A stretch of DNA of 64,000 nt from Marinifilum caeruleilacunae (GTDB taxonomy: Bacteria > Bacteroidota > Bacteroidia > Bacteroidales > Marinifilaceae), in NCBI RefSeq assembly GCF_013141825.1, contig NZ_RZNH01000002.1, positions 215,522-279,521 of the forward strand, written 5' to 3'. Below the pieces are notes generated by a model that was not told where the DNA came from, ran no database searches, and saw nothing but the letters and a program-made list of their open reading frames with translations. Each line of letters opens with the position of its first letter. The stretch's first letter is position 1. A program made the translations under genes and the position numbers. Below, one piece after another: positions 1 to 64,000 of this stretch.

Positions 1-2
1 AC

Positions 3-1754
<1,752 letters not shown>

Positions 1755-1770
1755 GCATTTACCTGTACTT

Positions 1771-2358
1771 ATGAATTTTACGGCAATAGATTTTGAGACC
1801 GCAAACGGGAAAAGAAACTCGGCATGTTCACTTGGATTGGTGCGTGTTGAAGATGGAATCATTGTGGAGAGCAAAGAGTGGTTAATTTCTCCGCCCGAAA
1901 TGTATTTCCATCCGATAAACATTAGCATTCATGGCATTACGGAAGAAGATGTAGCCGATCAGCCAAGCTTTAATTACATTTGGGAAGAAGTGGAAGATTA
2001 CTTGCACGGAAATATGGTAATTGCCCATAATGCCAGTTTCGATATTGGCGTTCTACGTGCTTGTTTGCAGACTTATGGCCTTTCCAATCCCGATTTTGAT
2101 TACATGTGTACGGTTCAGATCAGTCGAAATTTGTGGCCCAATATGCCCAATCATAAATTAAATACCCTGGCTCATCTTTTTGATATTCCTCTGAAACATC
2201 ACGATGCATTGGAAGATACTCTGGCTTGTGCTAAAATCGCTGTTAAAGCATGCACTACAATGAATGCAAACAGCATGGAAGAATTGGCGAGCCAGATTAA
2301 GATTAAACCTGGTAAACTATACCATGGTGGTTATCAATCTCCAAAAAAATATAAATAA
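1771..2358 (+). CDS. DEDDh 3'-5' exonuclease (DnaQ/epsilon-like)
   Basis: A 195-residue single-domain exonuclease of the DNA polymerase III epsilon-like DEDDh family. The three exonuclease motifs are visible: ExoI D-x-E (Asp7, Glu9 in IDFETA), ExoII with Asp91 in HNASFDI, and ExoIII with His144 and Asp149 in HDALEDT. It has no polymerase, GIY-YIG or BRCT fusion. It likely trims 3' ends in DNA repair or RNA turnover; the substrate cannot be read from sequence. It lies 16 bases after ligA on the same strand, which fits a repair role. It uses its first ATG, which directly yields the family N-terminus (MNFTAIDFETA). The C-terminal about 25 residues are basic (SPKKYK end). Confidence 0.9.
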   Translation: MNFTAIDFETANGKRNSACSLGLVRVEDGIIVESKEWLISPPEMYFHPINISIHGITEEDVADQPSFNYIWEEVEDYLHGNMVIAHNASFDIGVLRACLQTYGLSNPDFDYMCTVQISRNLWPNMPNHKLNTLAHLFDIPLKHHDALEDTLACAKIAVKACTTMNANSMEELASQIKIKPGKLYHGGYQSPKKYK

Positions 2359-2466
2359 TCTTAAAAAGAAATGAGGCTCTAAAATTTTTCATAACTTGTA
2401 ATTTTCAATTTATGCTAATCTAAAGCCTCTCGACATTGGGTCGATAATTAAACTATTATTCTTACA

Positions 2467-3009
2467 ATGAGTCTCATCCAGAACATTAAGCAAAAACTCT
2501 CTGATCGTATTATAAAGGGTAAACTGAATAAAAATCCAAGAAAAAAGGAGTTTCATAACCTCGATAGTGCAAAAAACATTGGAATTTTATTCGATACTCT
2601 AGATGATAAAAATTACCCTATTGTAAAGAAATTCTCGGAAGACTTGTCAAAAAAGGGATACAAGGTTCAGACGATTGGATGGATTAATGCAAATGAGCTT
2701 CCTGATTTTGGTGTAGCACAAAAAATCATTTTCTATACCAATAAGGATGTGAAATGGACAGGTGAACCATTGGCAGATGAGATTAAGGATTTTATGAACA
2801 AGAGGTTTGATTTGCTGTTTATTCTTTCCGATTCGGATCACATATCGTTCAGGTATTTGGCTGAGCTATCGAATGCTGCCTGTAAAGTGGGAGCTGTATC
2901 GGAACAAAGCGACCGATTAGACCTGATGATTGATCAGGGGAAAAATAAATCGGTTGATCATCTTATAAAAGAAAGCTTAAACTACCTATCACTAATAAAA
3001 AAACACTAA
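2467..3009 (+). CDS. DUF6913-type Bacteroidota conserved protein
   Basis: A 180-residue cytosolic protein with no signal peptide and a basic N-terminus (KQKLSDRIIKGKLNKNPRKK). The rest alternates beta strands and helices (NIGILFDTL, KIIFYTN, FDLLFILSD), like a small Rossmann-type fold. From memory it resembles the family named DUF6913, common beside dapA in Bacteroidota; this assignment was not checked by search. The stop codon is one base before the dapA ATG, so the two are almost certainly translated from one mRNA, possibly coupled. Its function is unknown. No catalytic motif is recognisable. Confidence 0.75.
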   Translation: MSLIQNIKQKLSDRIIKGKLNKNPRKKEFHNLDSAKNIGILFDTLDDKNYPIVKKFSEDLSKKGYKVQTIGWINANELPDFGVAQKIIFYTNKDVKWTGEPLADEIKDFMNKRFDLLFILSDSDHISFRYLAELSNAACKVGAVSEQSDRLDLMIDQGKNKSVDHLIKESLNYLSLIKKH

Positions 3010-3010
3010 C

Positions 3011-3907
3011 ATGACTACAAATAAATTCATCGGAACAGGGATTGCCATTATTACACCATTTCTTGATAATGGTGAGGTAGATTTCGATTCGCTTAAAAAT
3101 CTTGTAAACTTCCAGATTAGCAATGGTGTAAACTACCTTGTTGTATTGGGAACTACAGGCGAAGCTGCTACTTTAAACAAGGAAGAAAAAAATGCTGTGA
3201 TTGATTGTGTGATTGAAACCAATAATAGCAGAGTTCCAATTGTTGTAGGCTTTGGTGGAAACAATACGCATGAGATTGTACAACAAATCGAAAATTATCA
3301 GAATTTCGACAAAATCGATGCAATTCTATCGGTAGCACCATACTATAACAAGCCAAGTCAGGAAGGTTTGTTTCAACACTATAAATTGATAGCCGAGAGC
3401 AGTCCGGTACCAGTAATCATTTACAATGTACCAGGCAGAACAAGCGTTAACATTAATGCTGAAACAACATTAAGAATTGCACGGGAATTGCAGAAGGTCA
3501 TAGCAGTAAAGGAAGCTTCAGGAAACCTGGAACAAATCATGCAAATTATCAAAGATAAACCAGAAGATTTTCTTGTAATTTCGGGTGATGATGCCATTAC
3601 CTACCCAATGATTCAATTGGGTGCATCGGGAGTGATTTCGGTAATTGGTAACGCTTTTCCAAAAGAATTTAGCTGCATGGTGATGCAAGCAATAAAAGGA
3701 GAAAACAAGCCAGCTCTGGATACTCATTACAGATTGTTTGAACTGATAAAAGGAATTTTTACCGAAGGTAATCCTGCTGGCGTAAAAGCAATTCTTCACC
3801 AAAAAGGCATCATTTCGAATCACTTGCGTCTTCCTTTGATTCCGGTGAGCGAATCGCACTATAAAAAATTGAATGCGTTGAGAGAAGATTTTACCGTTAT
3901 GGCATAA
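3011..3907 (+). CDS. dapA: 4-hydroxy-tetrahydrodipicolinate synthase DapA
   Basis: Condenses pyruvate with aspartate-semialdehyde, the first committed step to diaminopimelate and lysine, in the cytoplasm. The protein is 298 residues, normal for the family. The TIM-barrel signature is complete: GTTGEA with Thr48/Thr49, Tyr138 in the YNVPGRT motif, and the Schiff-base lysine Lys167 in AVKEASGN. GDDA and the phosphate-like loop near residue 190 also fit. The start is one base after the stop of the preceding DUF6913-type gene. No leader or riboswitch is seen directly upstream, so expression probably depends on a promoter ahead of the upstream gene. Confidence 0.97.
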   Translation: MTTNKFIGTGIAIITPFLDNGEVDFDSLKNLVNFQISNGVNYLVVLGTTGEAATLNKEEKNAVIDCVIETNNSRVPIVVGFGGNNTHEIVQQIENYQNFDKIDAILSVAPYYNKPSQEGLFQHYKLIAESSPVPVIIYNVPGRTSVNINAETTLRIARELQKVIAVKEASGNLEQIMQIIKDKPEDFLVISGDDAITYPMIQLGASGVISVIGNAFPKEFSCMVMQAIKGENKPALDTHYRLFELIKGIFTEGNPAGVKAILHQKGIISNHLRLPLIPVSESHYKKLNALREDFTVMA

Positions 3908-3978
3908 AAATTGTAAACCGTTAAGAGGTTATTTAAATATCACAAAATTGATTTTACAAACAAAAAATGATTAGTTAT

Positions 3979-4563
3979 ATGAAATATTCATTTCGCCTAT
4001 TTGTTATTGCTCTTGCTGTAATCAGTCTTGCATCATGTTCAAGACAGATAACAAGAGTATCTCCAGATCAGCAAATTGATTTAAGCGGACGTTGGAATGA
4101 TACAGATTCCAGATTGGCCGCCGAAGCTTTAATCGACCAGGTTTTAAACCAGGGATGGATTGAAGATTATCGACAAGAGTTTAATAAAAAACCAGTGGTT
4201 ACTGTTGGTTTAATTACCAATAAAAGTTCTGAGCACATCGATTCAGATACTTATATCAAAGACATCGAAAAAGCAATCTTGAATGATGGTCGTGTTCGAT
4301 TGGTTCAGGCTGGTGCGAAACGAGAAGAACTACGCCAGGAAAGAGCTGATCAGCAGGATTTCGCTTCAAAAGAAACCATCAAGAAATGGGGTCGCGAATT
4401 AGGAGCTGATTTCATCCTTCAAGGTGACATTACTTCGATTATCGATAGCTACAAAAAAGAAAAGGTACGCTACTATCAATTGAACCTGGAGTTAACAAAT
4501 CTTGAAACCAACGAATTGGTTTGGATTGGAGACAAAAAAATCAAGAAATACGTTAATCGATAA
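3979..4563 (+). CDS. LpoB-like lipoprotein (penicillin-binding protein activator family)
   Basis: A lipoprotein of about 194 residues. The ATG at 3979 gives a clean signal peptide ending in the lipobox SLASC (Cys20); an in-frame ATG at 3967 adds four residues and is less likely. The mature part contains DLSGRWNDTDSRLAAEALIDQ and a C-terminal region (GADFILQGDITSI, VWIGDKKIKKYVNR) typical of the LpoB/PBP activator family (PF13036). In Enterobacteria LpoB activates PBP1b from the outer membrane; in Bacteroidota the partner is unknown, so the role here is inferred from family only. It lies directly upstream of another lipoprotein gene, with a hairpin between them. Confidence 0.83.
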   Translation: MKYSFRLFVIALAVISLASCSRQITRVSPDQQIDLSGRWNDTDSRLAAEALIDQVLNQGWIEDYRQEFNKKPVVTVGLITNKSSEHIDSDTYIKDIEKAILNDGRVRLVQAGAKREELRQERADQQDFASKETIKKWGRELGADFILQGDITSIIDSYKKEKVRYYQLNLELTNLETNELVWIGDKKIKKYVNR

Positions 4564-4571
4564 ACTTACAT

Positions 4572-4600
4572 AAGGGAAGCACTGTTCTTCCCTTCTTTCC
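4572..4600 (+). terminator. Intergenic hairpin after LpoB-like gene
   Basis: AAGGGAAG (4572-4579) pairs with CTTCCCTT (4587-4594) around a 7-base loop, followed by a short pyrimidine tract without a strong T run. It may be a weak terminator or an mRNA-stabilising hairpin between the two lipoprotein genes. Confidence 0.45.
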
Positions 4601-4612
4601 TCTCCTATTGCA

Positions 4613-6022
4613 ATGAATAAGCTTTTTACAAATAAGGCAATTTTTCTGCTTGTTTTTATTTCGAGTATTTTACTTTCGAGCTGTGCCACCTATTATGCGC
4701 AAAACGAAGCATTTAACCAACATTTCCAAAATGGAGATATTGCCAATGCGGAGCGTGCCCTCGATCAGGATGCAAAGAATAAACGAAATAAAAACCGTTC
4801 GCTTTACCTTCTTAATAAAGGTACACTTGCGTGGATGCAGCAAGATTACCAAAGAGCTACTGCATATTTTAACGAAGCTGATTTATTTATCGAAGATCAG
4901 CGAAAGAACATTGCAAATGAAGCTTTGGCGCTACTCACCAATCCTGCCACTAAACCTTACGTTCCTGAGGATTTTGAGAACGTGATGCTTAATTTCTACA
5001 AAGCATTAAGCTACATAGAAATGGGTGATACTGAATCGGCATTGGTAGAATGTAGAAGAGTAAACGAAAAGCTGTATGCCTTAAACGATAAATATCCGAA
5101 GAATTATAAAAACCGATACAGCGACGATGCCTTTGCGCACGTTCTAATGGGTTTGATATACGATTCATCGAAAGATTACAACAATGCATTTATTGCCTAC
5201 CGTAATGCATTAAAGATATATGAAGAGAACTACACGAAAAATTTTGGTACTCCTGCACCACTTCAACTTAAAGAAGATCTTTTAAGAACTGCCTATCAGA
5301 CAGGATTAAATCAGGAATACGAATTTTACAAGGATAAATTTGGTTTCGACTTCGCAAAATCAGATCAAAACAATGGTGATCTGGTCTTTATTTGGCTAAC
5401 AGGTTTAGGACCTGTAAAAGACGAATGGAGCATCAACTTTAGTGCCCTGAATGGTCGCGATGGATACCTGACTATGGTAAATGAAGGTGAAGATATTACC
5501 TTTCCGTTTTACGTGGGCAATATGGATCGAAACACTCGCAGTTCACTAAACGATTTAGAATTTGTTAGAGTTGCTTTCCCAAAATATGCCGAAAGAATTC
5601 CTGTATTTACCGATGCCTCAATTTTGGTAAACGATTCGCTTTCTTATCAGCTTGACAAAGCCGAAGATATCAATGCCATTGCATTTAAAACACTTCGCGA
5701 CAGAATGTTAAGAGAAATGGCAAATTCTTTACTTCGCCTGGCTACAAAAAAGGCCTTAGAGAATTATGCACGTAGTAAAGACGATACCATTGGCCTTTTC
5801 GTGGGAATTCTAAATGCGGTTACCGAAAAAGCAGATACCAGAAACTGGCAGACATTGCCTCATAGCATTCACTATAGGAGAATCAGTTTAAAGGAGGGAG
5901 AAAATAATCTTACCCTGCAGGTTCAATCTCCAAATGGAGCCGTACAAAATCAAAACATACGGGTTACAATAAAAGCTGGACAAACCAACTTTTTTACTTT
6001 CCACAATATGGAATCAAACTAA
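4613..6022 (+). CDS. COG3014-like TPR lipoprotein
   Basis: A 469-residue lipoprotein with signal peptide and lipobox (LLSSC, Cys24). Residues about 35-210 hold helical repeats of TPR type (LLNKGTLAWMQQDYQRATAYFNEAD; YKALSYIEMGDTESALVECRRVN; YDSSKDYNNAFIAYRNALKIYE). The C-terminal half is beta-rich and ends in a small carbohydrate/peptide-binding-like strand pattern. It matches the uncharacterised COG3014 group, often found next to LpoB-like genes; both probably belong to one envelope-linked unit. No catalytic residues are apparent. The 3' end overlaps the convergent H-NOX-like gene by nine bases. Confidence 0.75.
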   Translation: MNKLFTNKAIFLLVFISSILLSSCATYYAQNEAFNQHFQNGDIANAERALDQDAKNKRNKNRSLYLLNKGTLAWMQQDYQRATAYFNEADLFIEDQRKNIANEALALLTNPATKPYVPEDFENVMLNFYKALSYIEMGDTESALVECRRVNEKLYALNDKYPKNYKNRYSDDAFAHVLMGLIYDSSKDYNNAFIAYRNALKIYEENYTKNFGTPAPLQLKEDLLRTAYQTGLNQEYEFYKDKFGFDFAKSDQNNGDLVFIWLTGLGPVKDEWSINFSALNGRDGYLTMVNEGEDITFPFYVGNMDRNTRSSLNDLEFVRVAFPKYAERIPVFTDASILVNDSLSYQLDKAEDINAIAFKTLRDRMLREMANSLLRLATKKALENYARSKDDTIGLFVGILNAVTEKADTRNWQTLPHSIHYRRISLKEGENNLTLQVQSPNGAVQNQNIRVTIKAGQTNFFTFHNMESN

Positions 6023-6568
6023 AACTCGTGTTTTACTAAGGGTGAAACAAACCGTTTCTTTATCTTCTACGGTTTTTGTTTCTGTATACAATACCAAATC
6101 TTCGTTAAAGAATTTCTGACATCCCATAAATAAACCAATGGCTAAATCAATCAGTTCTTGCTTTGATTGAAAGCTTACTTTAAATGTGCTTTCGTTGAGT
6201 CGTTCGGTTTTAAAACCTTTTATTCCATCGTGAGGAAATTTTTCCTGCATCTTCACGTGTATAAAATAGTCTATCTGTTCCAAAAACTGGAAAATATCAG
6301 AATTTCCGGCGAATTGCGGTCGGTACAAAATCACCAGTCGGCTAAAAAGATATTCTCCAAAATTTTTAGCAATATCGGAAGGTGATAATTTTACCTCCTG
6401 ACTTAAAAGCAAAATGAGGTCGTAAAAATGATTGAATGAATAGTCGGTAAGTGGCTGGAATACTCCGTGATACCCGGCATCTAGAGATGAAATAACCTTT
6501 TCGACAGTAGGAGAACCATACTCCCTTTCTGTCATTTCCAAGAATTCTGTAAAAAATATCCCTTTCAT
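6014..6568 (-). CDS. H-NOX-like (heme NO-binding) protein with altered YxSxR motif
   Basis: A 184-residue stand-alone protein with the layout of the heme-nitric oxide/oxygen binding domain: N-terminal helices, the segment FLEQIDYFIHVKMQEKFP with His104 at the position of the proximal heme ligand, a following proline, and the region STFKVSFQSKQELIDLAIGL. In canonical H-NOX the last segment carries Y-x-S-x-R, which holds the heme propionates; here it reads F133-x-S135-x-Q137, so two of three residues differ. Heme binding is therefore likely but altered, or lost. H-NOX proteins usually work with a neighbouring histidine kinase or cyclase; none is adjacent. It converges on and overlaps the TPR lipoprotein gene by nine bases. 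Confidence 0.75.
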   Translation of the reverse strand: MKGIFFTEFLEMTEREYGSPTVEKVISSLDAGYHGVFQPLTDYSFNHFYDLILLLSQEVKLSPSDIAKNFGEYLFSRLVILYRPQFAGNSDIFQFLEQIDYFIHVKMQEKFPHDGIKGFKTERLNESTFKVSFQSKQELIDLAIGLFMGCQKFFNEDLVLYTETKTVEDKETVCFTLSKTRVLV

Positions 6569-6672
6569 CTACATCTATCTATTTGAACAACAAAAGATTG
6601 ATTTTCTATTAAATTTAAGAAAAATCAATCTAATGTGTCAAACGTAAATGAAACTTTTTTATTGTTTAGAAC

Positions 6673-7857
6673 TTACAATTGTGCTTTATTTTGCTCTTGA
6701 TTCCTTAATTCTTCGATTAGTTTCTGCATGGCCAGGTACTTTTGCTCATAATCCCATCTGCCCTTGTCTTTTTTATGAGCTGCCTCGTAAAACTTTAATG
6801 CCTGCTGGTGTTTTTCGGTTACTTCGTAAATTTCTCCGGCATAAAAATAGGGCTCGGCTTTCTCGGGATAGTTTACCGAAGTATATGTTAAAAATTTAAT
6901 GGCTTCCTGGTATTTTGCCTCCTGTTTTAATTGCAAACATACACTCTCTAAAAGGGAGTATGGTAACTTCTCTTTTCTACCATAGTTTAACATGATATCG
7001 CGCAGATAACTATTGGCTGTCTTAATTCCTCCTTTGGCAAGATCTTCAACCGATGGATATTTATAGTCCTTAAAAATGATCTCCATTCCTCTCATCAGGC
7101 TTTTACGATACAAGCTATAATGATTCTCATCAGGCATCCATTCATAGTTCCACTTTAAATCCTTTGGCGCTTTCTCTTCCATCAACTTGGTTAGATCTTT
7201 GCACGCTTCGAGCATGTTTTTAGCCTCCTTCGCAAAGCTCATGAATAAATACTTTCTAATGCTGGAGTTCTCTGTTAAGTGTCGATCCATGTCGTTTATC
7301 ATGGCGGTATTATTCCACCATAAGGTTGGGCTAAAAGACATGTACCTGTCGAACAACTCTGGTCTTGATAAAAAGGCATGCATTACAAACAAGCCGCTAT
7401 AGTTATGCCCAAGCACCAGGCGTCGTGAACTGCCACGATATTCCTTTGCAACAAATGGGAAAATATCGGTTTCCAATACTTGCAAGAAAGTATCGGCTCC
7501 ACCACGAGTGGGGAAAATGGTTTTATTCAAAACCGAATCAACAGGAGTCATATCCCTAAAACGATCGGTATTGGTTATTCCAACCACAACATGTGGAGGG
7601 ATAAAATGATTATCCATAAGGAAGCTAAGCACTTCTATACCAGTGCCAAAATTAGATTCCGCATCTAACAAATAAATTACAGGATATCGGAAGTAGGTAT
7701 CACCAAACTCGCTTGGCAACAAGATCTGGAGTTCGCGCTGTTCTTTTAAAATGGATGAATAAACGCTGGTGCTGACAAGGTTTTTAGGATTAATCTTAGC
7801 AAATACACTACTTACACATAAAATCAATACAAATGTCGCAAATAAACTTCGCTTCAT
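6673..7857 (-). CDS. Secreted esterase-fold (COG2819-like) protein with TPR tail, atypical nucleophile
   Basis: A 394-residue exported protein (signal peptide about 1-20, ending VFA-K). Residues about 30-270 match the alpha/beta hydrolase of the enterochelin esterase-like/COG2819 group (ILLPSEFGDTYFRYPVIYLLDAESNF; FPFVAKEYRG; DENHYS with a candidate catalytic His). The nucleophile elbow, normally G-H-S-x-G-G, reads GHNYSG, with Asn where Ser is expected and a Ser two positions later. The C-terminal part (about 330-385) is TPR-like (AEPYFYAGEIYEVTEKHQQALKFYEAA). The fold is clear; activity is doubtful unless the shifted Ser can serve. Monocistronic by context. Confidence 0.8.
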   Translation of the reverse strand: MKRSLFATFVLILCVSSVFAKINPKNLVSTSVYSSILKEQRELQILLPSEFGDTYFRYPVIYLLDAESNFGTGIEVLSFLMDNHFIPPHVVVGITNTDRFRDMTPVDSVLNKTIFPTRGGADTFLQVLETDIFPFVAKEYRGSSRRLVLGHNYSGLFVMHAFLSRPELFDRYMSFSPTLWWNNTAMINDMDRHLTENSSIRKYLFMSFAKEAKNMLEACKDLTKLMEEKAPKDLKWNYEWMPDENHYSLYRKSLMRGMEIIFKDYKYPSVEDLAKGGIKTANSYLRDIMLNYGRKEKLPYSLLESVCLQLKQEAKYQEAIKFLTYTSVNYPEKAEPYFYAGEIYEVTEKHQQALKFYEAAHKKDKGRWDYEQKYLAMQKLIEELRNQEQNKAQL

Positions 7858-7972
7858 ACAAAAAGGGGGTTTTTACTGTTATAACCTTTGTAAATTACGA
7901 TTATTTACAATATCAAAAAAACAATCCTTTATTAACGGGTGCTTTACTGTGATAAACAGCTTTATTTTTAGT

Positions 7973-8006
7973 AGAAAAAAACCGGCATCTAAGTAGATCC
8001 GGTTTT
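7973..8006 (-). terminator. Rho-independent terminator of YceI gene
   Basis: AAAACCGG pairs with CCGGTTTT with an inner ATCTA/TAGAT stem, followed on the minus strand by a run of seven T. It lies just after the YceI-family stop codon. Confidence 0.85.
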
Positions 8007-8022
8007 GTATTCATTTATCTTA

Positions 8023-8622
8023 TTATTGCAGATAGAGGTCGAGGCTCAGTTCAAAATCATCATAGATGGTTTTATCACCTAAATTATCGAAAAAGCTTCC
8101 TGACCCATATCGAACATTAAACTTACTTCTATCAATTACAATTTTACCGCTTACATGTAAATCATCGCCATGCTGATGCATATTTACATTAAAACTAATT
8201 GGTTTGGTTATACCTTTAATGGTAATATTACCATGCACTTCGTAGTTTCCATTACCCAGCTTTTTGGTCTTCACGATCTCAAATGTTGACTTTGGATGTT
8301 GCTCAACTCCAAAAAAGTCATCCGATTTTAAGTGACCAACCAATTTAGCACGATAACCTTCATCTTTAATATCGGTATTTTCGATTGTAGACATGTCTAC
8401 AACAAAACTTCCTTTCTCTAACTGATCATCTTTAAACACAAGATGCCCTTCCGAGATTTTAATTGTACCGGAATGTTCACCGGTTACTTTCTTACCCAGC
8501 CATTCGACCTTACTTTTTTCACTGTTTAATTTTTTACTACCATTATCTGCAAGAACATTGCCTGCAAATACGAATGATAAGATCACAAATAAACTTGTAA
8601 GCTTTAGTATTGATTTTTTCAT
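8023..8622 (-). CDS. YceI-family periplasmic lipid-binding protein
   Basis: A 199-residue exported protein (signal peptide about 1-25, cleavage near VLA-DN). The mature part is one YceI/polyisoprenoid-binding lipocalin-like domain: KSKVEWLGKKVTGEHSGTIKIS at the start, the typical SFVVDMSTIENTD, HLKSDDFFGVEQHPKSTFEI, and the closing NVRYGSGSFFDNLGDKTIYDDFELSLDL. The family binds isoprenoid-like lipids and its genes often respond to acid or redox stress; the actual ligand here is unknown. It is monocistronic, closed by its own terminator. Confidence 0.93.
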   Translation of the reverse strand: MKKSILKLTSLFVILSFVFAGNVLADNGSKKLNSEKSKVEWLGKKVTGEHSGTIKISEGHLVFKDDQLEKGSFVVDMSTIENTDIKDEGYRAKLVGHLKSDDFFGVEQHPKSTFEIVKTKKLGNGNYEVHGNITIKGITKPISFNVNMHQHGDDLHVSGKIVIDRSKFNVRYGSGSFFDNLGDKTIYDDFELSLDLYLQ

Positions 8623-8946
8623 ATTACTAAATTTTTAAAATCATATTTTTAATAATAACTGAAGTATATATGCTCTGTATAACAATCGCAACTCCTTATT
8701 TGTTTTTATTCCAATTAAAAATAAGAAAATATTAAGTAGGTATCGATATGAATTCGTGTTAAAGCTGTGTTAAATATTGCTCGAAAGTTCGAAAATGATT
8801 CAGAAACTGAAAAAATATTTCAAAGCTAAGTTTCTACCAACAAACCGATTAGAATTACAGGGTTATTTTTTTGTAAAAAAAAGATAAGAATAGCTTGCAT
8901 AAACCATTCTAAAACCCCTATATTTGCAGCGCCTTTAAGGAAAAAC
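8623..8946. other. AT-rich intergenic region with divergent promoters
   Basis: This stretch separates the minus-strand YceI gene from the plus-strand tRNA. Apart from the tRNA promoter (8895-8926) no gene or conserved structure is seen. Confidence 0.6.
8895..8926 (+). promoter_or_regulatory. Bacteroidota-type promoter of tRNA-Arg
   Basis: A -33 TTG at 8895-8897 and a -7 box TATATTTG at 8919-8926 (consensus TAnnTTTG) are separated by 21 bases. The predicted start lies a few bases before the mature tRNA 5' end at 8947. Confidence 0.75.
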
Positions 8947-9020
8947 GGACGCGTAGCATAACTGGATAGTGCACCACATTACGGCTGTGGAGGTTGGGGG
9001 TTCGACTCCCTCCGTGTTCA
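8947..9020 (+). tRNA. tRNA-Arg (anticodon ACG)
   Basis: A 74-base cloverleaf. The acceptor stem GGACGCG pairs with CGTGTTC (G-U pairs allowed), the D stem GCAT pairs with GTGC, the anticodon stem CCACA/TGTGG encloses loop TTACGGC with anticodon ACG at 8981-8983, and the T arm is GGGGG-TTCGACT-CCCTC. The discriminator base is A9020. CCA is not encoded and must be added. A34 should be edited to inosine by TadA to read CGN codons. Confidence 0.95.
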
Positions 9021-9033
9021 CATTAACAAGCTT

Positions 9034-9066
9034 ACTTGGGCTAAAGGGGCTTCCACCCTTCCAAGT
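9034..9066 (+). other. Structured 3' trailer hairpin of tRNA-Arg transcript
   Basis: ACTTGG (9034-9039) pairs with CCAAGT (9061-9066) and an inner AAGGG/CCCTT stem closes a 7-base loop. It lies between the mature tRNA end and the terminator. It may be a processing element or the core of a small RNA. Confidence 0.45.
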
Positions 9067-9070
9067 CAAG

Positions 9071-9106
9071 AAATCGTCACCCTTCATCCGGTGACGATTT
9101 TTTTTT
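9071..9106 (+). terminator. Rho-independent terminator of tRNA-Arg transcript
   Basis: An 11-bp perfect stem AAATCGTCACC / GGTGACGATTT with an 8-base loop is followed by a T run (nine T in total). Confidence 0.92.
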
Positions 9107-9193
9107 GCCTTATTTTCAAAATCACTTTCCTTTTTCAAGTCGATTAAAAAAGAACTTGTCAATTTTTCGGTAGCATAAAACATTTTACCAACT

Positions 9194-9201
9194 TAGCTTT
9201 G
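9194..9201 (+). promoter_or_regulatory. Candidate -7 box of ada
   Basis: TAGCTTTG fits TAnnTTTG about 35 bases before the ada ATG. No good -33 TTTG is seen, which suits a gene needing an activator such as methylated Ada itself. Confidence 0.5.
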
Positions 9202-9235
9202 TTCTGTATATTTAAAGAGAGAGGAACAGACAAAC

Positions 9236-10315
9236 ATGAATATCAAATTAAGCTTTGAAGAAAAATACGATGCCATTGGTAAGGCAGAATCTGATTATGA
9301 AGGCGTTTTCTATACTGGCGTGGTGACAACAGGAATCTTTTGCCGACCATCTTGCAGGGCAAGAAAGCCCAAGCCCGAAAATGTGATTTTTTACGATACC
9401 GCCCAACAGGCCATTCAGAATGGTTTTCGTCCATGTAAAATCTGTAAACCTATGGAACAGGCAGGAGAAACGCCCGATTATATCAAAAATCTAATCAATG
9501 AGCTACATGCCGATCCTTATCTAAAAATTAAAGATTACGATTTAAGACAAAGGGGTATAGAGCCAAGTCAGATTCGCAGATGGTTCAAGAAACATCACAA
9601 CATGACCTTTCATGCCTACCAACGTATGATGCGAATTAACAAAGCTTACAACCAGATTCGGGGCGGAAATTCGGTCACCAATACTGCATTTGGAGTAGGT
9701 TATGATTCTTTGAGCGGCTTTAACGAAGGTTATCGCAAGATATTTTCGAACTCACCTACGGGAGATCAATCAAAAAATGTAATCAACATCATCAGGTTTA
9801 CCACCAAACTGGGCCCTATGTTTGCCTGTGCTACAGAAAAAGGCTTGTGCTTGCTGGAGTTTACCGATCGTAGGATGTTGGAAAGAGAATTTCAGGATCT
9901 CTGTAAAAGATTGGATGCAGTGATTCTGCCCGGCCAAAATCCTATACTAAGTCAGGTTCAGGAAGAGATTGCCGAATACATGGAAGGGAAACGATCTAAT
10001 TTTACAGTGCCTCTTCACAGCCCTGGAACCGACTTTCAGAATTCTGTTTGGGACTTACTGAAAAACATTCCTTACGGAGAAACCCGATCGTACCAGGAAC
10101 AAGCCAATTTACTAGGCAAACCCAAAGCTGTAAGAGCCGTTGCCAATGCCAATGGAATGAACCGCATTGCCATTATCATTCCCTGCCACAGGGTAATTGG
10201 TAGTAATGGCGAACTTACTGGTTATGCAGGTGGTTTAGGACGTAAAAAATGGTTGTTGGAGATGGAGAAACAATGCTGCGAATCACCTAAAACTGGAGAA
10301 TCATCTACTAAATAG
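9236..10315 (+). CDS. ada: Ada: methyl-phosphotriester acceptor, AraC-type activator and O6-alkylguanine methyltransferase
   Basis: A 359-residue three-domain alkylation repair and sensor protein. Residues 1-75 are the Zn-bound N-terminal domain with Cys36, Cys40, Cys67 and Cys70 (CRPSC, CKIC), where one Cys accepts methyl groups from phosphotriesters. Residues about 85-175 are the AraC-type HTH region (IRRWFKKHHNMTFHAYQRMMRINKAY; FGVGYDSLSGFNEGYRKIF). Residues about 190-345 are the MGMT domain with the acceptor Cys317 in IIPCHRVIG and the arginine-finger region before it. All key residues are present, so both sensing and suicide repair should work. By analogy to E. coli, methylation would activate its own promoter. 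Confidence 0.95.
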   Translation: MNIKLSFEEKYDAIGKAESDYEGVFYTGVVTTGIFCRPSCRARKPKPENVIFYDTAQQAIQNGFRPCKICKPMEQAGETPDYIKNLINELHADPYLKIKDYDLRQRGIEPSQIRRWFKKHHNMTFHAYQRMMRINKAYNQIRGGNSVTNTAFGVGYDSLSGFNEGYRKIFSNSPTGDQSKNVINIIRFTTKLGPMFACATEKGLCLLEFTDRRMLEREFQDLCKRLDAVILPGQNPILSQVQEEIAEYMEGKRSNFTVPLHSPGTDFQNSVWDLLKNIPYGETRSYQEQANLLGKPKAVRAVANANGMNRIAIIIPCHRVIGSNGELTGYAGGLGRKKWLLEMEKQCCESPKTGESSTK

Positions 10316-10351
10316 TAAGAGTTGGTTGGATCATCGTAAATCTAATCCCTC

Positions 10352-12697
10352 CTAAAAATCAATCACAATTCCAATGGTTGGGATTGGCGCTCCTTCCTCT
10401 TCTACTACCTGTTCCAGACTTCGGGGTTCAATTACATTACCCATATCATCTCTTGCGAGGATATATTCGGGTGCTTCTGGTGTTTTGCGCATAAGCAGGT
10501 TTTGAATCTCTAGAAAAAATTCCAGCGATAGCTTTTTGAAATTGTATTTCTTATCGATTCTTACATCCAACTCGCTAAAAACTCCTAGCTTCTCCTCTCC
10601 CATGCGGCTATAATCCAACACAATTTCAGGATAACGGATCAAGGTCTCATCCAAATTGGTTGGCACAATTGGTGTTTCCCCTGCAAAGCGATATCGGGCA
10701 CTAATCTCCCAGTTTTTCTTTAGCTTATAACCTCCCGTGAACGACAACAAGTGACGACTATCCCAAACCGATGGCAAATACTTACTTCGATCGAATCCGG
10801 TAAACTCGCTATAGAAAAAAGTATAGGCAAACAATCCGTAAAAACGCTTGCTTAATTTTTGCTGAAACTGCAGTTCCAATCCATAGCTTCTGCCTTTTCC
10901 AACAGTCTCTACAGCCTCGTTACCCAAGATTTCGAAATCGGCTCCTTTATTGGCCAGCGATACCTGGTCGACAATGGAAACAGGGTAATCCTCGTATTTT
11001 TTGTAAAAGGCCTCCAGGCTGATACTGGCTGCCGGACCAAGAATTCTTTCCAGGCCCAGTACAAAATGATCACTCCTGGTGTAATCGACATCTTTATTTA
11101 CGAAAGTCCCATTTTCCTGGAATCCCAATATGGTGTAGGGCGCAATCTTGTAATATCTTCCCACCGATGCTTTTACTTTCCAGTCGTCGGTAAACTCGTA
11201 CGACAAGGCCATTCTGGGCGATAAATTAGAGAATATATCGTTCCCCCTGGTGAAGCTATCAGCATCCATTCGTACACCTATCGAGAAATCGAGACGTTCA
11301 TCCAGAAATGTACGTGTAAGATTCGCATAAGCTCCGTATTTCATAAAATCGATCTCGGTTTCGTAGGCATAATTATCGTTCAGGTCCAGAGTAATGTTCT
11401 CATAATCGCTGTATTGAATATTCACCCCGGTTTGAATTTTCCAGTCTTTTTGAAAGTAAGTCAGTCCCCATCGAAGTTTGGTCTCCATTTCGCGGGAATC
11501 ATTCCTGAAATAGAGTCCGCTTTGAGTTCGGTTGTCTTCGTAACGTGAAAAATCGTTCACCAGTAAATTGTTGCTTATGCTGGTTTGCATGAATCCCTTA
11601 CCGGATTTAAACCTGTGTCGCCAGCTTAAACCAATGGTATTGGTTCGTTGTTCGATAAACGGAGCCTGTTCCAAAATCGACAATTCATCTCCTTCAATAT
11701 CCCCACTGGCATCTACTGCAAAGTCGTCAATCGATCCAAGACCAATTAAATTTAAGGTGTTGTAATCATCAATTCGATGTGTGATTTTGTACTGGTAATC
11801 CCAATAATCAGGACGAATAGGCAAACCTACCAATTCGAATAAAAACTGCAAATAGGACCTTCGGGCCGAAATCATGTAACTCGTTTTGCTCTGCTCCTCT
11901 CCTTTTTTAAATAATGGTCCTTCGTGGGTTAAGGCAGCTTCGCTTGCACTCAACCTAAAGTTCGTATGATAGGAAGATTGACTGCCTTCGCGCTGACTAA
12001 ACTGCAAAACCCCAGACAATGCATTATCGTACTGACTGCCAAAAGCAGAAGTCGATAAACTAACATCATCGATAAAGGAAACATTCAACATGCCAACAGG
12101 TCCACCCGAACTTCCCTGTGTACTAAAATGATTGATATTTGGAATCTCTATCCCATCAAGGTAATACACCGATTCGTTGGGTGCTCCTCCACGAATAATT
12201 AAATCGTTGCGAAAACCGCCAGGCGATGGTGAAATTCCAGGAAACGACTGGGCTACGCGGACCACATCATTATTCCCTCCCGGATAGGTAGCAATTTCAA
12301 CTGACGATAAGGTTTGTGTCGACAGTGGCGTTTCTCTAGGTCTTGTAATCTTATTCTGATTGGAAACCACAACTTCCGACAGATTGGTAGCAGACTCTTT
12401 AAGTACAAAATTGTAGAGTTGGTTTCCAACCGATCTTAAGTCGATATTGTATCGGGTCTGACTTTTATATCCCAAATAACTTACCACCAAATTATACGAA
12501 CCCGGTTTTACATTATCGATTTGGTAATATCCCTTCTCGTTGGTAATGGAACCTTGAATTGTATTTTCAAGATAAACCGACGCTCCAATTAAAGCCATCC
12601 CGGTTTCATCTTTCACATAGCCCCTTATGGATGTACTAATTTGTGTAAAGCCTTCGAATGTTAGCAATATCAAAAGTATTGTAAAGAGTTTTTTCAT
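10352..12697 (-). CDS. TonB-dependent receptor with N-terminal CarboxypepD domain
   Basis: A 781-residue outer-membrane receptor: signal peptide about 1-18 (EGFTQ), a CarboxypepD regulatory-like domain about 22-105 (IRGYVKDETGMALIGASVYLENT...), plug about 125-230 (NNDVVRVAQSFPGI, IIRGGAPNESVYYLDGIEIP), and a 22-strand barrel ending in an aromatic residue (IGIVIDF). It is shorter than SusC proteins and has no SusD partner beside it, so it is a classical TBDR of unknown substrate (siderophore, cobalamin or peptide are possible). A terminator at 12775-12807 separates it from the upstream operon. Confidence 0.9.
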   Translation of the reverse strand: MKKLFTILLILLTFEGFTQISTSIRGYVKDETGMALIGASVYLENTIQGSITNEKGYYQIDNVKPGSYNLVVSYLGYKSQTRYNIDLRSVGNQLYNFVLKESATNLSEVVVSNQNKITRPRETPLSTQTLSSVEIATYPGGNNDVVRVAQSFPGISPSPGGFRNDLIIRGGAPNESVYYLDGIEIPNINHFSTQGSSGGPVGMLNVSFIDDVSLSTSAFGSQYDNALSGVLQFSQREGSQSSYHTNFRLSASEAALTHEGPLFKKGEEQSKTSYMISARRSYLQFLFELVGLPIRPDYWDYQYKITHRIDDYNTLNLIGLGSIDDFAVDASGDIEGDELSILEQAPFIEQRTNTIGLSWRHRFKSGKGFMQTSISNNLLVNDFSRYEDNRTQSGLYFRNDSREMETKLRWGLTYFQKDWKIQTGVNIQYSDYENITLDLNDNYAYETEIDFMKYGAYANLTRTFLDERLDFSIGVRMDADSFTRGNDIFSNLSPRMALSYEFTDDWKVKASVGRYYKIAPYTILGFQENGTFVNKDVDYTRSDHFVLGLERILGPAASISLEAFYKKYEDYPVSIVDQVSLANKGADFEILGNEAVETVGKGRSYGLELQFQQKLSKRFYGLFAYTFFYSEFTGFDRSKYLPSVWDSRHLLSFTGGYKLKKNWEISARYRFAGETPIVPTNLDETLIRYPEIVLDYSRMGEEKLGVFSELDVRIDKKYNFKKLSLEFFLEIQNLLMRKTPEAPEYILARDDMGNVIEPRSLEQVVEEEGAPIPTIGIVIDF

Positions 12698-12774
12698 CTT
12701 GATAGCAGGTAAGTTTTTTGTTCTATGCTTTTAAACAATTAAGATAGAAATATGTTTGCAATTATTAACTGTTT

Positions 12775-12807
12775 ATAAACAAGAAAGGAGCCCTAAAAAA
12801 GGGCTCC
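12775..12807 (-). terminator. Terminator closing the polyferredoxin-SusCD-protease operon
   Basis: GGAGCCC (12787-12793) pairs with GGGCTCC (12801-12807) around TAAAAAA; on the minus strand it is followed by a T-rich tail (TTTCTTGTTT). It lies between the 280-residue lipoprotein gene and the TonB receptor gene. Confidence 0.85.
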
Positions 12808-12861
12808 TACACGATAACACTAACTAAATCAGATGTTCTAATAAAACCAAAAATTAGAACT

Positions 12862-13704
12862 CTAATGCTTTTTGTTCTTTACATATCTTTTATACAGACT
12901 ATATGCGTTATCCCAGTTCATACTTACCAAACGAACCTGTTCAGGATTCAAATTCATCATATAATCGGCCTGAGTTTTTCTCATTTCGATAAAATCCTTG
13001 TTCGAATCTTCGAGCATTCCCTTACCAATGATAAACAGATCTTCCGATATACCGATTTCTTCACCCTTGCTAATGGTAATGTGATACAAATTGTCCTTTA
13101 CCTCAGTTTTTGCCAATAACCTTTTAAAAGCTCCCTGAAACATTTGAGCTGCTACCTTTTTTTGCTTGTCGGTAGCATCTTTTACTTTCTCAAAATCTAC
13201 CTTCAAAAAGAAAAAGTATTTGTATTTCTCATGACGTTTTACCGCAGCGAACAAATCTTTGGCAGCACACCCATAAATTTGAACAGAATCTTTACCATGC
13301 TTAATATACAGGCGATTTCGAACATCTTCCATTACCTGCTTTTTTACAGGACCTTTAGTAGTTTCGCTCTTTAAAAATTCCAGGAAGTAATATGGGCGCT
13401 CAAAACCATATTTTTTCGCTTCAATCTTGGCCTCTTCGGGCGATAACATCAGGTTTTTTCCCAATTGGTACCACGAATAATTATCGATATAGAATCGGTC
13501 GTTGGCAATTTTTTCTGCCTTAAACTCTTCAATGCTTTGTCCTCTAGCACTAAGCAAACGAGCTGAATCGTGTTTGTTTACGGTATAGGAATTGATTTCC
13601 TTATCGAAATCAGCCTTAAACTTTGCAATATAAGCCTCATGGTCGTAAGAATTACACGCCGCAACAAGCAAGCTTAATACCAGTAAAATATGTGAATGTT
13701 TCAT
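12862..13704 (-). CDS. Lipoprotein of unknown function with SPEEAK module
   Basis: A 280-residue lipoprotein (lipobox LVAAC, Cys17; mature start CNSYDHEA). I do not recognise the family. The mature region is helical and lysine-rich, with a segment LSPEEAKIEAKKYGFERPYY (about residues 87-106) followed by an acidic/basic helix. The same segment, with the same order of residues, occurs in the 203-residue secreted protein encoded at 26872-27483. The gene is the last of the minus-strand operon, 74 bases after the S46 peptidase, and is closed by the terminator at 12787-12807. Its position suggests a surface or periplasmic accessory to the proteolysis/uptake system; this is inference. Confidence 0.7.
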   Translation of the reverse strand: MKHSHILLVLSLLVAACNSYDHEAYIAKFKADFDKEINSYTVNKHDSARLLSARGQSIEEFKAEKIANDRFYIDNYSWYQLGKNLMLSPEEAKIEAKKYGFERPYYFLEFLKSETTKGPVKKQVMEDVRNRLYIKHGKDSVQIYGCAAKDLFAAVKRHEKYKYFFFLKVDFEKVKDATDKQKKVAAQMFQGAFKRLLAKTEVKDNLYHITISKGEEIGISEDLFIIGKGMLEDSNKDFIEMRKTQADYMMNLNPEQVRLVSMNWDNAYSLYKRYVKNKKH

Positions 13705-13778
13705 AAGTAAATTGTTTAATAGGCTTCGTTATTGTTTTTCAAAATTCTACAGCATCTCTTGCACCCTAAATTTCCGCA

Positions 13779-15938
13779 CTACTTCCACTCTTCGAGCAAA
13801 TTGTCGGCATGCAGCTGATGTTCCAGAACGAATCGAATGTATCGGATATCAACAGCAATATGGCGGGTTAATTCAGGCATATATTTGTAATCGCCAACCA
13901 AGCCATTTCCTGCACGGTCGAAATTCAAACCAATTATTTTTCCCTTGGCATTCAATACCGGACTTCCCGAGTTTCCACCTGTTGTATGGCTATTGCTGAT
14001 AAAACAGGTTGGAATGGCCTTTTTCGATTCTTTTATGGCCTTCTTGCAGGTATCGATATAAGCTTGAGGTGCTGCATACACTTTAGGGTCTTTGCTGTTT
14101 TTTTCTACCAACTCATTCAAATAAGCAATAGGAGCATAATTTTTGCCATCATCCTCAATTCCTAAAATATTACCGTAGGATACTCGTAAAGACCTGTTGG
14201 CATCGGCAATAATTTTTTGCCCGGCCATCATTTCCTTTTTGGCCTGTAAGTACTTGTTGTGATACTTGCCATACTCTTTTCTGATATCCACACGTTGGCG
14301 ATATACCATATCCTTATTGATTAGAAAGTAACTCAGGCACAAATCAAACACAGGATCATTTTGTAGTTTCTTCGCATCTTCCTTTGTGAAGTACTTCAAA
14401 AACTCATTCAATTTCTCTTTCGAAGCAAACATTGAATTGCTGAAAGCATCATCGATATATCGATCGAAATTGCCATTGTATTTGGCTCTGGCCTCTATAA
14501 TAGGTTTTGGCTTGTACTTATCACCCACATTTTCGTCATAAAGTTTCACCAATGTTTTCAGGAATTCTTTTTCTGTTTCCAGATCATAAGCATTAAAGAA
14601 GTTGGAAGCTTCCACTCTTAATCGTCTCAACTCTTTGTTCAGGCGTTTCTCATTTACATTCTTTCGCGAGGCAATTGCATTCAACATGTCGAATTTTCCA
14701 GCAAAAGAAACAAAATTACCCCCTTTTATTCCACCTTCGAATACATACATATTCAGCTTTTCAATGGTATCCAAACGGGCAACACAATCCTCAATTCCCG
14801 GAATCACTTCTGCATATTTCTTTTTCAACTCTTCCGAAGAATTTATCCATTGGGTAAAGGCTTCCTCTTCCTTCCTTTTCAGATTCACAAGGTCCAGTTT
14901 CTCGATTCCACGAAGCTCGGCTTTCCATCTCAGCAAACTGTTCGATGTTTTTGCCATAAAATCTGAATACTTTAACCACAGATCTTCATTCTTGTTCATG
15001 GCCTTGCTAATAATCTCCATTTTGGCCTCTCTGATTTTGATGCCATGATAGTTCGTTACTTCAGCAATTTGCTGAACTGCACGAGCCGTTAAATATTGCT
15101 TGGTACTACCCGGAAAGCCGTATACCATGGCAAAATCACCCTCCTTATATCCTTTCAATGATAATTCCAAATGGTTTACAGGTGTAATTGGCTCGTTTGC
15201 AATTGAATATCTTAAAGACTCATGATTAGCATTTCCATAGACTCTTAGAACAGCAAAGTCAGCCGACTGGCGAGGCCATCTCCAGTTATCGCTTTCACCT
15301 CCAAATTTTCCCAAAGCCAATGGAGGCATAGCTACAATTCTTACATCGCGATAAATCTCGTACACCTCAAGAAACATCTGCGTTCCACCAAAATACGATT
15401 TCACCTTAACTTTGTAATGATTTCCTTCTCTTACCTTTTTGGAAATCTCCTTGGCTCTCTTATCAACCAAACGACTCTTTTCCACATCGCTTAATGATTC
15501 AGTTCCTTTCAGAAGGTTTTCAGTCACATCTTCCAGGCGAACAAGACGTGCCAGAGTTAAACCTTTGGCTGGCAGTTCATCTGTTTTATTCTGCGCATAA
15601 AAACCATCTCTCATGTAGTTCAATTCTTCGCTGCTGTGCTTGTGCAAATAACTCACCACAGTATGATGGTTGGTCAATACCAATCCACTTTCAGAGATAA
15701 ATGATCCGCTACCAGTAAAAGTGGTAGGATTACTTTTGCTACCCAATCCGAGTATGGCATCTTTCAGGCATATTTTATTGATATCGTAAACATCTTCGGC
15801 AGACAATTTAAATCCTGCCTTTTTCATGTCTTTGATATTGTATTTCTTTAGTAATGAAGGAATCCACATTCCCTCGTCTGCTTTCACCGATGCTGCTGAT
15901 AACAGCAGGCAAATCAACAATAATTTAAATCTTAGCAT
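13779..15938 (-). CDS. S46-family dipeptidyl peptidase, DPP11-like specificity
   Basis: A 719-residue exported serine peptidase (signal peptide about 1-20, VKA-DEG), normal length for DPP7/DPP11. Family S46 features are present: N-terminal GMWIPSLL, TNHH around residue 91 with the catalytic His, SDNWRWPRQSADFAVLRVY with the Asp, and GGNSGSP with Ser657. The residue 18 after the Ser is Arg675 (GLNFDR); this corresponds to position 673, where Arg gives DPP11 preference for Asp/Glu at P1 and Gly gives DPP7 preference for hydrophobic residues. It would release acidic dipeptides in the periplasm or at the surface. Lies 94 bases downstream of the metalloprotease gene in the Sus-type operon. Confidence 0.93.
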   Translation of the reverse strand: MLRFKLLLICLLLSAASVKADEGMWIPSLLKKYNIKDMKKAGFKLSAEDVYDINKICLKDAILGLGSKSNPTTFTGSGSFISESGLVLTNHHTVVSYLHKHSSEELNYMRDGFYAQNKTDELPAKGLTLARLVRLEDVTENLLKGTESLSDVEKSRLVDKRAKEISKKVREGNHYKVKVKSYFGGTQMFLEVYEIYRDVRIVAMPPLALGKFGGESDNWRWPRQSADFAVLRVYGNANHESLRYSIANEPITPVNHLELSLKGYKEGDFAMVYGFPGSTKQYLTARAVQQIAEVTNYHGIKIREAKMEIISKAMNKNEDLWLKYSDFMAKTSNSLLRWKAELRGIEKLDLVNLKRKEEEAFTQWINSSEELKKKYAEVIPGIEDCVARLDTIEKLNMYVFEGGIKGGNFVSFAGKFDMLNAIASRKNVNEKRLNKELRRLRVEASNFFNAYDLETEKEFLKTLVKLYDENVGDKYKPKPIIEARAKYNGNFDRYIDDAFSNSMFASKEKLNEFLKYFTKEDAKKLQNDPVFDLCLSYFLINKDMVYRQRVDIRKEYGKYHNKYLQAKKEMMAGQKIIADANRSLRVSYGNILGIEDDGKNYAPIAYLNELVEKNSKDPKVYAAPQAYIDTCKKAIKESKKAIPTCFISNSHTTGGNSGSPVLNAKGKIIGLNFDRAGNGLVGDYKYMPELTRHIAVDIRYIRFVLEHQLHADNLLEEWK

Positions 15939-15965
15939 TTCAATTTCAGTTGTAGGTTTCCCTGT

Positions 15966-15987
15966 TTGATGAATATGAATTCATCAA
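15966..15987 (-). other. Intercistronic hairpin between metalloprotease and S46 genes
   Basis: TTGATGAAT pairs with ATTCATCAA around a 4-base loop. No T run follows, so it is more likely an mRNA processing or stability element than a terminator. Confidence 0.5.
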
Positions 15988-16032
15988 TTATCTTTTCAAT
16001 TCGCTTAATTCTGTACTTGTATGAACTGTATT

Positions 16033-18384
16033 TTAGTTCAGGATATATGTTAGGAAGGTGAAATGCTTTTTCACTTCTTCATTCCCTTTTTCTGTTTTTT
16101 TACTTGCCATATTTTTTACAGCATTCAACTCAGCTTTAATATCAGCCATGATCAAATTATTAAATACATGCCCCCCATCTTTGGCATTGTCTTCTAGCAA
16201 TTTCTGTAAGCCTTTCACGTATTCAACCTGTATATTTCTCATCCAGCTTGTTGCCTGTTTCTTGCTCGAAACCGAAAATACACGTTCTGTGATATCGCTT
16301 AAATATTCGCTAACTGCATAAGGATCGGTCGACTGACTCGAACAGGTATACATTCTCACCAAAACAGCCCTGTTGATTAATCGATTGATGATTTCACCTT
16401 GCGATTTCATAATTTCCCGATCCAAACTTCCCAGCCTTCTCTCAAACTCATTGGTTTTCATCCAGTCGTACTGACTCAATAACTCATCCATGATGTAATC
16501 CAAAGCCTCCTTCTGTTTGTCTCGACTTACCGCTACATATTTTTCAGGATGTGTTTCGTTGGTTACATCGAACTCATACATCCCGCCAAGGCGCGCTTCG
16601 GCATGTTTAAAATACCTGTTGTATTGTTTGATCACTCCTTCATACATCCATTCCAAATGATTGTTTCCAAGCTCATCGGCGGCAGTCCATTCCACAAGGT
16701 TTTTCATAATTAGCTTGGTGTTTGCCGCACCATAACGACTGGCTTTTATCACATCATTTCCTAAAGATTCTGTCAATACCGAAGGATCCAACATGCCATC
16801 ACCCATTCCATTTTTGGTGCCAAACAGGTACATATCATCATTGCTTCTCTCTTCGAACCATTTGTTCAGTGTTGCCTTTTCTTCTTCAGCATTATCGGCA
16901 TTATAAATAGGTTGGTAAGCCCATTTAATGGCAAAATAATCGTATACTCCCAGTAAAGGAGGTGTTAAGCTTACTCCTTTATCTTTTGGCTGTGCGATAT
17001 AATTGTTTCGGGCATAATCCATAATCGAAGCGGCCGTTCCGTATTTTTTTGTAAAACTTGCCGAACGCAATGAATCTACCGGATAAGCATAGGAAGCACG
17101 ATAGTTGTGTTTCATCCCCAGGCAGTGTCCTATTTCGTGAGCAGCTGCGTATCGAATTAGTTCGCCAAGGATCTCATTTGGCACATTTTCCATATTTCCC
17201 CTGATTGCAGGATCGTTAGCCGCAGTCTGAGAAAAACGCCACTGATACAATTTGCTGATTACATTGTGATAGAAAAGCACATCGCCCTGAAGAATTTCAC
17301 CCGAACGCGGATCAACCCAGTGGTTGCCCATGGCATTTGCTTTATCGGTTGTGATGTATCTAAAACATGAATTGGTAAAATCATTGGCATGGAAAGTTGT
17401 ATCGTTTACCGGATAATCTTTTGCTATGATTGCATTCTTAAATCCAATGGCTTCGAATGCCATTTGCCAGTCTTCAATACCAGCTTTAATATAAGGTTTC
17501 CATTTTTCAGGAATCGAATTGTCAACGTAAAATACAATTGGTTTCTTAGGTTCAACCAATTCGCCATTCTGGTGGCGTTTCTCATCTTCTTTTTTGGCTT
17601 CGAGCCTCCATCTTTTAATATAGGTGTAGGATTTAACATCCATATATTCAGATGATAATTCTTTTCTTACTTCTTCGTAATAATTTATCTGCGAACTCCC
17701 TAAACGAGGACGCATTGGTTTTTTGGGAAGCAACACAATAGAGCGATGTAAAGAGCACATAAATTGTTTGCGTTTTCCCATAAATCCCATCTGGCTAACA
17801 ATTTCAACATTGCTATCATAAGCTCGTGCTTCAATGGTTTTTGTAGCTTCAGGAATTACTTTTCCCCTGCTCCCGCCTCCAAAAGGTGAAATCTGAGGAA
17901 TCTGATTGTTAAAGAATTTTGTTACATCGATAACCGATGCATTGTTTTTTGCATTTCTGGCTTCTATTTTAAAAGCAGAATAAATGGTTTGAACATTGTT
18001 TCGATTGAATGAAATACTGATTGGATCGTTTGGATCCATCTGCTTTTCCAGGCTAATAACATGTAGGTAAACAGCTTTGGCATCCTGACTGAATTGCACC
18101 AACATTGGGTTGTGCATCATTTGCCCCGCCACTGCACTCCTGGTAGAACTAATTTCCTCTACCCTGCTGCCAATTAACAAATCTCTTCCCATAATGCTAT
18201 CAGGAATTTCGAGCCACAGCTTGCTGTCATTCATGTGTACGCTTATAAAACCGCTGTCGCTGATATCAGCCTTATTAAGCAAAGGCTGGTACTTTTTAGC
18301 CAATGCCGCATAATTGCTTTGAGCACTTGCCGAAATGCTTAGTGCCAAAATGAAGAAAAGAGTTGATAATGTAAATCGAAACAT
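16033..18384 (-). CDS. Zinc-dependent metalloprotease (DUF5117/DUF4953, metzincin type)
   Basis: A 783-residue exported protein (signal peptide about 1-21, ending SAQ). The N-terminal half resembles DUF5118/DUF5117 (KADISDSGFISVHMNDSKLWLEIPDSIMGRDLLIGSRVEE). At about residues 415-425 lies the metzincin zinc site HEIGHCLGMKHN (HExxHxxGxxH), followed further on by SIMDYARNNYI with the Met-turn. The family has unknown natural substrates but the complete site predicts an active secreted endopeptidase. It follows the Calx-beta-like lipoprotein gene after an 86-base gap that contains a terminator-like hairpin, and precedes the S46 peptidase, so endoproteolysis and dipeptide release would follow each other. 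Confidence 0.9.
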   Translation of the reverse strand: MFRFTLSTLFFILALSISASAQSNYAALAKKYQPLLNKADISDSGFISVHMNDSKLWLEIPDSIMGRDLLIGSRVEEISSTRSAVAGQMMHNPMLVQFSQDAKAVYLHVISLEKQMDPNDPISISFNRNNVQTIYSAFKIEARNAKNNASVIDVTKFFNNQIPQISPFGGGSRGKVIPEATKTIEARAYDSNVEIVSQMGFMGKRKQFMCSLHRSIVLLPKKPMRPRLGSSQINYYEEVRKELSSEYMDVKSYTYIKRWRLEAKKEDEKRHQNGELVEPKKPIVFYVDNSIPEKWKPYIKAGIEDWQMAFEAIGFKNAIIAKDYPVNDTTFHANDFTNSCFRYITTDKANAMGNHWVDPRSGEILQGDVLFYHNVISKLYQWRFSQTAANDPAIRGNMENVPNEILGELIRYAAAHEIGHCLGMKHNYRASYAYPVDSLRSASFTKKYGTAASIMDYARNNYIAQPKDKGVSLTPPLLGVYDYFAIKWAYQPIYNADNAEEEKATLNKWFEERSNDDMYLFGTKNGMGDGMLDPSVLTESLGNDVIKASRYGAANTKLIMKNLVEWTAADELGNNHLEWMYEGVIKQYNRYFKHAEARLGGMYEFDVTNETHPEKYVAVSRDKQKEALDYIMDELLSQYDWMKTNEFERRLGSLDREIMKSQGEIINRLINRAVLVRMYTCSSQSTDPYAVSEYLSDITERVFSVSSKKQATSWMRNIQVEYVKGLQKLLEDNAKDGGHVFNNLIMADIKAELNAVKNMASKKTEKGNEEVKKHFTFLTYILN

Positions 18385-18423
18385 TTGTTGTTATTTATAG
18401 TTCTGTGGGTTGTTTCTGTTTGT

Positions 18424-18461
18424 TGAAAAAAGGATAAGTGACCGGCTTTCGCCGATCACTT
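18424..18461 (-). terminator. Intra-operon terminator or attenuator after the lipoprotein gene
   Basis: On the minus strand AAGTGATCGGC pairs with GCCGGTCACTT (one U-G pair) closed by a GAAA tetraloop, followed by ATCCTTTTTTC. It is a full rho-independent terminator by form, so the downstream peptidase genes are probably expressed by partial read-through at a lower level than SusC/SusD/lipoprotein, or from a promoter of their own. Confidence 0.75.
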
Positions 18462-18470
18462 TTAGTTGAA

Positions 18471-20018
18471 TTATTTCCAGTTGATGTACTTAATTCTCAT
18501 TGTATAAGTATCTCCGTCATTCGAAATATAATATTTAGGATCAATCTCGAAGTCATCATCAGAACATGTGAATGTAATATCTACAATAATTTCTTTGCTT
18601 GTAGCATTAAATGTTCCTACTGATCTTTCTACAGTAATTGTAGCAGGTGTTACTTGTGAAGATTTAGAGATGTCTCCACCATTTAATTTAGAATCAGCAT
18701 ACCACCAGTAATAATACTTTGATTTAATTTCTCCATTAACATCAACATCAACGTAAGTTTTAGCTTTCCAGGCATCAATATCATTTGCTTTATAAACAGT
18801 TAATGTTTGAGCAGGAACAACAACGTCACCAGTTGTAGCATTTACTTCCTTGGCTGCAAAACGGAACCATCCAGTTTCCGATTTGATTTGAGAAGAGTTA
18901 GAGCTATAAACCGCTTCGTTATCAAAAAACTTGGTCAATCCCAGGTAATCACCACCTTGATATTCTGTTCTTTCAAAATCTGTAGTATAAACAAATTTAC
19001 CACCAACTTTATGCTCAAATGTATTTGTTACATCAGTCCATTGGTTACCATCAGTTTCTGAAACATTCAATACATTACCTCTCGATAAAGATTTCCAATC
19101 TTCAGCAACAGAATCCCAATAGTATCTTTTTGTCCAATATGCCATATTGGATTTAAATACATAAGTGTCTGTAGTATTGTCTTCTCTAAAACCAGTGTAG
19201 TCGTTAGTTTCGTTAAACCATACAGAAAAATCAACCTGTGGATCAACAGCATTAATTGCGAAAGTATTCTCAGTAGCTTTCACAGCATAATCGGTTACCG
19301 ATGGAGCAGCAAAACCAAAAGTTACAGTTTTGTCCATATCAACCACGGCAGTATTTTTCATTGTTACAGTAAAGTCTGCTGAAACCGATCCGGCCGGAAT
19401 TGTAATTGCATTGTTGCTTAAACCAGCAATTTCATAATCTGTATCAGCAACTAAATCTCCATCGATAGTCAATGGAATTACAAGATCAGAAGCATAAGTT
19501 TTGCTCAAACCAACTGTAATGGTTTTCACCTCTTCCATATATGGATTAGTTACAAAATCAGATGTTCCAAAAGAAACCTCAGGAGCATCCGAAGGAGGAT
19601 TAGCATTGTCAACAATGGTGATGTTTACATTTGCAGGAGTAGACAATTCATAACCTGTACCTGCTTGTAGTGCAATTGCCAATGTTTTGCTTGCTTCAAT
19701 GGCTGAAACATTAATTGGGTTAACAAAAATGTTAGCCGTAGTCTGGTTTGCAGGAATGGTTACAGTTTTTGCAATATCCTGGAAGTTTACACCTTCAACA
19801 GCAGTTCCCGATAAAGCAATACCTACAGTGTATGCAGTTTCAAGAGGAGCATCAGCATTTACTTTTACAAGCAAAGCAGAAGTAGCTGTTTCCGAAATTT
19901 CGATTGCATCAGCAGTCAATGATAGTTTTGGGATGATTGGATCATCATCGTCACTACAACTTGCTAAAATTAGCGCAGCTACCATTAGCCACATCATGTT
20001 TAAATAACTCTTTTTCAT
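18471..20018 (-). CDS. Calx-beta-like surface lipoprotein of Sus operon
   Basis: A 515-residue lipoprotein (lipobox ILASC, Cys21) whose mature start is CSDDDD; an acidic stretch directly after the lipidated Cys fits the lipoprotein export signal that places Bacteroidota proteins at the cell surface. Residues about 30-250 form two or more beta-sandwich repeats of Calx-beta type (ETATSALLVKVNADAPLETAYTV; VTIPANQTTANIFVNPI; ITIPAGSVSADFTVTMK). The C-terminal half (about 260-515) is rich in Tyr/Trp and unfamiliar. It occupies the SusE/F-like position downstream of SusD and most likely helps bind the substrate outside the cell. Confidence 0.82.
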   Translation of the reverse strand: MKKSYLNMMWLMVAALILASCSDDDDPIIPKLSLTADAIEISETATSALLVKVNADAPLETAYTVGIALSGTAVEGVNFQDIAKTVTIPANQTTANIFVNPINVSAIEASKTLAIALQAGTGYELSTPANVNITIVDNANPPSDAPEVSFGTSDFVTNPYMEEVKTITVGLSKTYASDLVIPLTIDGDLVADTDYEIAGLSNNAITIPAGSVSADFTVTMKNTAVVDMDKTVTFGFAAPSVTDYAVKATENTFAINAVDPQVDFSVWFNETNDYTGFREDNTTDTYVFKSNMAYWTKRYYWDSVAEDWKSLSRGNVLNVSETDGNQWTDVTNTFEHKVGGKFVYTTDFERTEYQGGDYLGLTKFFDNEAVYSSNSSQIKSETGWFRFAAKEVNATTGDVVVPAQTLTVYKANDIDAWKAKTYVDVDVNGEIKSKYYYWWYADSKLNGGDISKSSQVTPATITVERSVGTFNATSKEIIVDITFTCSDDDFEIDPKYYISNDGDTYTMRIKYINWK

Positions 20019-20042
20019 GTGTTAATAGATTTTTGATTATTC

Positions 20043-20070
20043 GATCTTCCCAAGGGGATCCGGGAAGATC
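20043..20070 (-). other. Intercistronic hairpin between SusD and lipoprotein genes
   Basis: GATCTTCCC (20043-20051) pairs perfectly with GGGAAGATC (20062-20070) with a 10-base loop. No T tract follows, so it is likely an RNA stability or processing element after susD. Confidence 0.55.
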
Positions 20071-20099
20071 TTATGTTAAAACTTAATTATCTTTAAATA

Positions 20100-21542
20100 T
20101 TAGTATCCCGGATTTTGAACCATATTTGGATTTCCTTCAATTGCATCTTCTGGAATTGGCAGAACAAATAAATCGCTTGGATAATCGACATTTACATTTT
20201 GAGTAGCATTACAATCCACTCTTCTCAAGTCTCTTCCCATTCTTACAATATCAAAGAACAAATGCCCTTCAAAAGCCAATTCTCGTCTTCTCTCCAGGAA
20301 AAGTTCTTCTTTTAAAGCAGCTCCTGACAATTGTAGGTTTGTAGCATTGGGATTTGCACGTTTGCGAATGACGTCTAAGTCGGCACGAGCCTGCACCTCA
20401 TCTATTGCTGGTAGATTAAGAGAAGCTTCTGCTCTAATCAGGTACATTTCAGCCAAACGTACCACTGGGATATAATGGTCTTTATCGGCCATTTCTGTCC
20501 ATTTAGCAGTTAGAGATTGTACAACATCTTTTGCTTCTTGCTCGCCAAATAGTTGTTTTCTTACATCTTCATCATCATACAAGTCAATAATATCATTGCT
20601 TGGCAGCAAGTAAAAACGATCTCTGTTTTCACTGATTCCAATTCTATCCGACAAGGGAGCAGCATTATTGCGACCTCCATTATCAATCGCAAAAAGATCT
20701 TCGTTAGTAGGTGTATTGTTCGAATAGTAATCTAAAACTTCCGAATTTGGCAGTAAAGAAGCACTACCACTTTCTATAACTTTCGTAGCATATTCTCTAG
20801 CTTTGTCCCAATCGCTCTTGTACAGATAAACTCTTGCCAAAAGAGCCTGAGCTGCAACCTTAGACATATAGAACTTTGCCGACTTTGCTTCTTCTACCCC
20901 AATTGCGGTTCCTAAATTCTGCTCAGCTTCCAAAAGATCTGCAATAATGTTTTCGTAGTTATCGTAAAGCAAATCACGACTGGTTAATTCGTGGTAAGCA
21001 ATATTTTTTTGCAGATATGGAATTCCTAAATGCTGAGCATTAGCGGTGTAAGAATATGGTTGTGCATATAGCCTGGCCAAATCGAAATGTGCCAATGCAC
21101 GAATTGCTTTTGCTTCTGCCACAGCTTGTAACTTTTGAAGATCACTTGCATCCTCCACGTAATCAATATTTTCAATCACCATGTTTGCAGCACTAATCAC
21201 TTCATAAATCTGTCCGTAACATCCATCAAAGTAATCATCTTCTCCTTCAACTGTATGCGTAAATTCAAATGCTGGGATATAGTAGAATGAAAATGGACTT
21301 TCAAAATTAAGGTCGTCAATTTTCAAATTTCCACCTTTAACTTCGGCAGCCATAATCATTTGAGTTCCGTAATAATTAGTTGCTCCCATTTCGTAATATG
21401 CGCCATTCAAAGCCTCTTCAACTCCACTTAGTGTAGAAAATAATCTATCATTAGATATTTTTGTTTCATCATCGATATCCAAAAAATCGGAACATGAAGC
21501 AAAACCTAATGCCAATAATCCTATGTATATTAATTTTTTCAT
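20100..21542 (-). CDS. SusD/RagB-family surface lipoprotein
   Basis: A 480-residue lipoprotein (FASC, Cys17; mature CSDFLDIDDE). SusD features: the N-terminal SNDRLFSTLSGVEEALNGAYYEM, the helical RALAHFDLARLYAQPY, and the C-terminal RagB motif EELFLERRRELAFEGHLFFDIVRMGRDLRR. It forms the substrate-capping lid on the SusC transporter at the outer surface. It starts 25 bases after the susC stop. At 480 residues it is on the short side for carbohydrate-type SusD, and no CAZyme is nearby; two secreted peptidases in the operon instead suggest a peptide or protein-derived substrate. Confidence 0.93.
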   Translation of the reverse strand: MKKLIYIGLLALGFASCSDFLDIDDETKISNDRLFSTLSGVEEALNGAYYEMGATNYYGTQMIMAAEVKGGNLKIDDLNFESPFSFYYIPAFEFTHTVEGEDDYFDGCYGQIYEVISAANMVIENIDYVEDASDLQKLQAVAEAKAIRALAHFDLARLYAQPYSYTANAQHLGIPYLQKNIAYHELTSRDLLYDNYENIIADLLEAEQNLGTAIGVEEAKSAKFYMSKVAAQALLARVYLYKSDWDKAREYATKVIESGSASLLPNSEVLDYYSNNTPTNEDLFAIDNGGRNNAAPLSDRIGISENRDRFYLLPSNDIIDLYDDEDVRKQLFGEQEAKDVVQSLTAKWTEMADKDHYIPVVRLAEMYLIRAEASLNLPAIDEVQARADLDVIRKRANPNATNLQLSGAALKEELFLERRRELAFEGHLFFDIVRMGRDLRRVDCNATQNVNVDYPSDLFVLPIPEDAIEGNPNMVQNPGY

Positions 21543-21567
21543 ATCTATCTCCTTTTAAACTTCATGA

Positions 21568-24555
21568 TTAAATCCCCAGCTTTAACTGAAAAGCAACTGT
21601 TCTGGACTGTGGGAATGGGTAACGGTATTCGGCCAATCCATTTCTGCCTGATTTTCCTCCCTCTTTGTACCATGTATAAACATTTGAAACATTCACTCCA
21701 AGCGAAGCATTGGCCAATCTCATGGAAGAACACAAACTTTTTGGAAGGTTGTAGTGTAGAGCAATTGAACGAACCGAAACATTGGATTGATCGAACAAAA
21801 ATCGGGTACTGTAGGCATTGTATTTGATATCCTTATCCAATCTAGGAATATCAGTACGGTCACCAGGTTTTTGCCACCTGTCCAATAAATTCACACTTTT
21901 ATTGTAAATATTCAGTGTCTTGATATTTTCCATATCCCTGGCAGGGTAAGGCATCATTTTATCAGCTCCATACTCAAAGGCAATCATGAATGAAAGGTTA
22001 AAACCTTTATAATTGAAATTGTTTGAAAAACCACCTGTAAAATCAGGATTGGACTTCCCTATGATTTGCTTATTATCAACCCCAGATAAATCACTAGGAT
22101 CTTTTGTGATGCTTCCGTCTTTCATTTTCCATTGCGGATCACCTGTATTAGCATCAACACCAGCATAAACATTTCCCATAATTAAAGAAGTAGATTCACC
22201 GACAATTAATCCGGCAGTTCCCGAAACAAATCGCTCAGAATAAAGTGCCAATTTGTCTAACCTACTCTTATTAAAACCAATATTAAAGTTGCTGTTCCAT
22301 TGTACTTTTCCAAGCATAATATTACTTGCCTTCAAAGTAAATTCCAGACCATAATTCGTCAAATCAGCCGTGTTCACAGAAATAATATTCCATCCCGTTT
22401 CCGGTACCACATTCAATGAAAGGATACCATCTTTGGTTTTATTGTTATAATACTCTGTCTCAAGAGTAAATTTTCTCAAGAACTTCACAATCAAACCTGC
22501 ATTAAACTTATAGGATTGTTGCCATCCTAAGTCTTCATTAGGAGCGGCATATGGTTGAGCAATTAATTTCCCATTATAACTGGAGGATGTGCTATAACTA
22601 TATAATCCTCGAGCCGAGTATGATCCTACTTTCGCATTTCCCAACTTTCCGAAAGAAGATTTCAACTTCACGAAATTGATGATATCATTCTCTATCCAAA
22701 AGTTCTCTTTTGAGATAATCCATGAGCCACCAATGGAAGCGAAATTTTCCACTTTTTGATCTCCTCCAAAGTAGGATGATGCATCGGAACGGAAGTTCAT
22801 TGACAAGAAATATTTCTTTCCAAAGTCATAATTGAATCGACCATAGTAAGATCTCATTGCACTTTCACTCTCCGATGAACTTACTGAACTGTCTTCATCA
22901 TCACCATTTCCTGGAATACGAATCTTTTCCGAAACCAAATTCTCTTCTGAAACAGATGTTTGGTTTCGCTCATCATGTTTTAGCTGAATACCGGCAGTGG
23001 CGCCGAATGAATGTTTTTTTACCGATCCGTTATATTCCAATTGTGTATAAGTAACCCAATTATTATTCTCGGTACGTTTTTCTTTGATTACTCCATTCTT
23101 TTTACGGCCCCTTCCATTTTCTTTCGAATAAAAGGAGTATTGTTTGGTGTTGGTATAATCCAATCCAAACATACTTGATGAACTAAAGTTTTTCGAAATC
23201 TTCACCTTCAGGTTTAAACTGTTATTCGAGTAGAACTTCTCAGACTCATTGGTATTCTGAGCCAAATCTGCCAATGGATTGGCATAAGTCTCCATCTGAG
23301 TATATTTTCCTTCTTCATCGTACACCGGAATATTTGGTTTGTATGCATAGGTTGCAAAAGCTGCATACTTCTCCGATTTAAAACTACTTATACCACCACT
23401 GTATGATAATCTTACTCCTTTCGCCAATTCAGTATCCAAACTCAAGCGAGAAATAATTGACTCCGAATCATTTCCTTTTGTGGTTGTTTCATTGTCTTTG
23501 TAGCCAAACGACAAACGATATGTTGTTTTATCGGAACCTCCAGAAATATTCAAATTGGTTTGGTGCGCCACTGAATTTTGCAATGTCAGATCACGCCAAT
23601 TCGTATAAACATCCGTACGACCAACTTCTTCTGGAATACTTTCCTCTGAATAACCCGAATTTCGATAATACTCAGTAGCCAATTCAACATACTGATCGGT
23701 ATTTAAATATTCAATTTTATTAATAGGTGTACTTAATAAGGTTTTGTGGGAGATGTTGACCCTGGTTTTCCCTTTCACCCCTTTCTTAGTGGTAATGATT
23801 ACTACACCATTTGCCGCATTTGCACCATAAATCGCTGCTGCAGAAGCATCTTTCAATATGGATACCGATTCAATATCCTCCGGATTAATCAAGGCTAACG
23901 GATTGATGACTATCTGATCATCAGCAGCAGCACCAGATTTCTGATCAACATTTGGGTTTAATGCATCAACCAAAGGCACTCCATCCAAAATATACAATGG
24001 CTCACTTGAAGCTGTAATATTCGAACCTAAATCAGGCAACGAGTTATTCCCACGAATACGCACTTTTACCGGACTGTTCGGGTTTCCATCATCCGACTCC
24101 AAATACACACCAGCAACCTGTCCTTCCAACATTTGGTCGACACTTTGCGCATTACTGTGCTTTAACAATTCGTCTGATTTTACCTGCTCTACCGAACCTA
24201 CAACAGCTTCGCGCGATTTTACGCTACCGTATCCCAGTACTACCACCTCGTTCAGTTTCTGGTCTGCCGATTTTAGCTGCACGTTGATTACTTTCTGCCC
24301 TTTTACCGGAATAAATTGGGTTTCGTAACCAATGAATGAAAACATCAGTTCAGCATTCGCTTTGCTTACTTTTAAAGTGAATTTTCCATCGAAATCGGTG
24401 GTTACGCCATTCGATGTGCCTTTTTCTAGCACAGTAACACCTGGTATGCCAAGCTTATCGCCTGCATCGGTAACTGTTCCTGCTACTGTTAGTCCCTGGG
24501 CAAAAAGCTGGAACTGCAGTAAAACAAGAAGTGCTATTAAATAGATTCTTACCAT
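21568..24555 (-). CDS. SusC/RagA-family TonB-linked outer-membrane transporter
   Basis: A 995-residue TonB-dependent transporter: signal peptide about 1-20 (LFAQG), CarboxypepD domain about 24-105 (VAGTVTDAGDKLGIPGVTVLEKG), plug with SusC-type motifs NEVVVLGYGS, VRIRGNNSL, PLYILDGVPL, and DIESVSILKDASAAAIYG, then a barrel ending VAFQLKLGI. It moves the substrate offered by SusD into the periplasm using TonB energy. It starts 31 bases after the stop of the polyferredoxin gene, so the two share a transcript. The MVRIYL start is the only in-frame ATG ahead of the signal sequence. Confidence 0.95.
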   Translation of the reverse strand: MVRIYLIALLVLLQFQLFAQGLTVAGTVTDAGDKLGIPGVTVLEKGTSNGVTTDFDGKFTLKVSKANAELMFSFIGYETQFIPVKGQKVINVQLKSADQKLNEVVVLGYGSVKSREAVVGSVEQVKSDELLKHSNAQSVDQMLEGQVAGVYLESDDGNPNSPVKVRIRGNNSLPDLGSNITASSEPLYILDGVPLVDALNPNVDQKSGAAADDQIVINPLALINPEDIESVSILKDASAAAIYGANAANGVVIITTKKGVKGKTRVNISHKTLLSTPINKIEYLNTDQYVELATEYYRNSGYSEESIPEEVGRTDVYTNWRDLTLQNSVAHQTNLNISGGSDKTTYRLSFGYKDNETTTKGNDSESIISRLSLDTELAKGVRLSYSGGISSFKSEKYAAFATYAYKPNIPVYDEEGKYTQMETYANPLADLAQNTNESEKFYSNNSLNLKVKISKNFSSSSMFGLDYTNTKQYSFYSKENGRGRKKNGVIKEKRTENNNWVTYTQLEYNGSVKKHSFGATAGIQLKHDERNQTSVSEENLVSEKIRIPGNGDDEDSSVSSSESESAMRSYYGRFNYDFGKKYFLSMNFRSDASSYFGGDQKVENFASIGGSWIISKENFWIENDIINFVKLKSSFGKLGNAKVGSYSARGLYSYSTSSSYNGKLIAQPYAAPNEDLGWQQSYKFNAGLIVKFLRKFTLETEYYNNKTKDGILSLNVVPETGWNIISVNTADLTNYGLEFTLKASNIMLGKVQWNSNFNIGFNKSRLDKLALYSERFVSGTAGLIVGESTSLIMGNVYAGVDANTGDPQWKMKDGSITKDPSDLSGVDNKQIIGKSNPDFTGGFSNNFNYKGFNLSFMIAFEYGADKMMPYPARDMENIKTLNIYNKSVNLLDRWQKPGDRTDIPRLDKDIKYNAYSTRFLFDQSNVSVRSIALHYNLPKSLCSSMRLANASLGVNVSNVYTWYKEGGKSGRNGLAEYRYPFPQSRTVAFQLKLGI

Positions 24556-24586
24556 AGACTTGTTATTTAATTGATTTTAGCGTGGG

Positions 24587-26458
24587 TTAGTTTGTAAGTT
24601 TAAATTTGAAAGGGTTTGCCACCTGCTCGCTTTCTCCATTGGTATACACCAAAGTCATCTCTTCTTTTGCTGCCCATTCTACCATTTCATCAGGATTAAC
24701 TTTATCCTGGATGTAGAAGAATCGAACGGTTGGTTGTGCCTGGTAATCGGCATGAATACCAACAACTCCCTTGTATTTTTTAGCTACGTGATTTGACAAC
24801 TCCTTAAACTTGTTTTCGTTTTTCGGGAAATCTTCCAATACCAGCATGATTGATCGTAATTGCTCTCTTGGGTAAGATTTAAAGTTGTTAAATGTTGCCT
24901 TGTGTTTCTTAAAGGTTCTCTTCATCAATCCAATTCCGTTGATTGGCACATTAGATTTTACCACGTCTTTTACCTCGTACGGATAGCTTCTTCTGTGTTT
25001 AATCGATGTAATCAACTTTTCGATTTTCGATTCACTCATTTCCGAATCACAGAAAGCCAATAATCTGATTTCTGTATCGAATTGTGTTTCCAATTGGTAG
25101 ATGCCTTCATTCTGAAGTGCCTCAGCCATAATTTTCAAATCGGCTTCGGTCAAATACTTGGCTACACGAAGTTTATGAACTGCAAGTTCCTGATCAAGCT
25201 TAGGAGCTTTTACAAATTGCTTCGATCGGGTGTAAAGCATTTTTCGAATGCTCAACTCGTCAATCTTGGTGGTATCGTAAGTAATTTCGGCTTTGTGATC
25301 GCTGATGTAAGTATTTACACCAAGAACTCCATCTACCTCTTTCATTTGGCGTACAAATCCCATAGAGCTGCTAAAGCAGGTCAAATGGCTCATGTGTTCG
25401 ATGGTAAATTCTTTCGACTGGTCCATTTCGGTAGTATTACCCCAGGCTTTAGAAACTGTTGGCAAATTGTACTGACTTGCAATTACCAATCCGGCAATAA
25501 ACAAAACAACTACCAATACCGATGGTAACCATTTTACATTCAGTTTTTCATTTAAGGTCAATGCTCCATCTTTCGGACAAGCTGAAACACAATCGCCACA
25601 AATGTTACAGTCCGGGTGTTTCACCATTTCCATATCTGCTACATCAATTCCCTGTGGGCAGCTTCTTGAACACAATCCACAATCGATACATGTGTGTGTA
25701 TGGCGCGTAATTTTTAATACAGATTGTTGTTTGGTTTCCACTTTCAGGATTTCCAACACATAACCCACCAGGCAGATAATTCCAACAATAATACTGATAT
25801 CAACACCTACTTCGAAGAAGTACATTGAGCCTAAAATGGCTACTACTACTCCTACTCCTATCCAATATTTAAAAATGTTTGATATCGCACCAAGCGGACA
25901 CAGGTACTTACACCAGAACAATCTAAATACTATGGAGCCTAAAATAAATATAGAAATAGAGATTGTTGCGAAAAGGTAGTTTACCCTGTGACCGTATAGT
26001 GTGATACTTGTATAAAAAGGATCGTATTGTTTACAAAACAGTTCACCGGTTTTTAAGGTAATGGTTAGGGTAAAGAACAGAAGAATGTATTTTAAACTTC
26101 TTAAGGCTTTATCGGTAACACCATTAATATCTCTTCTAATTTTAAAGCGATCTGCTGCTTTTCCAATTGCTTCCGATACCGTTCCCAGCGGACAAAGATG
26201 ACTACAAAACAGTTTACCCAGTACCAATACAGTAAATAAGAATACTGCACCCAATACCATTTGGGTTACTGTCATATTACAAGCGATTAATCCATCCTGC
26301 ATTAAAGTTAGAATGGCTTGAATTCCCCCCATTGGACAATATGTCTCAAAATCGACTACACTTAAGCCTAGCTGATTTCCGATAAAGAACAGGATAATCA
26401 GAGAGAGTACAGAAAACTGTAAAATGTTTCTGAATAGGCTAACTCGTTTTTTACTCAT
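24587..26458 (-). CDS. Membrane polyferredoxin (NapH/CcoG-like) with HMA-like C-terminal repeats
   Basis: A 623-residue membrane protein. Residues about 12-30, 65-82, 122-138, 160-178 and 200-238 are membrane segments, with NapH/NosR/CcoG-type Cys pairs between them (FCSHLCPLG, Cys85/Cys89; WCKYLCPLG, Cys183/Cys187). Residues 257-267 and 284-294 are two CxxCxxCxxxC[P] motifs for [4Fe-4S] clusters. After another TM (313-327) comes a heavy-metal-associated-like fold, residues about 350-410 (EFTIEHMSHLTCFSSSMGFV), in which the CxxC reads CFSS with only Cys361 left. Two further beta-alpha-beta units follow (about 428-490, 535-600). It probably passes electrons across the inner membrane and may reduce or handle a metal. 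It is the first gene of the SusCD-protease operon, which is unusual. Confidence 0.85.
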   Translation of the reverse strand: MSKKRVSLFRNILQFSVLSLIILFFIGNQLGLSVVDFETYCPMGGIQAILTLMQDGLIACNMTVTQMVLGAVFLFTVLVLGKLFCSHLCPLGTVSEAIGKAADRFKIRRDINGVTDKALRSLKYILLFFTLTITLKTGELFCKQYDPFYTSITLYGHRVNYLFATISISIFILGSIVFRLFWCKYLCPLGAISNIFKYWIGVGVVVAILGSMYFFEVGVDISIIVGIICLVGYVLEILKVETKQQSVLKITRHTHTCIDCGLCSRSCPQGIDVADMEMVKHPDCNICGDCVSACPKDGALTLNEKLNVKWLPSVLVVVLFIAGLVIASQYNLPTVSKAWGNTTEMDQSKEFTIEHMSHLTCFSSSMGFVRQMKEVDGVLGVNTYISDHKAEITYDTTKIDELSIRKMLYTRSKQFVKAPKLDQELAVHKLRVAKYLTEADLKIMAEALQNEGIYQLETQFDTEIRLLAFCDSEMSESKIEKLITSIKHRRSYPYEVKDVVKSNVPINGIGLMKRTFKKHKATFNNFKSYPREQLRSIMLVLEDFPKNENKFKELSNHVAKKYKGVVGIHADYQAQPTVRFFYIQDKVNPDEMVEWAAKEEMTLVYTNGESEQVANPFKFKLTN

Positions 26459-26871
26459 AAGATTAGATTGATTTTTGATTTCAACCGAAAAGTGGGAAAT
26501 GATGCAAACCCAGGCGCTGCATTTTGGAATATGGGACTTTTAGAACCGTATCAAATTGGATAATGACACCTCCATCTATCTCTTTATCTGCACCTTGCCT
26601 TTTTAAGTGGATTCGCTCTAAAATATGTCTGACATCTTACTGTTTTGAACCATTCTATACTACTCTCTCGTTTTTCTCCTTTTAGCACTTTCATCTTATT
26701 CTATTTTTTCACAAAATCACCAGGTATTTCCTTTTCTTAAAATGGTGTTGCAAATTTGAGAGAATTGACTTGGCTATGCAATCGCATGATTGTGGTATTT
26801 TTTTTAAACAAAAAGGCAGAAAAAAAGCCTGTACAATAAATACAGGCTTCTCTGTTTACTCTTCTTAAAAA
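26459..26871 (-). other. Leader/intergenic region upstream of the polyferredoxin operon
   Basis: 413 bases without a gene. It should contain the operon promoter, but no convincing TAnnTTTG box was found on the minus strand. A small inverted repeat CAATC-4-GATTG lies at 26779-26792. The upstream end holds the terminator of the 203-residue gene. Confidence 0.5.
26815..26849 (-). terminator. Terminator of the 203-residue secreted protein gene
   Basis: AAGCCTGTA (26825-26833) pairs with TACAGGCTT (26841-26849), loop CAATAAA, followed on the minus strand by TTTTTTTCTG. It separates this gene from the operon below. Confidence 0.88.
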
Positions 26872-27483
26872 TTATCTTCTGGTTCTGCGCTCTTTCATTC
26901 GTTGTTCCCTCACTTTTAGAAAATCCTCAATTCTTTTGGGGTTTATCTTTAGAGCTTCGCTTAAAAATTTTCGTTGATTCAACTCGGCAACATTTGATCT
27001 CTCACTGGCCTTTGCAACTTTATCGCGCAAGTCCTTCATGAATTGTTTCATTTCATCGTCCCATTTATCTTTATGAAACCTGAAATACTCATAAAACCTG
27101 TATGGATGTTTAAAACCTCTCTTTTCAGCCATTTGCTTTGCCTCTTCCGGAGTAATCCATAAATAGTAACTCGATTTTAAATGACTATAGGTAATACGAT
27201 TTGAGGCAATTCTTCCCTGATCCCAATTCCCAAATTCCCCCACTAATACAACTCCCAAAGAGTCTTTCCATGAATCTATTCTTTCTGGGATAAATCTAAA
27301 CTTAGTTACGATTGAATCAAACTTTGCAGAAGGAATATTTATTTTATAATCTTTATTCAAATGCTCATATTCATGTGTCAGGTAGTCGTAATCCAGATAC
27401 TCTTGTGGAATTTTTCGAGGCTGCTGCTGAGCGCTAATCGTCAATGAAATTAGTAGTAGTGAAAATACAAATAGAATTCTCAT
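26872..27483 (-). CDS. Secreted protein with SPEEAK-like module, related to operon's last gene
   Basis: A 203-residue exported protein (signal peptide about 1-18, ISAQ). The mature part is charged and helical with a basic tail (MKERRTRR). Its segment WITPEEAKQMAEKRGFKHPY (about residues 108-127) aligns with LSPEEAKIEAKKYGFERPYY in the lipoprotein at 12862-13704, including spacing and the following aromatic/acidic helix (KQFMKDLRDKV versus KQVMEDVRNRL). I do not recognise the family. It has its own terminator, so it is a separate unit on the same strand, directly upstream of the polyferredoxin operon; shared ancestry with the last operon gene suggests a common role. Confidence 0.7.
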   Translation of the reverse strand: MRILFVFSLLLISLTISAQQQPRKIPQEYLDYDYLTHEYEHLNKDYKINIPSAKFDSIVTKFRFIPERIDSWKDSLGVVLVGEFGNWDQGRIASNRITYSHLKSSYYLWITPEEAKQMAEKRGFKHPYRFYEYFRFHKDKWDDEMKQFMKDLRDKVAKASERSNVAELNQRKFLSEALKINPKRIEDFLKVREQRMKERRTRR

Positions 27484-27723
27484 AAGTAAATGTTTTTGTT
27501 ATTTATTTTGATATTAACTCAATATAGTCAGTATATTATGCGGGTTTCACCTCACAACACACTCCTTAAAATTATTAACTTAAAATAACAAAAGGGTTAA
27601 TTAAAAAACCATGATTTTCACTTAACAGATTCTATAAATATGTATCATTTCACAAAATGACACCTTCTATTGGCTCACATTATGAATTTTAATCGATTAA
27701 ATAGAACTTCTCTAAATTCTGTA

Positions 27724-28836
27724 TTAAGATTTCGATTTGATATACTCGGTAGGTGTGATATCGTGAAATTGTTTAAATACACGATTGAATGAAGATTTTG
27801 AATTGAAGCCACAATCGAAGGCCAGGTATAGTAAGGTTTTGTCTTCGTGAGCTTTTTGCTCGATCAAGTGTATAAAATAGTTAATGCGATAAGAGTTGAT
27901 AAAATCGGAATAAGATCGATTGGCACTTCGGTTAATGGCCTGAGAAATGGTATGCTCTGGCACATCAATCATAGCTGATAATTTTCGAAGCGTTAAGTCT
28001 CCATCTTTGTAAACCTCTTTTTGCTCTATAAATTCACAAATCTGTTGAAACTGTTCATCGTACGGATTTTCATCATCTACAACCACCTGTTCTCTGGAAT
28101 TGTTTGCTGCTGGAGCAACAAGTGCAACACTTAAAGGATGAGCAAAAATGTAGGAATACTTCGTGTATATATATACAAATGAGATGACAAAAACAGAAAC
28201 GATAATATTAATCAACATCACCTGGTCGATTACAAAATGAACACCATTGGATCCCAACAATTTGATCAGAAATACCACCGACAACAAAATGAGCACTCCA
28301 TTACCAATACTGCTGATCCATTTTACTCCATAAGGATTTCCTTTGGTAAAGGATTTATTCTTTTGAACTTTCAAAATCATAATATAGCCCGTTAATACAT
28401 AAGCCAAAATGATTAAGAATTTCATGTAAACAGAAATAACAGCATAGATATTATCGGAATGCGAACAACCGCCTTCTTCCAAACAATCGACCAAACCTAA
28501 AGATTTTGTGGTGGTTTTGTATCCCATGTAAATTCCGAAAGGAATCAGGTGAAGCAGGTGCTTCTTTCCGAAAGAAAAATCAGGATTTACAAGACTTAGT
28601 ACATAGAAATAGAACATTGTACCATGCAATACATGACTGGCACAAGCAAACTCGTAAACCCAATGAAAATCGTGAAACAAATTTTGAGAAGACAAAAAGA
28701 AGGTTACTTCGGCAAGCGCAACAAGGAAAAGCCAGAAAGTGAAAATTTTATCGGACAGGTGATTTGCTTTACGCGACATGATAGACACCATAAAAAACAC
28801 CAGGATGGCCAAACAAATCACAAACAAATAATCCAT
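27724..28836 (-). CDS. Membrane-anchored AraC-family transcriptional regulator
   Basis: A 370-residue protein. Residues 1-230 contain about seven hydrophobic helices (LFVICLAILVFFMVSIM; IFTFWLFLVALAEVTFFL; KFLIILAYVLTGYIMIL; MLINIIVSVFVISFVYI). Residues about 260-368 are the AraC double HTH (LTLRKLSAMIDVPEHTISQAIN; LAFDCGFNSKSSFNRVFKQFHDITPTEY). This layout is common in Bacteroidota and suggests a regulator that senses a signal in or across the membrane. Its targets are unknown; the divergent K+ channel and the downstream polyferredoxin operon are the nearest candidates. Confidence 0.87.
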   Translation of the reverse strand: MDYLFVICLAILVFFMVSIMSRKANHLSDKIFTFWLFLVALAEVTFFLSSQNLFHDFHWVYEFACASHVLHGTMFYFYVLSLVNPDFSFGKKHLLHLIPFGIYMGYKTTTKSLGLVDCLEEGGCSHSDNIYAVISVYMKFLIILAYVLTGYIMILKVQKNKSFTKGNPYGVKWISSIGNGVLILLSVVFLIKLLGSNGVHFVIDQVMLINIIVSVFVISFVYIYTKYSYIFAHPLSVALVAPAANNSREQVVVDDENPYDEQFQQICEFIEQKEVYKDGDLTLRKLSAMIDVPEHTISQAINRSANRSYSDFINSYRINYFIHLIEQKAHEDKTLLYLAFDCGFNSKSSFNRVFKQFHDITPTEYIKSKS

Positions 28837-29211
28837 ACTCTACCAACTTCTCTTTTAATTACTTTCGCTTATTTGACTAGCAATGTTAACTATTTTTAAG
28901 CATTTCAACAACTTATAATACAAATTCTCAGACTACAATTCTCATCAAATCAGATAAATAAAAACATAATTGTAAATCTTTCAGGAGTAATACAAACATG
29001 AAACACCAATATAAATAAGCTTTAAAATGATGTTGTAAATGCTATGTTTTAAGAATTATAGCTCAATCTTAAAAAAAACATAAATTGGTAATACCAAAGA
29101 TTATCGCATACTTTATTGAAAATAAAATTATCGAAACTTAAAAGGTTCTACATTTGTAAAATAGAATCGCTATAAATTATATTTAAGAATTAATTAACAA
29201 ATCGATCATAC
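28837..29211. other. Divergent intergenic region
   Basis: 375 bases between the AraC regulator and the K+ channel. Very AT-rich. Only the candidate -7 box at 29149-29156 is recognised. Confidence 0.5.
29149..29156 (+). promoter_or_regulatory. Candidate -7 box of ion channel gene
   Basis: TACATTTG matches TAnnTTTG, 56 bases before the channel ATG. The -33 region is weak (TTATCG). Confidence 0.5.
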
Positions 29212-29949
29212 ATGAGAGAGTATATCAGAAATATCGTAGAAGACAATACCACAAAAAAGGGAAAGATATTCGATTATATCATCCAGGTTTTAATCATGCT
29301 TTCGCTGATTTCTTTTTCGGTAGAAACTTTACCCAATAATTCTGAGCATGTAGTTTTGCTTCTTGAATATTTCGAGGTCTTTTGTATCATCGTTTTTTCC
29401 ATAGAATATTTATTGCGAATTTTTGTTTCGAAGAAACCACTCTCCTATATCTTTAGCTTTTATGGCATTATCGATTTACTGGCCATTCTACCTTTCTACT
29501 TGCGCGGAACGCTTGACTTTAGAGCCATTCGAGCTTTTCGTATTTTCAGGGTATTCAGAACCTTAAAACTAATCAGATACAACAGAGCTTTGCATCGTTT
29601 TCATATCGCTGCCAAAATTGTAAAGGAAGAAATCATTCTCTTCTTTATCGTAACCGGAATCTTGATTTTCTTATCGGCATCGGGCATTTACTTTTTTGAA
29701 AACGAAGCCCAGCCAAAAGTATTTGCATCGATATTTCATAGCTTGTGGTGGGCAATTGTAACCCTTACCACGGTTGGTTATGGCGATGTATATCCTATCA
29801 CGGTTGGCGGAAAAATATTCACTTTTTTTGTGCTGTTAATTGGCGTTGGTGTGGTTACCGTTCCGGCTGGATTGGTTGCCACTTCACTTTCCAAGGCAAG
29901 AGAAATTGAAGAAGAAGAAAGAAAAAACACGCCCTCTCAAACCTCATAA
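29212..29949 (+). CDS. Voltage-gated potassium channel
   Basis: A 245-residue six-TM channel subunit of the ion-transport family. The S4 voltage sensor shows arginines at every third position (R104, R107, R110, R113, R116, then K119, R122). The pore loop carries the K+ selectivity filter TVGYGD (187-192) preceded by WWAIVTLT, and the last helix (FTFFVLLIGVGVVTVPAGLVATSL) ends in a short acidic/basic coiled tail. It should form a tetrameric K+ channel in the inner membrane. No RCK domain. It has its own promoter box and is followed by the promoter and riboswitch of the thi operon. Confidence 0.93.
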   Translation: MREYIRNIVEDNTTKKGKIFDYIIQVLIMLSLISFSVETLPNNSEHVVLLLEYFEVFCIIVFSIEYLLRIFVSKKPLSYIFSFYGIIDLLAILPFYLRGTLDFRAIRAFRIFRVFRTLKLIRYNRALHRFHIAAKIVKEEIILFFIVTGILIFLSASGIYFFENEAQPKVFASIFHSLWWAIVTLTTVGYGDVYPITVGGKIFTFFVLLIGVGVVTVPAGLVATSLSKAREIEEEERKNTPSQTS

Positions 29950-30006
29950 TGTGCAACTTACAACCCCACACTCATTCCTTGAATCTTTTTTTTGAGTAAA
30001 TTATGA

Positions 30007-30036
30007 TTGTTATTCAAGAAATTTCATTTAAGTTTG
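30007..30036 (+). promoter_or_regulatory. Promoter of the thiamin operon
   Basis: TTG at 30007-30009, 19-base spacer, and -7 box TAAGTTTG at 30029-30036, a good Bacteroidota promoter. The expected start lies at about 30043, just before the TPP aptamer. Confidence 0.75.
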
Positions 30037-30047
30037 CCAACATTATT

Positions 30048-30118
30048 AACAAGGGGTGCCTATAACGGCTGAGATTATACCCTATGAACCTGGGCGAGTA
30101 ATGCCGCCAAGGGATTGT
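30048..30118 (+). ncRNA. TPP riboswitch (THI element)
   Basis: Conserved aptamer blocks appear in order: GGGGTGCC, GGCTGAGATTATACCC, GAACCTG, GTAATGCCGCCAAGGGA. It sits between the thi promoter and thiS. The aptamer senses thiamin diphosphate. The expression platform between 30119 and thiS shows no clear terminator hairpin, so translation control at thiS is the more likely mode. Confidence 0.95.
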
Positions 30119-30156
30119 ATCTATCTCCTGTTTCTACTCCTGTAATCTTTTTTGTA

Positions 30157-30360
30157 ATGAACATTTTTTGTAATGGTAATCCAATTGCTTTGGATGATTG
30201 TACTTCGCTATTTACACTTTTATCGGTGACTGAATACGTGAACCAAAAAGGTATTGCAGTGGCTGTAAACAATTGTGTAATCAAAAAACAGGATTGGGAA
30301 TCTCACCAACTTCAGGAAAACGATAAAGTATTGATTGTTTCGGCTACTAAGGGAGGATGA
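30157..30360 (+). CDS. thiS: Sulfur carrier protein ThiS
   Basis: A 67-residue ubiquitin-like carrier with the C-terminal Gly-Gly (ATKGG) that is adenylated by ThiF and carries sulfur as a thiocarboxylate for thiazole synthesis by ThiG. The ATG at 30157 gives a start (MNIFCNGNP) matching the family; a longer frame back to a TTG at 30115 would run into the riboswitch and is rejected. First gene of the thi operon, 91 bases before thiC. Confidence 0.93.
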   Translation: MNIFCNGNPIALDDCTSLFTLLSVTEYVNQKGIAVAVNNCVIKKQDWESHQLQENDKVLIVSATKGG

Positions 30361-30439
30361 AAGTAATTTTCATTGTACAACAGCAGTAGATTCAACTTAC
30401 TTCGTTTTGCGTCTCTTGTTTTCATTTTAAGAACATTAA

Positions 30440-32254
<1,815 letters not shown>

Positions 32255-32257
32255 AGC

Positions 32258-32884
32258 ATGAAATTGATATTGGTATCATATCCAGATTTTTTTAAAGGGG
32301 AAACCAGCATTGTTTCCTCTTTACTGGATTCTTATGATTTCACATTTCATCTGCGAAAACCTCAAGCTTCCAAACAGGAATTAATTGATTACCTGGATGA
32401 AATTCCTACCAGACTACATTCTAAAATTGTCTTGCATAACGAAATAGAAGTTTTTTCGAGCTACAAGCTTGAAGGAATGCATTTCTCGGGAGCAAAAAGA
32501 GAATCTGCCCAGGAACTGGCAAAAACTGTGACGAAAGGAACATCTTGCCATTCCATATCAGAGATTAAATCTTTAGAAAAAACTTTCGACTATGTCTATT
32601 TAAGTCCGATTTTCGAAAGCATTTCAAAACAAGGCTATCAGGGAAACCTGGATATGGAAGAAGTGAAAGTATTTCTGGAAGAAGCAAAACAAAACCAGGT
32701 CTACGCACTGGGAGGAATAGCTATCGAGAACATCCATCACATCAAGCAATTCGCATTCGATGGACTTGCTGTTTTAGGTGCAGTCTGGACCCTTAACCCT
32801 CTAAAGAATCGGGATATGATTCAATCCAATTTCAATAAAATCTACTCAAAAATTCAGTCTGTTTATGAAAAAAGCAATTCCTAA
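32258..32884 (+). CDS. ThiE/TenI-fold protein (thiamin phosphate synthase-like)
   Basis: A 208-residue TIM-barrel protein of the ThiE/TenI superfamily. The motifs are recognisable but divergent: FHLRKP in place of QxRxK, LHNE in place of INDx, MHFSG, SPIFESISKQGY for the phosphate loop, and YALGGI. The changes at substrate residues suggest a TenI-type aminase/aromatase role or a reduced synthase, while the next gene looks like the true ThiE. It begins three bases after the thiC stop and overlaps the next gene by 20 bases, so translation is coupled. Confidence 0.82.
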   Translation: MKLILVSYPDFFKGETSIVSSLLDSYDFTFHLRKPQASKQELIDYLDEIPTRLHSKIVLHNEIEVFSSYKLEGMHFSGAKRESAQELAKTVTKGTSCHSISEIKSLEKTFDYVYLSPIFESISKQGYQGNLDMEEVKVFLEEAKQNQVYALGGIAIENIHHIKQFAFDGLAVLGAVWTLNPLKNRDMIQSNFNKIYSKIQSVYEKSNS

Positions 32885-33473
32885 AATTCAATATATCACA
32901 CAGGATCATCCTGAATTGTCGCATTCCATGCAAGCCAAACTGGCATTTGAAAAAGGCATTGAGGCAGTTCAAATCAGGATGAAAAACAGTAGTGAAAAAG
33001 AAATATTAACGGAGGCCAGAATGGCAATGCAATATGCCGATGAGATGGATGGCACTTTAATTATTAATGATTCCATTGCCATTGCCAAAGAAATTGGAGC
33101 ACATGCCCTGCATCTAGGATTGAATGACACTCCAATTGATGAAGCCAGGAAAATTCTTGGTGCAGAAATCATTATTGGTGGAACTGCAAATACACTGGAA
33201 GACATTGTTATTCAAAAATCCCGTGGAGCGGACTATGTAGGCCTTGGACCATTCAGACATACAAGTACGAAGAAGAATTTAAGTCCAATTCTTGGTTTGG
33301 AAGGGTATCAAAATATCCTATCTAAAATGAATGAAAAGGGATTAGAAATTCCAATTGTAGCAGTAGGAGGAATACTTCTTGAAGAAATTGAATTATTGCA
33401 AAACGCAGGCTTGTACGGACTTGCCATTTCAGGTGCATTATTGAAAACACTAAACAACCAAACTCATGAATGA
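32865..33473 (+). CDS. thiE: Thiamin phosphate synthase ThiE
   Basis: Joins HMP-PP and the thiazole phosphate to thiamin phosphate. 202 residues. Canonical residues are kept: QIRMK (pyrophosphate site), [21 protein letters not shown] (thiazole phosphate loop) and VAVGGI. It starts inside the previous TenI-like gene (20-base overlap) and overlaps thiG by eight bases, typical of translational coupling in thi operons. Confidence 0.93.
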
Positions 33474-34242
33474 TTTAAAACTAGGAGATAAAATATTTAC
33501 ATCCCGCCTTTTCACCGGAACCGGGAAATTCAGTTCGAACGAAGTGATGAAAGAAGCCATCGAAGCTTCGGGTTCAGAATTGGTAACCATGGCTTTAAAA
33601 AGAATTGACATAGAGGATGAGAATGACAATATGTTGCAACATCTTCAGATACCAGGTGTTAACTTACTGCCAAATACTTCGGGCGTACGCAACGCCAAGG
33701 AAGCGGTATTTGCTGCACAACTAACAAGAGAAGCCCTGGAAACCAACTGGTTAAAATTAGAAATTCATCCAGATCCTAAATATCTTTTACCCGATGGAGA
33801 AGAAACCTTAAAAGCTGCAGAAGAACTTGTAAAGCTTGGCTTTCACGTATTGCCTTACGTACAGGCAGATCCCGTGCTTTGCAAAAAGCTGGAAGAAGTG
33901 GGTACTGCTGCCGTAATGCCATTGGGATCACCAATTGGATCGAACAATGGTTTACAAACCATCGATTTTTTAAAAATTATTATCGAGCAAAGTAATGTTC
34001 CTGTTGTAGTTGATGCCGGAATTGGAGCTCCTTCACATGCAGCTGCTGCCATGGAAATAGGTGCTGATGCCGTTCTTGTGAATACAGCAATTGCAGTATC
34101 ACCCAATCCGGTTGAAATGGCAAAAGCTTTTAAAATGGCTGTTGAAGCAGGAAGAATGGCTTTTGAGGCAAAACTGGCAGAACGATCGATGGGTGCTAAT
34201 GCAAGCAGTCCTTTAACAGCATTCCTCGAAGATTTGGATTAA
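33466..34242 (+). CDS. thiG: Thiazole synthase ThiG
   Basis: Forms the thiazole ring from deoxyxylulose phosphate, dehydroglycine and ThiS thiocarboxylate. 258 residues, standard length. Motifs [16 protein letters not shown] (candidate Schiff-base Lys region), [53 protein letters not shown] are all present. It overlaps thiE by eight bases and lies 48 bases before thiH. Confidence 0.96.
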
Positions 34243-34290
34243 TATCGTAACATGAGAAAGTTAAAAGGCATAACCTATTAAGTCATAAGA

Positions 34291-35403
34291 ATGAGTTTCT
34301 ATAACGAAATACAAAAATACAATTGGGAGGAAGTCAAAGATCAAATCTATTCCAAAACCACGGATGATGTAAAAAGAGCCCTGCAAAAGGAGAAAATTGA
34401 TTTGCATGATTTCCAGGCGCTCATTTCGCCTGCTGGCACAGAATATTTGGAGATTATGGCGCAGAAAAGTATGCATCTTACCCAAAAGCGATTTGGAAAA
34501 TGCATTCAAATGTATATTCCTCTTTACATCTCCAATTCCTGCACAAACACTTGCGTTTATTGTGGTTTTAACTGTAAAAATGAGTTTGAGCGAAAGATTT
34601 TAAACCGTTCCGACTTAATCGATGAAGCCAAAGAAATTAAAAAGCTAGGCTTTGAGCATATATTGCTGGTTAGTGGTGAGGATCAGAAAAGATGTGGCAG
34701 TGCTTACATCTCAGAAATGATGGATACCATAAAAGATGATTTTTCACTGATATCGCTGGAAGCACAGCCTCTTGAAGTGGATGAGTATGAAAAATTAACA
34801 CACAAAGGATTACATACCGTATACATCTACCAGGAAACCTATAATGAGTCCAATTACAAAAAATATCATCCGGCAGGAAAAAAATCCAATTTCCAATTTC
34901 GATTGGAAACGCCCGACAGATTGGGACAGGCTGGCGTACACAAAGTTGGATTGGGCTGTTTGCTAGGTTTGGAAGATTGGCGAGTGGATAGTTTTTTTAC
35001 CGCTCTTCACCTTCAATATCTGGAAAAAACATACTGGAAGAGTAAATATTCGATCTCATTCCCAAGACTGCGTCCTCATACCGGAGGCTTTCAACCCAAC
35101 TACGAAACCTCACAAAAAGATTTGGTACAGCTCATTACTGCATACCGACTCTTCAATCATCATGTTGAAATTTCATTGTCTACAAGAGAAAGCGAACAGT
35201 TTCGTGATAACATGTTGAAACTGGGAGCGACTTCTTTTAGTGCGGGATCAAAAACAAATCCCGGAGGATATTCAAACAAGGAAGAATCGTTGGAACAATT
35301 TTCCATTAACGATGACAGAAGTCCTGCAGAAATTGCAGAGATGATTCAATCCAAAGGTTACGAAGTGGTCTGGAAAGACTGGGATAATTTTATGCAATTG
35401 TAA
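34291..35403 (+). CDS. thiH: 2-iminoacetate synthase ThiH
   Basis: Radical SAM tyrosine lyase making dehydroglycine for ThiG. 370 residues. The SAM cluster motif CxxxCxxC is at Cys84, Cys88 and Cys91 (CTNTCVYCGF). VSGEDQKRC, EAQPLEVDEYEKL, YQETYNESNYKKYHP and FPRLRPHTGGF are typical. Presence of ThiH rather than ThiO fits an anaerobic or facultative lifestyle. Confidence 0.96.
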   Translation: MSFYNEIQKYNWEEVKDQIYSKTTDDVKRALQKEKIDLHDFQALISPAGTEYLEIMAQKSMHLTQKRFGKCIQMYIPLYISNSCTNTCVYCGFNCKNEFERKILNRSDLIDEAKEIKKLGFEHILLVSGEDQKRCGSAYISEMMDTIKDDFSLISLEAQPLEVDEYEKLTHKGLHTVYIYQETYNESNYKKYHPAGKKSNFQFRLETPDRLGQAGVHKVGLGCLLGLEDWRVDSFFTALHLQYLEKTYWKSKYSISFPRLRPHTGGFQPNYETSQKDLVQLITAYRLFNHHVEISLSTRESEQFRDNMLKLGATSFSAGSKTNPGGYSNKEESLEQFSINDDRSPAEIAEMIQSKGYEVVWKDWDNFMQL

Positions 35404-35407
35404 ACAG

Positions 35408-36109
35408 ATGAAGGAAATTCAAAAAGAGCGATACAACAGGCATATCATCCTGTCTGAAATTGGCGAAGAAGGTCAAAAGAAATTATTGAATGCAAAAGTA
35501 TTGGTTGTTGGTGCAGGAGGTTTGGGAGCTCCTGTGCTGCAATACCTTGTGGCGGCAGGCGTTGGGTACATTGGGATTGTTGATGCCGACACTGTAAGTT
35601 TGTCGAACCTGCAACGGCAAATTCTATACCGTGAAAATCAGATTGGCAAGTCGAAAGTCGAACATGCAAAACAAAGCTTGACTCAACTGAATTCGGATGT
35701 GAAAATTAGTACATACTCGTTCATGCTTGATGATAGCAATGCCGAAGAAATTATTTCTGCTTACGATGTAATTGTTGGAGCAACAGATAATTTCGATTCC
35801 CGAAAGTGCATCGATCGAATATCAAAACAACAAGGCAAAGCCTTTGTTCATGGATCGATTGGAGAATTTGAAGGGCAAATTTCAGTATTGAATCATAAGG
35901 GTGGTCCCTCCTATTTTGATCTGTTTCCTGATACACCCGATGAATCGGCTTTGCCACTTGGTGTATTGGGTGTTTTACCAGGAATCATTGGCAGCATGCA
36001 AGCTTGTGAAGCCATAAAAATCATTCTTGAAATTGGAGATATTTTATCTGGAAAATTATTGATTTATGATGCTCTTTCACATCAAGTGAATATCATAAAT
36101 TTCTCCTGA
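35408..36109 (+). CDS. thiF: ThiF/MoeB-type adenylyltransferase lacking Zn and transfer cysteines
   Basis: E1-like enzyme expected to adenylate the ThiS C-terminus. 233 residues with the ATP loop VVGAGGLGA (34-42), SNLQRQILY and GATDNFDSR. In the usual form the segment after GGP carries CYRC zinc ligands and a following active-site Cys; here it reads GGPSYFDLFPDTPDESALPLG, so the CxxC pair and the sulfur-transfer Cys are all absent. It can still adenylate in principle, but sulfur must come from another protein. It starts four bases after thiH and is the last gene before a strong terminator. Confidence 0.88.
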   Translation: MKEIQKERYNRHIILSEIGEEGQKKLLNAKVLVVGAGGLGAPVLQYLVAAGVGYIGIVDADTVSLSNLQRQILYRENQIGKSKVEHAKQSLTQLNSDVKISTYSFMLDDSNAEEIISAYDVIVGATDNFDSRKCIDRISKQQGKAFVHGSIGEFEGQISVLNHKGGPSYFDLFPDTPDESALPLGVLGVLPGIIGSMQACEAIKIILEIGDILSGKLLIYDALSHQVNIINFS

Positions 36110-36118
36110 TAAAAATTT

Positions 36119-36157
36119 AAAAGGCCAATGTAATTCTTCTACAATGGCCTTTTTTTT
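36119..36157 (+). terminator. Terminator of the thi operon
   Basis: AAGGCCA (36121-36127) and TGGCCTT with an inner TGTA/TACA stem are followed by eight or more T. Confidence 0.9.
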
Positions 36158-36182
36158 ACCTCGGTATGCTGTAATATAAAAT

Positions 36183-36222
36183 AAAAAAAACGTCACCAAT
36201 TCATATCAGTGACGTTTATTTT
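36183..36222 (-). terminator. Terminator (bidirectional form) of DUF885-type gene
   Basis: AAACGTCAC (36188-36196) pairs with GTGACGTTT (36209-36217). The minus strand continues into eight T, the plus strand into ATTTTTTG, so it can stop transcription from both sides. Confidence 0.88.
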
Positions 36223-36225
36223 TTG

Positions 36226-37524
36226 TTATCTCAAATTCTCAGGAACCTGAGGTGTAGATATTAAATGAGTGAAAATTTCCCATCGCTTATCGGGATTGCT
36301 TTCTACTCCTCCTCTCTTTTCTACATATTCTTTTACCATATCCTGTCCCCAGTTGTAATTGATGATATAGCTTCGGTAAGTTTCAGGAAATCTGAAAGTA
36401 GATTCGCTCGCTCTGCGCAAAGCATATTTTTCCATCCATTTTCCTGTCTCTTCTTTCGACCATTTTCCATCAAGGTAGTTTCGCATAGCAGTGGTTCTGG
36501 CGTAAGTTAATTCATGAGTCAGTTCCTGAATTTTATAATACAGATCTACTTTATCAGTATCCAATCCGGCAAGCGGGAATAACACTTCTTTCTCGAATTT
36601 CATTCTCTCTTCGCGAGGAAATACCACATGAATTCCATAGTTTGCAGTTCCTTCTGCAATTAAGGATTGTGGACTAAACAATGGATAAACCGAAAATTCG
36701 TTCCATCCTCTTTCTTTTACCAGGTTCGATTCCAACAAAGAATTGTACACATGGTGCCCCGGATATCCTTCATGGCTTGCCAAATCAATTGCCCTGTCAA
36801 TAAGGATTGGGAAATCGATATTCACCTGTATCAAACTAAAGTTATTTCCTTTATACCAATTGTATCCTGCCCAGGCTTTATCAGTAACATATTCCAATTC
36901 GAAGTTTTCATTTTCAGGCAAAGGAATGTGTTGTTTGGTTCTTTTGCGCGATTCCTCAATGGCAGCTCTAAATACGGCGTCCACCTTATCTTTTGGAATC
37001 ACAAAATCTTTCTGAAAAACCGATAGTCGATCAATTAGGCTTCCTTTTCCCGGAACGAGTCTCTCCAATTCATTGATGATTCCTGCGAAATGCTCATCTT
37101 CAAAATCGGGAACTACAGCATCGTACAAATGCTTCGACTCCTCGTTAAAAGTAAAGTTCTTTCCCGAAAGCATTTCCACTCTTGCTCTTACAGCAATAAA
37201 TTGCTTTAACAGGTATTGCTTCCTCAACTGAAGCATTTCATCCTCTTTAGAGAGGTCCAATTCTTTGACTTTTGCACTTAATTCATCAAGTCGTGCAATG
37301 AGTTCATCAGCTGGAATTTGTTCTTTCTTTAGTTTCTCAACCTCATTTTTCCAATCTTCTGGTCCGTAATATGCATCAACATACAAAGGATCGTACAATC
37401 CAATTTCAAGTACTGTTTTCACATACCTTTCCGCCACATGATTCATTACTGTATTTACATCAGCCTTTTGCTGACATGAAAACAATATCCCGCTAAGGAA
37501 AACAAGAGATAAAAATTTCTTCAT
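36226..37524 (-). CDS. DUF885-family metallopeptidase-like lipoprotein
   Basis: A lipoprotein of 432 residues; the ATG at 37524 gives a lipobox LFSC (Cys17), whereas a start at 37569 would add 15 unlikely residues. The DUF885 signature HEGYPGHHVYN is at about residue 251, with AEGTANYG downstream, both typical of the family's metal-binding helix pair. Family members are putative zinc peptidases; activity is unproven. The C-terminal part (RSYIINYNWGQDMVKEYVEKRGG) is standard. Periplasmic or surface location. Confidence 0.87.
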   Translation of the reverse strand: MKKFLSLVFLSGILFSCQQKADVNTVMNHVAERYVKTVLEIGLYDPLYVDAYYGPEDWKNEVEKLKKEQIPADELIARLDELSAKVKELDLSKEDEMLQLRKQYLLKQFIAVRARVEMLSGKNFTFNEESKHLYDAVVPDFEDEHFAGIINELERLVPGKGSLIDRLSVFQKDFVIPKDKVDAVFRAAIEESRKRTKQHIPLPENENFELEYVTDKAWAGYNWYKGNNFSLIQVNIDFPILIDRAIDLASHEGYPGHHVYNSLLESNLVKERGWNEFSVYPLFSPQSLIAEGTANYGIHVVFPREERMKFEKEVLFPLAGLDTDKVDLYYKIQELTHELTYARTTAMRNYLDGKWSKEETGKWMEKYALRRASESTFRFPETYRSYIINYNWGQDMVKEYVEKRGGVESNPDKRWEIFTHLISTPQVPENLR

Positions 37525-37571
37525 ATAAAGAATTTTAATGGTTAAGTTGATTGTGTTTAAGTAATACAATC

Positions 37572-37579
37572 CAAATTTA
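37572..37579 (-). promoter_or_regulatory. Candidate -7 box of DUF885 gene
   Basis: Read on the minus strand the bases are TAAATTTG, matching TAnnTTTG, 48 bases before the chosen ATG; this supports the start at 37524 because a start at 37569 would leave almost no leader. Confidence 0.5.
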
Positions 37580-37703
37580 TAAAAGCATTTTCAAAAATGA
37601 ATCAGGAAGCTGTGATTTCTTTTTACTAAATATCCTACCTAAGGGCTCGGGCAATATCACATTTTTCTATTATTTTAGATCTTCTTAAAAATACAAATAC
37701 AAT

Positions 37704-38129
37704 ATGGACGCGATACTTTTAAAAGATTCACTACATACGAATGATGTCAAAGATTTAATTCTGAAAGGGGTTAAGGATATGGATATCAACCAGGATAAAA
37801 GGGATGAGATTGAACAGGAAGCAAACCAGCTTTCTGATGCTTTTGTTGAGAGCATTACTTATCATACCCAGCATGGAAAGGAGAACGATTCAAGTTATGC
37901 TTTTCAGATAGCCGTAAAATTCAACCACTTTACAGAGGAGTTTCGAAAAGTATTCCTAAAAAATTACAAACAGGATGTATTGGTTGGTTTTGGAATCAGC
38001 GCAATCTGGATGGGAATTTTAAATGGCCTGGATGCTGAAAGCGGCATTATGCCAAATCATCCGTTTAAACGAGAAATTGCAAATTGCCTTGTTGCCATCG
38101 CCGAAATTTTAGATGAATCGAAACAATAA
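37704..38129 (+). CDS. Hypothetical cytosolic protein, 141 aa
   Basis: A 141-residue acidic, helical protein without signal peptide or membrane segment. Contains VESITYHTQHGKENDSSYAF and a C-terminal FGISAIWMGILNGLDAESGIMPNHPFKREIANCLVAIAEIL. I do not recognise a family. It has its own terminator, and codon use looks like its neighbours, so it is a real gene. Confidence 0.75.
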   Translation: MDAILLKDSLHTNDVKDLILKGVKDMDINQDKRDEIEQEANQLSDAFVESITYHTQHGKENDSSYAFQIAVKFNHFTEEFRKVFLKNYKQDVLVGFGISAIWMGILNGLDAESGIMPNHPFKREIANCLVAIAEILDESKQ

Positions 38130-38136
38130 AACAATC

Positions 38137-38174
38137 AAAAATCCCCGTAAGGAAATAACCTTTCGGGGATTTTG
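38137..38174 (+). terminator. Terminator after 141-aa gene
   Basis: AAAATCCCCG (38137-38146) pairs with CGGGGATTTT (38164-38173), with an inner AAGG/CCTT stem. Confidence 0.82.
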
Positions 38175-38243
38175 AGTTTAAAGTATATAAGATCTGGCCA
38201 AGAAGTTAACTCCAGGTAATAAAATCGAAATCAATAAAAAACA

Positions 38244-38843
38244 ATGAGACAGAATGTAGAAATAATATACAAAAGTCAGTTTTCCCCAATTGTATTCATT
38301 GCGCTTATCATTGGCATTGGAGGCTTTGGTTTTGTAGGTTTTATGTTATTGGAAAACTATAAAGAAATTGGAGGGGCAATACTTCTTCTACCAGCACTGT
38401 TTTTCATATTGAGCTCATTTTGCTTGACTGCTTTACTGACTCTAAAAACAGTAGTCTTCACTCCGCAAAAATTAATGGTGAACTACATATTCTTACCATT
38501 GAAATATAAATTTGATTGGAATGAAATTAGTGATGTAAAAATGAAATTTGCTGCAATGAGAGCAGGGGATAATTATAAAGTTGTTTACAAAGGATCAGAT
38601 TTAAAAATATATTTTGGCAAGAAGTCTTTTGTATTAGAATCGGTTGGCTATTTAAGATTTGAAGAACTTTTATCAACATTTGAAAAAAAGATTACTCCAG
38701 GCTTACGAAAAAAAATGAAATCGACATACAAAAGAAGCAAAAAGAAGTTTTGGGAAGAAGATGATAAGTATTGGACAATTCAGCACAAGATAGTATTACC
38801 AATTAGTTTGGGAATATTGATTCTCATATTACTTTGTAGATAA
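38244..38843 (+). CDS. Membrane protein with PH-like domain, hypothetical
   Basis: A 199-residue protein with two N-terminal membrane segments (about 14-35 and 43-66), a middle beta-rich part (VVFTPQKLMVNYIFLPLKYKFDWNEISDVKMKF) like a bacterial PH domain, a basic linker (KKMKSTYKRSKKKFWEE), and one C-terminal membrane segment (IVLPISLGILILILLCR). The function is unknown. Not obviously in an operon with its neighbours. Confidence 0.72.
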   Translation: MRQNVEIIYKSQFSPIVFIALIIGIGGFGFVGFMLLENYKEIGGAILLLPALFFILSSFCLTALLTLKTVVFTPQKLMVNYIFLPLKYKFDWNEISDVKMKFAAMRAGDNYKVVYKGSDLKIYFGKKSFVLESVGYLRFEELLSTFEKKITPGLRKKMKSTYKRSKKKFWEEDDKYWTIQHKIVLPISLGILILILLCR

Positions 38844-38901
38844 ACAACCATCACGCCCAACCAACTACCATCCAACACAAATCATCTCACTCCAATTTTA
38901 A

Positions 38902-39711
38902 ATGAAAGAAAATGCTATGAAAAATTTAACGCTAATTGTATTATGCCTGAGCATGTGTATTTTTTATGCATGCGATCAAAAGCAAATTACAAGCTTAAAA
39001 ATAATGTCTTATAATATCAGGCACGGAGAAGGAATGGATCAAATTTTAGATTTATCTCGTGCTGCCGAAGTGATAAAAGAACAAGGCCCGGATTTGTGTG
39101 GATTGCAAGAAATTGATAAGGATTGCTTACGTTCCAATAAACTTGATCAAACAGATTACCTGGCTCAAAAAACGCAGATGACTGGAACCTTTGGTAAGTT
39201 CATGGACTTTGATGGTGGAGAATACGGCATGGCCAGCCTTTCTGCAAAACCTATCATTTCAACAAAAATATTACACTTGCCTGATGGAATATCAGAAGCT
39301 CGCTCTGCCATAATTCACGAAGTTGAAATCGCCAAAGCTTGCACAATTGTATTTGTAAATGTTCATTTCGATTGGATAGAAAGTGAAGAAGGTATCGCCT
39401 CCCGTTTAAATCAGGCAAAAGTACTTACACAATATATTGATTCAATAAACAAACCAATAATTATAAGCGGCGATTTTAATTGTTCACCAGATTCTCCAAC
39501 CATGAACTATTTTTACGATCAGGGTTTTGAATTTATAAATAAAGGTGAAGATCGTTTAAGCTTTCAGGGAGAACACAAAGCTGAATTGGACCATGTTATT
39601 TTTCGCAATACAAACCATATCAAAATTAAGCCGAAAAGCATATATCTGTTAGAGGAACCTATCGTATCTGATCATCGTCCTTTAATTGCAGAATTAGAAG
39701 TAATTTATTGA
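38902..39711 (+). CDS. Endonuclease/exonuclease/phosphatase (EEP) family lipoprotein
   Basis: A 269-residue lipoprotein (lipobox FYAC, Cys24; a second ATG at 38917 is possible). EEP motifs are in order: MSYNIRHG, LQEID with the catalytic Glu, NVHFDW, ISGDFN, and SDHRPL with the final catalytic His. The family cleaves phosphodiesters of nucleic acids, lipids or inositol phosphates; surface or periplasmic location suggests nutrient phosphate or nucleic acid degradation. The substrate cannot be told. Confidence 0.88.
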   Translation: MKENAMKNLTLIVLCLSMCIFYACDQKQITSLKIMSYNIRHGEGMDQILDLSRAAEVIKEQGPDLCGLQEIDKDCLRSNKLDQTDYLAQKTQMTGTFGKFMDFDGGEYGMASLSAKPIISTKILHLPDGISEARSAIIHEVEIAKACTIVFVNVHFDWIESEEGIASRLNQAKVLTQYIDSINKPIIISGDFNCSPDSPTMNYFYDQGFEFINKGEDRLSFQGEHKAELDHVIFRNTNHIKIKPKSIYLLEEPIVSDHRPLIAELEVIY

Positions 39712-39854
39712 ACTTTCAACTGATTCAGTGGAAAAACAATCGGTATCATTCATTTGAGTTTCAGAGTCATTTTATTCATATTGGCCGCTTCAATATTGGG
39801 CGACCACCAACAAGAACTACACTTCAAAATATCAAGCAATAAAACCTAGGGAAA

Positions 39855-40391
39855 ATGAAAGAAAGATTAATTATCATTTCTGATTTATGGGGAAAAGAAA
39901 AATCCCAATGGTTGAATCATTACACTCAAATTTTAGAAACTAAATTTGACCTGGCGTTTTATGACAGTTGCGAAATCGGTGAAGTAGATAAATCGAATTA
40001 TACCCAAGGTGATTTGCATAAACAATTTGTTAGTGGAGGCATTGAAAAGGCTGTCGAAAAACTGATTGAACTGGAAAAGAGTCCTGTGCATATTCTAGCA
40101 TTTAGTGTTGGAGGTGTAATTGCCTGGAAATTTGGACTTAGGACTAATAATGTCAAGTCTTTAAAATGTGTTTCATCTACAAGGTTAAGGAAAGAAACAA
40201 AAAGACCAAACGGAAAAATAAAACTATATTTTGGAGAAAATGATGAGCATCGGCCTAAATCAGAATGGATAGAGAATATGAAGCTCGAATCCAAACTTAT
40301 AGAAGGAAAAGGACACCAGGTATATATTGAGGCAGACTTTGCCCAAATGGTATGCGAAAGAATAGTAAAACAAAATCACAATACGATTTGA
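39855..40391 (+). CDS. Small alpha/beta hydrolase
   Basis: A 178-residue cytosolic protein with a minimal alpha/beta hydrolase fold. The nucleophile elbow is AFSVGG (Ser at about residue 84), the acid is likely in FGENDEHRP, and the His in EGKGHQVY. No signal peptide. Substrate unknown; family members include thioesterases and carboxylesterases. Confidence 0.75.
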   Translation: MKERLIIISDLWGKEKSQWLNHYTQILETKFDLAFYDSCEIGEVDKSNYTQGDLHKQFVSGGIEKAVEKLIELEKSPVHILAFSVGGVIAWKFGLRTNNVKSLKCVSSTRLRKETKRPNGKIKLYFGENDEHRPKSEWIENMKLESKLIEGKGHQVYIEADFAQMVCERIVKQNHNTI

Positions 40392-40451
40392 AACAAAAGC
40401 CGAACAATCACAACTGTTAGCTCTACAATCCCATTGTTCCAAAAAGCAAAC

Positions 40452-40490
40452 TCAAAAAAAATGGACACCCCGTAAATACAGGGCATCCAT
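40452..40490 (-). terminator. Terminator of iorAB
   Basis: On the minus strand AUGGAUGCCC pairs with GGGUGUCCAU using two G-U pairs, followed by eight T. The pairing is good only on that strand, so it is directional. Confidence 0.87.
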
Positions 40491-40524
40491 TGAGTTTATA
40501 GTAGTCTAGGTCAGATACTAAATA

Positions 40525-41109
40525 TTACTTGTTTTCCTCAGCAAACTTACGTCCTGCGTGAAGAGCCTTAATATTCATTTCAACTACTTCTTCACCTTTA
40601 CGACCGAAAATCTTACGGATACCTTCTTCAAGGTACTCGAAAGGAACATCGATAAATGGAGATGCAGCACCTAACATTACGAAGTTGAATGCACGCTTAG
40701 AACCAGTTGTTTCTTCAGCAATTTTATCTGCATCAATCAATACATAATTTGGCAATTCCTTAATGGTTTTTTCCAATTCTTCCATTTCTGGATAATCAGG
40801 AATATTCACAAAAGGAGTTGAGTTGGTTACTACATATCCACCTTTTTTAAGGTAAGGAAGGTAGCGAAGTGCTTCCATTGGTTCTACCGATAGAATAATA
40901 TCAGCACCACCTGCAGGAATCAAATCTGAATAAATAGGCTTGTCAGAAATTCTCATGAATGACTGAACATCACCACCACGCTGACTCATACCGTGAGTTT
41001 CAGCTTGCTTCATATATAAATCATTGTCTAATGCAGCAGATCCTAAAGCAGCAGCAATGGATAAAATCCCTTGACCACCAACACCTGCTATGACCATATC
41101 TGTTTTCAT
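40525..41109 (-). CDS. iorB: Indolepyruvate:ferredoxin oxidoreductase subunit beta
   Basis: A 194-residue gamma/beta-type subunit with the N-terminal VIAGVGGQG motif, the family THGMSQRGGDV and the late KRAFNFVMLGAAS. With IorA it oxidatively decarboxylates aryl pyruvates from aromatic amino acids to aryl-acetyl-CoA, reducing ferredoxin. It begins 30 bases after iorA and ends at a strong terminator. Confidence 0.93.
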   Translation of the reverse strand: MKTDMVIAGVGGQGILSIAAALGSAALDNDLYMKQAETHGMSQRGGDVQSFMRISDKPIYSDLIPAGGADIILSVEPMEALRYLPYLKKGGYVVTNSTPFVNIPDYPEMEELEKTIKELPNYVLIDADKIAEETTGSKRAFNFVMLGAASPFIDVPFEYLEEGIRKIFGRKGEEVVEMNIKALHAGRKFAEENK

Positions 41110-41139
41110 GTCTTTCTAATTTTTCAGGTTAATAGTTAA

Positions 41140-42765
41140 TTATGCTTTAGCAGCTGCTTTTGCTTTAGCGGCTTTTTTAATTTTCTGATCGCGAACGTTT
41201 TTCTGAACACAAACACGACGAGGAATAATTACAGATACTCCCTGGTATTCGAACTCCTTGCGAAGCATTTCTTTCAAATCGTCACGTTTTTTAGGTACAG
41301 CAGTTAATACATGTAAGTGATCTTCTTCAACTCCTAAACCTTCACAAATAGCTTCAAGCTTGCCTTTTGCAGAAGAGTGCTGACCACCTGTCATCGAGAT
41401 TGATTCGTTATCAGAAATGATTACTGTAATTGGAGTTTTTTCGTTGATTGCATCCAATAAACCAGTCATACCTGAGTGAGTAAATGTAGAGTCACCAATT
41501 ACTGCAACAGAAGGAATCAAACCTGCATCAGCAGCACCTTTGGCCATGGTGATCGAAGCACCCATATCAACGCAAGAGTTAATGGCATTAAATGGAGGCA
41601 ATGCACCCAAAGTGTAACAACCTATATCTGCAAATACACGACCTTCACCATACTCAGCAACTACTTCGTTCAAAGCAGTGTACACATCAATATGCGAACA
41701 CCCAACACACAATGCCGGCGGACGAGCAGATACTAAATTTGGAACTTCAGCACCTTCTTCTACATCGAAGCCTAAAGCTCTACCAACCATTTCTGGTTTC
41801 AACTCACCATCGCGAGATAAAGTACCATCCAAACGACCGATTACAGCTTCTTTTTCCAGATATCCTTTCAACATTTCTTCAACAACAGGATACCCTTCTT
41901 CCAGGATCATTACTTTATCGCACTCACTGGTGATTTTTTGAATCATTGTGCGAGGAATAGGATACTGGCTCACTTTTACAACTGGATATGGACAATCTCC
42001 GTTAGGATAGTTTTCCATTAAGTAGTTGTAACCTAAACCACAGGCGATAATACCCATCGATTTATCAGTACCTTCGGTGTAGGTGTTATATGGTGATTCT
42101 TCGGAAGCAGTTTCGAATTTTGCCTGGTTGTTTAACAACAATTTGTAACGCTTACGCGCGATACCTGGAAGCAATACGAACTGTACCTTATCTTCTGGTA
42201 ATTTCATTTCGTTCTGAGCAACAACCTCAGCAGCGCGAACAACACCTGCACGTGAGTGAGCCAAACGAGTTGTTAATCTAAGTAATACCGGAATTTCACA
42301 AGCTTCAGACAATTCGAATCCGAAACGTGTCATATCGTAAGCTTCTTGCTGGTTCGATGGCTCCAGAATTGGCATCATTGCAAACTTACCATACACACGT
42401 GAATCTTGCTCGTTCTGAGAAGAGTGCATTGATGGATCATCAGCAACAACAATTAACATACCACCATTAGCACCAGTAATGGCTGCATTCATAAAACAGT
42501 CTGCTGCTACGTTCAAACCTACGTGCTTCATACACACCATTGAACGCTTTCCAGCATATGACATTCCCAAAGCAGATTCCATAGCAGTTTTTTCGTTAGC
42601 TGCCCAGTCTCTGTGGATATTTAATTCTTGTGCTTGCTTAGAGTGTTGAATGTACTCTGTAATTTCGGTTGAAGGTGTTCCCGGATAAGCATAAACTCCA
42701 GACATTCCGCCATCGATTGCACCTTGTGCAATGGCTTCTACACCTAATAGTAAAGACTTTTGCAT
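41140..42765 (-). CDS. iorA: Indolepyruvate:ferredoxin oxidoreductase subunit alpha, lacking ferredoxin domain
   Basis: A 541-residue TPP enzyme: pyrimidine-binding domain at the start (VYAYPGTPSTEI), a middle linker, and the PP-binding TPP motif GDSTFTHSG ... IISDN near residue 420. CVGCSHIDVY is retained. Classic IorA ends in a two-cluster [4Fe-4S] ferredoxin domain; here the C-terminus is RRVCVQKNVRDQKIKKAAKAKAAAKA with no CxxCxxC, so the clusters must be supplied elsewhere. Co-transcribed with iorB. Confidence 0.93.
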   Translation of the reverse strand: MQKSLLLGVEAIAQGAIDGGMSGVYAYPGTPSTEITEYIQHSKQAQELNIHRDWAANEKTAMESALGMSYAGKRSMVCMKHVGLNVAADCFMNAAITGANGGMLIVVADDPSMHSSQNEQDSRVYGKFAMMPILEPSNQQEAYDMTRFGFELSEACEIPVLLRLTTRLAHSRAGVVRAAEVVAQNEMKLPEDKVQFVLLPGIARKRYKLLLNNQAKFETASEESPYNTYTEGTDKSMGIIACGLGYNYLMENYPNGDCPYPVVKVSQYPIPRTMIQKITSECDKVMILEEGYPVVEEMLKGYLEKEAVIGRLDGTLSRDGELKPEMVGRALGFDVEEGAEVPNLVSARPPALCVGCSHIDVYTALNEVVAEYGEGRVFADIGCYTLGALPPFNAINSCVDMGASITMAKGAADAGLIPSVAVIGDSTFTHSGMTGLLDAINEKTPITVIISDNESISMTGGQHSSAKGKLEAICEGLGVEEDHLHVLTAVPKKRDDLKEMLRKEFEYQGVSVIIPRRVCVQKNVRDQKIKKAAKAKAAAKA

Positions 42766-42810
42766 GTTATATTTGTTTAACTATTTAGTTTTCTTAGTAT
42801 TCAGTCAACT

Positions 42811-42827
42811 TGCAATTTAAAATTGCA
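42811..42827. promoter_or_regulatory. Palindrome, possible operator of iorAB
   Basis: TGCAATTT-A-AAATTGCA is a perfect 8+8 inverted repeat, 46 bases upstream of the iorA start codon. Position and symmetry fit a repressor or activator site; the regulator is unknown. Confidence 0.45.
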
Positions 42828-42978
42828 GGTATGCGAGAGATGTGATCTTACGATTTGAAGTGCAACACTCCAAATTCAAAAACTCAGTTACAAAATATTG
42901 TGTATAGGAAAACGGATCCTAAAATTTGAGGATCGCGGTAAGGGATGGATTTTACAATCCACCAAAAATTTCTAGGAA

Positions 42979-42993
42979 GCATACTAAGTATGC
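42979..42993. promoter_or_regulatory. Perfect palindrome GCATACT-A-AGTATGC
   Basis: 7+7 base inverted repeat with a single central base. It is a second candidate operator in the same intergenic region. Confidence 0.35.
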
Positions 42994-43201
42994 AAGAACG
43001 TAAAAGTAAAATTCAAAATAATCTTTCATTTCTACTTATAGATTGTAACTCAAATGAGCTTTTCTACTTTTATTTGCTGCTAAAATACCATTATTTAGAT
43101 TAAAGCCAATAAAAAAAGATTCCACAAGGATTTTTTAGATTCATTTCAAATAACGAAAACGGTTGCGTAAACTTGTATTTTCACATCTGCACAAGTCGAA
43201 A

Positions 43202-43999
43202 CTACCTGGTTTTCTTTAAAATATTCGGCTTTATCGATCCGAAGGAATCAAAAATGTGACGATTGGCCAGAAGAATACAGATCATTAAATTAAGCGTACT
43301 GCCTACAAAAACCGCCAACATGATTAAAATTTGATATTTGATGGCAACCACCGGCGAACTTCCTCCCAGTATCTGTCCTGTCATCATTCCGGGTAAGGAT
43401 ATCAAGCCAATTACCGACATGGTTGCAATTAATGGGTTTAATCCTTTACGGATAGATGAACTGATAAAAGGTTCCAGGGCTTTCTTCCTGCTCGATCCGT
43501 TGATCAGAAGAAAATAGTACAAATCCTGCTCCTTGTCCAGGCGATCGAAGTAATTGCTAACCCCAACAATATTATGATTTAAGGCATTGCCCAATACCAT
43601 TCCCGTTATGGGAATAAAATACCTGGCATCAAAGACATAATCCAATCGGATAATCCATCCCAGGAAAAAGGCATCTAAAATTACAATGCTGGTAAATCCG
43701 GCAATAAAAAATGGCAAGAGGAAATATTTGTAGTTTAATCCAACCCGTTTCACGGTAGTATATGCACCAACCATTACCATGGCAATTACCCAGCTCGCAT
43801 TGATCCAGGCATTGTTCCATTCAAAAATGTATTCAAGGTAAACAGCTATAAGCGATAACTGAATAATCATTCGCAGAATGGAAATTAAAGTTTCCTTGAT
43901 AATTCTTACCTTAAAATAGATGAAACCAATAATGGGTAACACCATCAGTAAAAATCCCAGTGCAAGACTATATATGCTAATATCTAATGTTTCGTTCAT
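43202..43999 (-). CDS. fetB: FetB/UPF0014-family ABC transporter permease
   Basis: A membrane protein of about 265 residues with six or seven TM segments; the ATG at 43999 (MNETLDISIYS) lies two bases after the fetA-like stop and is preferred to a start at 44026 inside it. Family motifs: RMIIQLSLIAVYLEYIF, ITGMVLGNALNHNIVGVSNY, GLISLPGMMTGQILGG. In E. coli FetAB (YbbLM) exports iron and confers peroxide resistance; metal specificity here is inferred from family only. Confidence 0.88.
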   Translation of the reverse strand: MNETLDISIYSLALGFLLMVLPIIGFIYFKVRIIKETLISILRMIIQLSLIAVYLEYIFEWNNAWINASWVIAMVMVGAYTTVKRVGLNYKYFLLPFFIAGFTSIVILDAFFLGWIIRLDYVFDARYFIPITGMVLGNALNHNIVGVSNYFDRLDKEQDLYYFLLINGSSRKKALEPFISSSIRKGLNPLIATMSVIGLISLPGMMTGQILGGSSPVVAIKYQILIMLAVFVGSTLNLMICILLANRHIFDSFGSIKPNILKKTR

Positions 44000-44001
44000 G
44001 T

Positions 44002-44598
44002 TTATAATTTGATAATGCTTGAACATTGCTCAATCCACCTTTTATTGTGCGATGTGGATACAATTGTTTTACCCTTCAATCCATTAATAACATGAATAAA
44101 CTGATCAATGGAGTCATCATCCAGGGCTGAGACCGGCTCGTCAAGAAGCAGAATTGGTTTATCCAGGCTTAAACAGGCTGCCATCACCATTCTTTGCTTT
44201 TGTCCCCCGCTTACTTCAGTAAAAAGCTTTTCTTTGCCATTGCTGGCAATTCCCAATTGATCAAGATAATGATGATATAGCTCCAGATTCTCTGATTGAA
44301 AATCAAGCAATTCTGTTAACTCTTTTCCTGAATTAACAGGCAAGTGTATGTTTTGTGGTAACCAGACTATTTTTTTTCTGGCATCGAAAATATTGGTGGC
44401 GTTAAGTTCCTTTCCATCAATAAAAATTTTGCCCGAATCGGGTTTAATAATACCCAAAATCAATTTCAATAAACTGGATTTCCCTTTGCCCGATGGTCCA
44501 CTTAAGCACAAAGATCCTCCCTGGTCTAAATCGAAACTTAAATTTTCACAGATGACCAGCTCACCGAACCTTAAACTTACATTCTCAAATTTTATCAT
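44002..44598 (-). CDS. fetA: FetA-like ABC transporter ATP-binding protein
   Basis: A 198-residue nucleotide-binding domain: Walker A GPSGKGKSS (34-42), Q-loop LPQNIHLP, signature VSGGQKQRM, Walker B ILLLDEPVSALDD, H-loop STSHNKRW. Short for an ABC ATPase, as usual for FetA/YbbL. It pairs with the permease gene two bases downstream. Confidence 0.9.
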   Translation of the reverse strand: MIKFENVSLRFGELVICENLSFDLDQGGSLCLSGPSGKGKSSLLKLILGIIKPDSGKIFIDGKELNATNIFDARKKIVWLPQNIHLPVNSGKELTELLDFQSENLELYHHYLDQLGIASNGKEKLFTEVSGGQKQRMVMAACLSLDKPILLLDEPVSALDDDSIDQFIHVINGLKGKTIVSTSHNKRWIEQCSSIIKL

Positions 44599-44720
44599 GA
44601 TAATAATACCTTATCAACGAAAGTAAGTTTAATTTAAATGACTACGAGAATTTTTCTTGCATTTCTTTCGAATCAATAATCATCCTTTCATAAATTATGA
44701 GAGTATTCTCAATTCCTACA

Positions 44721-44738
44721 GTGTGAAATATATCACAC
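44721..44738. promoter_or_regulatory. CRP/FNR-family operator candidate
   Basis: GTGTGA-AATATA-TCACAC contains TGTGA-N6-TCACA, the consensus of the CRP branch of the CRP/FNR superfamily, with a perfect outer palindrome. It lies between divergent fetAB and the sulfur fusion gene, about 110 bases upstream of the -7 box of the latter. Confidence 0.5.
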
Positions 44739-44847
44739 CCATCCTTACCAACTGTATTTCTGCCCATTACGTCTACACCTCCTTCAAACATGCTTTACAA
44801 CAGCTCTTCATAGAAGTAAAACATAGCGAATCATTCCAATGAAGTTT

Positions 44848-44855
44848 TACTTTTG
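44848..44855 (+). promoter_or_regulatory. -7 box of the sulfur fusion gene
   Basis: TACTTTTG matches TAnnTTTG, 67 bases before the ATG at 44923. Confidence 0.5.
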
Positions 44856-44922
44856 CACCAATTACATCTAGATGTGTAGATGTGTTTATTTCTATAGATA
44901 TTAATTTTTACAAAATATTCCA

Positions 44923-47403
44923 ATGGCAAAATTTTTAATTGTAGGTGGTGTTGCAGGAGGCGCAACAACTGCAGCTCGTCTAAGAAGAATGGACGAGTCG
45001 GCAGAAATTATCATGTTTGAACGAGGCGAGCATATTTCTTATGCAAATTGTGGATTGCCGTACTATGTGGGTGGAGTGATCACCGAAAGGGAAAACCTCC
45101 TGTTGCAAACACCAGAAAGTTTTCACAAAAGATTGAATGTTGATGTTCGCGTTAAAAACGAGGTGATTAAAATCAATCGCGAAGAAAAAACGGTTGAAGT
45201 AAAGGATCTTTCGAACAATACAACTTATACCGAAAACTACGATAAACTCATTGTATCGCCAGGTGCGGAACCCATTAAACCACCCATTCCAGGAATCAAT
45301 GACAAAGCCATTTTTACGGTTCGAAATGTAAAAGATACCGACAAGATTAAAAAGTTTCACAAAGAACATCAACCACAAAAAGCTGTTGTGGTTGGTGCCG
45401 GTTTTATTGGTTTGGAAATGGCCGAAAACCTTCATCATTTAGGCATGATGCTTACCATTGTGGAAATGGCAGAACAGGTTATGACCCCTCTCGATTACGA
45501 AATGGCTGCTGTTGTTCATCAGCATTTAAAAACCAAAAATGTTGAGTTTTATTTAAAAGATGGCGTGAGCGAGTTTGAACGAAAAGGAGACTACCTGGAG
45601 ATTCGTTTACAGTCAGGAAGAAAAATAGAGGCCGATATGGTCATCCTATCCATTGGCGTTCGTCCCGAAACAAAGTTGATTAAAGAAGCTGGAATTGAAC
45701 TGGCACCCAACGGAGGCATACAGGTGAATGAATACCTTCAAACCAGCGATGAGCACATCTATGCTTTGGGCGATGCCATTGCATTTCCTCATCCCATAAC
45801 CGGCAAATATACCAATGCCTATCTTGCAGGTCCGGCAAACAAGCAAGGCAGAATGCTGGCCAATAATTTGATATTGGGTCATAAGTTTGCCTACAAGGGT
45901 GCAATTGCCACAGCCATTGCCAAGGTTTTTGATTTAACTGTGGGTTCAACCGGATTGGCCGAGAAAGTATTAAAGAAAGAAGGCTTCGAGTATGTTTCCA
46001 ATATCACACATAGCGGTTCGCATGCCGGATATTACCCTGGTGCAACGCCAACTAGTATTAAACTCATGTTTCATCCAAAATCGGGCAAGCTTTATGGTGC
46101 ACAGGTATTGGGATACGAAGGCGTTGACAAGCGCACCGATCTGATTGCTACTGTTCTGCAAAAGGGTGGAACAATTTATGATCTGCAGGAAATAGAACAT
46201 GCCTATGCCCCACCCTATTCCTCGGCAAAAGATCCTGTAAACCAGGCTGGTTTTACTGCTGGAAATATTATCGAAGGTCTTGTAAAAATTATCCATTGGG
46301 ATGAACTCTATCAGCTTCATGCACCTAACAATTATATTTTGGACGTTAGAACACCAGACGAATATGAATTGGGCAAAATTGAGGGTTCGGTGAATATTGA
46401 GGTGGATCAGATCAGAAATCGTTTAGATGAGATACCGAAGGACAAAAAAATTATTATTTACTGTGGAGTTGGCTTGAGGGGATATTTTGCTGCACGTATT
46501 CTGATGCAGAAAGGATTTACCGAAGTATACAACCTTAGTGGTGGTTACAAAACCTACGAGCATGCTACCTGCAAGCAAAGCAACGAAGACATTTTTGAAT
46601 CGAGCTATATCGCGCGCGATGGCCATATTTACAGGGGAAAACCAACAGAAGAGCAAGCAGAAGAGCCAAAAAACACGAAAACCATTCAGGTCGATGCTTG
46701 TGGATTACAATGCCCGGGTCCGATTATCAAATTAAAACAGGAAATGGACAAGCTGGAAAACGGACAGCGTTTACAGCAAAAAGTAACAGATGCCGGTTTT
46801 GTAAAAGATGCAGAAGCCTGGTGTAAAATGACTGGTAACAAATTAATTTCTATTGATTCTGAGAAAGGCATTTACACTGCCGTGATAGAAAAACAAAAAC
46901 AGGAAATGAAAACCGCTCATCATGCTCAATTGCCAAAAAACAAAACCATGGTTGTATTCTCTGATGATATGGATCGTGCCCTGGCCTCATTGGTAATTGC
47001 AAATGGTGCAGCCGCCACTGGAAGTAAAGTAACGCTATTCTTCACTTTCTGGGGCTTAAACATCATTAAAAAAACAGATAAACCAAAGGTTGAAAAAGAT
47101 TTAATGGGCAAAATGTTTGGCAAAATGATGGCCAAGGGAGCCGATGACCTTAAACTCTCGAAAATGAATATGATGGGCCTTGGCTCAAAAATGATGAAGA
47201 AGAGAATGCTTTCGAAGAAAGTAGATTCTTTGGAAGACATGTTGAAAACAGCAATGGAAAATGGTGTAGAAATGATTGCCTGTCAAATGTCGATGGATGT
47301 AATGGGTGTTGCTGCAGAAGAATTGCTCGATGGTGTTCAAATTGGAGGAGTGGCAACTTACCTTTCGGAGGCTGAGCAATCCAATCTGAATTTGTTTATT
47401 TAA
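44923..47403 (+). CDS. CoA-disulfide reductase fused to rhodanese, TusA and DsrE2 domains
   Basis: An 826-residue fusion. Residues 1-445: FAD/NAD(P)H disulfide oxidoreductase of the CoA-disulfide reductase family, with GGVAGGATTAARLR and redox Cys43 in YANCGLPYYVGG. Residues about 460-550: rhodanese with Cys514 in IYCGVGLRG. Residues 587-655: TusA-like domain with Cys597 in GLQCPGP. Residues about 673-826: DsrE2/peroxiredoxin-like domain with Cys787 in ACQMSMDVMG. Four potential sulfur-carrying Cys in one chain suggest persulfide relay from CoA-persulfide or polysulfide to an acceptor. The domain set is known for Bacteroidota and other anaerobes; substrate is inferred. Confidence 0.93.
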   Translation: MAKFLIVGGVAGGATTAARLRRMDESAEIIMFERGEHISYANCGLPYYVGGVITERENLLLQTPESFHKRLNVDVRVKNEVIKINREEKTVEVKDLSNNTTYTENYDKLIVSPGAEPIKPPIPGINDKAIFTVRNVKDTDKIKKFHKEHQPQKAVVVGAGFIGLEMAENLHHLGMMLTIVEMAEQVMTPLDYEMAAVVHQHLKTKNVEFYLKDGVSEFERKGDYLEIRLQSGRKIEADMVILSIGVRPETKLIKEAGIELAPNGGIQVNEYLQTSDEHIYALGDAIAFPHPITGKYTNAYLAGPANKQGRMLANNLILGHKFAYKGAIATAIAKVFDLTVGSTGLAEKVLKKEGFEYVSNITHSGSHAGYYPGATPTSIKLMFHPKSGKLYGAQVLGYEGVDKRTDLIATVLQKGGTIYDLQEIEHAYAPPYSSAKDPVNQAGFTAGNIIEGLVKIIHWDELYQLHAPNNYILDVRTPDEYELGKIEGSVNIEVDQIRNRLDEIPKDKKIIIYCGVGLRGYFAARILMQKGFTEVYNLSGGYKTYEHATCKQSNEDIFESSYIARDGHIYRGKPTEEQAEEPKNTKTIQVDACGLQCPGPIIKLKQEMDKLENGQRLQQKVTDAGFVKDAEAWCKMTGNKLISIDSEKGIYTAVIEKQKQEMKTAHHAQLPKNKTMVVFSDDMDRALASLVIANGAAATGSKVTLFFTFWGLNIIKKTDKPKVEKDLMGKMFGKMMAKGADDLKLSKMNMMGLGSKMMKKRMLSKKVDSLEDMLKTAMENGVEMIACQMSMDVMGVAAEELLDGVQIGGVATYLSEAEQSNLNLFI

Positions 47404-47410
47404 AGTCTTA

Positions 47411-47451
47411 AAATTAAACCTGTCAGTTGAAGATACTGACAGGTTTAATTT
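47411..47451. terminator. Bidirectional terminator with perfect 17-bp stem
   Basis: AAATTAAACCTGTCAGT (47411-47427) and ACTGACAGGTTTAATTT (47435-47451) form a perfect stem, with T-rich flanks on both strands. It lies between the sulfur fusion gene and the convergent XRE gene, ending one base before the latter's stop codon. Confidence 0.92.
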
Positions 47452-47652
47452 TTAATCATTCTCTTCCAATAGGAAAATATCTTCTACATTACATTCGAAA
47501 AAACGTGCCATTTTTAGTGCTAAAACAGTTGATGGTACAAATTTACCCTTCTCTATAGCATTTATCGTTTGTCTTGAAACACCAAGTTTGTAGGCTAAAC
47601 CGGCCTGAGTGATATCTTTTTTAGCTCTTTCTACCTTGATTGTATTTTTCAC
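47452..47652 (-). CDS. XRE-family HTH regulator (YozG-like)
   Basis: A 66-residue single HTH protein; AYKLGVSRQTINAIEKGKF is the recognition region, and the acidic end (FLLEEND) is typical. It follows the small membrane protein gene by 30 bases; such pairs are a common small operon type in Bacteria, where the membrane protein may respond to the regulator. Targets unknown. Confidence 0.88.
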   Translation of the reverse strand: MKNTIKVERAKKDITQAGLAYKLGVSRQTINAIEKGKFVPSTVLALKMARFFECNVEDIFLLEEND

Positions 47653-47682
47653 AGTTGTCCTCCTTGAAAAGTGTTCTTTATC

Positions 47683-48165
47683 TTAAGCAATTGCATATTT
47701 ACTATACTTATTGTAATAATATAGGAATGTATAGAATATTAAATGTAACTGTAAAATATAAAATCCTTCTAATTCATATGCAGGTCGCAACCAATATATT
47801 AGTCCAGTAATAATCCAGGTAATAAATAGAGCCTGAGTCAAACATTTTCCTCTTAGTTGCTGATAAAACTCATCTTCACTTTTTTCCTTTGAAAATAAAT
47901 AAAGGGTAAAACCAGCAATAGATAATAATAAACTCCAATCTAAATACACCGATTTCTCCTCTGTAGTAAAATAAGGTGTATAAGATAAAGTTTGATCTAA
48001 TTCTTCAGAACTGGCGTTTATTGCTTCACTGAACTCGACTCCTTCTTCAACACCAAGGAAGCCACGCATAAAATCATCAACATTACCTATGCATGACAAA
48101 ACAATTGCTGTTAACACAAGAAATGCACCAACATACTTTAATTGATATGGAAAATACGTTTTCAT
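47683..48165 (-). CDS. Small multi-pass membrane protein, partner of XRE regulator
   Basis: A 160-residue protein with four membrane segments (about 10-28, 75-90, 112-127, 135-152) and an acidic periplasmic stretch between the first two. No family recognised with certainty. Upstream partner in the same operon as the XRE gene. Confidence 0.75.
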   Translation of the reverse strand: MKTYFPYQLKYVGAFLVLTAIVLSCIGNVDDFMRGFLGVEEGVEFSEAINASSEELDQTLSYTPYFTTEEKSVYLDWSLLLSIAGFTLYLFSKEKSEDEFYQQLRGKCLTQALFITWIITGLIYWLRPAYELEGFYILQLHLIFYTFLYYYNKYSKYAIA

Positions 48166-48732
48166 TTTTCAAAATATAAATTACACTTAAATATTATTTC
48201 AATTTTAAGCTAATGTAAAGTTTTATTTACATTTTGACAAGTTTTTAATTCTTTTAGTATACATCTATTTACTTTTCTAGTCAAAAATAAAATCTATCAA
48301 TACACCTGTGTAGAATTGAAAAATATCATCCTCAACTATATCAATAAATAAAAATGATTAGAAAAATTTAACCTCAACGCAAAAGCTGATTATCACCACT
48401 TTACATTATCTTAAACATCAGAAAAATAGATACTAAAATGCCCAATAAAAGCCATTAAAAAAGTGGACTTTCGTCTGTCATTTTTGTAAATTACTTATTC
48501 CGAAAAAAATTGGGTATCAATTCTAAAAACAGGTTTAATTGCATCAATCTTTAAACTCAACCATGCAACACTTGTTTTTTAAAGAGGCGTAATTCTCCTG
48601 TATTGCGTTTTTGATATGATATAAACAGAATTTCCAAACAGGAAGAAGATACTACATTGGTAGTGGTTAGTGGTTAACCGAAGCGGCAGAATTTTTCCGT
48701 AGTCCCTTATTCAGAAAAATTCTGCCGGTTCA
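48166..48732. other. AT-rich intergenic region
   Basis: 567 bases with no convincing gene. Near its left side it should hold the promoter of the membrane/XRE pair. The long hairpin at 48684-48727 is the only strong structure; a direct repeat TAGTGGT-TAGTGGT precedes it. Confidence 0.55.
48684..48727. other. Perfect 14-bp stem-loop downstream of 74-aa membrane protein gene
   Basis: CGGCAGAATTTTTC (48684-48697) pairs with GAAAAATTCTGCCG (48714-48727). The T run is inside the stem and no T tract follows on either strand, so it is not a classic terminator; it may stabilise or process the 3' end of the mRNA. Confidence 0.55.
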
Positions 48733-48957
48733 TTATTCCAGCTCCTCATTTTCAGCTCTTTTCACACTTTTCATGCGCAGGTAAACCAGCCCCATAATGC
48801 TTAAAAATCCTAATACTTTAAGATATTGCCTGATTAAGGATACAGTATTTTCAGGACTTTCACTCAATACATCGGTATTGTTAATCAGTAATATTGAGCC
48901 AATAGAAAGCACCAATACTGCAAGGAGTATAATAGTTAATGTTCTTTTGTTCTTCAT
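48733..48957 (-). CDS. Small two-TM membrane protein, 74 aa
   Basis: The ATG at 48957 gives MKNKRTLTIILLAVLVLSIGSILL... with two membrane segments (about 6-25 and 44-62) and an acidic tail (KRAENEELE). A longer frame to 49044 starts with sequence unlike a protein and is not preferred. No family recognised. Confidence 0.65.
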   Translation of the reverse strand: MKNKRTLTIILLAVLVLSIGSILLINNTDVLSESPENTVSLIRQYLKVLGFLSIMGLVYLRMKSVKRAENEELE

Positions 48958-49101
48958 CGCGTTTATTTTAAAGCCTTGAAGATACATTTTTCCTGAAAAG
49001 AAACAGGGCTTAACTTTTAAAGAAATTAAGTACTGGATAATCAATCTAGAATTTCATATATTTAGTTATTTAGATTTAACTGATAACCAAAATGTAAGAT
49101 C

Positions 49102-51015
49102 ATGATTGATAAAATTAGTACCCTTGGCGGATACATACACGAATATCAAAAGAGTGTAGAGAATCCTCAAGCCTTTTGGAGTAGAATTGCAGAAAGCTTT
49201 TTTTGGCGTAAAAAGTGGGATAAAGTTCTGGATTGGAACTTTACAGAACCTCGGATCAATTGGTTCATCAACGGAAAATTGAACATTACCGAGAATATTT
49301 TTGAACGCCATCTGTTTACTCGAGGCGATCAGCCAGCCATAATATGGGAACCAAACGAACCCAATGATGAAAACAGGGTACTAACTTACAACGAACTTTT
49401 CCTGGAAGTGAAGAAATTCGCCAACCTAATGCTCAACCTGGGTATAGGCAAAGGCGACAGGGTTGCCATTTACATGCCTATGGTGCCTGAATTGGCCATT
49501 GCCATGTTGGCATGTGCCCGAATTGGAGCCATTCACTCCATAGTTTTTGCAGGCTTTTCGGCCAACTCCCTGGCCGATAGAATTAATGATGCAGAGGCCA
49601 AACTGGTAATAACATCGGATGGTGGATACCGCGGAAACAAAATTATCCCTATCAAAGAAATTGTTGATGAAGCATTGGAAAGCTGCTCTTCGGTTGAAAA
49701 AGTAGTGATGGTTAAAAGAACAAATTCCGATATCAATTTTAATACAGAAAGAGACATATGGTGGCACGAGGCAATGGCTGAAGCCGGGGAAGAGAACAAA
49801 GCAGAATTAATGGATGCAGAGGATACCCTTTTTATTCTTTATACATCGGGTTCAACCGATAAACCCAAAGGAATTGTGCATACTTGTGGTGGTTATATGG
49901 TATATTCGGCCTATACCTTTAAAAATGTATTCCAATATAGCGATGGCGATATTTATTTCTGCTCTGCAGATATTGGTTGGATTACCGGTCACTCTTACAT
50001 TGTTTATGGACCCTTACTGAATGGCGCTACAACTGTAATGTTCGAGGGAATTCCTACCTATCCCGATGCAGGAAGATACTGGGATATTGTAAACAAATAC
50101 GGAGTTGCCCAGTTTTATACGGCTCCAACGGCCATCCGCTCTCTCATCTCAATGGGACAAGAGTATGTCGAGAATAAAGACCTTTCAACATTAAAAGTAC
50201 TGGGAACGGTTGGAGAACCCATTAACGAAGAGGCGTGGCACTGGTACCACGATCATGTGGGAAAAAACAGGTGCCCGATTGTTGATACCTGGTGGCAGAC
50301 CGAAACGGGTGGAATATCCATTAGTCCAATTGCAGGTATTATTCCAACCAAACCGGGATTTGCCACTCTTCCACAACCAGGCATTCAACCCATTATTGTT
50401 GATGGCGATGGCAATGAGCTATCGAGCAAGAGTGTTGAGGGCAATTTGTGTATTAAATATCCATGGCCGGGAATGCTAAGAACCATTTGGGGCGATCATG
50501 AACGCTTCAAAAAAACCTATTTCAGCACCTTCGAGAATTTGTATTTTTCGGGCGACGGAGTAAAACGGGACGAAGATGGATACTATAGAATTCTGGGCCG
50601 TGTGGATGATGTAATCAATGTTTCGGGACACAGAATGGGAACTGCAGAAGTCGAAAATGCCATTAACGAGCATCCTCTTGTGAATGAATCGGCCGTTGTG
50701 GGCTATCCACACGAAATCAAAGGACAGGGAATTTATGCCTTTGTGGTTTGCGGTGAACTTTCAACAGGTGGTGAAGAAGGAATTAAAACCAGTATCCGTA
50801 AAGGGGTAACTAAAATCATTGGGCCGATTGCAAAGCCAGATAAGATTCAGTTGGTTCGTGGTTTGCCTAAAACCCGATCGGGAAAGATTATGAGGCGTAT
50901 TTTACGAAAAATTGCCCAGGGAGATTACAGCAATTTCGGCGATATCTCCACACTTTTGGATACTTCGGTGGTAGAGGAGATTATTAAAGGTGCGCTGGAA
51001 GATGTAAAAGATTAA
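49102..51015 (+). CDS. acs: Acetyl/propionyl-CoA synthetase (acs-like)
   Basis: A 637-residue ANL-superfamily ligase activating a short-chain acid to its acyl-AMP and then CoA thioester. Motifs: FILYTSGSTDKPKGIVH (A3), WWQTETGG (A5), YFSGDGVKRDEDGYY (A7), GRVDDVINVSGHRMG (A8) and the catalytic Lys in PKTRSGKIMRRIL. Typical length for acetyl-CoA synthetase. The terminator 12 bases after the stop shows it is transcribed alone. Confidence 0.95.
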   Translation: MIDKISTLGGYIHEYQKSVENPQAFWSRIAESFFWRKKWDKVLDWNFTEPRINWFINGKLNITENIFERHLFTRGDQPAIIWEPNEPNDENRVLTYNELFLEVKKFANLMLNLGIGKGDRVAIYMPMVPELAIAMLACARIGAIHSIVFAGFSANSLADRINDAEAKLVITSDGGYRGNKIIPIKEIVDEALESCSSVEKVVMVKRTNSDINFNTERDIWWHEAMAEAGEENKAELMDAEDTLFILYTSGSTDKPKGIVHTCGGYMVYSAYTFKNVFQYSDGDIYFCSADIGWITGHSYIVYGPLLNGATTVMFEGIPTYPDAGRYWDIVNKYGVAQFYTAPTAIRSLISMGQEYVENKDLSTLKVLGTVGEPINEEAWHWYHDHVGKNRCPIVDTWWQTETGGISISPIAGIIPTKPGFATLPQPGIQPIIVDGDGNELSSKSVEGNLCIKYPWPGMLRTIWGDHERFKKTYFSTFENLYFSGDGVKRDEDGYYRILGRVDDVINVSGHRMGTAEVENAINEHPLVNESAVVGYPHEIKGQGIYAFVVCGELSTGGEEGIKTSIRKGVTKIIGPIAKPDKIQLVRGLPKTRSGKIMRRILRKIAQGDYSNFGDISTLLDTSVVEEIIKGALEDVKD

Positions 51016-51026
51016 GATTACAGGAA

Positions 51027-51056
51027 AAGATCATTCAAATTGAATGGTCTTTTTTA
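51027..51056 (+). terminator. Terminator of acs
   Basis: AAGATCATTC (51027-51036) pairs with GAATGGTCTT (one G-U), followed by six T. Confidence 0.85.
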
Positions 51057-51133
51057 TGGAATTAATCCCACATTCATTGGTTTTTCTTGTCATAATTTCC
51101 TATTTTAAGTTATATCATTCAATTTATACGTAC

Positions 51134-51889
51134 ATGAAAATTGGTGTTGCTCTTGGAGGTGGAGGAGCAAGAGGATTTGCTCATTTAGGTGTTTTAAAAG
51201 CGCTCGAGGAAAAAGGCATTAAGCCTGATATTATTTCGGGTGTAAGTGCTGGTGCTCTTATTGGTGCCTTTATTGCTTCAGGTTTTTCCTATACAAAAAT
51301 CTTAAAGGCATTAAAGAACAAGGGTGTAATGGCCTATTCGAAATGGCAATATCCGCGACATGGATTATTCAGTTTGGTTGGCCTGGAAAAAGAGGTGAAA
51401 AAACACATCAAAACCAAGAAAATCGAAAATCTCAAAATCCCTCTATTTATTGCAGTTTCTAATTTAAACGATGGCAGGGTCGAGTACATAAAAGAAGGTG
51501 ATCTTTTTAAATATTTAATGGCTTCGGTAAGTATTCCTGTACTGTTCTCGCCCGTTCAAATGGATGATATCATGTATGTAGATGGAGGTTTATTCGATAA
51601 CCTTCCCATATCGCCCTTAATCAATAAATGTGATATTATTATTGCTGTGAATGTGAGTCCGATTCAGAAGATTGAAAAATTCGATAATTTGGTTCAGGTA
51701 GCCTCAAGAACCTTTCAATTGGGCGTTCATTCCAATGTAATCCGACACAAGGAAAAATGTTCTCTATTAATTGAACCCACAGGCTTACGCGATTATGAAA
51801 TTCTTAATGGCAACAAGGCTCAGGAAATTTTTGAATTGGGATATGAATATACCAAAAACCTAGACATCCCTCCTTTGGATGAATTGTAA
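51134..51889 (+). CDS. Patatin-like phospholipase
   Basis: A 251-residue protein from the ATG at 51134, which sits directly before the family N-terminus MKIGVALGGGGARG; the longer frame from 51044 starts inside the acs terminator. The oxyanion hole GGGGARG, nucleophile GVSAG (Ser38) and the Asp in DGGLFDN are all present. RssA/YchK group of small cytosolic patatins. Lipid or lysophospholipid hydrolase; natural substrate unknown. Confidence 0.92.
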   Translation: MKIGVALGGGGARGFAHLGVLKALEEKGIKPDIISGVSAGALIGAFIASGFSYTKILKALKNKGVMAYSKWQYPRHGLFSLVGLEKEVKKHIKTKKIENLKIPLFIAVSNLNDGRVEYIKEGDLFKYLMASVSIPVLFSPVQMDDIMYVDGGLFDNLPISPLINKCDIIIAVNVSPIQKIEKFDNLVQVASRTFQLGVHSNVIRHKEKCSLLIEPTGLRDYEILNGNKAQEIFELGYEYTKNLDIPPLDEL

Positions 51890-51981
51890 ACTGAATCAGG
51901 AATTTAATCTATTTATGGTTTCATTTTCAAACAATAAAGCTATCTTTAGCTTACCCAATTAATTAAGAAACAAAACCCACT

Positions 51982-52425
51982 ATGATTACAAAAAAAGAAA
52001 AAGCAATTGAAAGCTTTAAATCTGGAATGAACTGTGCGCAATCTGTTCTACTTGCATACTCCGATCAATACAAATTTGATGATAACCTGGCATTTCAAAT
52101 CTCCAGTGGATTTGGAGGCGGAATGGGACGATTGCAGAAAACCTGTGGAGCGGTTACCGGTGCTTTCATGCTAATTGGCATTCACAATTGCGAGAAAAAT
52201 TCAAACCACAGTTTGCAGACCGATAACAATCGATCCATGATTCAGGAATTCAACCGAAGGTTTACGCAAACCTACGAATCACTGGAGTGCAAAGACATTA
52301 TTAAATGTGATTTGAATACAGAAGAAGGTCAAAAATATTGCAAGGAGAACAATACCAAAGAAACCATTTGTGCCAAATGCATTTCCGACTCCATTGAGAT
52401 TGTCGACTCCTTAATCAATTCATAA
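51982..52425 (+). CDS. C_GCAxxG_C_C family protein
   Basis: A 147-residue protein with the family pattern of conserved Cys/Gly: MNCAQSV, GFGGGMGRLQKTCGAVTGAFM, then CKDIIKCD and CAKCISDS. The Cys set suggests metal or redox cofactor binding; family function is unknown. The box TATCTTTA (51941-51948) is a possible -7 element. A strong bidirectional terminator follows. Confidence 0.88.
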   Translation: MITKKEKAIESFKSGMNCAQSVLLAYSDQYKFDDNLAFQISSGFGGGMGRLQKTCGAVTGAFMLIGIHNCEKNSNHSLQTDNNRSMIQEFNRRFTQTYESLECKDIIKCDLNTEEGQKYCKENNTKETICAKCISDSIEIVDSLINS

Positions 52426-52457
52426 AAAAAGCAGGCTTAAAAGCCTGCTTTCTTTTT
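52424..52457. terminator. Bidirectional terminator
   Basis: AAAGCAGGCTT (52428-52438) and AAGCCTGCTTT (52441-52451) with a 2-base loop; the flanks give T runs on both strands. It serves the C_GCAxxG_C_C gene and the convergent cysteate-synthase-like gene. Confidence 0.93.
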
Positions 52458-53769
52458 ATACTGTAGTTTTGATTTCTATTTTAAATAGCTTCTCCATGAC
52501 TTCTCTAACTTCACTCACGTCCGGATTAATATCGAACACATGAGAAGGTTTCAGATAAAGAATATCTTTCTCACGTTTGAATCTCTCTTCTCCACCACCT
52601 GTAATATTTAGCACTATGCATGCATCTTTATCCAATTTGCCCTCTTTGGCGTGATTGATTAAAGTAGCTGTTGCAACAGCAGCAGCTGGGTGAATATCAT
52701 TGCCTTCTGTCTCTTCAAAAATTCTTGCAGCTTCGGCAGCTTCTTCGTTAGTGGCTTTTAACACATCTCCGCCAGCATCTTTCAAAGCATCGTACAAACC
52801 ACCTACAATTGAGTAAGGAGGTTTTCTATTCGACAATACCTTCGCAACAATTTCCTCTACTTGCTTTCTTGCCAAATCATCATCCAAAGGAAGCATTTCT
52901 CTCGAATCTTCTTTCCATGCATCATGCATTGGCAGGAATGGAGTATTCTGAGAAACCATTAATTTCATTTTGTTGGAACCAAATCTTCCATCCTCTATAA
53001 AACGTAAGTTTGCCTCCCAGGCAGCAATCGCTCCTGTACCCGAACCTACGGCCTGAAAATAAAAATCAGGAATTTTACCGATTTCGGTTACAGCAGAATT
53101 CACTGTGCAAGCCATACCATCGCGTCTGGCAACATTTTTTGCTCCTCCTTCGGCAATGAAACCATCTAACTGGCAAGCCAGTTCCGACAGGTGAATTGCA
53201 TCGAAATAATCGCTACCCGATTTTGTAACCACAAGTCTTACATTGTCCTTAATTGGCTCATCGAACCACAAGGCACCAATATTATCTTCGGGCACACATA
53301 ATAAAAGAGGAATATTATTATCTGAACAAACCCTGGCAAATGCACGGGCAGTATTTCCTGCCGAGGCAACAACCAGGATATTCTTGTCAACTTCTAATCT
53401 ACCACCAACAGAGTATGCTTCTGTTTCTTTAAAAGAGCAAGTTCTGAAGTTGGCACCTTTTTCGGGCCAGTAGCCACTAAATGTAATGTAAAGATTATTC
53501 AAACCAAGATACTTTGCCAAACCTTCACTTTTATAGGTAGCTGGCGCCGAAGATCCTTCTAATGTTTTATGAACAGGTAACCAATCGGAGAACTTATAAA
53601 TTCCAAGGGAGTTATCTTTTACTTCAATTTGCTTTTTGTCGTAAATTGCTCGAATTAAACAAGGTTTCTCTTCACCGGGTGCATCTAAAGTCCATCCTTC
53701 GTCCTCAAATCTTTTACCCGTTTCTAGCGACTCTAAAATATAGTCGGTTGGTCGAAAATCTTTTGTCAT
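52456..53769 (-). CDS. Cysteate synthase-like PLP enzyme (threonine synthase fold)
   Basis: A 437-residue fold-type II PLP enzyme. The cofactor Lys is Lys114 (TCSFKETEAYS), the phosphate loop is VASAGNTARAFA, VGSGTGAIAA and a TGGGEERF motif follow. It resembles threonine synthase but with the SFKE rather than SFKD lysine segment. From memory this matches cysteate synthase, which makes cysteate from O-phosphoserine and sulfite; in Bacteroidota this feeds sulfonolipid (capnine) synthesis. The next steps (cysteate acyltransferase and reductase) are not in this window. Function is family-based and needs confirmation against threonine synthase. Confidence 0.8.
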   Translation of the reverse strand: MTKDFRPTDYILESLETGKRFEDEGWTLDAPGEEKPCLIRAIYDKKQIEVKDNSLGIYKFSDWLPVHKTLEGSSAPATYKSEGLAKYLGLNNLYITFSGYWPEKGANFRTCSFKETEAYSVGGRLEVDKNILVVASAGNTARAFARVCSDNNIPLLLCVPEDNIGALWFDEPIKDNVRLVVTKSGSDYFDAIHLSELACQLDGFIAEGGAKNVARRDGMACTVNSAVTEIGKIPDFYFQAVGSGTGAIAAWEANLRFIEDGRFGSNKMKLMVSQNTPFLPMHDAWKEDSREMLPLDDDLARKQVEEIVAKVLSNRKPPYSIVGGLYDALKDAGGDVLKATNEEAAEAARIFEETEGNDIHPAAAVATATLINHAKEGKLDKDACIVLNITGGGEERFKREKDILYLKPSHVFDINPDVSEVREVMEKLFKIEIKTTV

Positions 53770-53948
53770 TTTTACTTGTTTTTATTTTGAAGATGTAAAA
53801 ATAGTGATTTTACTGTAAGGTTAACCTTTTTGGGATTTTTTATACCTCTCCAATCAAGAATATTTACGAACAATAAAAAAATATTTTCATCGATTTGATA
53901 CCATATTTTTCTCCAAAATCCTATCTTTAATAATCAAAATAATAAACT

Positions 53949-54926
53949 ATGACAGTTAGCTGGGGAATATTAGGCGCAGGTAAAATTGCCAATAAATTTG
54001 CCAATGATTTTAAGGTGGTACCAAACGGAAAAATCATTGCAGTGGCCTCACGTTCCGAGTCAAAAGCGAGTAATTTTGCCGAAAAATATCAAATAGAACA
54101 TTCCTATACTTCCTACGAGAGTATGATGTCAAATCCTGATATTCAGGTTGTATATGTGGCAACACCTCATAACTTCCATTTTGAACATGCCAGCTTGTGT
54201 TTGAATCATGGCAAAGCGGTTTTATGCGAGAAACCAGTTTGTGTTAACGCTGCGCAGTTGGAACAATTAAGCAATTTGGCCAAAGAGAAAGGCCTGTTTT
54301 TTATGGAAGGCATGTGGACCTATTATTTGCCTGCCATTTTAAAATCGATGGAATGGATAGATGCCGGAAAAATTGGTGATGTTTTACAATTGCAGGTAAG
54401 TTTTGGTTTTGTAGGCGATATGAAAGCAGAAGGCAGGTTGGCGAATGCAAATTTGGCCGGTGGTGCTTTACTGGATATAGGAATTTATGGTGTGGCAATT
54501 TCCGAACTGGTTTTTAACCAAAAAATAGATTCCATTCAAAGCTTTGCTGAAATTGGAAAAACAGGTATCGACGAATACAATAGTATTCAGCTCAAATATG
54601 CCAATGGTGGACTTTCGCAAATTTCAAGTTCATTTCGTTCCAATTTAAAGAACGAAGCTGTGATATACGGTACTAAAGGAAGAATTGAAATTCCAAGCTT
54701 CTGGATGGCAAAAAAAACCATTTTGTATACCGAAAACGAGATTCTCGAATTTGAAGATGAAAGCAAAGAGTTGGGTTATAATTATGAAGCCTATGCCGTT
54801 GGAGAATTGATTAAAAAAGGCAAATTAGAAAGTTCGATAATTCCGATATGGAAGAGCAAAAAAATATTATCTGTTCTTGATGAGATCAGAGATCAAATAG
54901 AATTAAAATATCCTTTTGAAGATTAA
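53949..54926 (+). CDS. Gfo/Idh/MocA-family oxidoreductase
   Basis: A 325-residue NAD(P)-dependent dehydrogenase: Rossmann motif GILGAGKIANKF (6-17), catalytic-loop EKP at 94-96, and the C-terminal DIGIYGV region, as in the dihydrodiol dehydrogenase branch. Acts on a sugar or related alcohol; substrate unknown. TATCTTTA at 53922-53929 is a weak -7 candidate. It lies two bases before the next gene and is clearly co-transcribed with it. Confidence 0.93.
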   Translation: MTVSWGILGAGKIANKFANDFKVVPNGKIIAVASRSESKASNFAEKYQIEHSYTSYESMMSNPDIQVVYVATPHNFHFEHASLCLNHGKAVLCEKPVCVNAAQLEQLSNLAKEKGLFFMEGMWTYYLPAILKSMEWIDAGKIGDVLQLQVSFGFVGDMKAEGRLANANLAGGALLDIGIYGVAISELVFNQKIDSIQSFAEIGKTGIDEYNSIQLKYANGGLSQISSSFRSNLKNEAVIYGTKGRIEIPSFWMAKKTILYTENEILEFEDESKELGYNYEAYAVGELIKKGKLESSIIPIWKSKKILSVLDEIRDQIELKYPFED

Positions 54927-54928
54927 AT

Positions 54929-55396
54929 ATGGATCAGAACGAAATCGTATTGGGTAAAGGCATTTCAGGAGTTTGCTTTGGCATGATACAAGCCGAAGTT
55001 GAAAAATTACTGGGTAAAGCAGACGAAGTTGGAGAATATTCACTTTCTCCGAGCGAAAACAGTATTACCCTTTTTTACAACTCCAAAGGATTGAGTTTTA
55101 CCTTCGAATCGGTAGATCAGTTCAAATTGAGTTACATCTCGGTTCATAATAAAAACTACCATATTTTCAGCTTCATCAAAATTGGTTTGTCAAAACGAAA
55201 CTTGCTTGATGAATTGGAACATTTCCAATTGGGCAAACCTGAATTCGAAAAGGCTGACTCTGAAGAATTTCCCACACACGAATTGATTTATTTTCCAGGA
55301 GAAAACCTACACCTGTGGTTGGATGAAGGAAGAATATCGGAAATTCAGTTTGGCCCTTTTTGGGAAGATATGAAAACAATTGTTTGGGAAGATTAG
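54929..55396 (+). CDS. Hypothetical 155-aa protein, BamE/SmpA-like half repeats
   Basis: A cytosolic 155-residue protein with the N-terminal pattern GISGVCFGMIQAEVEKLLGKADEV and a later FIKIGLSKRNLLDELEHFQLGKP, suggesting two copies of a small alpha-beta motif as in BamE-like folds, though no signal peptide is present. Family unknown. Two bases after the oxidoreductase stop, so functionally linked by co-expression. Confidence 0.7.
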   Translation: MDQNEIVLGKGISGVCFGMIQAEVEKLLGKADEVGEYSLSPSENSITLFYNSKGLSFTFESVDQFKLSYISVHNKNYHIFSFIKIGLSKRNLLDELEHFQLGKPEFEKADSEEFPTHELIYFPGENLHLWLDEGRISEIQFGPFWEDMKTIVWED

Positions 55397-55472
55397 GGCA
55401 AAAATCCGTTTACAGAAAAATAGAAATATTTGAAATATCCAGGCAAGAATTAGAACTGGAGGAGGATAAAAG

Positions 55473-55513
55473 AAAACTCCCTGTATGTACAATGGCAGCA
55501 GGGAGTTTTTTCT
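55473..55513. terminator. Bidirectional terminator
   Basis: AAAACTCCCTG pairs with CAGGGAGTTTT with a 15-base loop, T runs on both strands. Serves the plus-strand oxidoreductase pair and the minus-strand secreted protein. Confidence 0.9.
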
Positions 55514-55515
55514 TT

Positions 55516-56607
55516 TTAAAATTTTAACTGATCGGCAATTTTCAGCAATTCACTTTTTCCAAATGCATTGGAGCTTACGATGGAAACCACCATATCTTTC
55601 GATGGATACTTAATGATTAAAGCAACTCCATCAAAATCTTCCTCATCTCCACCAGTAGCATTGCCCAAATACATATCGTTTCCATTGTGTTTGAAATGTT
55701 GATATCTGGCCAATTCATCGCCATAATCCTGAGACTGGATATTCTCAATGGAACTTGCCACGATCATAAAATTCTCATTCATCGATTTCATGTAGGTCGT
55801 TATGTGCTGACCATCCATACTCATGGCCATAGCTTTTTTATATCCATTAAATTCGATGTTTTGGGTTGCTTTTTTGAAGCTTTCAAAAGGATAGCTAACT
55901 GGAATGGCTTCGCTATCATCTTCATCATCGTATGAATCGTTGTAATATTCCCCATCAAGATCAGAAAACTGACCTTCAGCACTATTCAGATCGGTCCAAT
56001 CAATGTTTTGTGGTGGCGAAAACTTAGATGCAGGAACCGAAATGTTCTCTTTAAACAATGTGGCTGTTTCGGTATTTTTCTTTCCCAGCAAATTTACCTT
56101 TGTTTTTAAAACCACACCTTTATAAATGGTTTCGGTAACTCCCAATACCTTAATTAAATCGCACTTACGACCCAACATATTGGTTGTTCCAAGCTTGGTC
56201 CCACCAAGATCACTAAATATTTCATCAGCAAACTGATTTTTTTGTTCTTCAGACATCTGATCGTAAGCCTGGTAAAATTCTGCAGGAACACCATAAGTGT
56301 GTTTCGTTCCTGTGCCAGACAACAAATCAACACTATAAAACTCTTCCCCATTTACAATACTAAGTGTATGGGTTTCTTCCACCGATTTCATGCCAAAAAT
56401 TTCGGTTGTTGTTACGACTTTTAACTCATCGCGGTATTGTCTACCATAATTATCGAACCAAATGGTACGAATCCCTTCGGATATTCCTTCAACTTTCATT
56501 TCGAGATGTCCTGATTTCACCAGGAATCTTTTGTGATTTACCTGTGCAGAAAGAGCGATGTGCGTTGAAAGCAGCACCACACAGGCTGTTAATACTTTAA
56601 AATTCAT
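55516..56607 (-). CDS. Secreted hypothetical protein, 363 aa
   Basis: Signal peptide about 1-21 (ALSAQ). The mature protein is beta-rich (LVKSGHLEMKVEG; ETIYKGVVLKTKVNL) with an acidic stretch YYNDSYDDEDDSEA near residue 215 and a C-terminal domain (HITTYMKSMNENFMIVASS; DGVALIIKYPSKDMVVSIVSSNAF). No family recognised. Probably periplasmic. Confidence 0.75.
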   Translation of the reverse strand: MNFKVLTACVVLLSTHIALSAQVNHKRFLVKSGHLEMKVEGISEGIRTIWFDNYGRQYRDELKVVTTTEIFGMKSVEETHTLSIVNGEEFYSVDLLSGTGTKHTYGVPAEFYQAYDQMSEEQKNQFADEIFSDLGGTKLGTTNMLGRKCDLIKVLGVTETIYKGVVLKTKVNLLGKKNTETATLFKENISVPASKFSPPQNIDWTDLNSAEGQFSDLDGEYYNDSYDDEDDSEAIPVSYPFESFKKATQNIEFNGYKKAMAMSMDGQHITTYMKSMNENFMIVASSIENIQSQDYGDELARYQHFKHNGNDMYLGNATGGDEEDFDGVALIIKYPSKDMVVSIVSSNAFGKSELLKIADQLKF

Positions 56608-56838
56608 CTGTTTAATTGGTTTTAAGTAAATATATAGTTGTGTATAACCAATCTAAATTAAGAAGATCTATACTACTAGCAAAATATAATTTATTGTCTG
56701 TTTAATTGTTCATAAAAACTTAACATAGAAACCGCTAATAATAAGATAGAATTGCAAGTAAAGTGGAAATAGTATTAGCTTTCTCGATTATTTTATGCTA
56801 TAATCGTAGCGAAATACGAAACCAAACAACCTAAAACT

Positions 56839-59154
56839 ATGAAGCGAATTTTTATCAGCTGCCTTTTGGTAGTGATGATACTTTCATGTGCGCATGAAAA
56901 GTCCAATTCCCCGGTACTCATCAAAAGCAAGAACCTCATTAAATATGTGAATCCTTTAATTGGAACAAAAAATATGGGACATACTTTTCCGGGCGCTGCA
57001 GCTCCTTTCGGAATGGTGCAACTGAGTCCTGAAACCAATGCTGAACCCATGTTTATTGATGGGAAATACAATAAAAAAACATACGAATATTGTTCTGGAT
57101 ATCAATATGCCGATAGTACCATTTTTGGATTTAGCCATACCCATTTTAGTGGAACTGGGCACTCCGATTTGGGAGATTTTTTAATCATGCCAAGCACAGG
57201 GGAACTGCAATTGGAACCTGGCAAGGCAAGCCAGCCTGGAAGTGGATATCATTCTGCCTTCTCGCACGATAAGGAATTTGCTGAACCTGCCTATTATAAA
57301 GTGTTTTTGGAAGATTACCAGGTGCAAGCTGAATTGACTGCCAGCGAAAGAGTTGGTTTTCATCGATACACTTTCCAAAAATCAGATGATGCTCATATCA
57401 TATTGGATTTAATGGCAAACATTTATCATCACGATGACAAAAACGTGTGGACTTTTATTAGGGTAGAAAATGATTCTTTGGTAACGGGCTACCGACAAAC
57501 AAATGGCTGGGCGCGTACAAAAAAGGTATTTTTTGCCATGAAGTTTTCCAAACCATTCAAATCATACGGACACAAAAGATATGAAAAGGTAATTTACAAC
57601 GGATTCTATCGAAAGTTTAATGAGGAAGAGAACTTTCCGGAAATGTCTGGTAAAAATATCAGGGCTTATTTTAATTTCGATACGAAGCAGAATGAAGAAG
57701 TAAAAGTTAAATTTGCTCTTTCCTGCGTAAGTACAAATGGTGCTTTGAAAAACCTTGAAACAGAGGTTCCACATTGGGATTTTAATCGCGTGAAGCAAGA
57801 GTCGCAGGCGAAATGGAATCAGGAATTATCGAAATTAGTAGTTGAAACAGAAAGCGAAGATCAAAAAGAAAACATTTATACTTCGCTGTATCACACCATG
57901 CTTAGTCCGGTACTTTACGAGGATGTGGATGGATCTTATCGAGGACTCGACCAAAACATACACCAATCTGATGGATTTACCAACTACAGTATTTTCTCCT
58001 TATGGGATACCTATCGTGCATTACACCCCTGGTTCACCATTCTTCAGCCCGAAAGAAATAATGACATGATTAAATCGATGTTGGCGCATCACGATCAGAG
58101 TGTGCATAAAATGCTACCGGTTTGGAGCCATTACGCCAACGAGAATTGGTGCATGGTAGGTTACCATTCGGTGTCGGTAATTGCCGATGCCATTGCAAAA
58201 AATGCTACCGATGTAGATCTGGCAAGAGCTTTACAAGCCTGCAAAAACACCTCTACCCTATCTTATTACGATGGCATTGGCGACTACATGAAATTAGGTT
58301 ATGTACCCGAAGACAATAGTTCATCATCGGTTTCCAAAACTTTGGAATATGCCTACAACGATTGGTGTATTGCACAAATTGCAAAGGCAGCCAATGAGAA
58401 AGAGACTGAACACGAATACAACAAACGTTCGGAATACTATAAAAATGTTTACGATGCTGAAGTCGGCTACATGCGTCCTAAATTAAGCAATGGACAATGG
58501 CGCAAAGAATTTGACCCATTAAACACTCACGGACAAGGTTTTATTGAAGGCAATGCCTGGAATTATGGTCTGTATGTTCCTCATAACATTAGTAATATGA
58601 TTGAGATGATGGGCGGGAAAGATAAATTCTCAAATCATTTGGATCGGATTTTCACTACACCTATCGATGACAAATACATCGAAAAAAATGAAGACATCAC
58701 CCGTGATGGAATCATTGGCAACTATGTACATGGTAACGAACCTGGACACCATATTCCTTATTTGTACAACTGGACAAACGACCCCTGGAAAACGCAGGAA
58801 AGGGTGAGAATGATTTTGGATACGATGTACAGCAATGAAGTAGATGGACTTTGTGGAAACGACGATGCCGGACAAATGAGTGCCTGGTACCTGTTTAGCT
58901 CACTGGGCTTCTACCCTGTTCTTCCAGGGTCTGATGAATATGCCATAGGAAGTCCATCTGTTCAAAAAGCAGTTTTACATCTGCCCAATGGCAATCAGTT
59001 TGTCGTAAATACAGTCAATCAATCCAAAGAGAATGTATTTGTTGAGAAGGTAGAATTGAACGGGAATTTTTTAACCGATTTTAAATTGAAACATTCCGAG
59101 ATTGTAAAAGGTGGCGAAATTGTATTTTACATGAGCAATCAAGCAAATAAATAA
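56839..59154 (+). CDS. GH92 alpha-1,2-mannosidase-like lipoprotein
   Basis: A 771-residue lipoprotein (lipobox LSC, Cys17). GH92 signatures in order: YVNPLIGT, HTFPGAAAPFGMVQLSPET, SGYQYADSTIFGFSHTHFSGTGHSDLGDF, WDTYRALHPW, EGNAWNYGLYVPHN, GNEPGHHIPYLYNW, GNDDAGQMSAWYLFSSLGFYPVLPGSDEYAIGSP. These enzymes are calcium-dependent exo-mannosidases acting on N-glycans or mannan at the cell surface or periplasm. No Sus pair is adjacent. Closed by its own terminator. Confidence 0.93.
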   Translation: MKRIFISCLLVVMILSCAHEKSNSPVLIKSKNLIKYVNPLIGTKNMGHTFPGAAAPFGMVQLSPETNAEPMFIDGKYNKKTYEYCSGYQYADSTIFGFSHTHFSGTGHSDLGDFLIMPSTGELQLEPGKASQPGSGYHSAFSHDKEFAEPAYYKVFLEDYQVQAELTASERVGFHRYTFQKSDDAHIILDLMANIYHHDDKNVWTFIRVENDSLVTGYRQTNGWARTKKVFFAMKFSKPFKSYGHKRYEKVIYNGFYRKFNEEENFPEMSGKNIRAYFNFDTKQNEEVKVKFALSCVSTNGALKNLETEVPHWDFNRVKQESQAKWNQELSKLVVETESEDQKENIYTSLYHTMLSPVLYEDVDGSYRGLDQNIHQSDGFTNYSIFSLWDTYRALHPWFTILQPERNNDMIKSMLAHHDQSVHKMLPVWSHYANENWCMVGYHSVSVIADAIAKNATDVDLARALQACKNTSTLSYYDGIGDYMKLGYVPEDNSSSSVSKTLEYAYNDWCIAQIAKAANEKETEHEYNKRSEYYKNVYDAEVGYMRPKLSNGQWRKEFDPLNTHGQGFIEGNAWNYGLYVPHNISNMIEMMGGKDKFSNHLDRIFTTPIDDKYIEKNEDITRDGIIGNYVHGNEPGHHIPYLYNWTNDPWKTQERVRMILDTMYSNEVDGLCGNDDAGQMSAWYLFSSLGFYPVLPGSDEYAIGSPSVQKAVLHLPNGNQFVVNTVNQSKENVFVEKVELNGNFLTDFKLKHSEIVKGGEIVFYMSNQANK

Positions 59155-59175
59155 TTGAATTCATTTCAATCACAG

Positions 59176-59210
59176 ATTAACCCCAGACTTCATTTCTGGG
59201 GTTAATTTTT
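59176..59210 (+). terminator. Terminator of GH92 gene
   Basis: ATTAACCCCAGA pairs with TCTGGGGTTAAT (59195-59206), 7-base loop, followed by T run. Confidence 0.9.
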
Positions 59211-59395
59211 GCCTAAAAGTCTAATATTCTAATCATTAGATTAGCTATTGTGCAACACAAAACAAAAAACGCAATAGCCAAAACATCTGCGAATTGCACT
59301 GAGATTCACCACCTTAATAAAATCAAAGAAAAATGTTCTAGAGTATACATGTTTTTAAACTACATAGCGCTTTAATTCCCTGCTATGCATTTTGT

Positions 59396-59403
59396 TAGTT
59401 TTG
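59396..59403 (+). promoter_or_regulatory. -7 box of acetate transporter
   Basis: TAGTTTTG matches TAnnTTTG 32 bases before the ATG. A 13-base palindrome TCTAATCATTAGA at 59228-59240 lies upstream and may be an operator. Confidence 0.5.
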
Positions 59404-59434
59404 CCGCTCAATCAGGATAAAATTAACTTTAGCG

Positions 59435-60031
59435 ATGAACAACGTAAATTTAGGAAATCCGGCGGTTGTCGGTTTAGGAGGATTTGGTTTAAGTACCATT
59501 TTATTACAATTGCATAACCTTGGTTTGTGTGGATTAGGCCCAGTATTGGCTGTTGGTTTTGCATTTGGTGGAATTGCACAATTGTGTGCTGGATTATTAG
59601 AGCATAAAAACGGTAACAACTTTGGTTTTGCAGCATTTTCTGCTTACGGATCTTTTTGGATTGCAATCGGAATTGTGTGGATGCTAAACTACTTTAACAT
59701 CTACAAATCATCGGGTACTGATGTTGGATACTTCCTAGTAGCTTACACATTCTTTACCTTAATTCTTTGGTTTGCTTCACTATTTATTCATGGTGCAATG
59801 GCAACTACTTTTAGCATTTTGATGGTAGGATTCATTTTATTGGATCTTGGTCATTTCGGATTTCCGGCATTAAACACTGCTGCTGCATACGTATTAATTG
59901 CATGTGCTCTTGCAGCTTGGTACATGATGGCAGCTATTATTATTAATGGTGTAGCCGGAAGAACCATTTTAGGTGTTGGAGAAGCTTGGCTAAAAGCTGG
60001 CGAAAAGGAAATGATTCCAGCAACAAAATAA
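59435..60031 (+). CDS. Acetate/succinate transporter of SatP (GPR1/FUN34/YaaH) family
   Basis: A 198-residue protein with six membrane helices and the family N-terminus NPAVVGLGGFGLSTILLQL. The SatP family are hexameric acetate channels or proton symporters. The short C-terminus (LKAGEKEMIPATK) is typical. Single gene with its own -7 box and terminator. It could supply acetate to the acs gene elsewhere in the window. Confidence 0.92.
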   Translation: MNNVNLGNPAVVGLGGFGLSTILLQLHNLGLCGLGPVLAVGFAFGGIAQLCAGLLEHKNGNNFGFAAFSAYGSFWIAIGIVWMLNYFNIYKSSGTDVGYFLVAYTFFTLILWFASLFIHGAMATTFSILMVGFILLDLGHFGFPALNTAAAYVLIACALAAWYMMAAIIINGVAGRTILGVGEAWLKAGEKEMIPATK

Positions 60032-60078
60032 GAAAACTCCATTCTCATAAATATGAGATAGGTTCCTTAAAAAATATA

Positions 60079-60120
60079 AAAAGGGAAATTGGATTCGCTC
60101 CGATTTCCCTTTTCTTATTT
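60079..60120 (+). terminator. Terminator of acetate transporter
   Basis: AAAAGGGAAATTGGA (60079-60093) pairs with TCCGATTTCCCTTTT (60099-60113), one G-U, loop TTCGC. Confidence 0.9.
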
Positions 60121-60145
60121 GGTCAAAATCAATTCCTCGATCGTA

Positions 60146-60460
60146 TTAAGGCAATAATTCTTTGTGAAGTGTTACTTCGAATTCCTGAACATGATGCGGT
60201 TTTCCATCGTTAAAGAATTCGACAATATAAGGTTTGTTGCAATGTGCATCGAAAGTTACCTGATCGTACCACTTTTCGATAAAAGTAATTCGATTTGGCT
60301 CATCAATACACTGATTTAATTCATAACGGATACATCCACCCTCCTGCAAAGTCATAGGAATCAATTTGTGCAGGTTCTGGATTAATTGATCAGCTTCACC
60401 TTCTTTGGCTATAAATTTGGCAATACACACCAGTTGTGTTTCGTTTCTGTTGATTGTCAT
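60146..60460 (-). CDS. Antibiotic biosynthesis monooxygenase (ABM)-domain protein
   Basis: A 104-residue single ABM domain: LVCIAKFIAKEGEADQLIQNL, EGGCIRYELNQC, ITFIEKWYDQVTFDAHC and PYIVEFFNDGKPHHVQEFEVTLH. Such proteins are quinol monooxygenases or heme-related in other bacteria. Function here is unknown beyond the fold. Confidence 0.88.
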   Translation of the reverse strand: MTINRNETQLVCIAKFIAKEGEADQLIQNLHKLIPMTLQEGGCIRYELNQCIDEPNRITFIEKWYDQVTFDAHCNKPYIVEFFNDGKPHHVQEFEVTLHKELLP

Positions 60461-60494
60461 TTGTAGATACTGTTTTGTAAATGAATTCGAATAT

Positions 60495-60522
60495 CAAACT
60501 TAAGGAAATTCGACCACATCAA
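60495..60522 (-). promoter_or_regulatory. Promoter of ABM gene
   Basis: Read on the minus strand: TTG at 60520-60522 and TAAGTTTG at 60502-60495, 17-base spacing. It is 34 bases before the start codon. Confidence 0.5.
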
Positions 60523-60567
60523 CATGAATTGCACCAGGAAAATGTAATGCTTTGGCAAGAAAATGCC

Positions 60568-60604
60568 GTAATAAAAATGCCGTTTCAATAATTGAAACGG
60601 CATT
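60568..60604 (-). terminator. Terminator of DUF3360 gene
   Basis: AATGCCGTTTCAA (60576-60588) pairs perfectly with TTGAAACGGCATT (60592-60604), loop of three bases, followed on the minus strand by TTTTTATT. Confidence 0.88.
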
Positions 60605-60629
60605 CTTTATATTTTTTAATTGATATCGT

Positions 60630-62084
60630 CTAGAAAATTCCAGGGATTCCAGGAAGTTGTCCAACCAGTGCCAGAGAAACAACACAAACAATAAACATTG
60701 CTCCAGGAATAATCAATTTTTCTTTCCAGCTTAATTCAGCAGCACGCTCGCTATCACCAATCAATCCCAGGTTATCAAGCAACATGGTAAATGCCCAACC
60801 GAAAACAGGATTTACAAAAGCACATGCAAAAATACAAGTACCTGCGCTCAATGAATCTTTGTGCTTACGAACCATTTGCATACCCGCTTCAAGTAAAGGA
60901 AGGAATACACCAACAATTAGTGCAACACGCAATACTGGTTCCCACATGGCCAAATCCATAGGATAACCAAATACCGATGCCAATACACAAAGTAGAGCCG
61001 TTAAGATTGCACCACCAGGAATAGGACGTTTTGCAATTGCTGCAGGAATCATATAAGTACCCCAGGATGAAGCAATGTTACCACCACCAAGTGCAGTACC
61101 AATCATCTGGCGAACTGAAGCAACAGTCATTGTATCATCAACATCCATCAATACGTTCTTGGCTTTTTTAGGGTAATTTAATTCCTGGAATACACGGTGA
61201 CCCAAATAATCAGGAGACCACATTGCGACTGCAAGAATTGCAAATGGAATTACCGCTACAAAATGTCCAACATTAGGTAAACCTAGTTGCCATCCTGTAT
61301 CTTCGCCCCACCACCACATTGGGTTCATGTGAGGTAAACCAGGTTTGGTTGTAAAAGCAAATTCGGCACCCATTACAAAGGCAACAATACCTGCAATTGC
61401 CGAACACAAAGGAATAGCCAACCAACGTTTATTGATTTTTGCCAAATATGCATAAATTAAAATCGTGATTCCAATTACTGCGAAAGAAACATATCCGATA
61501 TCACCGGCAGAAGCCCAGGCTTCCAATTTTGTTATCTGACTCAGCAAACCTACAGCACCTAAATAGATTAAAAGTCCACCACGAACCCCAACACCTGTAA
61601 GTTTCATTAATTTAGAACCACCTTTGGTTATACTTAAAGCAAGTCCGAATACCCCGATTAATATCCCCAAAGCAAGCGGGTGACCACCGGCGGCAGCAAT
61701 AATCGGAATCAGTGGAATCATAGGACCATGAGTTCCGGCAAGGTTAGCATTCGGATTAAGAATTGCTGAAAATAGCAATACAAAAATACCTCCTGCAATT
61801 AACAACTCGTAACGAACGTTTTCTGCAACGAATTCAGGAGACAAACCAAATTGAGTAGCAAATACAGCAACCATAGCTGTTACCATTACAACCTTACCAA
61901 TTGTAGCGGCCAAGGCAGGAACCCAATCTTCCAGTTCGATATTGAAATCTCTGAATGGCAAGTGGATGCGCCATCTGCGAAATTTCATAATCTCGAGTTC
62001 GTGATTCAAGTATGCCTCACGGCTCTCGAACTCATGCGCTTTCTTGCGCTGTTCTTTGTAAGAGTTTTGATTCTCTTTTTTCAT
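60630..62084 (-). CDS. DUF3360-family multi-pass membrane protein
   Basis: A 484-residue membrane protein with about 11-12 membrane segments and the N-terminal motif ESREAYLNHELEIMKFRRW, recognised from memory as DUF3360. Its layout resembles SulP/NCS2-type transporters, so transport of an anion or nucleobase is possible but unproven. It has a strong terminator and appears to be a single gene. Confidence 0.85.
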   Translation of the reverse strand: MKKENQNSYKEQRKKAHEFESREAYLNHELEIMKFRRWRIHLPFRDFNIELEDWVPALAATIGKVVMVTAMVAVFATQFGLSPEFVAENVRYELLIAGGIFVLLFSAILNPNANLAGTHGPMIPLIPIIAAAGGHPLALGILIGVFGLALSITKGGSKLMKLTGVGVRGGLLIYLGAVGLLSQITKLEAWASAGDIGYVSFAVIGITILIYAYLAKINKRWLAIPLCSAIAGIVAFVMGAEFAFTTKPGLPHMNPMWWWGEDTGWQLGLPNVGHFVAVIPFAILAVAMWSPDYLGHRVFQELNYPKKAKNVLMDVDDTMTVASVRQMIGTALGGGNIASSWGTYMIPAAIAKRPIPGGAILTALLCVLASVFGYPMDLAMWEPVLRVALIVGVFLPLLEAGMQMVRKHKDSLSAGTCIFACAFVNPVFGWAFTMLLDNLGLIGDSERAAELSWKEKLIIPGAMFIVCVVSLALVGQLPGIPGIF

Positions 62085-62796
62085 TTTATAAGATTTAGAT
62101 GTTTTTACAAACCCCTATTCAGCTACCTACGCGTTTTCAGGGGCTAAAAATCCCCGTAAAAATTATAAAAAAAGAAATGCCAAACAAGAAGCTTTAAGCC
62201 ACAGTATGACAAGTCTTAAGAGAAAATTATCCGACTCATATCGAAAGTTTGGCATACTTTATTTTTAAGATCAATAGACATAAATGTTTACATATAGATA
62301 TCTCAATTTCATTATAAGTAAGAAGTGTTCTGTCAATTGGCTCATAAAAATATCAGAATAATCGAAAAATGAGTACTTAGTTATCATACTTAAATCAACA
62401 AAATTATATTATTTTGTTTAATACATCTCTTTATGCAAGCATATCACGAAAAAGTGACCAATCACTTGCAATCGATAGAATTTAGAGTGAGACTAAATTA
62501 GGGAACTAACAGTATGTAAAGACGGCAGCAATATGTTTAGATTATCAATAGGTAGCATCTTCCCTCTTCCCTATTCCGACTGGTATTTTGATAGGCAAAA
62601 AACCAAAAGAATATTGAAACAGTTTATTACCAATCAAACAAATCCATCATCAAACTAAAAACCAGATTGCATCACTCTCCACTCATCATATTTTTCTACT
62701 CTATAATATATTTTTATGTAAGGCATAAAATTCATAAATTAGTGAATATTAGTATTTATACACCTTACACTCAATACTTTCTAATTAATTATATAA
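62085..62796. other. AT-rich divergent intergenic region
   Basis: 712 bases between the DUF3360 gene and the C39-like lipoprotein gene. Very AT-rich. Only weak inverted repeats such as CCCCT...AGGGG near 62115-62146 are seen; no gene or RNA is supported. Confidence 0.5.
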
Positions 62797-63810
62797 ATGA
62801 AACTAAACAAACTATTCATCGTCTTGTTAACATTCGTTTCCCTCTTTTGTGGTAAAGATCATACACAGGATGAAACAATAACAATAGACTTTGAGTGCAG
62901 GCTTCAACATGATCGTATACAACTTGATGCCAACGCTTCTTTTTCTGAATTAACAGATAACCTGGAGTATAAATGGGAATTGGATGATTCACAAATTTAC
63001 CTGAACCAGAAAGATCAAAAAGTAGCCTTCTTTATTTTACCTGATCGGGAAACGGAATCTGAAATCTCAGTACAGCTTGTGATTGATGATGGCAAAAATG
63101 ATGAAATTCTTCAAAAAAGAGTGACGATTCCCCCCTTTAATGACCATATCGCTGAATGGGGATTGGGTGAGCAATCGATAAACAGAAAAAGCAACGATCA
63201 GGAATACAATTGGTATTTTGAACAATCAAACACAGGCCAATACAGTTCCGAAAACTGTGGCCCTTCCTGTGTTACCATGGCTCTAAAATGGGCCATTAAA
63301 GATTGGGACAAGGATGTGGAGCATGCTCGCAGCCAATATCATCCTTTTGGTGGATGGTGGTGGACCTATGACATAATAGATTACTTAAATGTTAACGATG
63401 TTACCAACAAAACGGTTCCCTTTAATACACAACAGAATATTAGAAAATATTTAGATGATGGTCTAATTGCCATTCTATGCATCGATATGCACCAGGTGCG
63501 TCTCGAATCGAAGCCTGAACACCGTATCGATAAATACTACGAAACACGACCGGAATGGGGACACTTTATTATTGTAAAAGGTTATCGACAAACCGATAAA
63601 GATGTTTTTTTCGAAATTTATGATCCAGGAGGCAGAGCAAAAATGTATGAAGATGGTAGCTTTAAAGGGAAGAATCGATACTACAGGGAAAGAGATTTAA
63701 TGAATGCGGCCCATGTTTGGTGGAAATATGCCATTATTGTGAGTCGATCTTTGATTAAAACCAAATCGGCAGTGGATCCTAATACTATTGAGCATGCCAG
63801 GGGCAGGTAA
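62797..63810 (+). CDS. C39-like papain-fold lipoprotein with N-terminal PKD-like domain
   Basis: A 337-residue lipoprotein (SLFC, Cys18). Residues about 25-112 form a beta-sandwich (ITIDFECRLQHDRIQLDANASFSE; YKWELDD; VQLVIDDGKND), like PKD domains. Residues about 140-310 are a C39-like peptidase_like domain: active-site Cys154 in ENCGPSCVTMAL, His256 in EWGHFIIVKGY and Asp276 in IYDPGGR. All three triad residues are present. Family members include peptidases and transglutaminase-like cysteine enzymes; the target is unknown. The IS3-type element begins 43 bases after its stop. Confidence 0.85.
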   Translation: MKLNKLFIVLLTFVSLFCGKDHTQDETITIDFECRLQHDRIQLDANASFSELTDNLEYKWELDDSQIYLNQKDQKVAFFILPDRETESEISVQLVIDDGKNDEILQKRVTIPPFNDHIAEWGLGEQSINRKSNDQEYNWYFEQSNTGQYSSENCGPSCVTMALKWAIKDWDKDVEHARSQYHPFGGWWWTYDIIDYLNVNDVTNKTVPFNTQQNIRKYLDDGLIAILCIDMHQVRLESKPEHRIDKYYETRPEWGHFIIVKGYRQTDKDVFFEIYDPGGRAKMYEDGSFKGKNRYYRERDLMNAAHVWWKYAIIVSRSLIKTKSAVDPNTIEHARGR

Positions 63811-63853
63811 ATCAATCGAAGTGTAAAAGCATAAAGAAACCCACCAAATAAAG

Positions 63854-64000
63854 TGAACTGCACCCCAAAAGTTGGACACAACATTTGGGGTGTTTTTATG
63901 ACTAAAAAAAAGAGAAACAAATTTAGTATTGAGGATAGAGAACAAGCAGTTCTAAAAATACAGAACGAAGGAAGATCTTGCCTATCTGTTGCACGAGAAT
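63854..64000 (+). mobile_element. IS3-family insertion sequence, left end (cut by window edge)
   Basis: TGAACTGCACCCCAAAAGTT matches the terminal inverted repeat form of IS3-family elements. The 9-bp palindrome CACCCCAAA (63861-63869) / TTTGGGGTG (63884-63892) lies just before the transposase start. The rest of the element is beyond the window. Confidence 0.85.
63898..64000 (+). CDS. IS3-family transposase OrfA, N-terminal part
   Basis: The visible 34 residues start MTKKKRNKFSIEDREQAV and continue QNEGRSCLSVARE, an HTH as in OrfA of IS3-family transposases. The rest is cut off. The ATG lies six bases after the terminal palindrome. Confidence 0.85.
   Translation, partial: MTKKKRNKFSIEDREQAVLKIQNEGRSCLSVARE

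Follow-up and report, generated by a model that had tools for sequence, protein, structure and literature searches.

What does a membrane polyferredoxin (polyFd) do at the head of an operon for outer-membrane import and peptide cleavage? The question is raised by a locus of Marinifilum caeruleilacunae that lies in the window, a 64,000-nt stretch of contig NZ_RZNH01000002.1 to whose positions all coordinates refer; genomes and loci used for comparison carry G- and L-numbers respectively. An initial annotation had described seven minus-strand genes with gaps of 25-94 bases, bounded by terminators and containing no CAZyme. The ORFs and the measured intergenic gaps (31, 25, 81, 86, 94 and 74 bases) between positions 12862 and 26458 bear this out, and Pfam and NCBIfam models gave the gene order as polyFd, SusC, SusD, a Calx-beta-like lipoprotein, a metzincin, an S46 peptidase and a lipoprotein without a family. 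A hairpin scan placed terminator-like hairpins on the minus strand at 26853..26821, in the upstream flank, and at 12808..12786, at the operon end; Rfam gave no match between 10000 and 29000 at gathering score. At E 0.1 Pfam assigned none of the seven proteins to a CAZyme family, and by this measure the locus is not a polysaccharide utilisation locus.

The polyFd (24587..26458, minus strand, 623 aa) has two Fer4_5 stretches (PF12801, 47.4 bits), which place it in the Fer4_5 class, and a Fer4 pair. It is predicted to have 6-7 transmembrane helices, with two CxxxCP motifs and a 2x[4Fe-4S] ferredoxin domain on the cytoplasmic side. In an alignment of 55 polyFd rows, 16 cysteines are invariant, and C85/C89/P90 and C183/C187/P188, the two CxxxCP motifs, are present throughout; C41, C60 and C142, predicted to be periplasmic, are likewise invariant. 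The C-terminus consists of three tandem ferredoxin-like domains (residues 348-411, 421-510 and 528-623), also predicted to be periplasmic. The first of these is clearly HMA-like, with a beta-alpha-beta-beta-alpha-beta fold and HMA similarity, and its nearest folds are the HMA domains of Cu ATPases and chaperones. The CxxC metal site of HMA domains is replaced by Cys-x-x-Ser, and all 55 rows have both C361 and S364.

The protein had been annotated as a NapH/CcoG-type polyferredoxin, an assignment that did not hold: it scored 17.3 bits against the CcoG model TIGR02745 (curated cut-off 316.7) and 58.2 bits against the NapH/MauN model TIGR02163 (curated cut-off 213), against which the homologue at locus L085 also stayed low (68 bits). 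With CcoG and the NapH/NosR-type polyferredoxins it shares the Fer4_5 membrane part, the CxxxCP motifs and the 2x[4Fe-4S] domain, and like them it probably moves electrons at or across the membrane. Unlike CcoG and NapH, it has the three C-terminal domains, the first HMA-like, and the invariant C41, C60, C142 and C361. A narrow title search of the literature returned no description of a polyferredoxin with an HMA domain or with SusC and DPP11.

The two genes that follow encode a SusC-type TonB-dependent outer-membrane transporter (21568..24555, minus strand; 701 bits, over the TIGR04056 cut-off) and, adjacent to it, a SusD-type lipoprotein lid (20100..21542, minus strand; PF07980, PF14322), and together they make a SusCD pair. 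The lipoprotein in the SusE position (18471..20018, minus strand) combines Calx-beta/Ig-like domains with a C-terminal part that has no family; its Calx-beta match reached 23.6 bits, under the Pfam cut-off of 27, and its low-confidence model (mean pLDDT 57) matched Calx-beta pairs and Bacteroides surface lipoproteins, matches among which no ligand is named and no haem-binding fold is listed. RagAB and other SusCD peptide importers have their SusC and SusD families in common with this operon, but RagA was only the third distinct match of the M. caeruleilacunae SusC in the Protein Data Bank. Unlike RagAB, the operon is headed by a redox protein, and here a peptide is the presumed substrate. A second TonB-dependent receptor lies after the operon terminator, at 10352-12697, and stands in the same place in four of nine relatives.

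Both peptidases carry type-I-like signal peptides and, by sequence and Pfam, neither a lipobox nor a sorting domain. They therefore likely act in the periplasm, after import; the initial annotation had them digest proteins outside the cell. The metzincin (16033..18384, minus strand) has DUF5118/DUF5117/DUF4953 domains and the zinc motif HEIGHCLGMKH; a limited literature search found no paper with DUF5117 or DUF4953. The S46 dipeptidyl peptidase (13779..15938, minus strand) matches PF10459 over its full length (588 bits over 695 positions), retains the catalytic His and Ser motifs (TNHH and GGNSGS) in common with DPP7 and DPP11, and is a divergent member of the DPP11 side of the tree. Its closest solved chains are Asp/Glu-specific, DPP11-type enzymes. 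We take the acid-binding Arg of DPP11 to be Arg673 of the Porphyromonas enzyme. At this position, in the FDR site, the M. caeruleilacunae enzyme has R675; unlike DPP7 and DPP11, the S46 enzymes of SusCD-type loci stand on a long separate branch and have Arg in four and Ser in six of ten rows.

If the association of these genes were accidental, it should not persist among relatives. A polyFd match below E 1e-100 was found in 18 of 57 genomes of the family. Ten of these, M. caeruleilacunae included, have the close form, and the nine relatives are 55-90% identical to it. All nine keep the order polyFd-SusC-SusD-lipoprotein-metzincin-S46, an association beyond chance; the last lipoprotein is present in six of them (the contig of L078 ends just after S46). 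The linkage of polyFd to SusCD and peptidases was the point on which the initial annotation had staked its reading, and it passed, with SusCD also found nearby in two other families. The operon is accessory: G430, of the same genus and 99% complete, has no polyFd gene.

The other eight family members have a distant form of polyFd, 28-39% identical, and all eight loci carry within 7 kb a DUF4876 lipoprotein, DUF6850, a TonB-dependent receptor and S46. DUF4876 and DUF6850 are both named in Pfam as families of unknown function. Among the family's DUF4876 loci, 8/8 with polyFd have S46 within 7 kb, versus 0/16 without (Fisher 1.4e-6, uncorrected for kinship; the 16 regions were hand-picked from a larger number of known places). 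An ABC transporter showed the opposite distribution (0/8 versus 10/16, P 0.006). PepSY occurred in 1/8 versus 6/16 (P 0.35), and the idea that PepSY and polyFd are alternatives was dropped as suggestive, not significant. BT3625-BT3633, with PepSY_TM, and PG1019-PG1022 are DUF4876/DUF6850 receptor loci of the kind in which the divergent polyFds sit; the M. caeruleilacunae operon differs from both in using SusCD, and polyFd loci differ from those of the BT3625-BT3633 type in carrying S46 and lacking an ABC transporter. The available part of PMC10434189 describes the DUF4876-receptor loci of P. gingivalis and B. thetaiotaomicron as induced by iron depletion, the latter locus also having PepSY and an ABC transporter.

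Several loci of the family have unusual neighbours. At L085 (8593-20000) and L086 (8454-20000), an opposite-strand operon of SusC, SusD, several genes and a metzincin adjoins the polyFd-S46 operon. L083 (388-11656) brings together PepSY, polyFd, S46, a Cys/His-rich 152-aa protein and a TonB receptor, and may hint at which metal is involved. M. caeruleilacunae itself has, on contig C1, a separate DUF4876/DUF6850 receptor locus (L160, 3363-18559) with an ABC transporter, a DUF4857-like protein, a PepSY protein, a flavodoxin and, below cut-off, a relative of the iron-sulfur repair protein RIC; this is likely its own iron-starvation locus. The DUF4876 loci L164 (1157-7734) and L169 contain three tandem, apparently secreted proteins of ~730 aa, of which the one scanned (L164, 5560-7734) matched nothing in Pfam or NCBIfam at the thresholds applied.

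We followed the polyFd beyond the family in wide searches that scored at most a few candidates per genome. With a 12-row alignment as query, 42 of the order's 393 genomes yielded a polyFd at E 1e-20. In a class sample of 395 genomes it was found at E 1e-30 only in M. caeruleilacunae, and the sample's 14 other genomes of the order gave no match at that threshold; a single-sequence search of a class sample returned, beyond M. caeruleilacunae itself, only partial weak matches. Leaving out G733, G795, G457 and G742 (partial) and partial second matches, the 41 other polyFd genomes of the order gave 37 genomes and 40 loci. Within 7 kb, DUF4876 or DUF6850 was found in eight of these loci, S46 in six and a same-strand SusC in two; 22 had none of the features searched, some of the stretches ending early. 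Random placement, with kinship ignored, predicts 0.58 loci with S46, versus the six observed. The S46 of SusCD-type loci, as the sixth gene, is more than 7 kb away and so falls outside these counts.

SusC-containing loci lie in G662 and G540. L131 (G662) has the order polyFd-SusC-SusD-lipoprotein-metzincin, its lipoprotein being dissimilar to that of M. caeruleilacunae; a T9SS-sorted CotH-kinase/lamin-tail protein (4961-8803) stands ahead of these genes. L130 (G540) has a T9SS-sorted 1386-aa protein between polyFd and SusC, and the stretch examined ends in SusD. Compared with the M. caeruleilacunae SusC, the polyFd-linked SusC was the best of 35 matches in G662 (535 bits, next 290) and the best of 37 in G419. 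In G540 it was second of 30 (481 bits after 515, next 262), and the better match belongs to a SusC-SusD-M16 peptidase locus in which no polyFd match was seen.

A midpoint-rooted polyFd tree of 55 rows, from which the near-copies L078, L081 and L088, L073 (same record as L140) and L091 (336 aa, partial) were omitted, placed all SusCD-linked polyFds in one 11-row clade (100/99) spanning three families; its eleventh row is on a 3.6-kb contig. SusCD- and DUF4876-linked rows fall together within a 34-row group (100/96). A 12-row clade of family and other-order rows has S46 in 11, the twelfth lying at a contig end. The remaining 21 of the 55 rows have the same invariant residues and no SusCD, DUF4876/DUF6850 or S46 match nearby (18 without any feature, two with an ABC match and one with a TonB-receptor match). 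PolyFd, a TonB-dependent importer and S46 form a recurring set with exchangeable parts, the importer being SusCD in three families and a DUF4876/DUF6850 receptor elsewhere.

PolyFd genomes have between 0 and 6 S46 genes each, mostly 2-4. In a 48-row S46 tree, whose background was 20 unlinked rows hand-picked from 12 genomes, the ten SusCD-type enzymes form a single long-branched clade (100/100), nested in an 18-row group with DPP11-like unlinked enzymes. Of the other polyFd-linked S46 enzymes, 15/18 fall in another clade (100/100) and three elsewhere. S46 has thus been paired with polyFd from more than one lineage, and nothing else in the analysis speaks as strongly for a functional link.

Domain architecture, predicted topology, conservation and recurring association are the computed basis of what follows; metal as the acceptor, which metal it is, and the direction of electron flow we infer. 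With somewhat less than even confidence, we favour a reductive import system in which a metal (Fe or Cu) is freed from imported peptides or chelates by the periplasm-facing polyFd. Judged by their families, SusC, SusD and the surface lipoprotein would bring the ligand through the outer membrane, and the metzincin and S46 would trim the peptide in the periplasm, the compartment suggested by their signal peptides. Electrons from the cytoplasm or the quinol pool would pass along the Fe-S centres of the polyFd and reach the periplasmic face. There C41, C60, C142 and the C361-bearing HMA-like domain would receive or hold the metal ion and reduce it, as Fe(III) or Cu(II); the reduced metal would then leave its peptide ligand. 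By analogy to PepSY_TM at DUF4876 receptors, the polyFd would be the reductase of a related but peptide-linked route. The lack of a significant PepSY depletion at polyFd loci weakens this analogy. The initial annotation had already proposed redox handling of metal. That proposal has gained the HMA-like domain and, as far as the available text of PMC10434189 goes, iron-starvation-induced DUF4876 loci in other genera; reductase activity and the metal are still suppositions.

The same genes could make an ordinary peptide utilisation locus, with polyFd a general periplasmic electron donor caught there by ancestry and not acting on the substrate. The 21 unlinked rows with unchanged invariant residues are the main counter-evidence to the metal reading and speak for this alternative, as do the lack of a metal gene in the operon and the SusCD-metzincin operons that stand beside, not inside, the polyFd operon at L085 and L086. 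However, a passenger polyFd is not expected to track a peptidase, and the S46 tie, seen in separate lineages and in the contrast between DUF4876 loci with and without polyFd, therefore counts against it; so does a SusCD linkage that is one clade across three families. We regard this alternative as rather unlikely. PolyFd is tied more closely to S46 than to any metal gene. This would also suit a polyFd whose electrons reduce disulfides, sulfoxides or some other redox group of imported peptides and so open them to the peptidases, and thiol chemistry would suit the three invariant predicted-periplasmic cysteines and the single cysteine of the HMA-like domain. Yet known HMA members have a metal-binding fold, Pfam matched none of the seven proteins to a thioredoxin-like or Msr family, and related DUF4876 importers are iron-regulated elsewhere, as the available part of PMC10434189 has it; such non-metal reduction seems improbable.

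Within the metal reading itself, the imported ligand could be a copper-peptide. Its Cu(II) would be reduced, and the HMA-like domain would pass the copper to an importer that supplies respiratory oxidases, along the lines proposed for CcoG and the PepSY protein CrpH. The folds closest to the 348-411 domain, and the description of CcoG as a Cu(II) reductase in the accessible text of PMC13038864, agree with copper; CxxS in place of the CxxC of known copper HMA domains and the lack of a copper gene in the operon do not, and the sole regulatory data on related loci, in what is available of PMC10434189, concern iron. We think copper unlikely. Doubtful though possible is the more general view that these polyFds are an undescribed class of periplasm-facing metal reductase, seen here in one bacterial order, which with its Cys-x-x-Ser HMA-like domain strips metal from imported peptides or chelates, works with S46 from separate lineages and plugs into SusCD or DUF4876/DUF6850 importers.

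Should reductive import be correct, the polyFd would be an iron-sulfur counterpart to the periplasmic metal-chelate reductases described beside TonB receptors, which use haem; in the available part of PMC13038864 these are the PepSY_TM proteins, ferrisiderophore reductases of which some are encoded beside such receptors. The dipeptidyl-peptidase tie would suggest that the metal comes from peptides or protein fragments, and some SusCD loci without CAZymes would gain a concrete function. DUF4876 (strongly iron-regulated in oral and gut Bacteroidota, to go by the part of PMC10434189 available) and DUF6850 would gain a testable role.

Whether the seven genes act as a single transcription unit is less certain than the initial annotation assumed, because a further hairpin with a T-rich tail, absent from that annotation, is conserved with compensatory changes inside the operon. 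This intercistronic RNA hairpin (minus strand, 18461..18436; folding -19.3 kcal/mol, z = -5.9) lies between the lipoprotein and metzincin genes and splits the operon into import and peptidase genes. A hairpin fold was found in the homologous gap in 10/10 loci, that of L082 being unrelated in sequence to the others. The eight distinct alignable sequences, trimmed by hand around the stem (L081 is a copy of L080), were 100% paired, with three pairs changed on both sides; column shuffles gave on average 95.5% pairing and 1.1 double-changed pairs, and 11 of 500 reached three. The T tail is clear in M. caeruleilacunae and weak in several relatives, so the element may act in attenuation or in RNA processing or stability. 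In the leader upstream of polyFd (26459-26870), blocks are conserved in 8/8 compared genomes, including CACTTTTCGG right before the start; a regulon based on this motif was rejected, since the derived pattern was found once in the M. caeruleilacunae genome.

At non-transporter polyFd loci (L121, L123, L126, L141, L143, L147, L155, L156, L158 and L159) there is often a divergent neighbour of about 320-370 aa. By eye, and from a characteristic motif, we take this ~355-aa protein to resemble secreted endonuclease/phosphatase proteins; a link to ApbE and flavinylation was discarded, its sequence being unlike ApbE. The available portion of PMC11334425, on flavinylation, holds nothing on this neighbour.

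The small last lipoprotein (12862..13704, minus strand) has a SPEEAK domain and no Pfam family match and is lineage-restricted, being found among 393 genomes of the order in its own genome only (E 1e-5). Its domain is shared with a signal-peptide protein encoded upstream of the operon (26872..27483, minus strand; hhalign probability 95.6, E 1.2e-8, 78 columns), which is possibly related to the operon in function. This protein is upstream in six of nine relatives, as is a membrane-anchored AraC-type protein (27724..28836, minus strand; PF12833), a candidate regulator of the operon.
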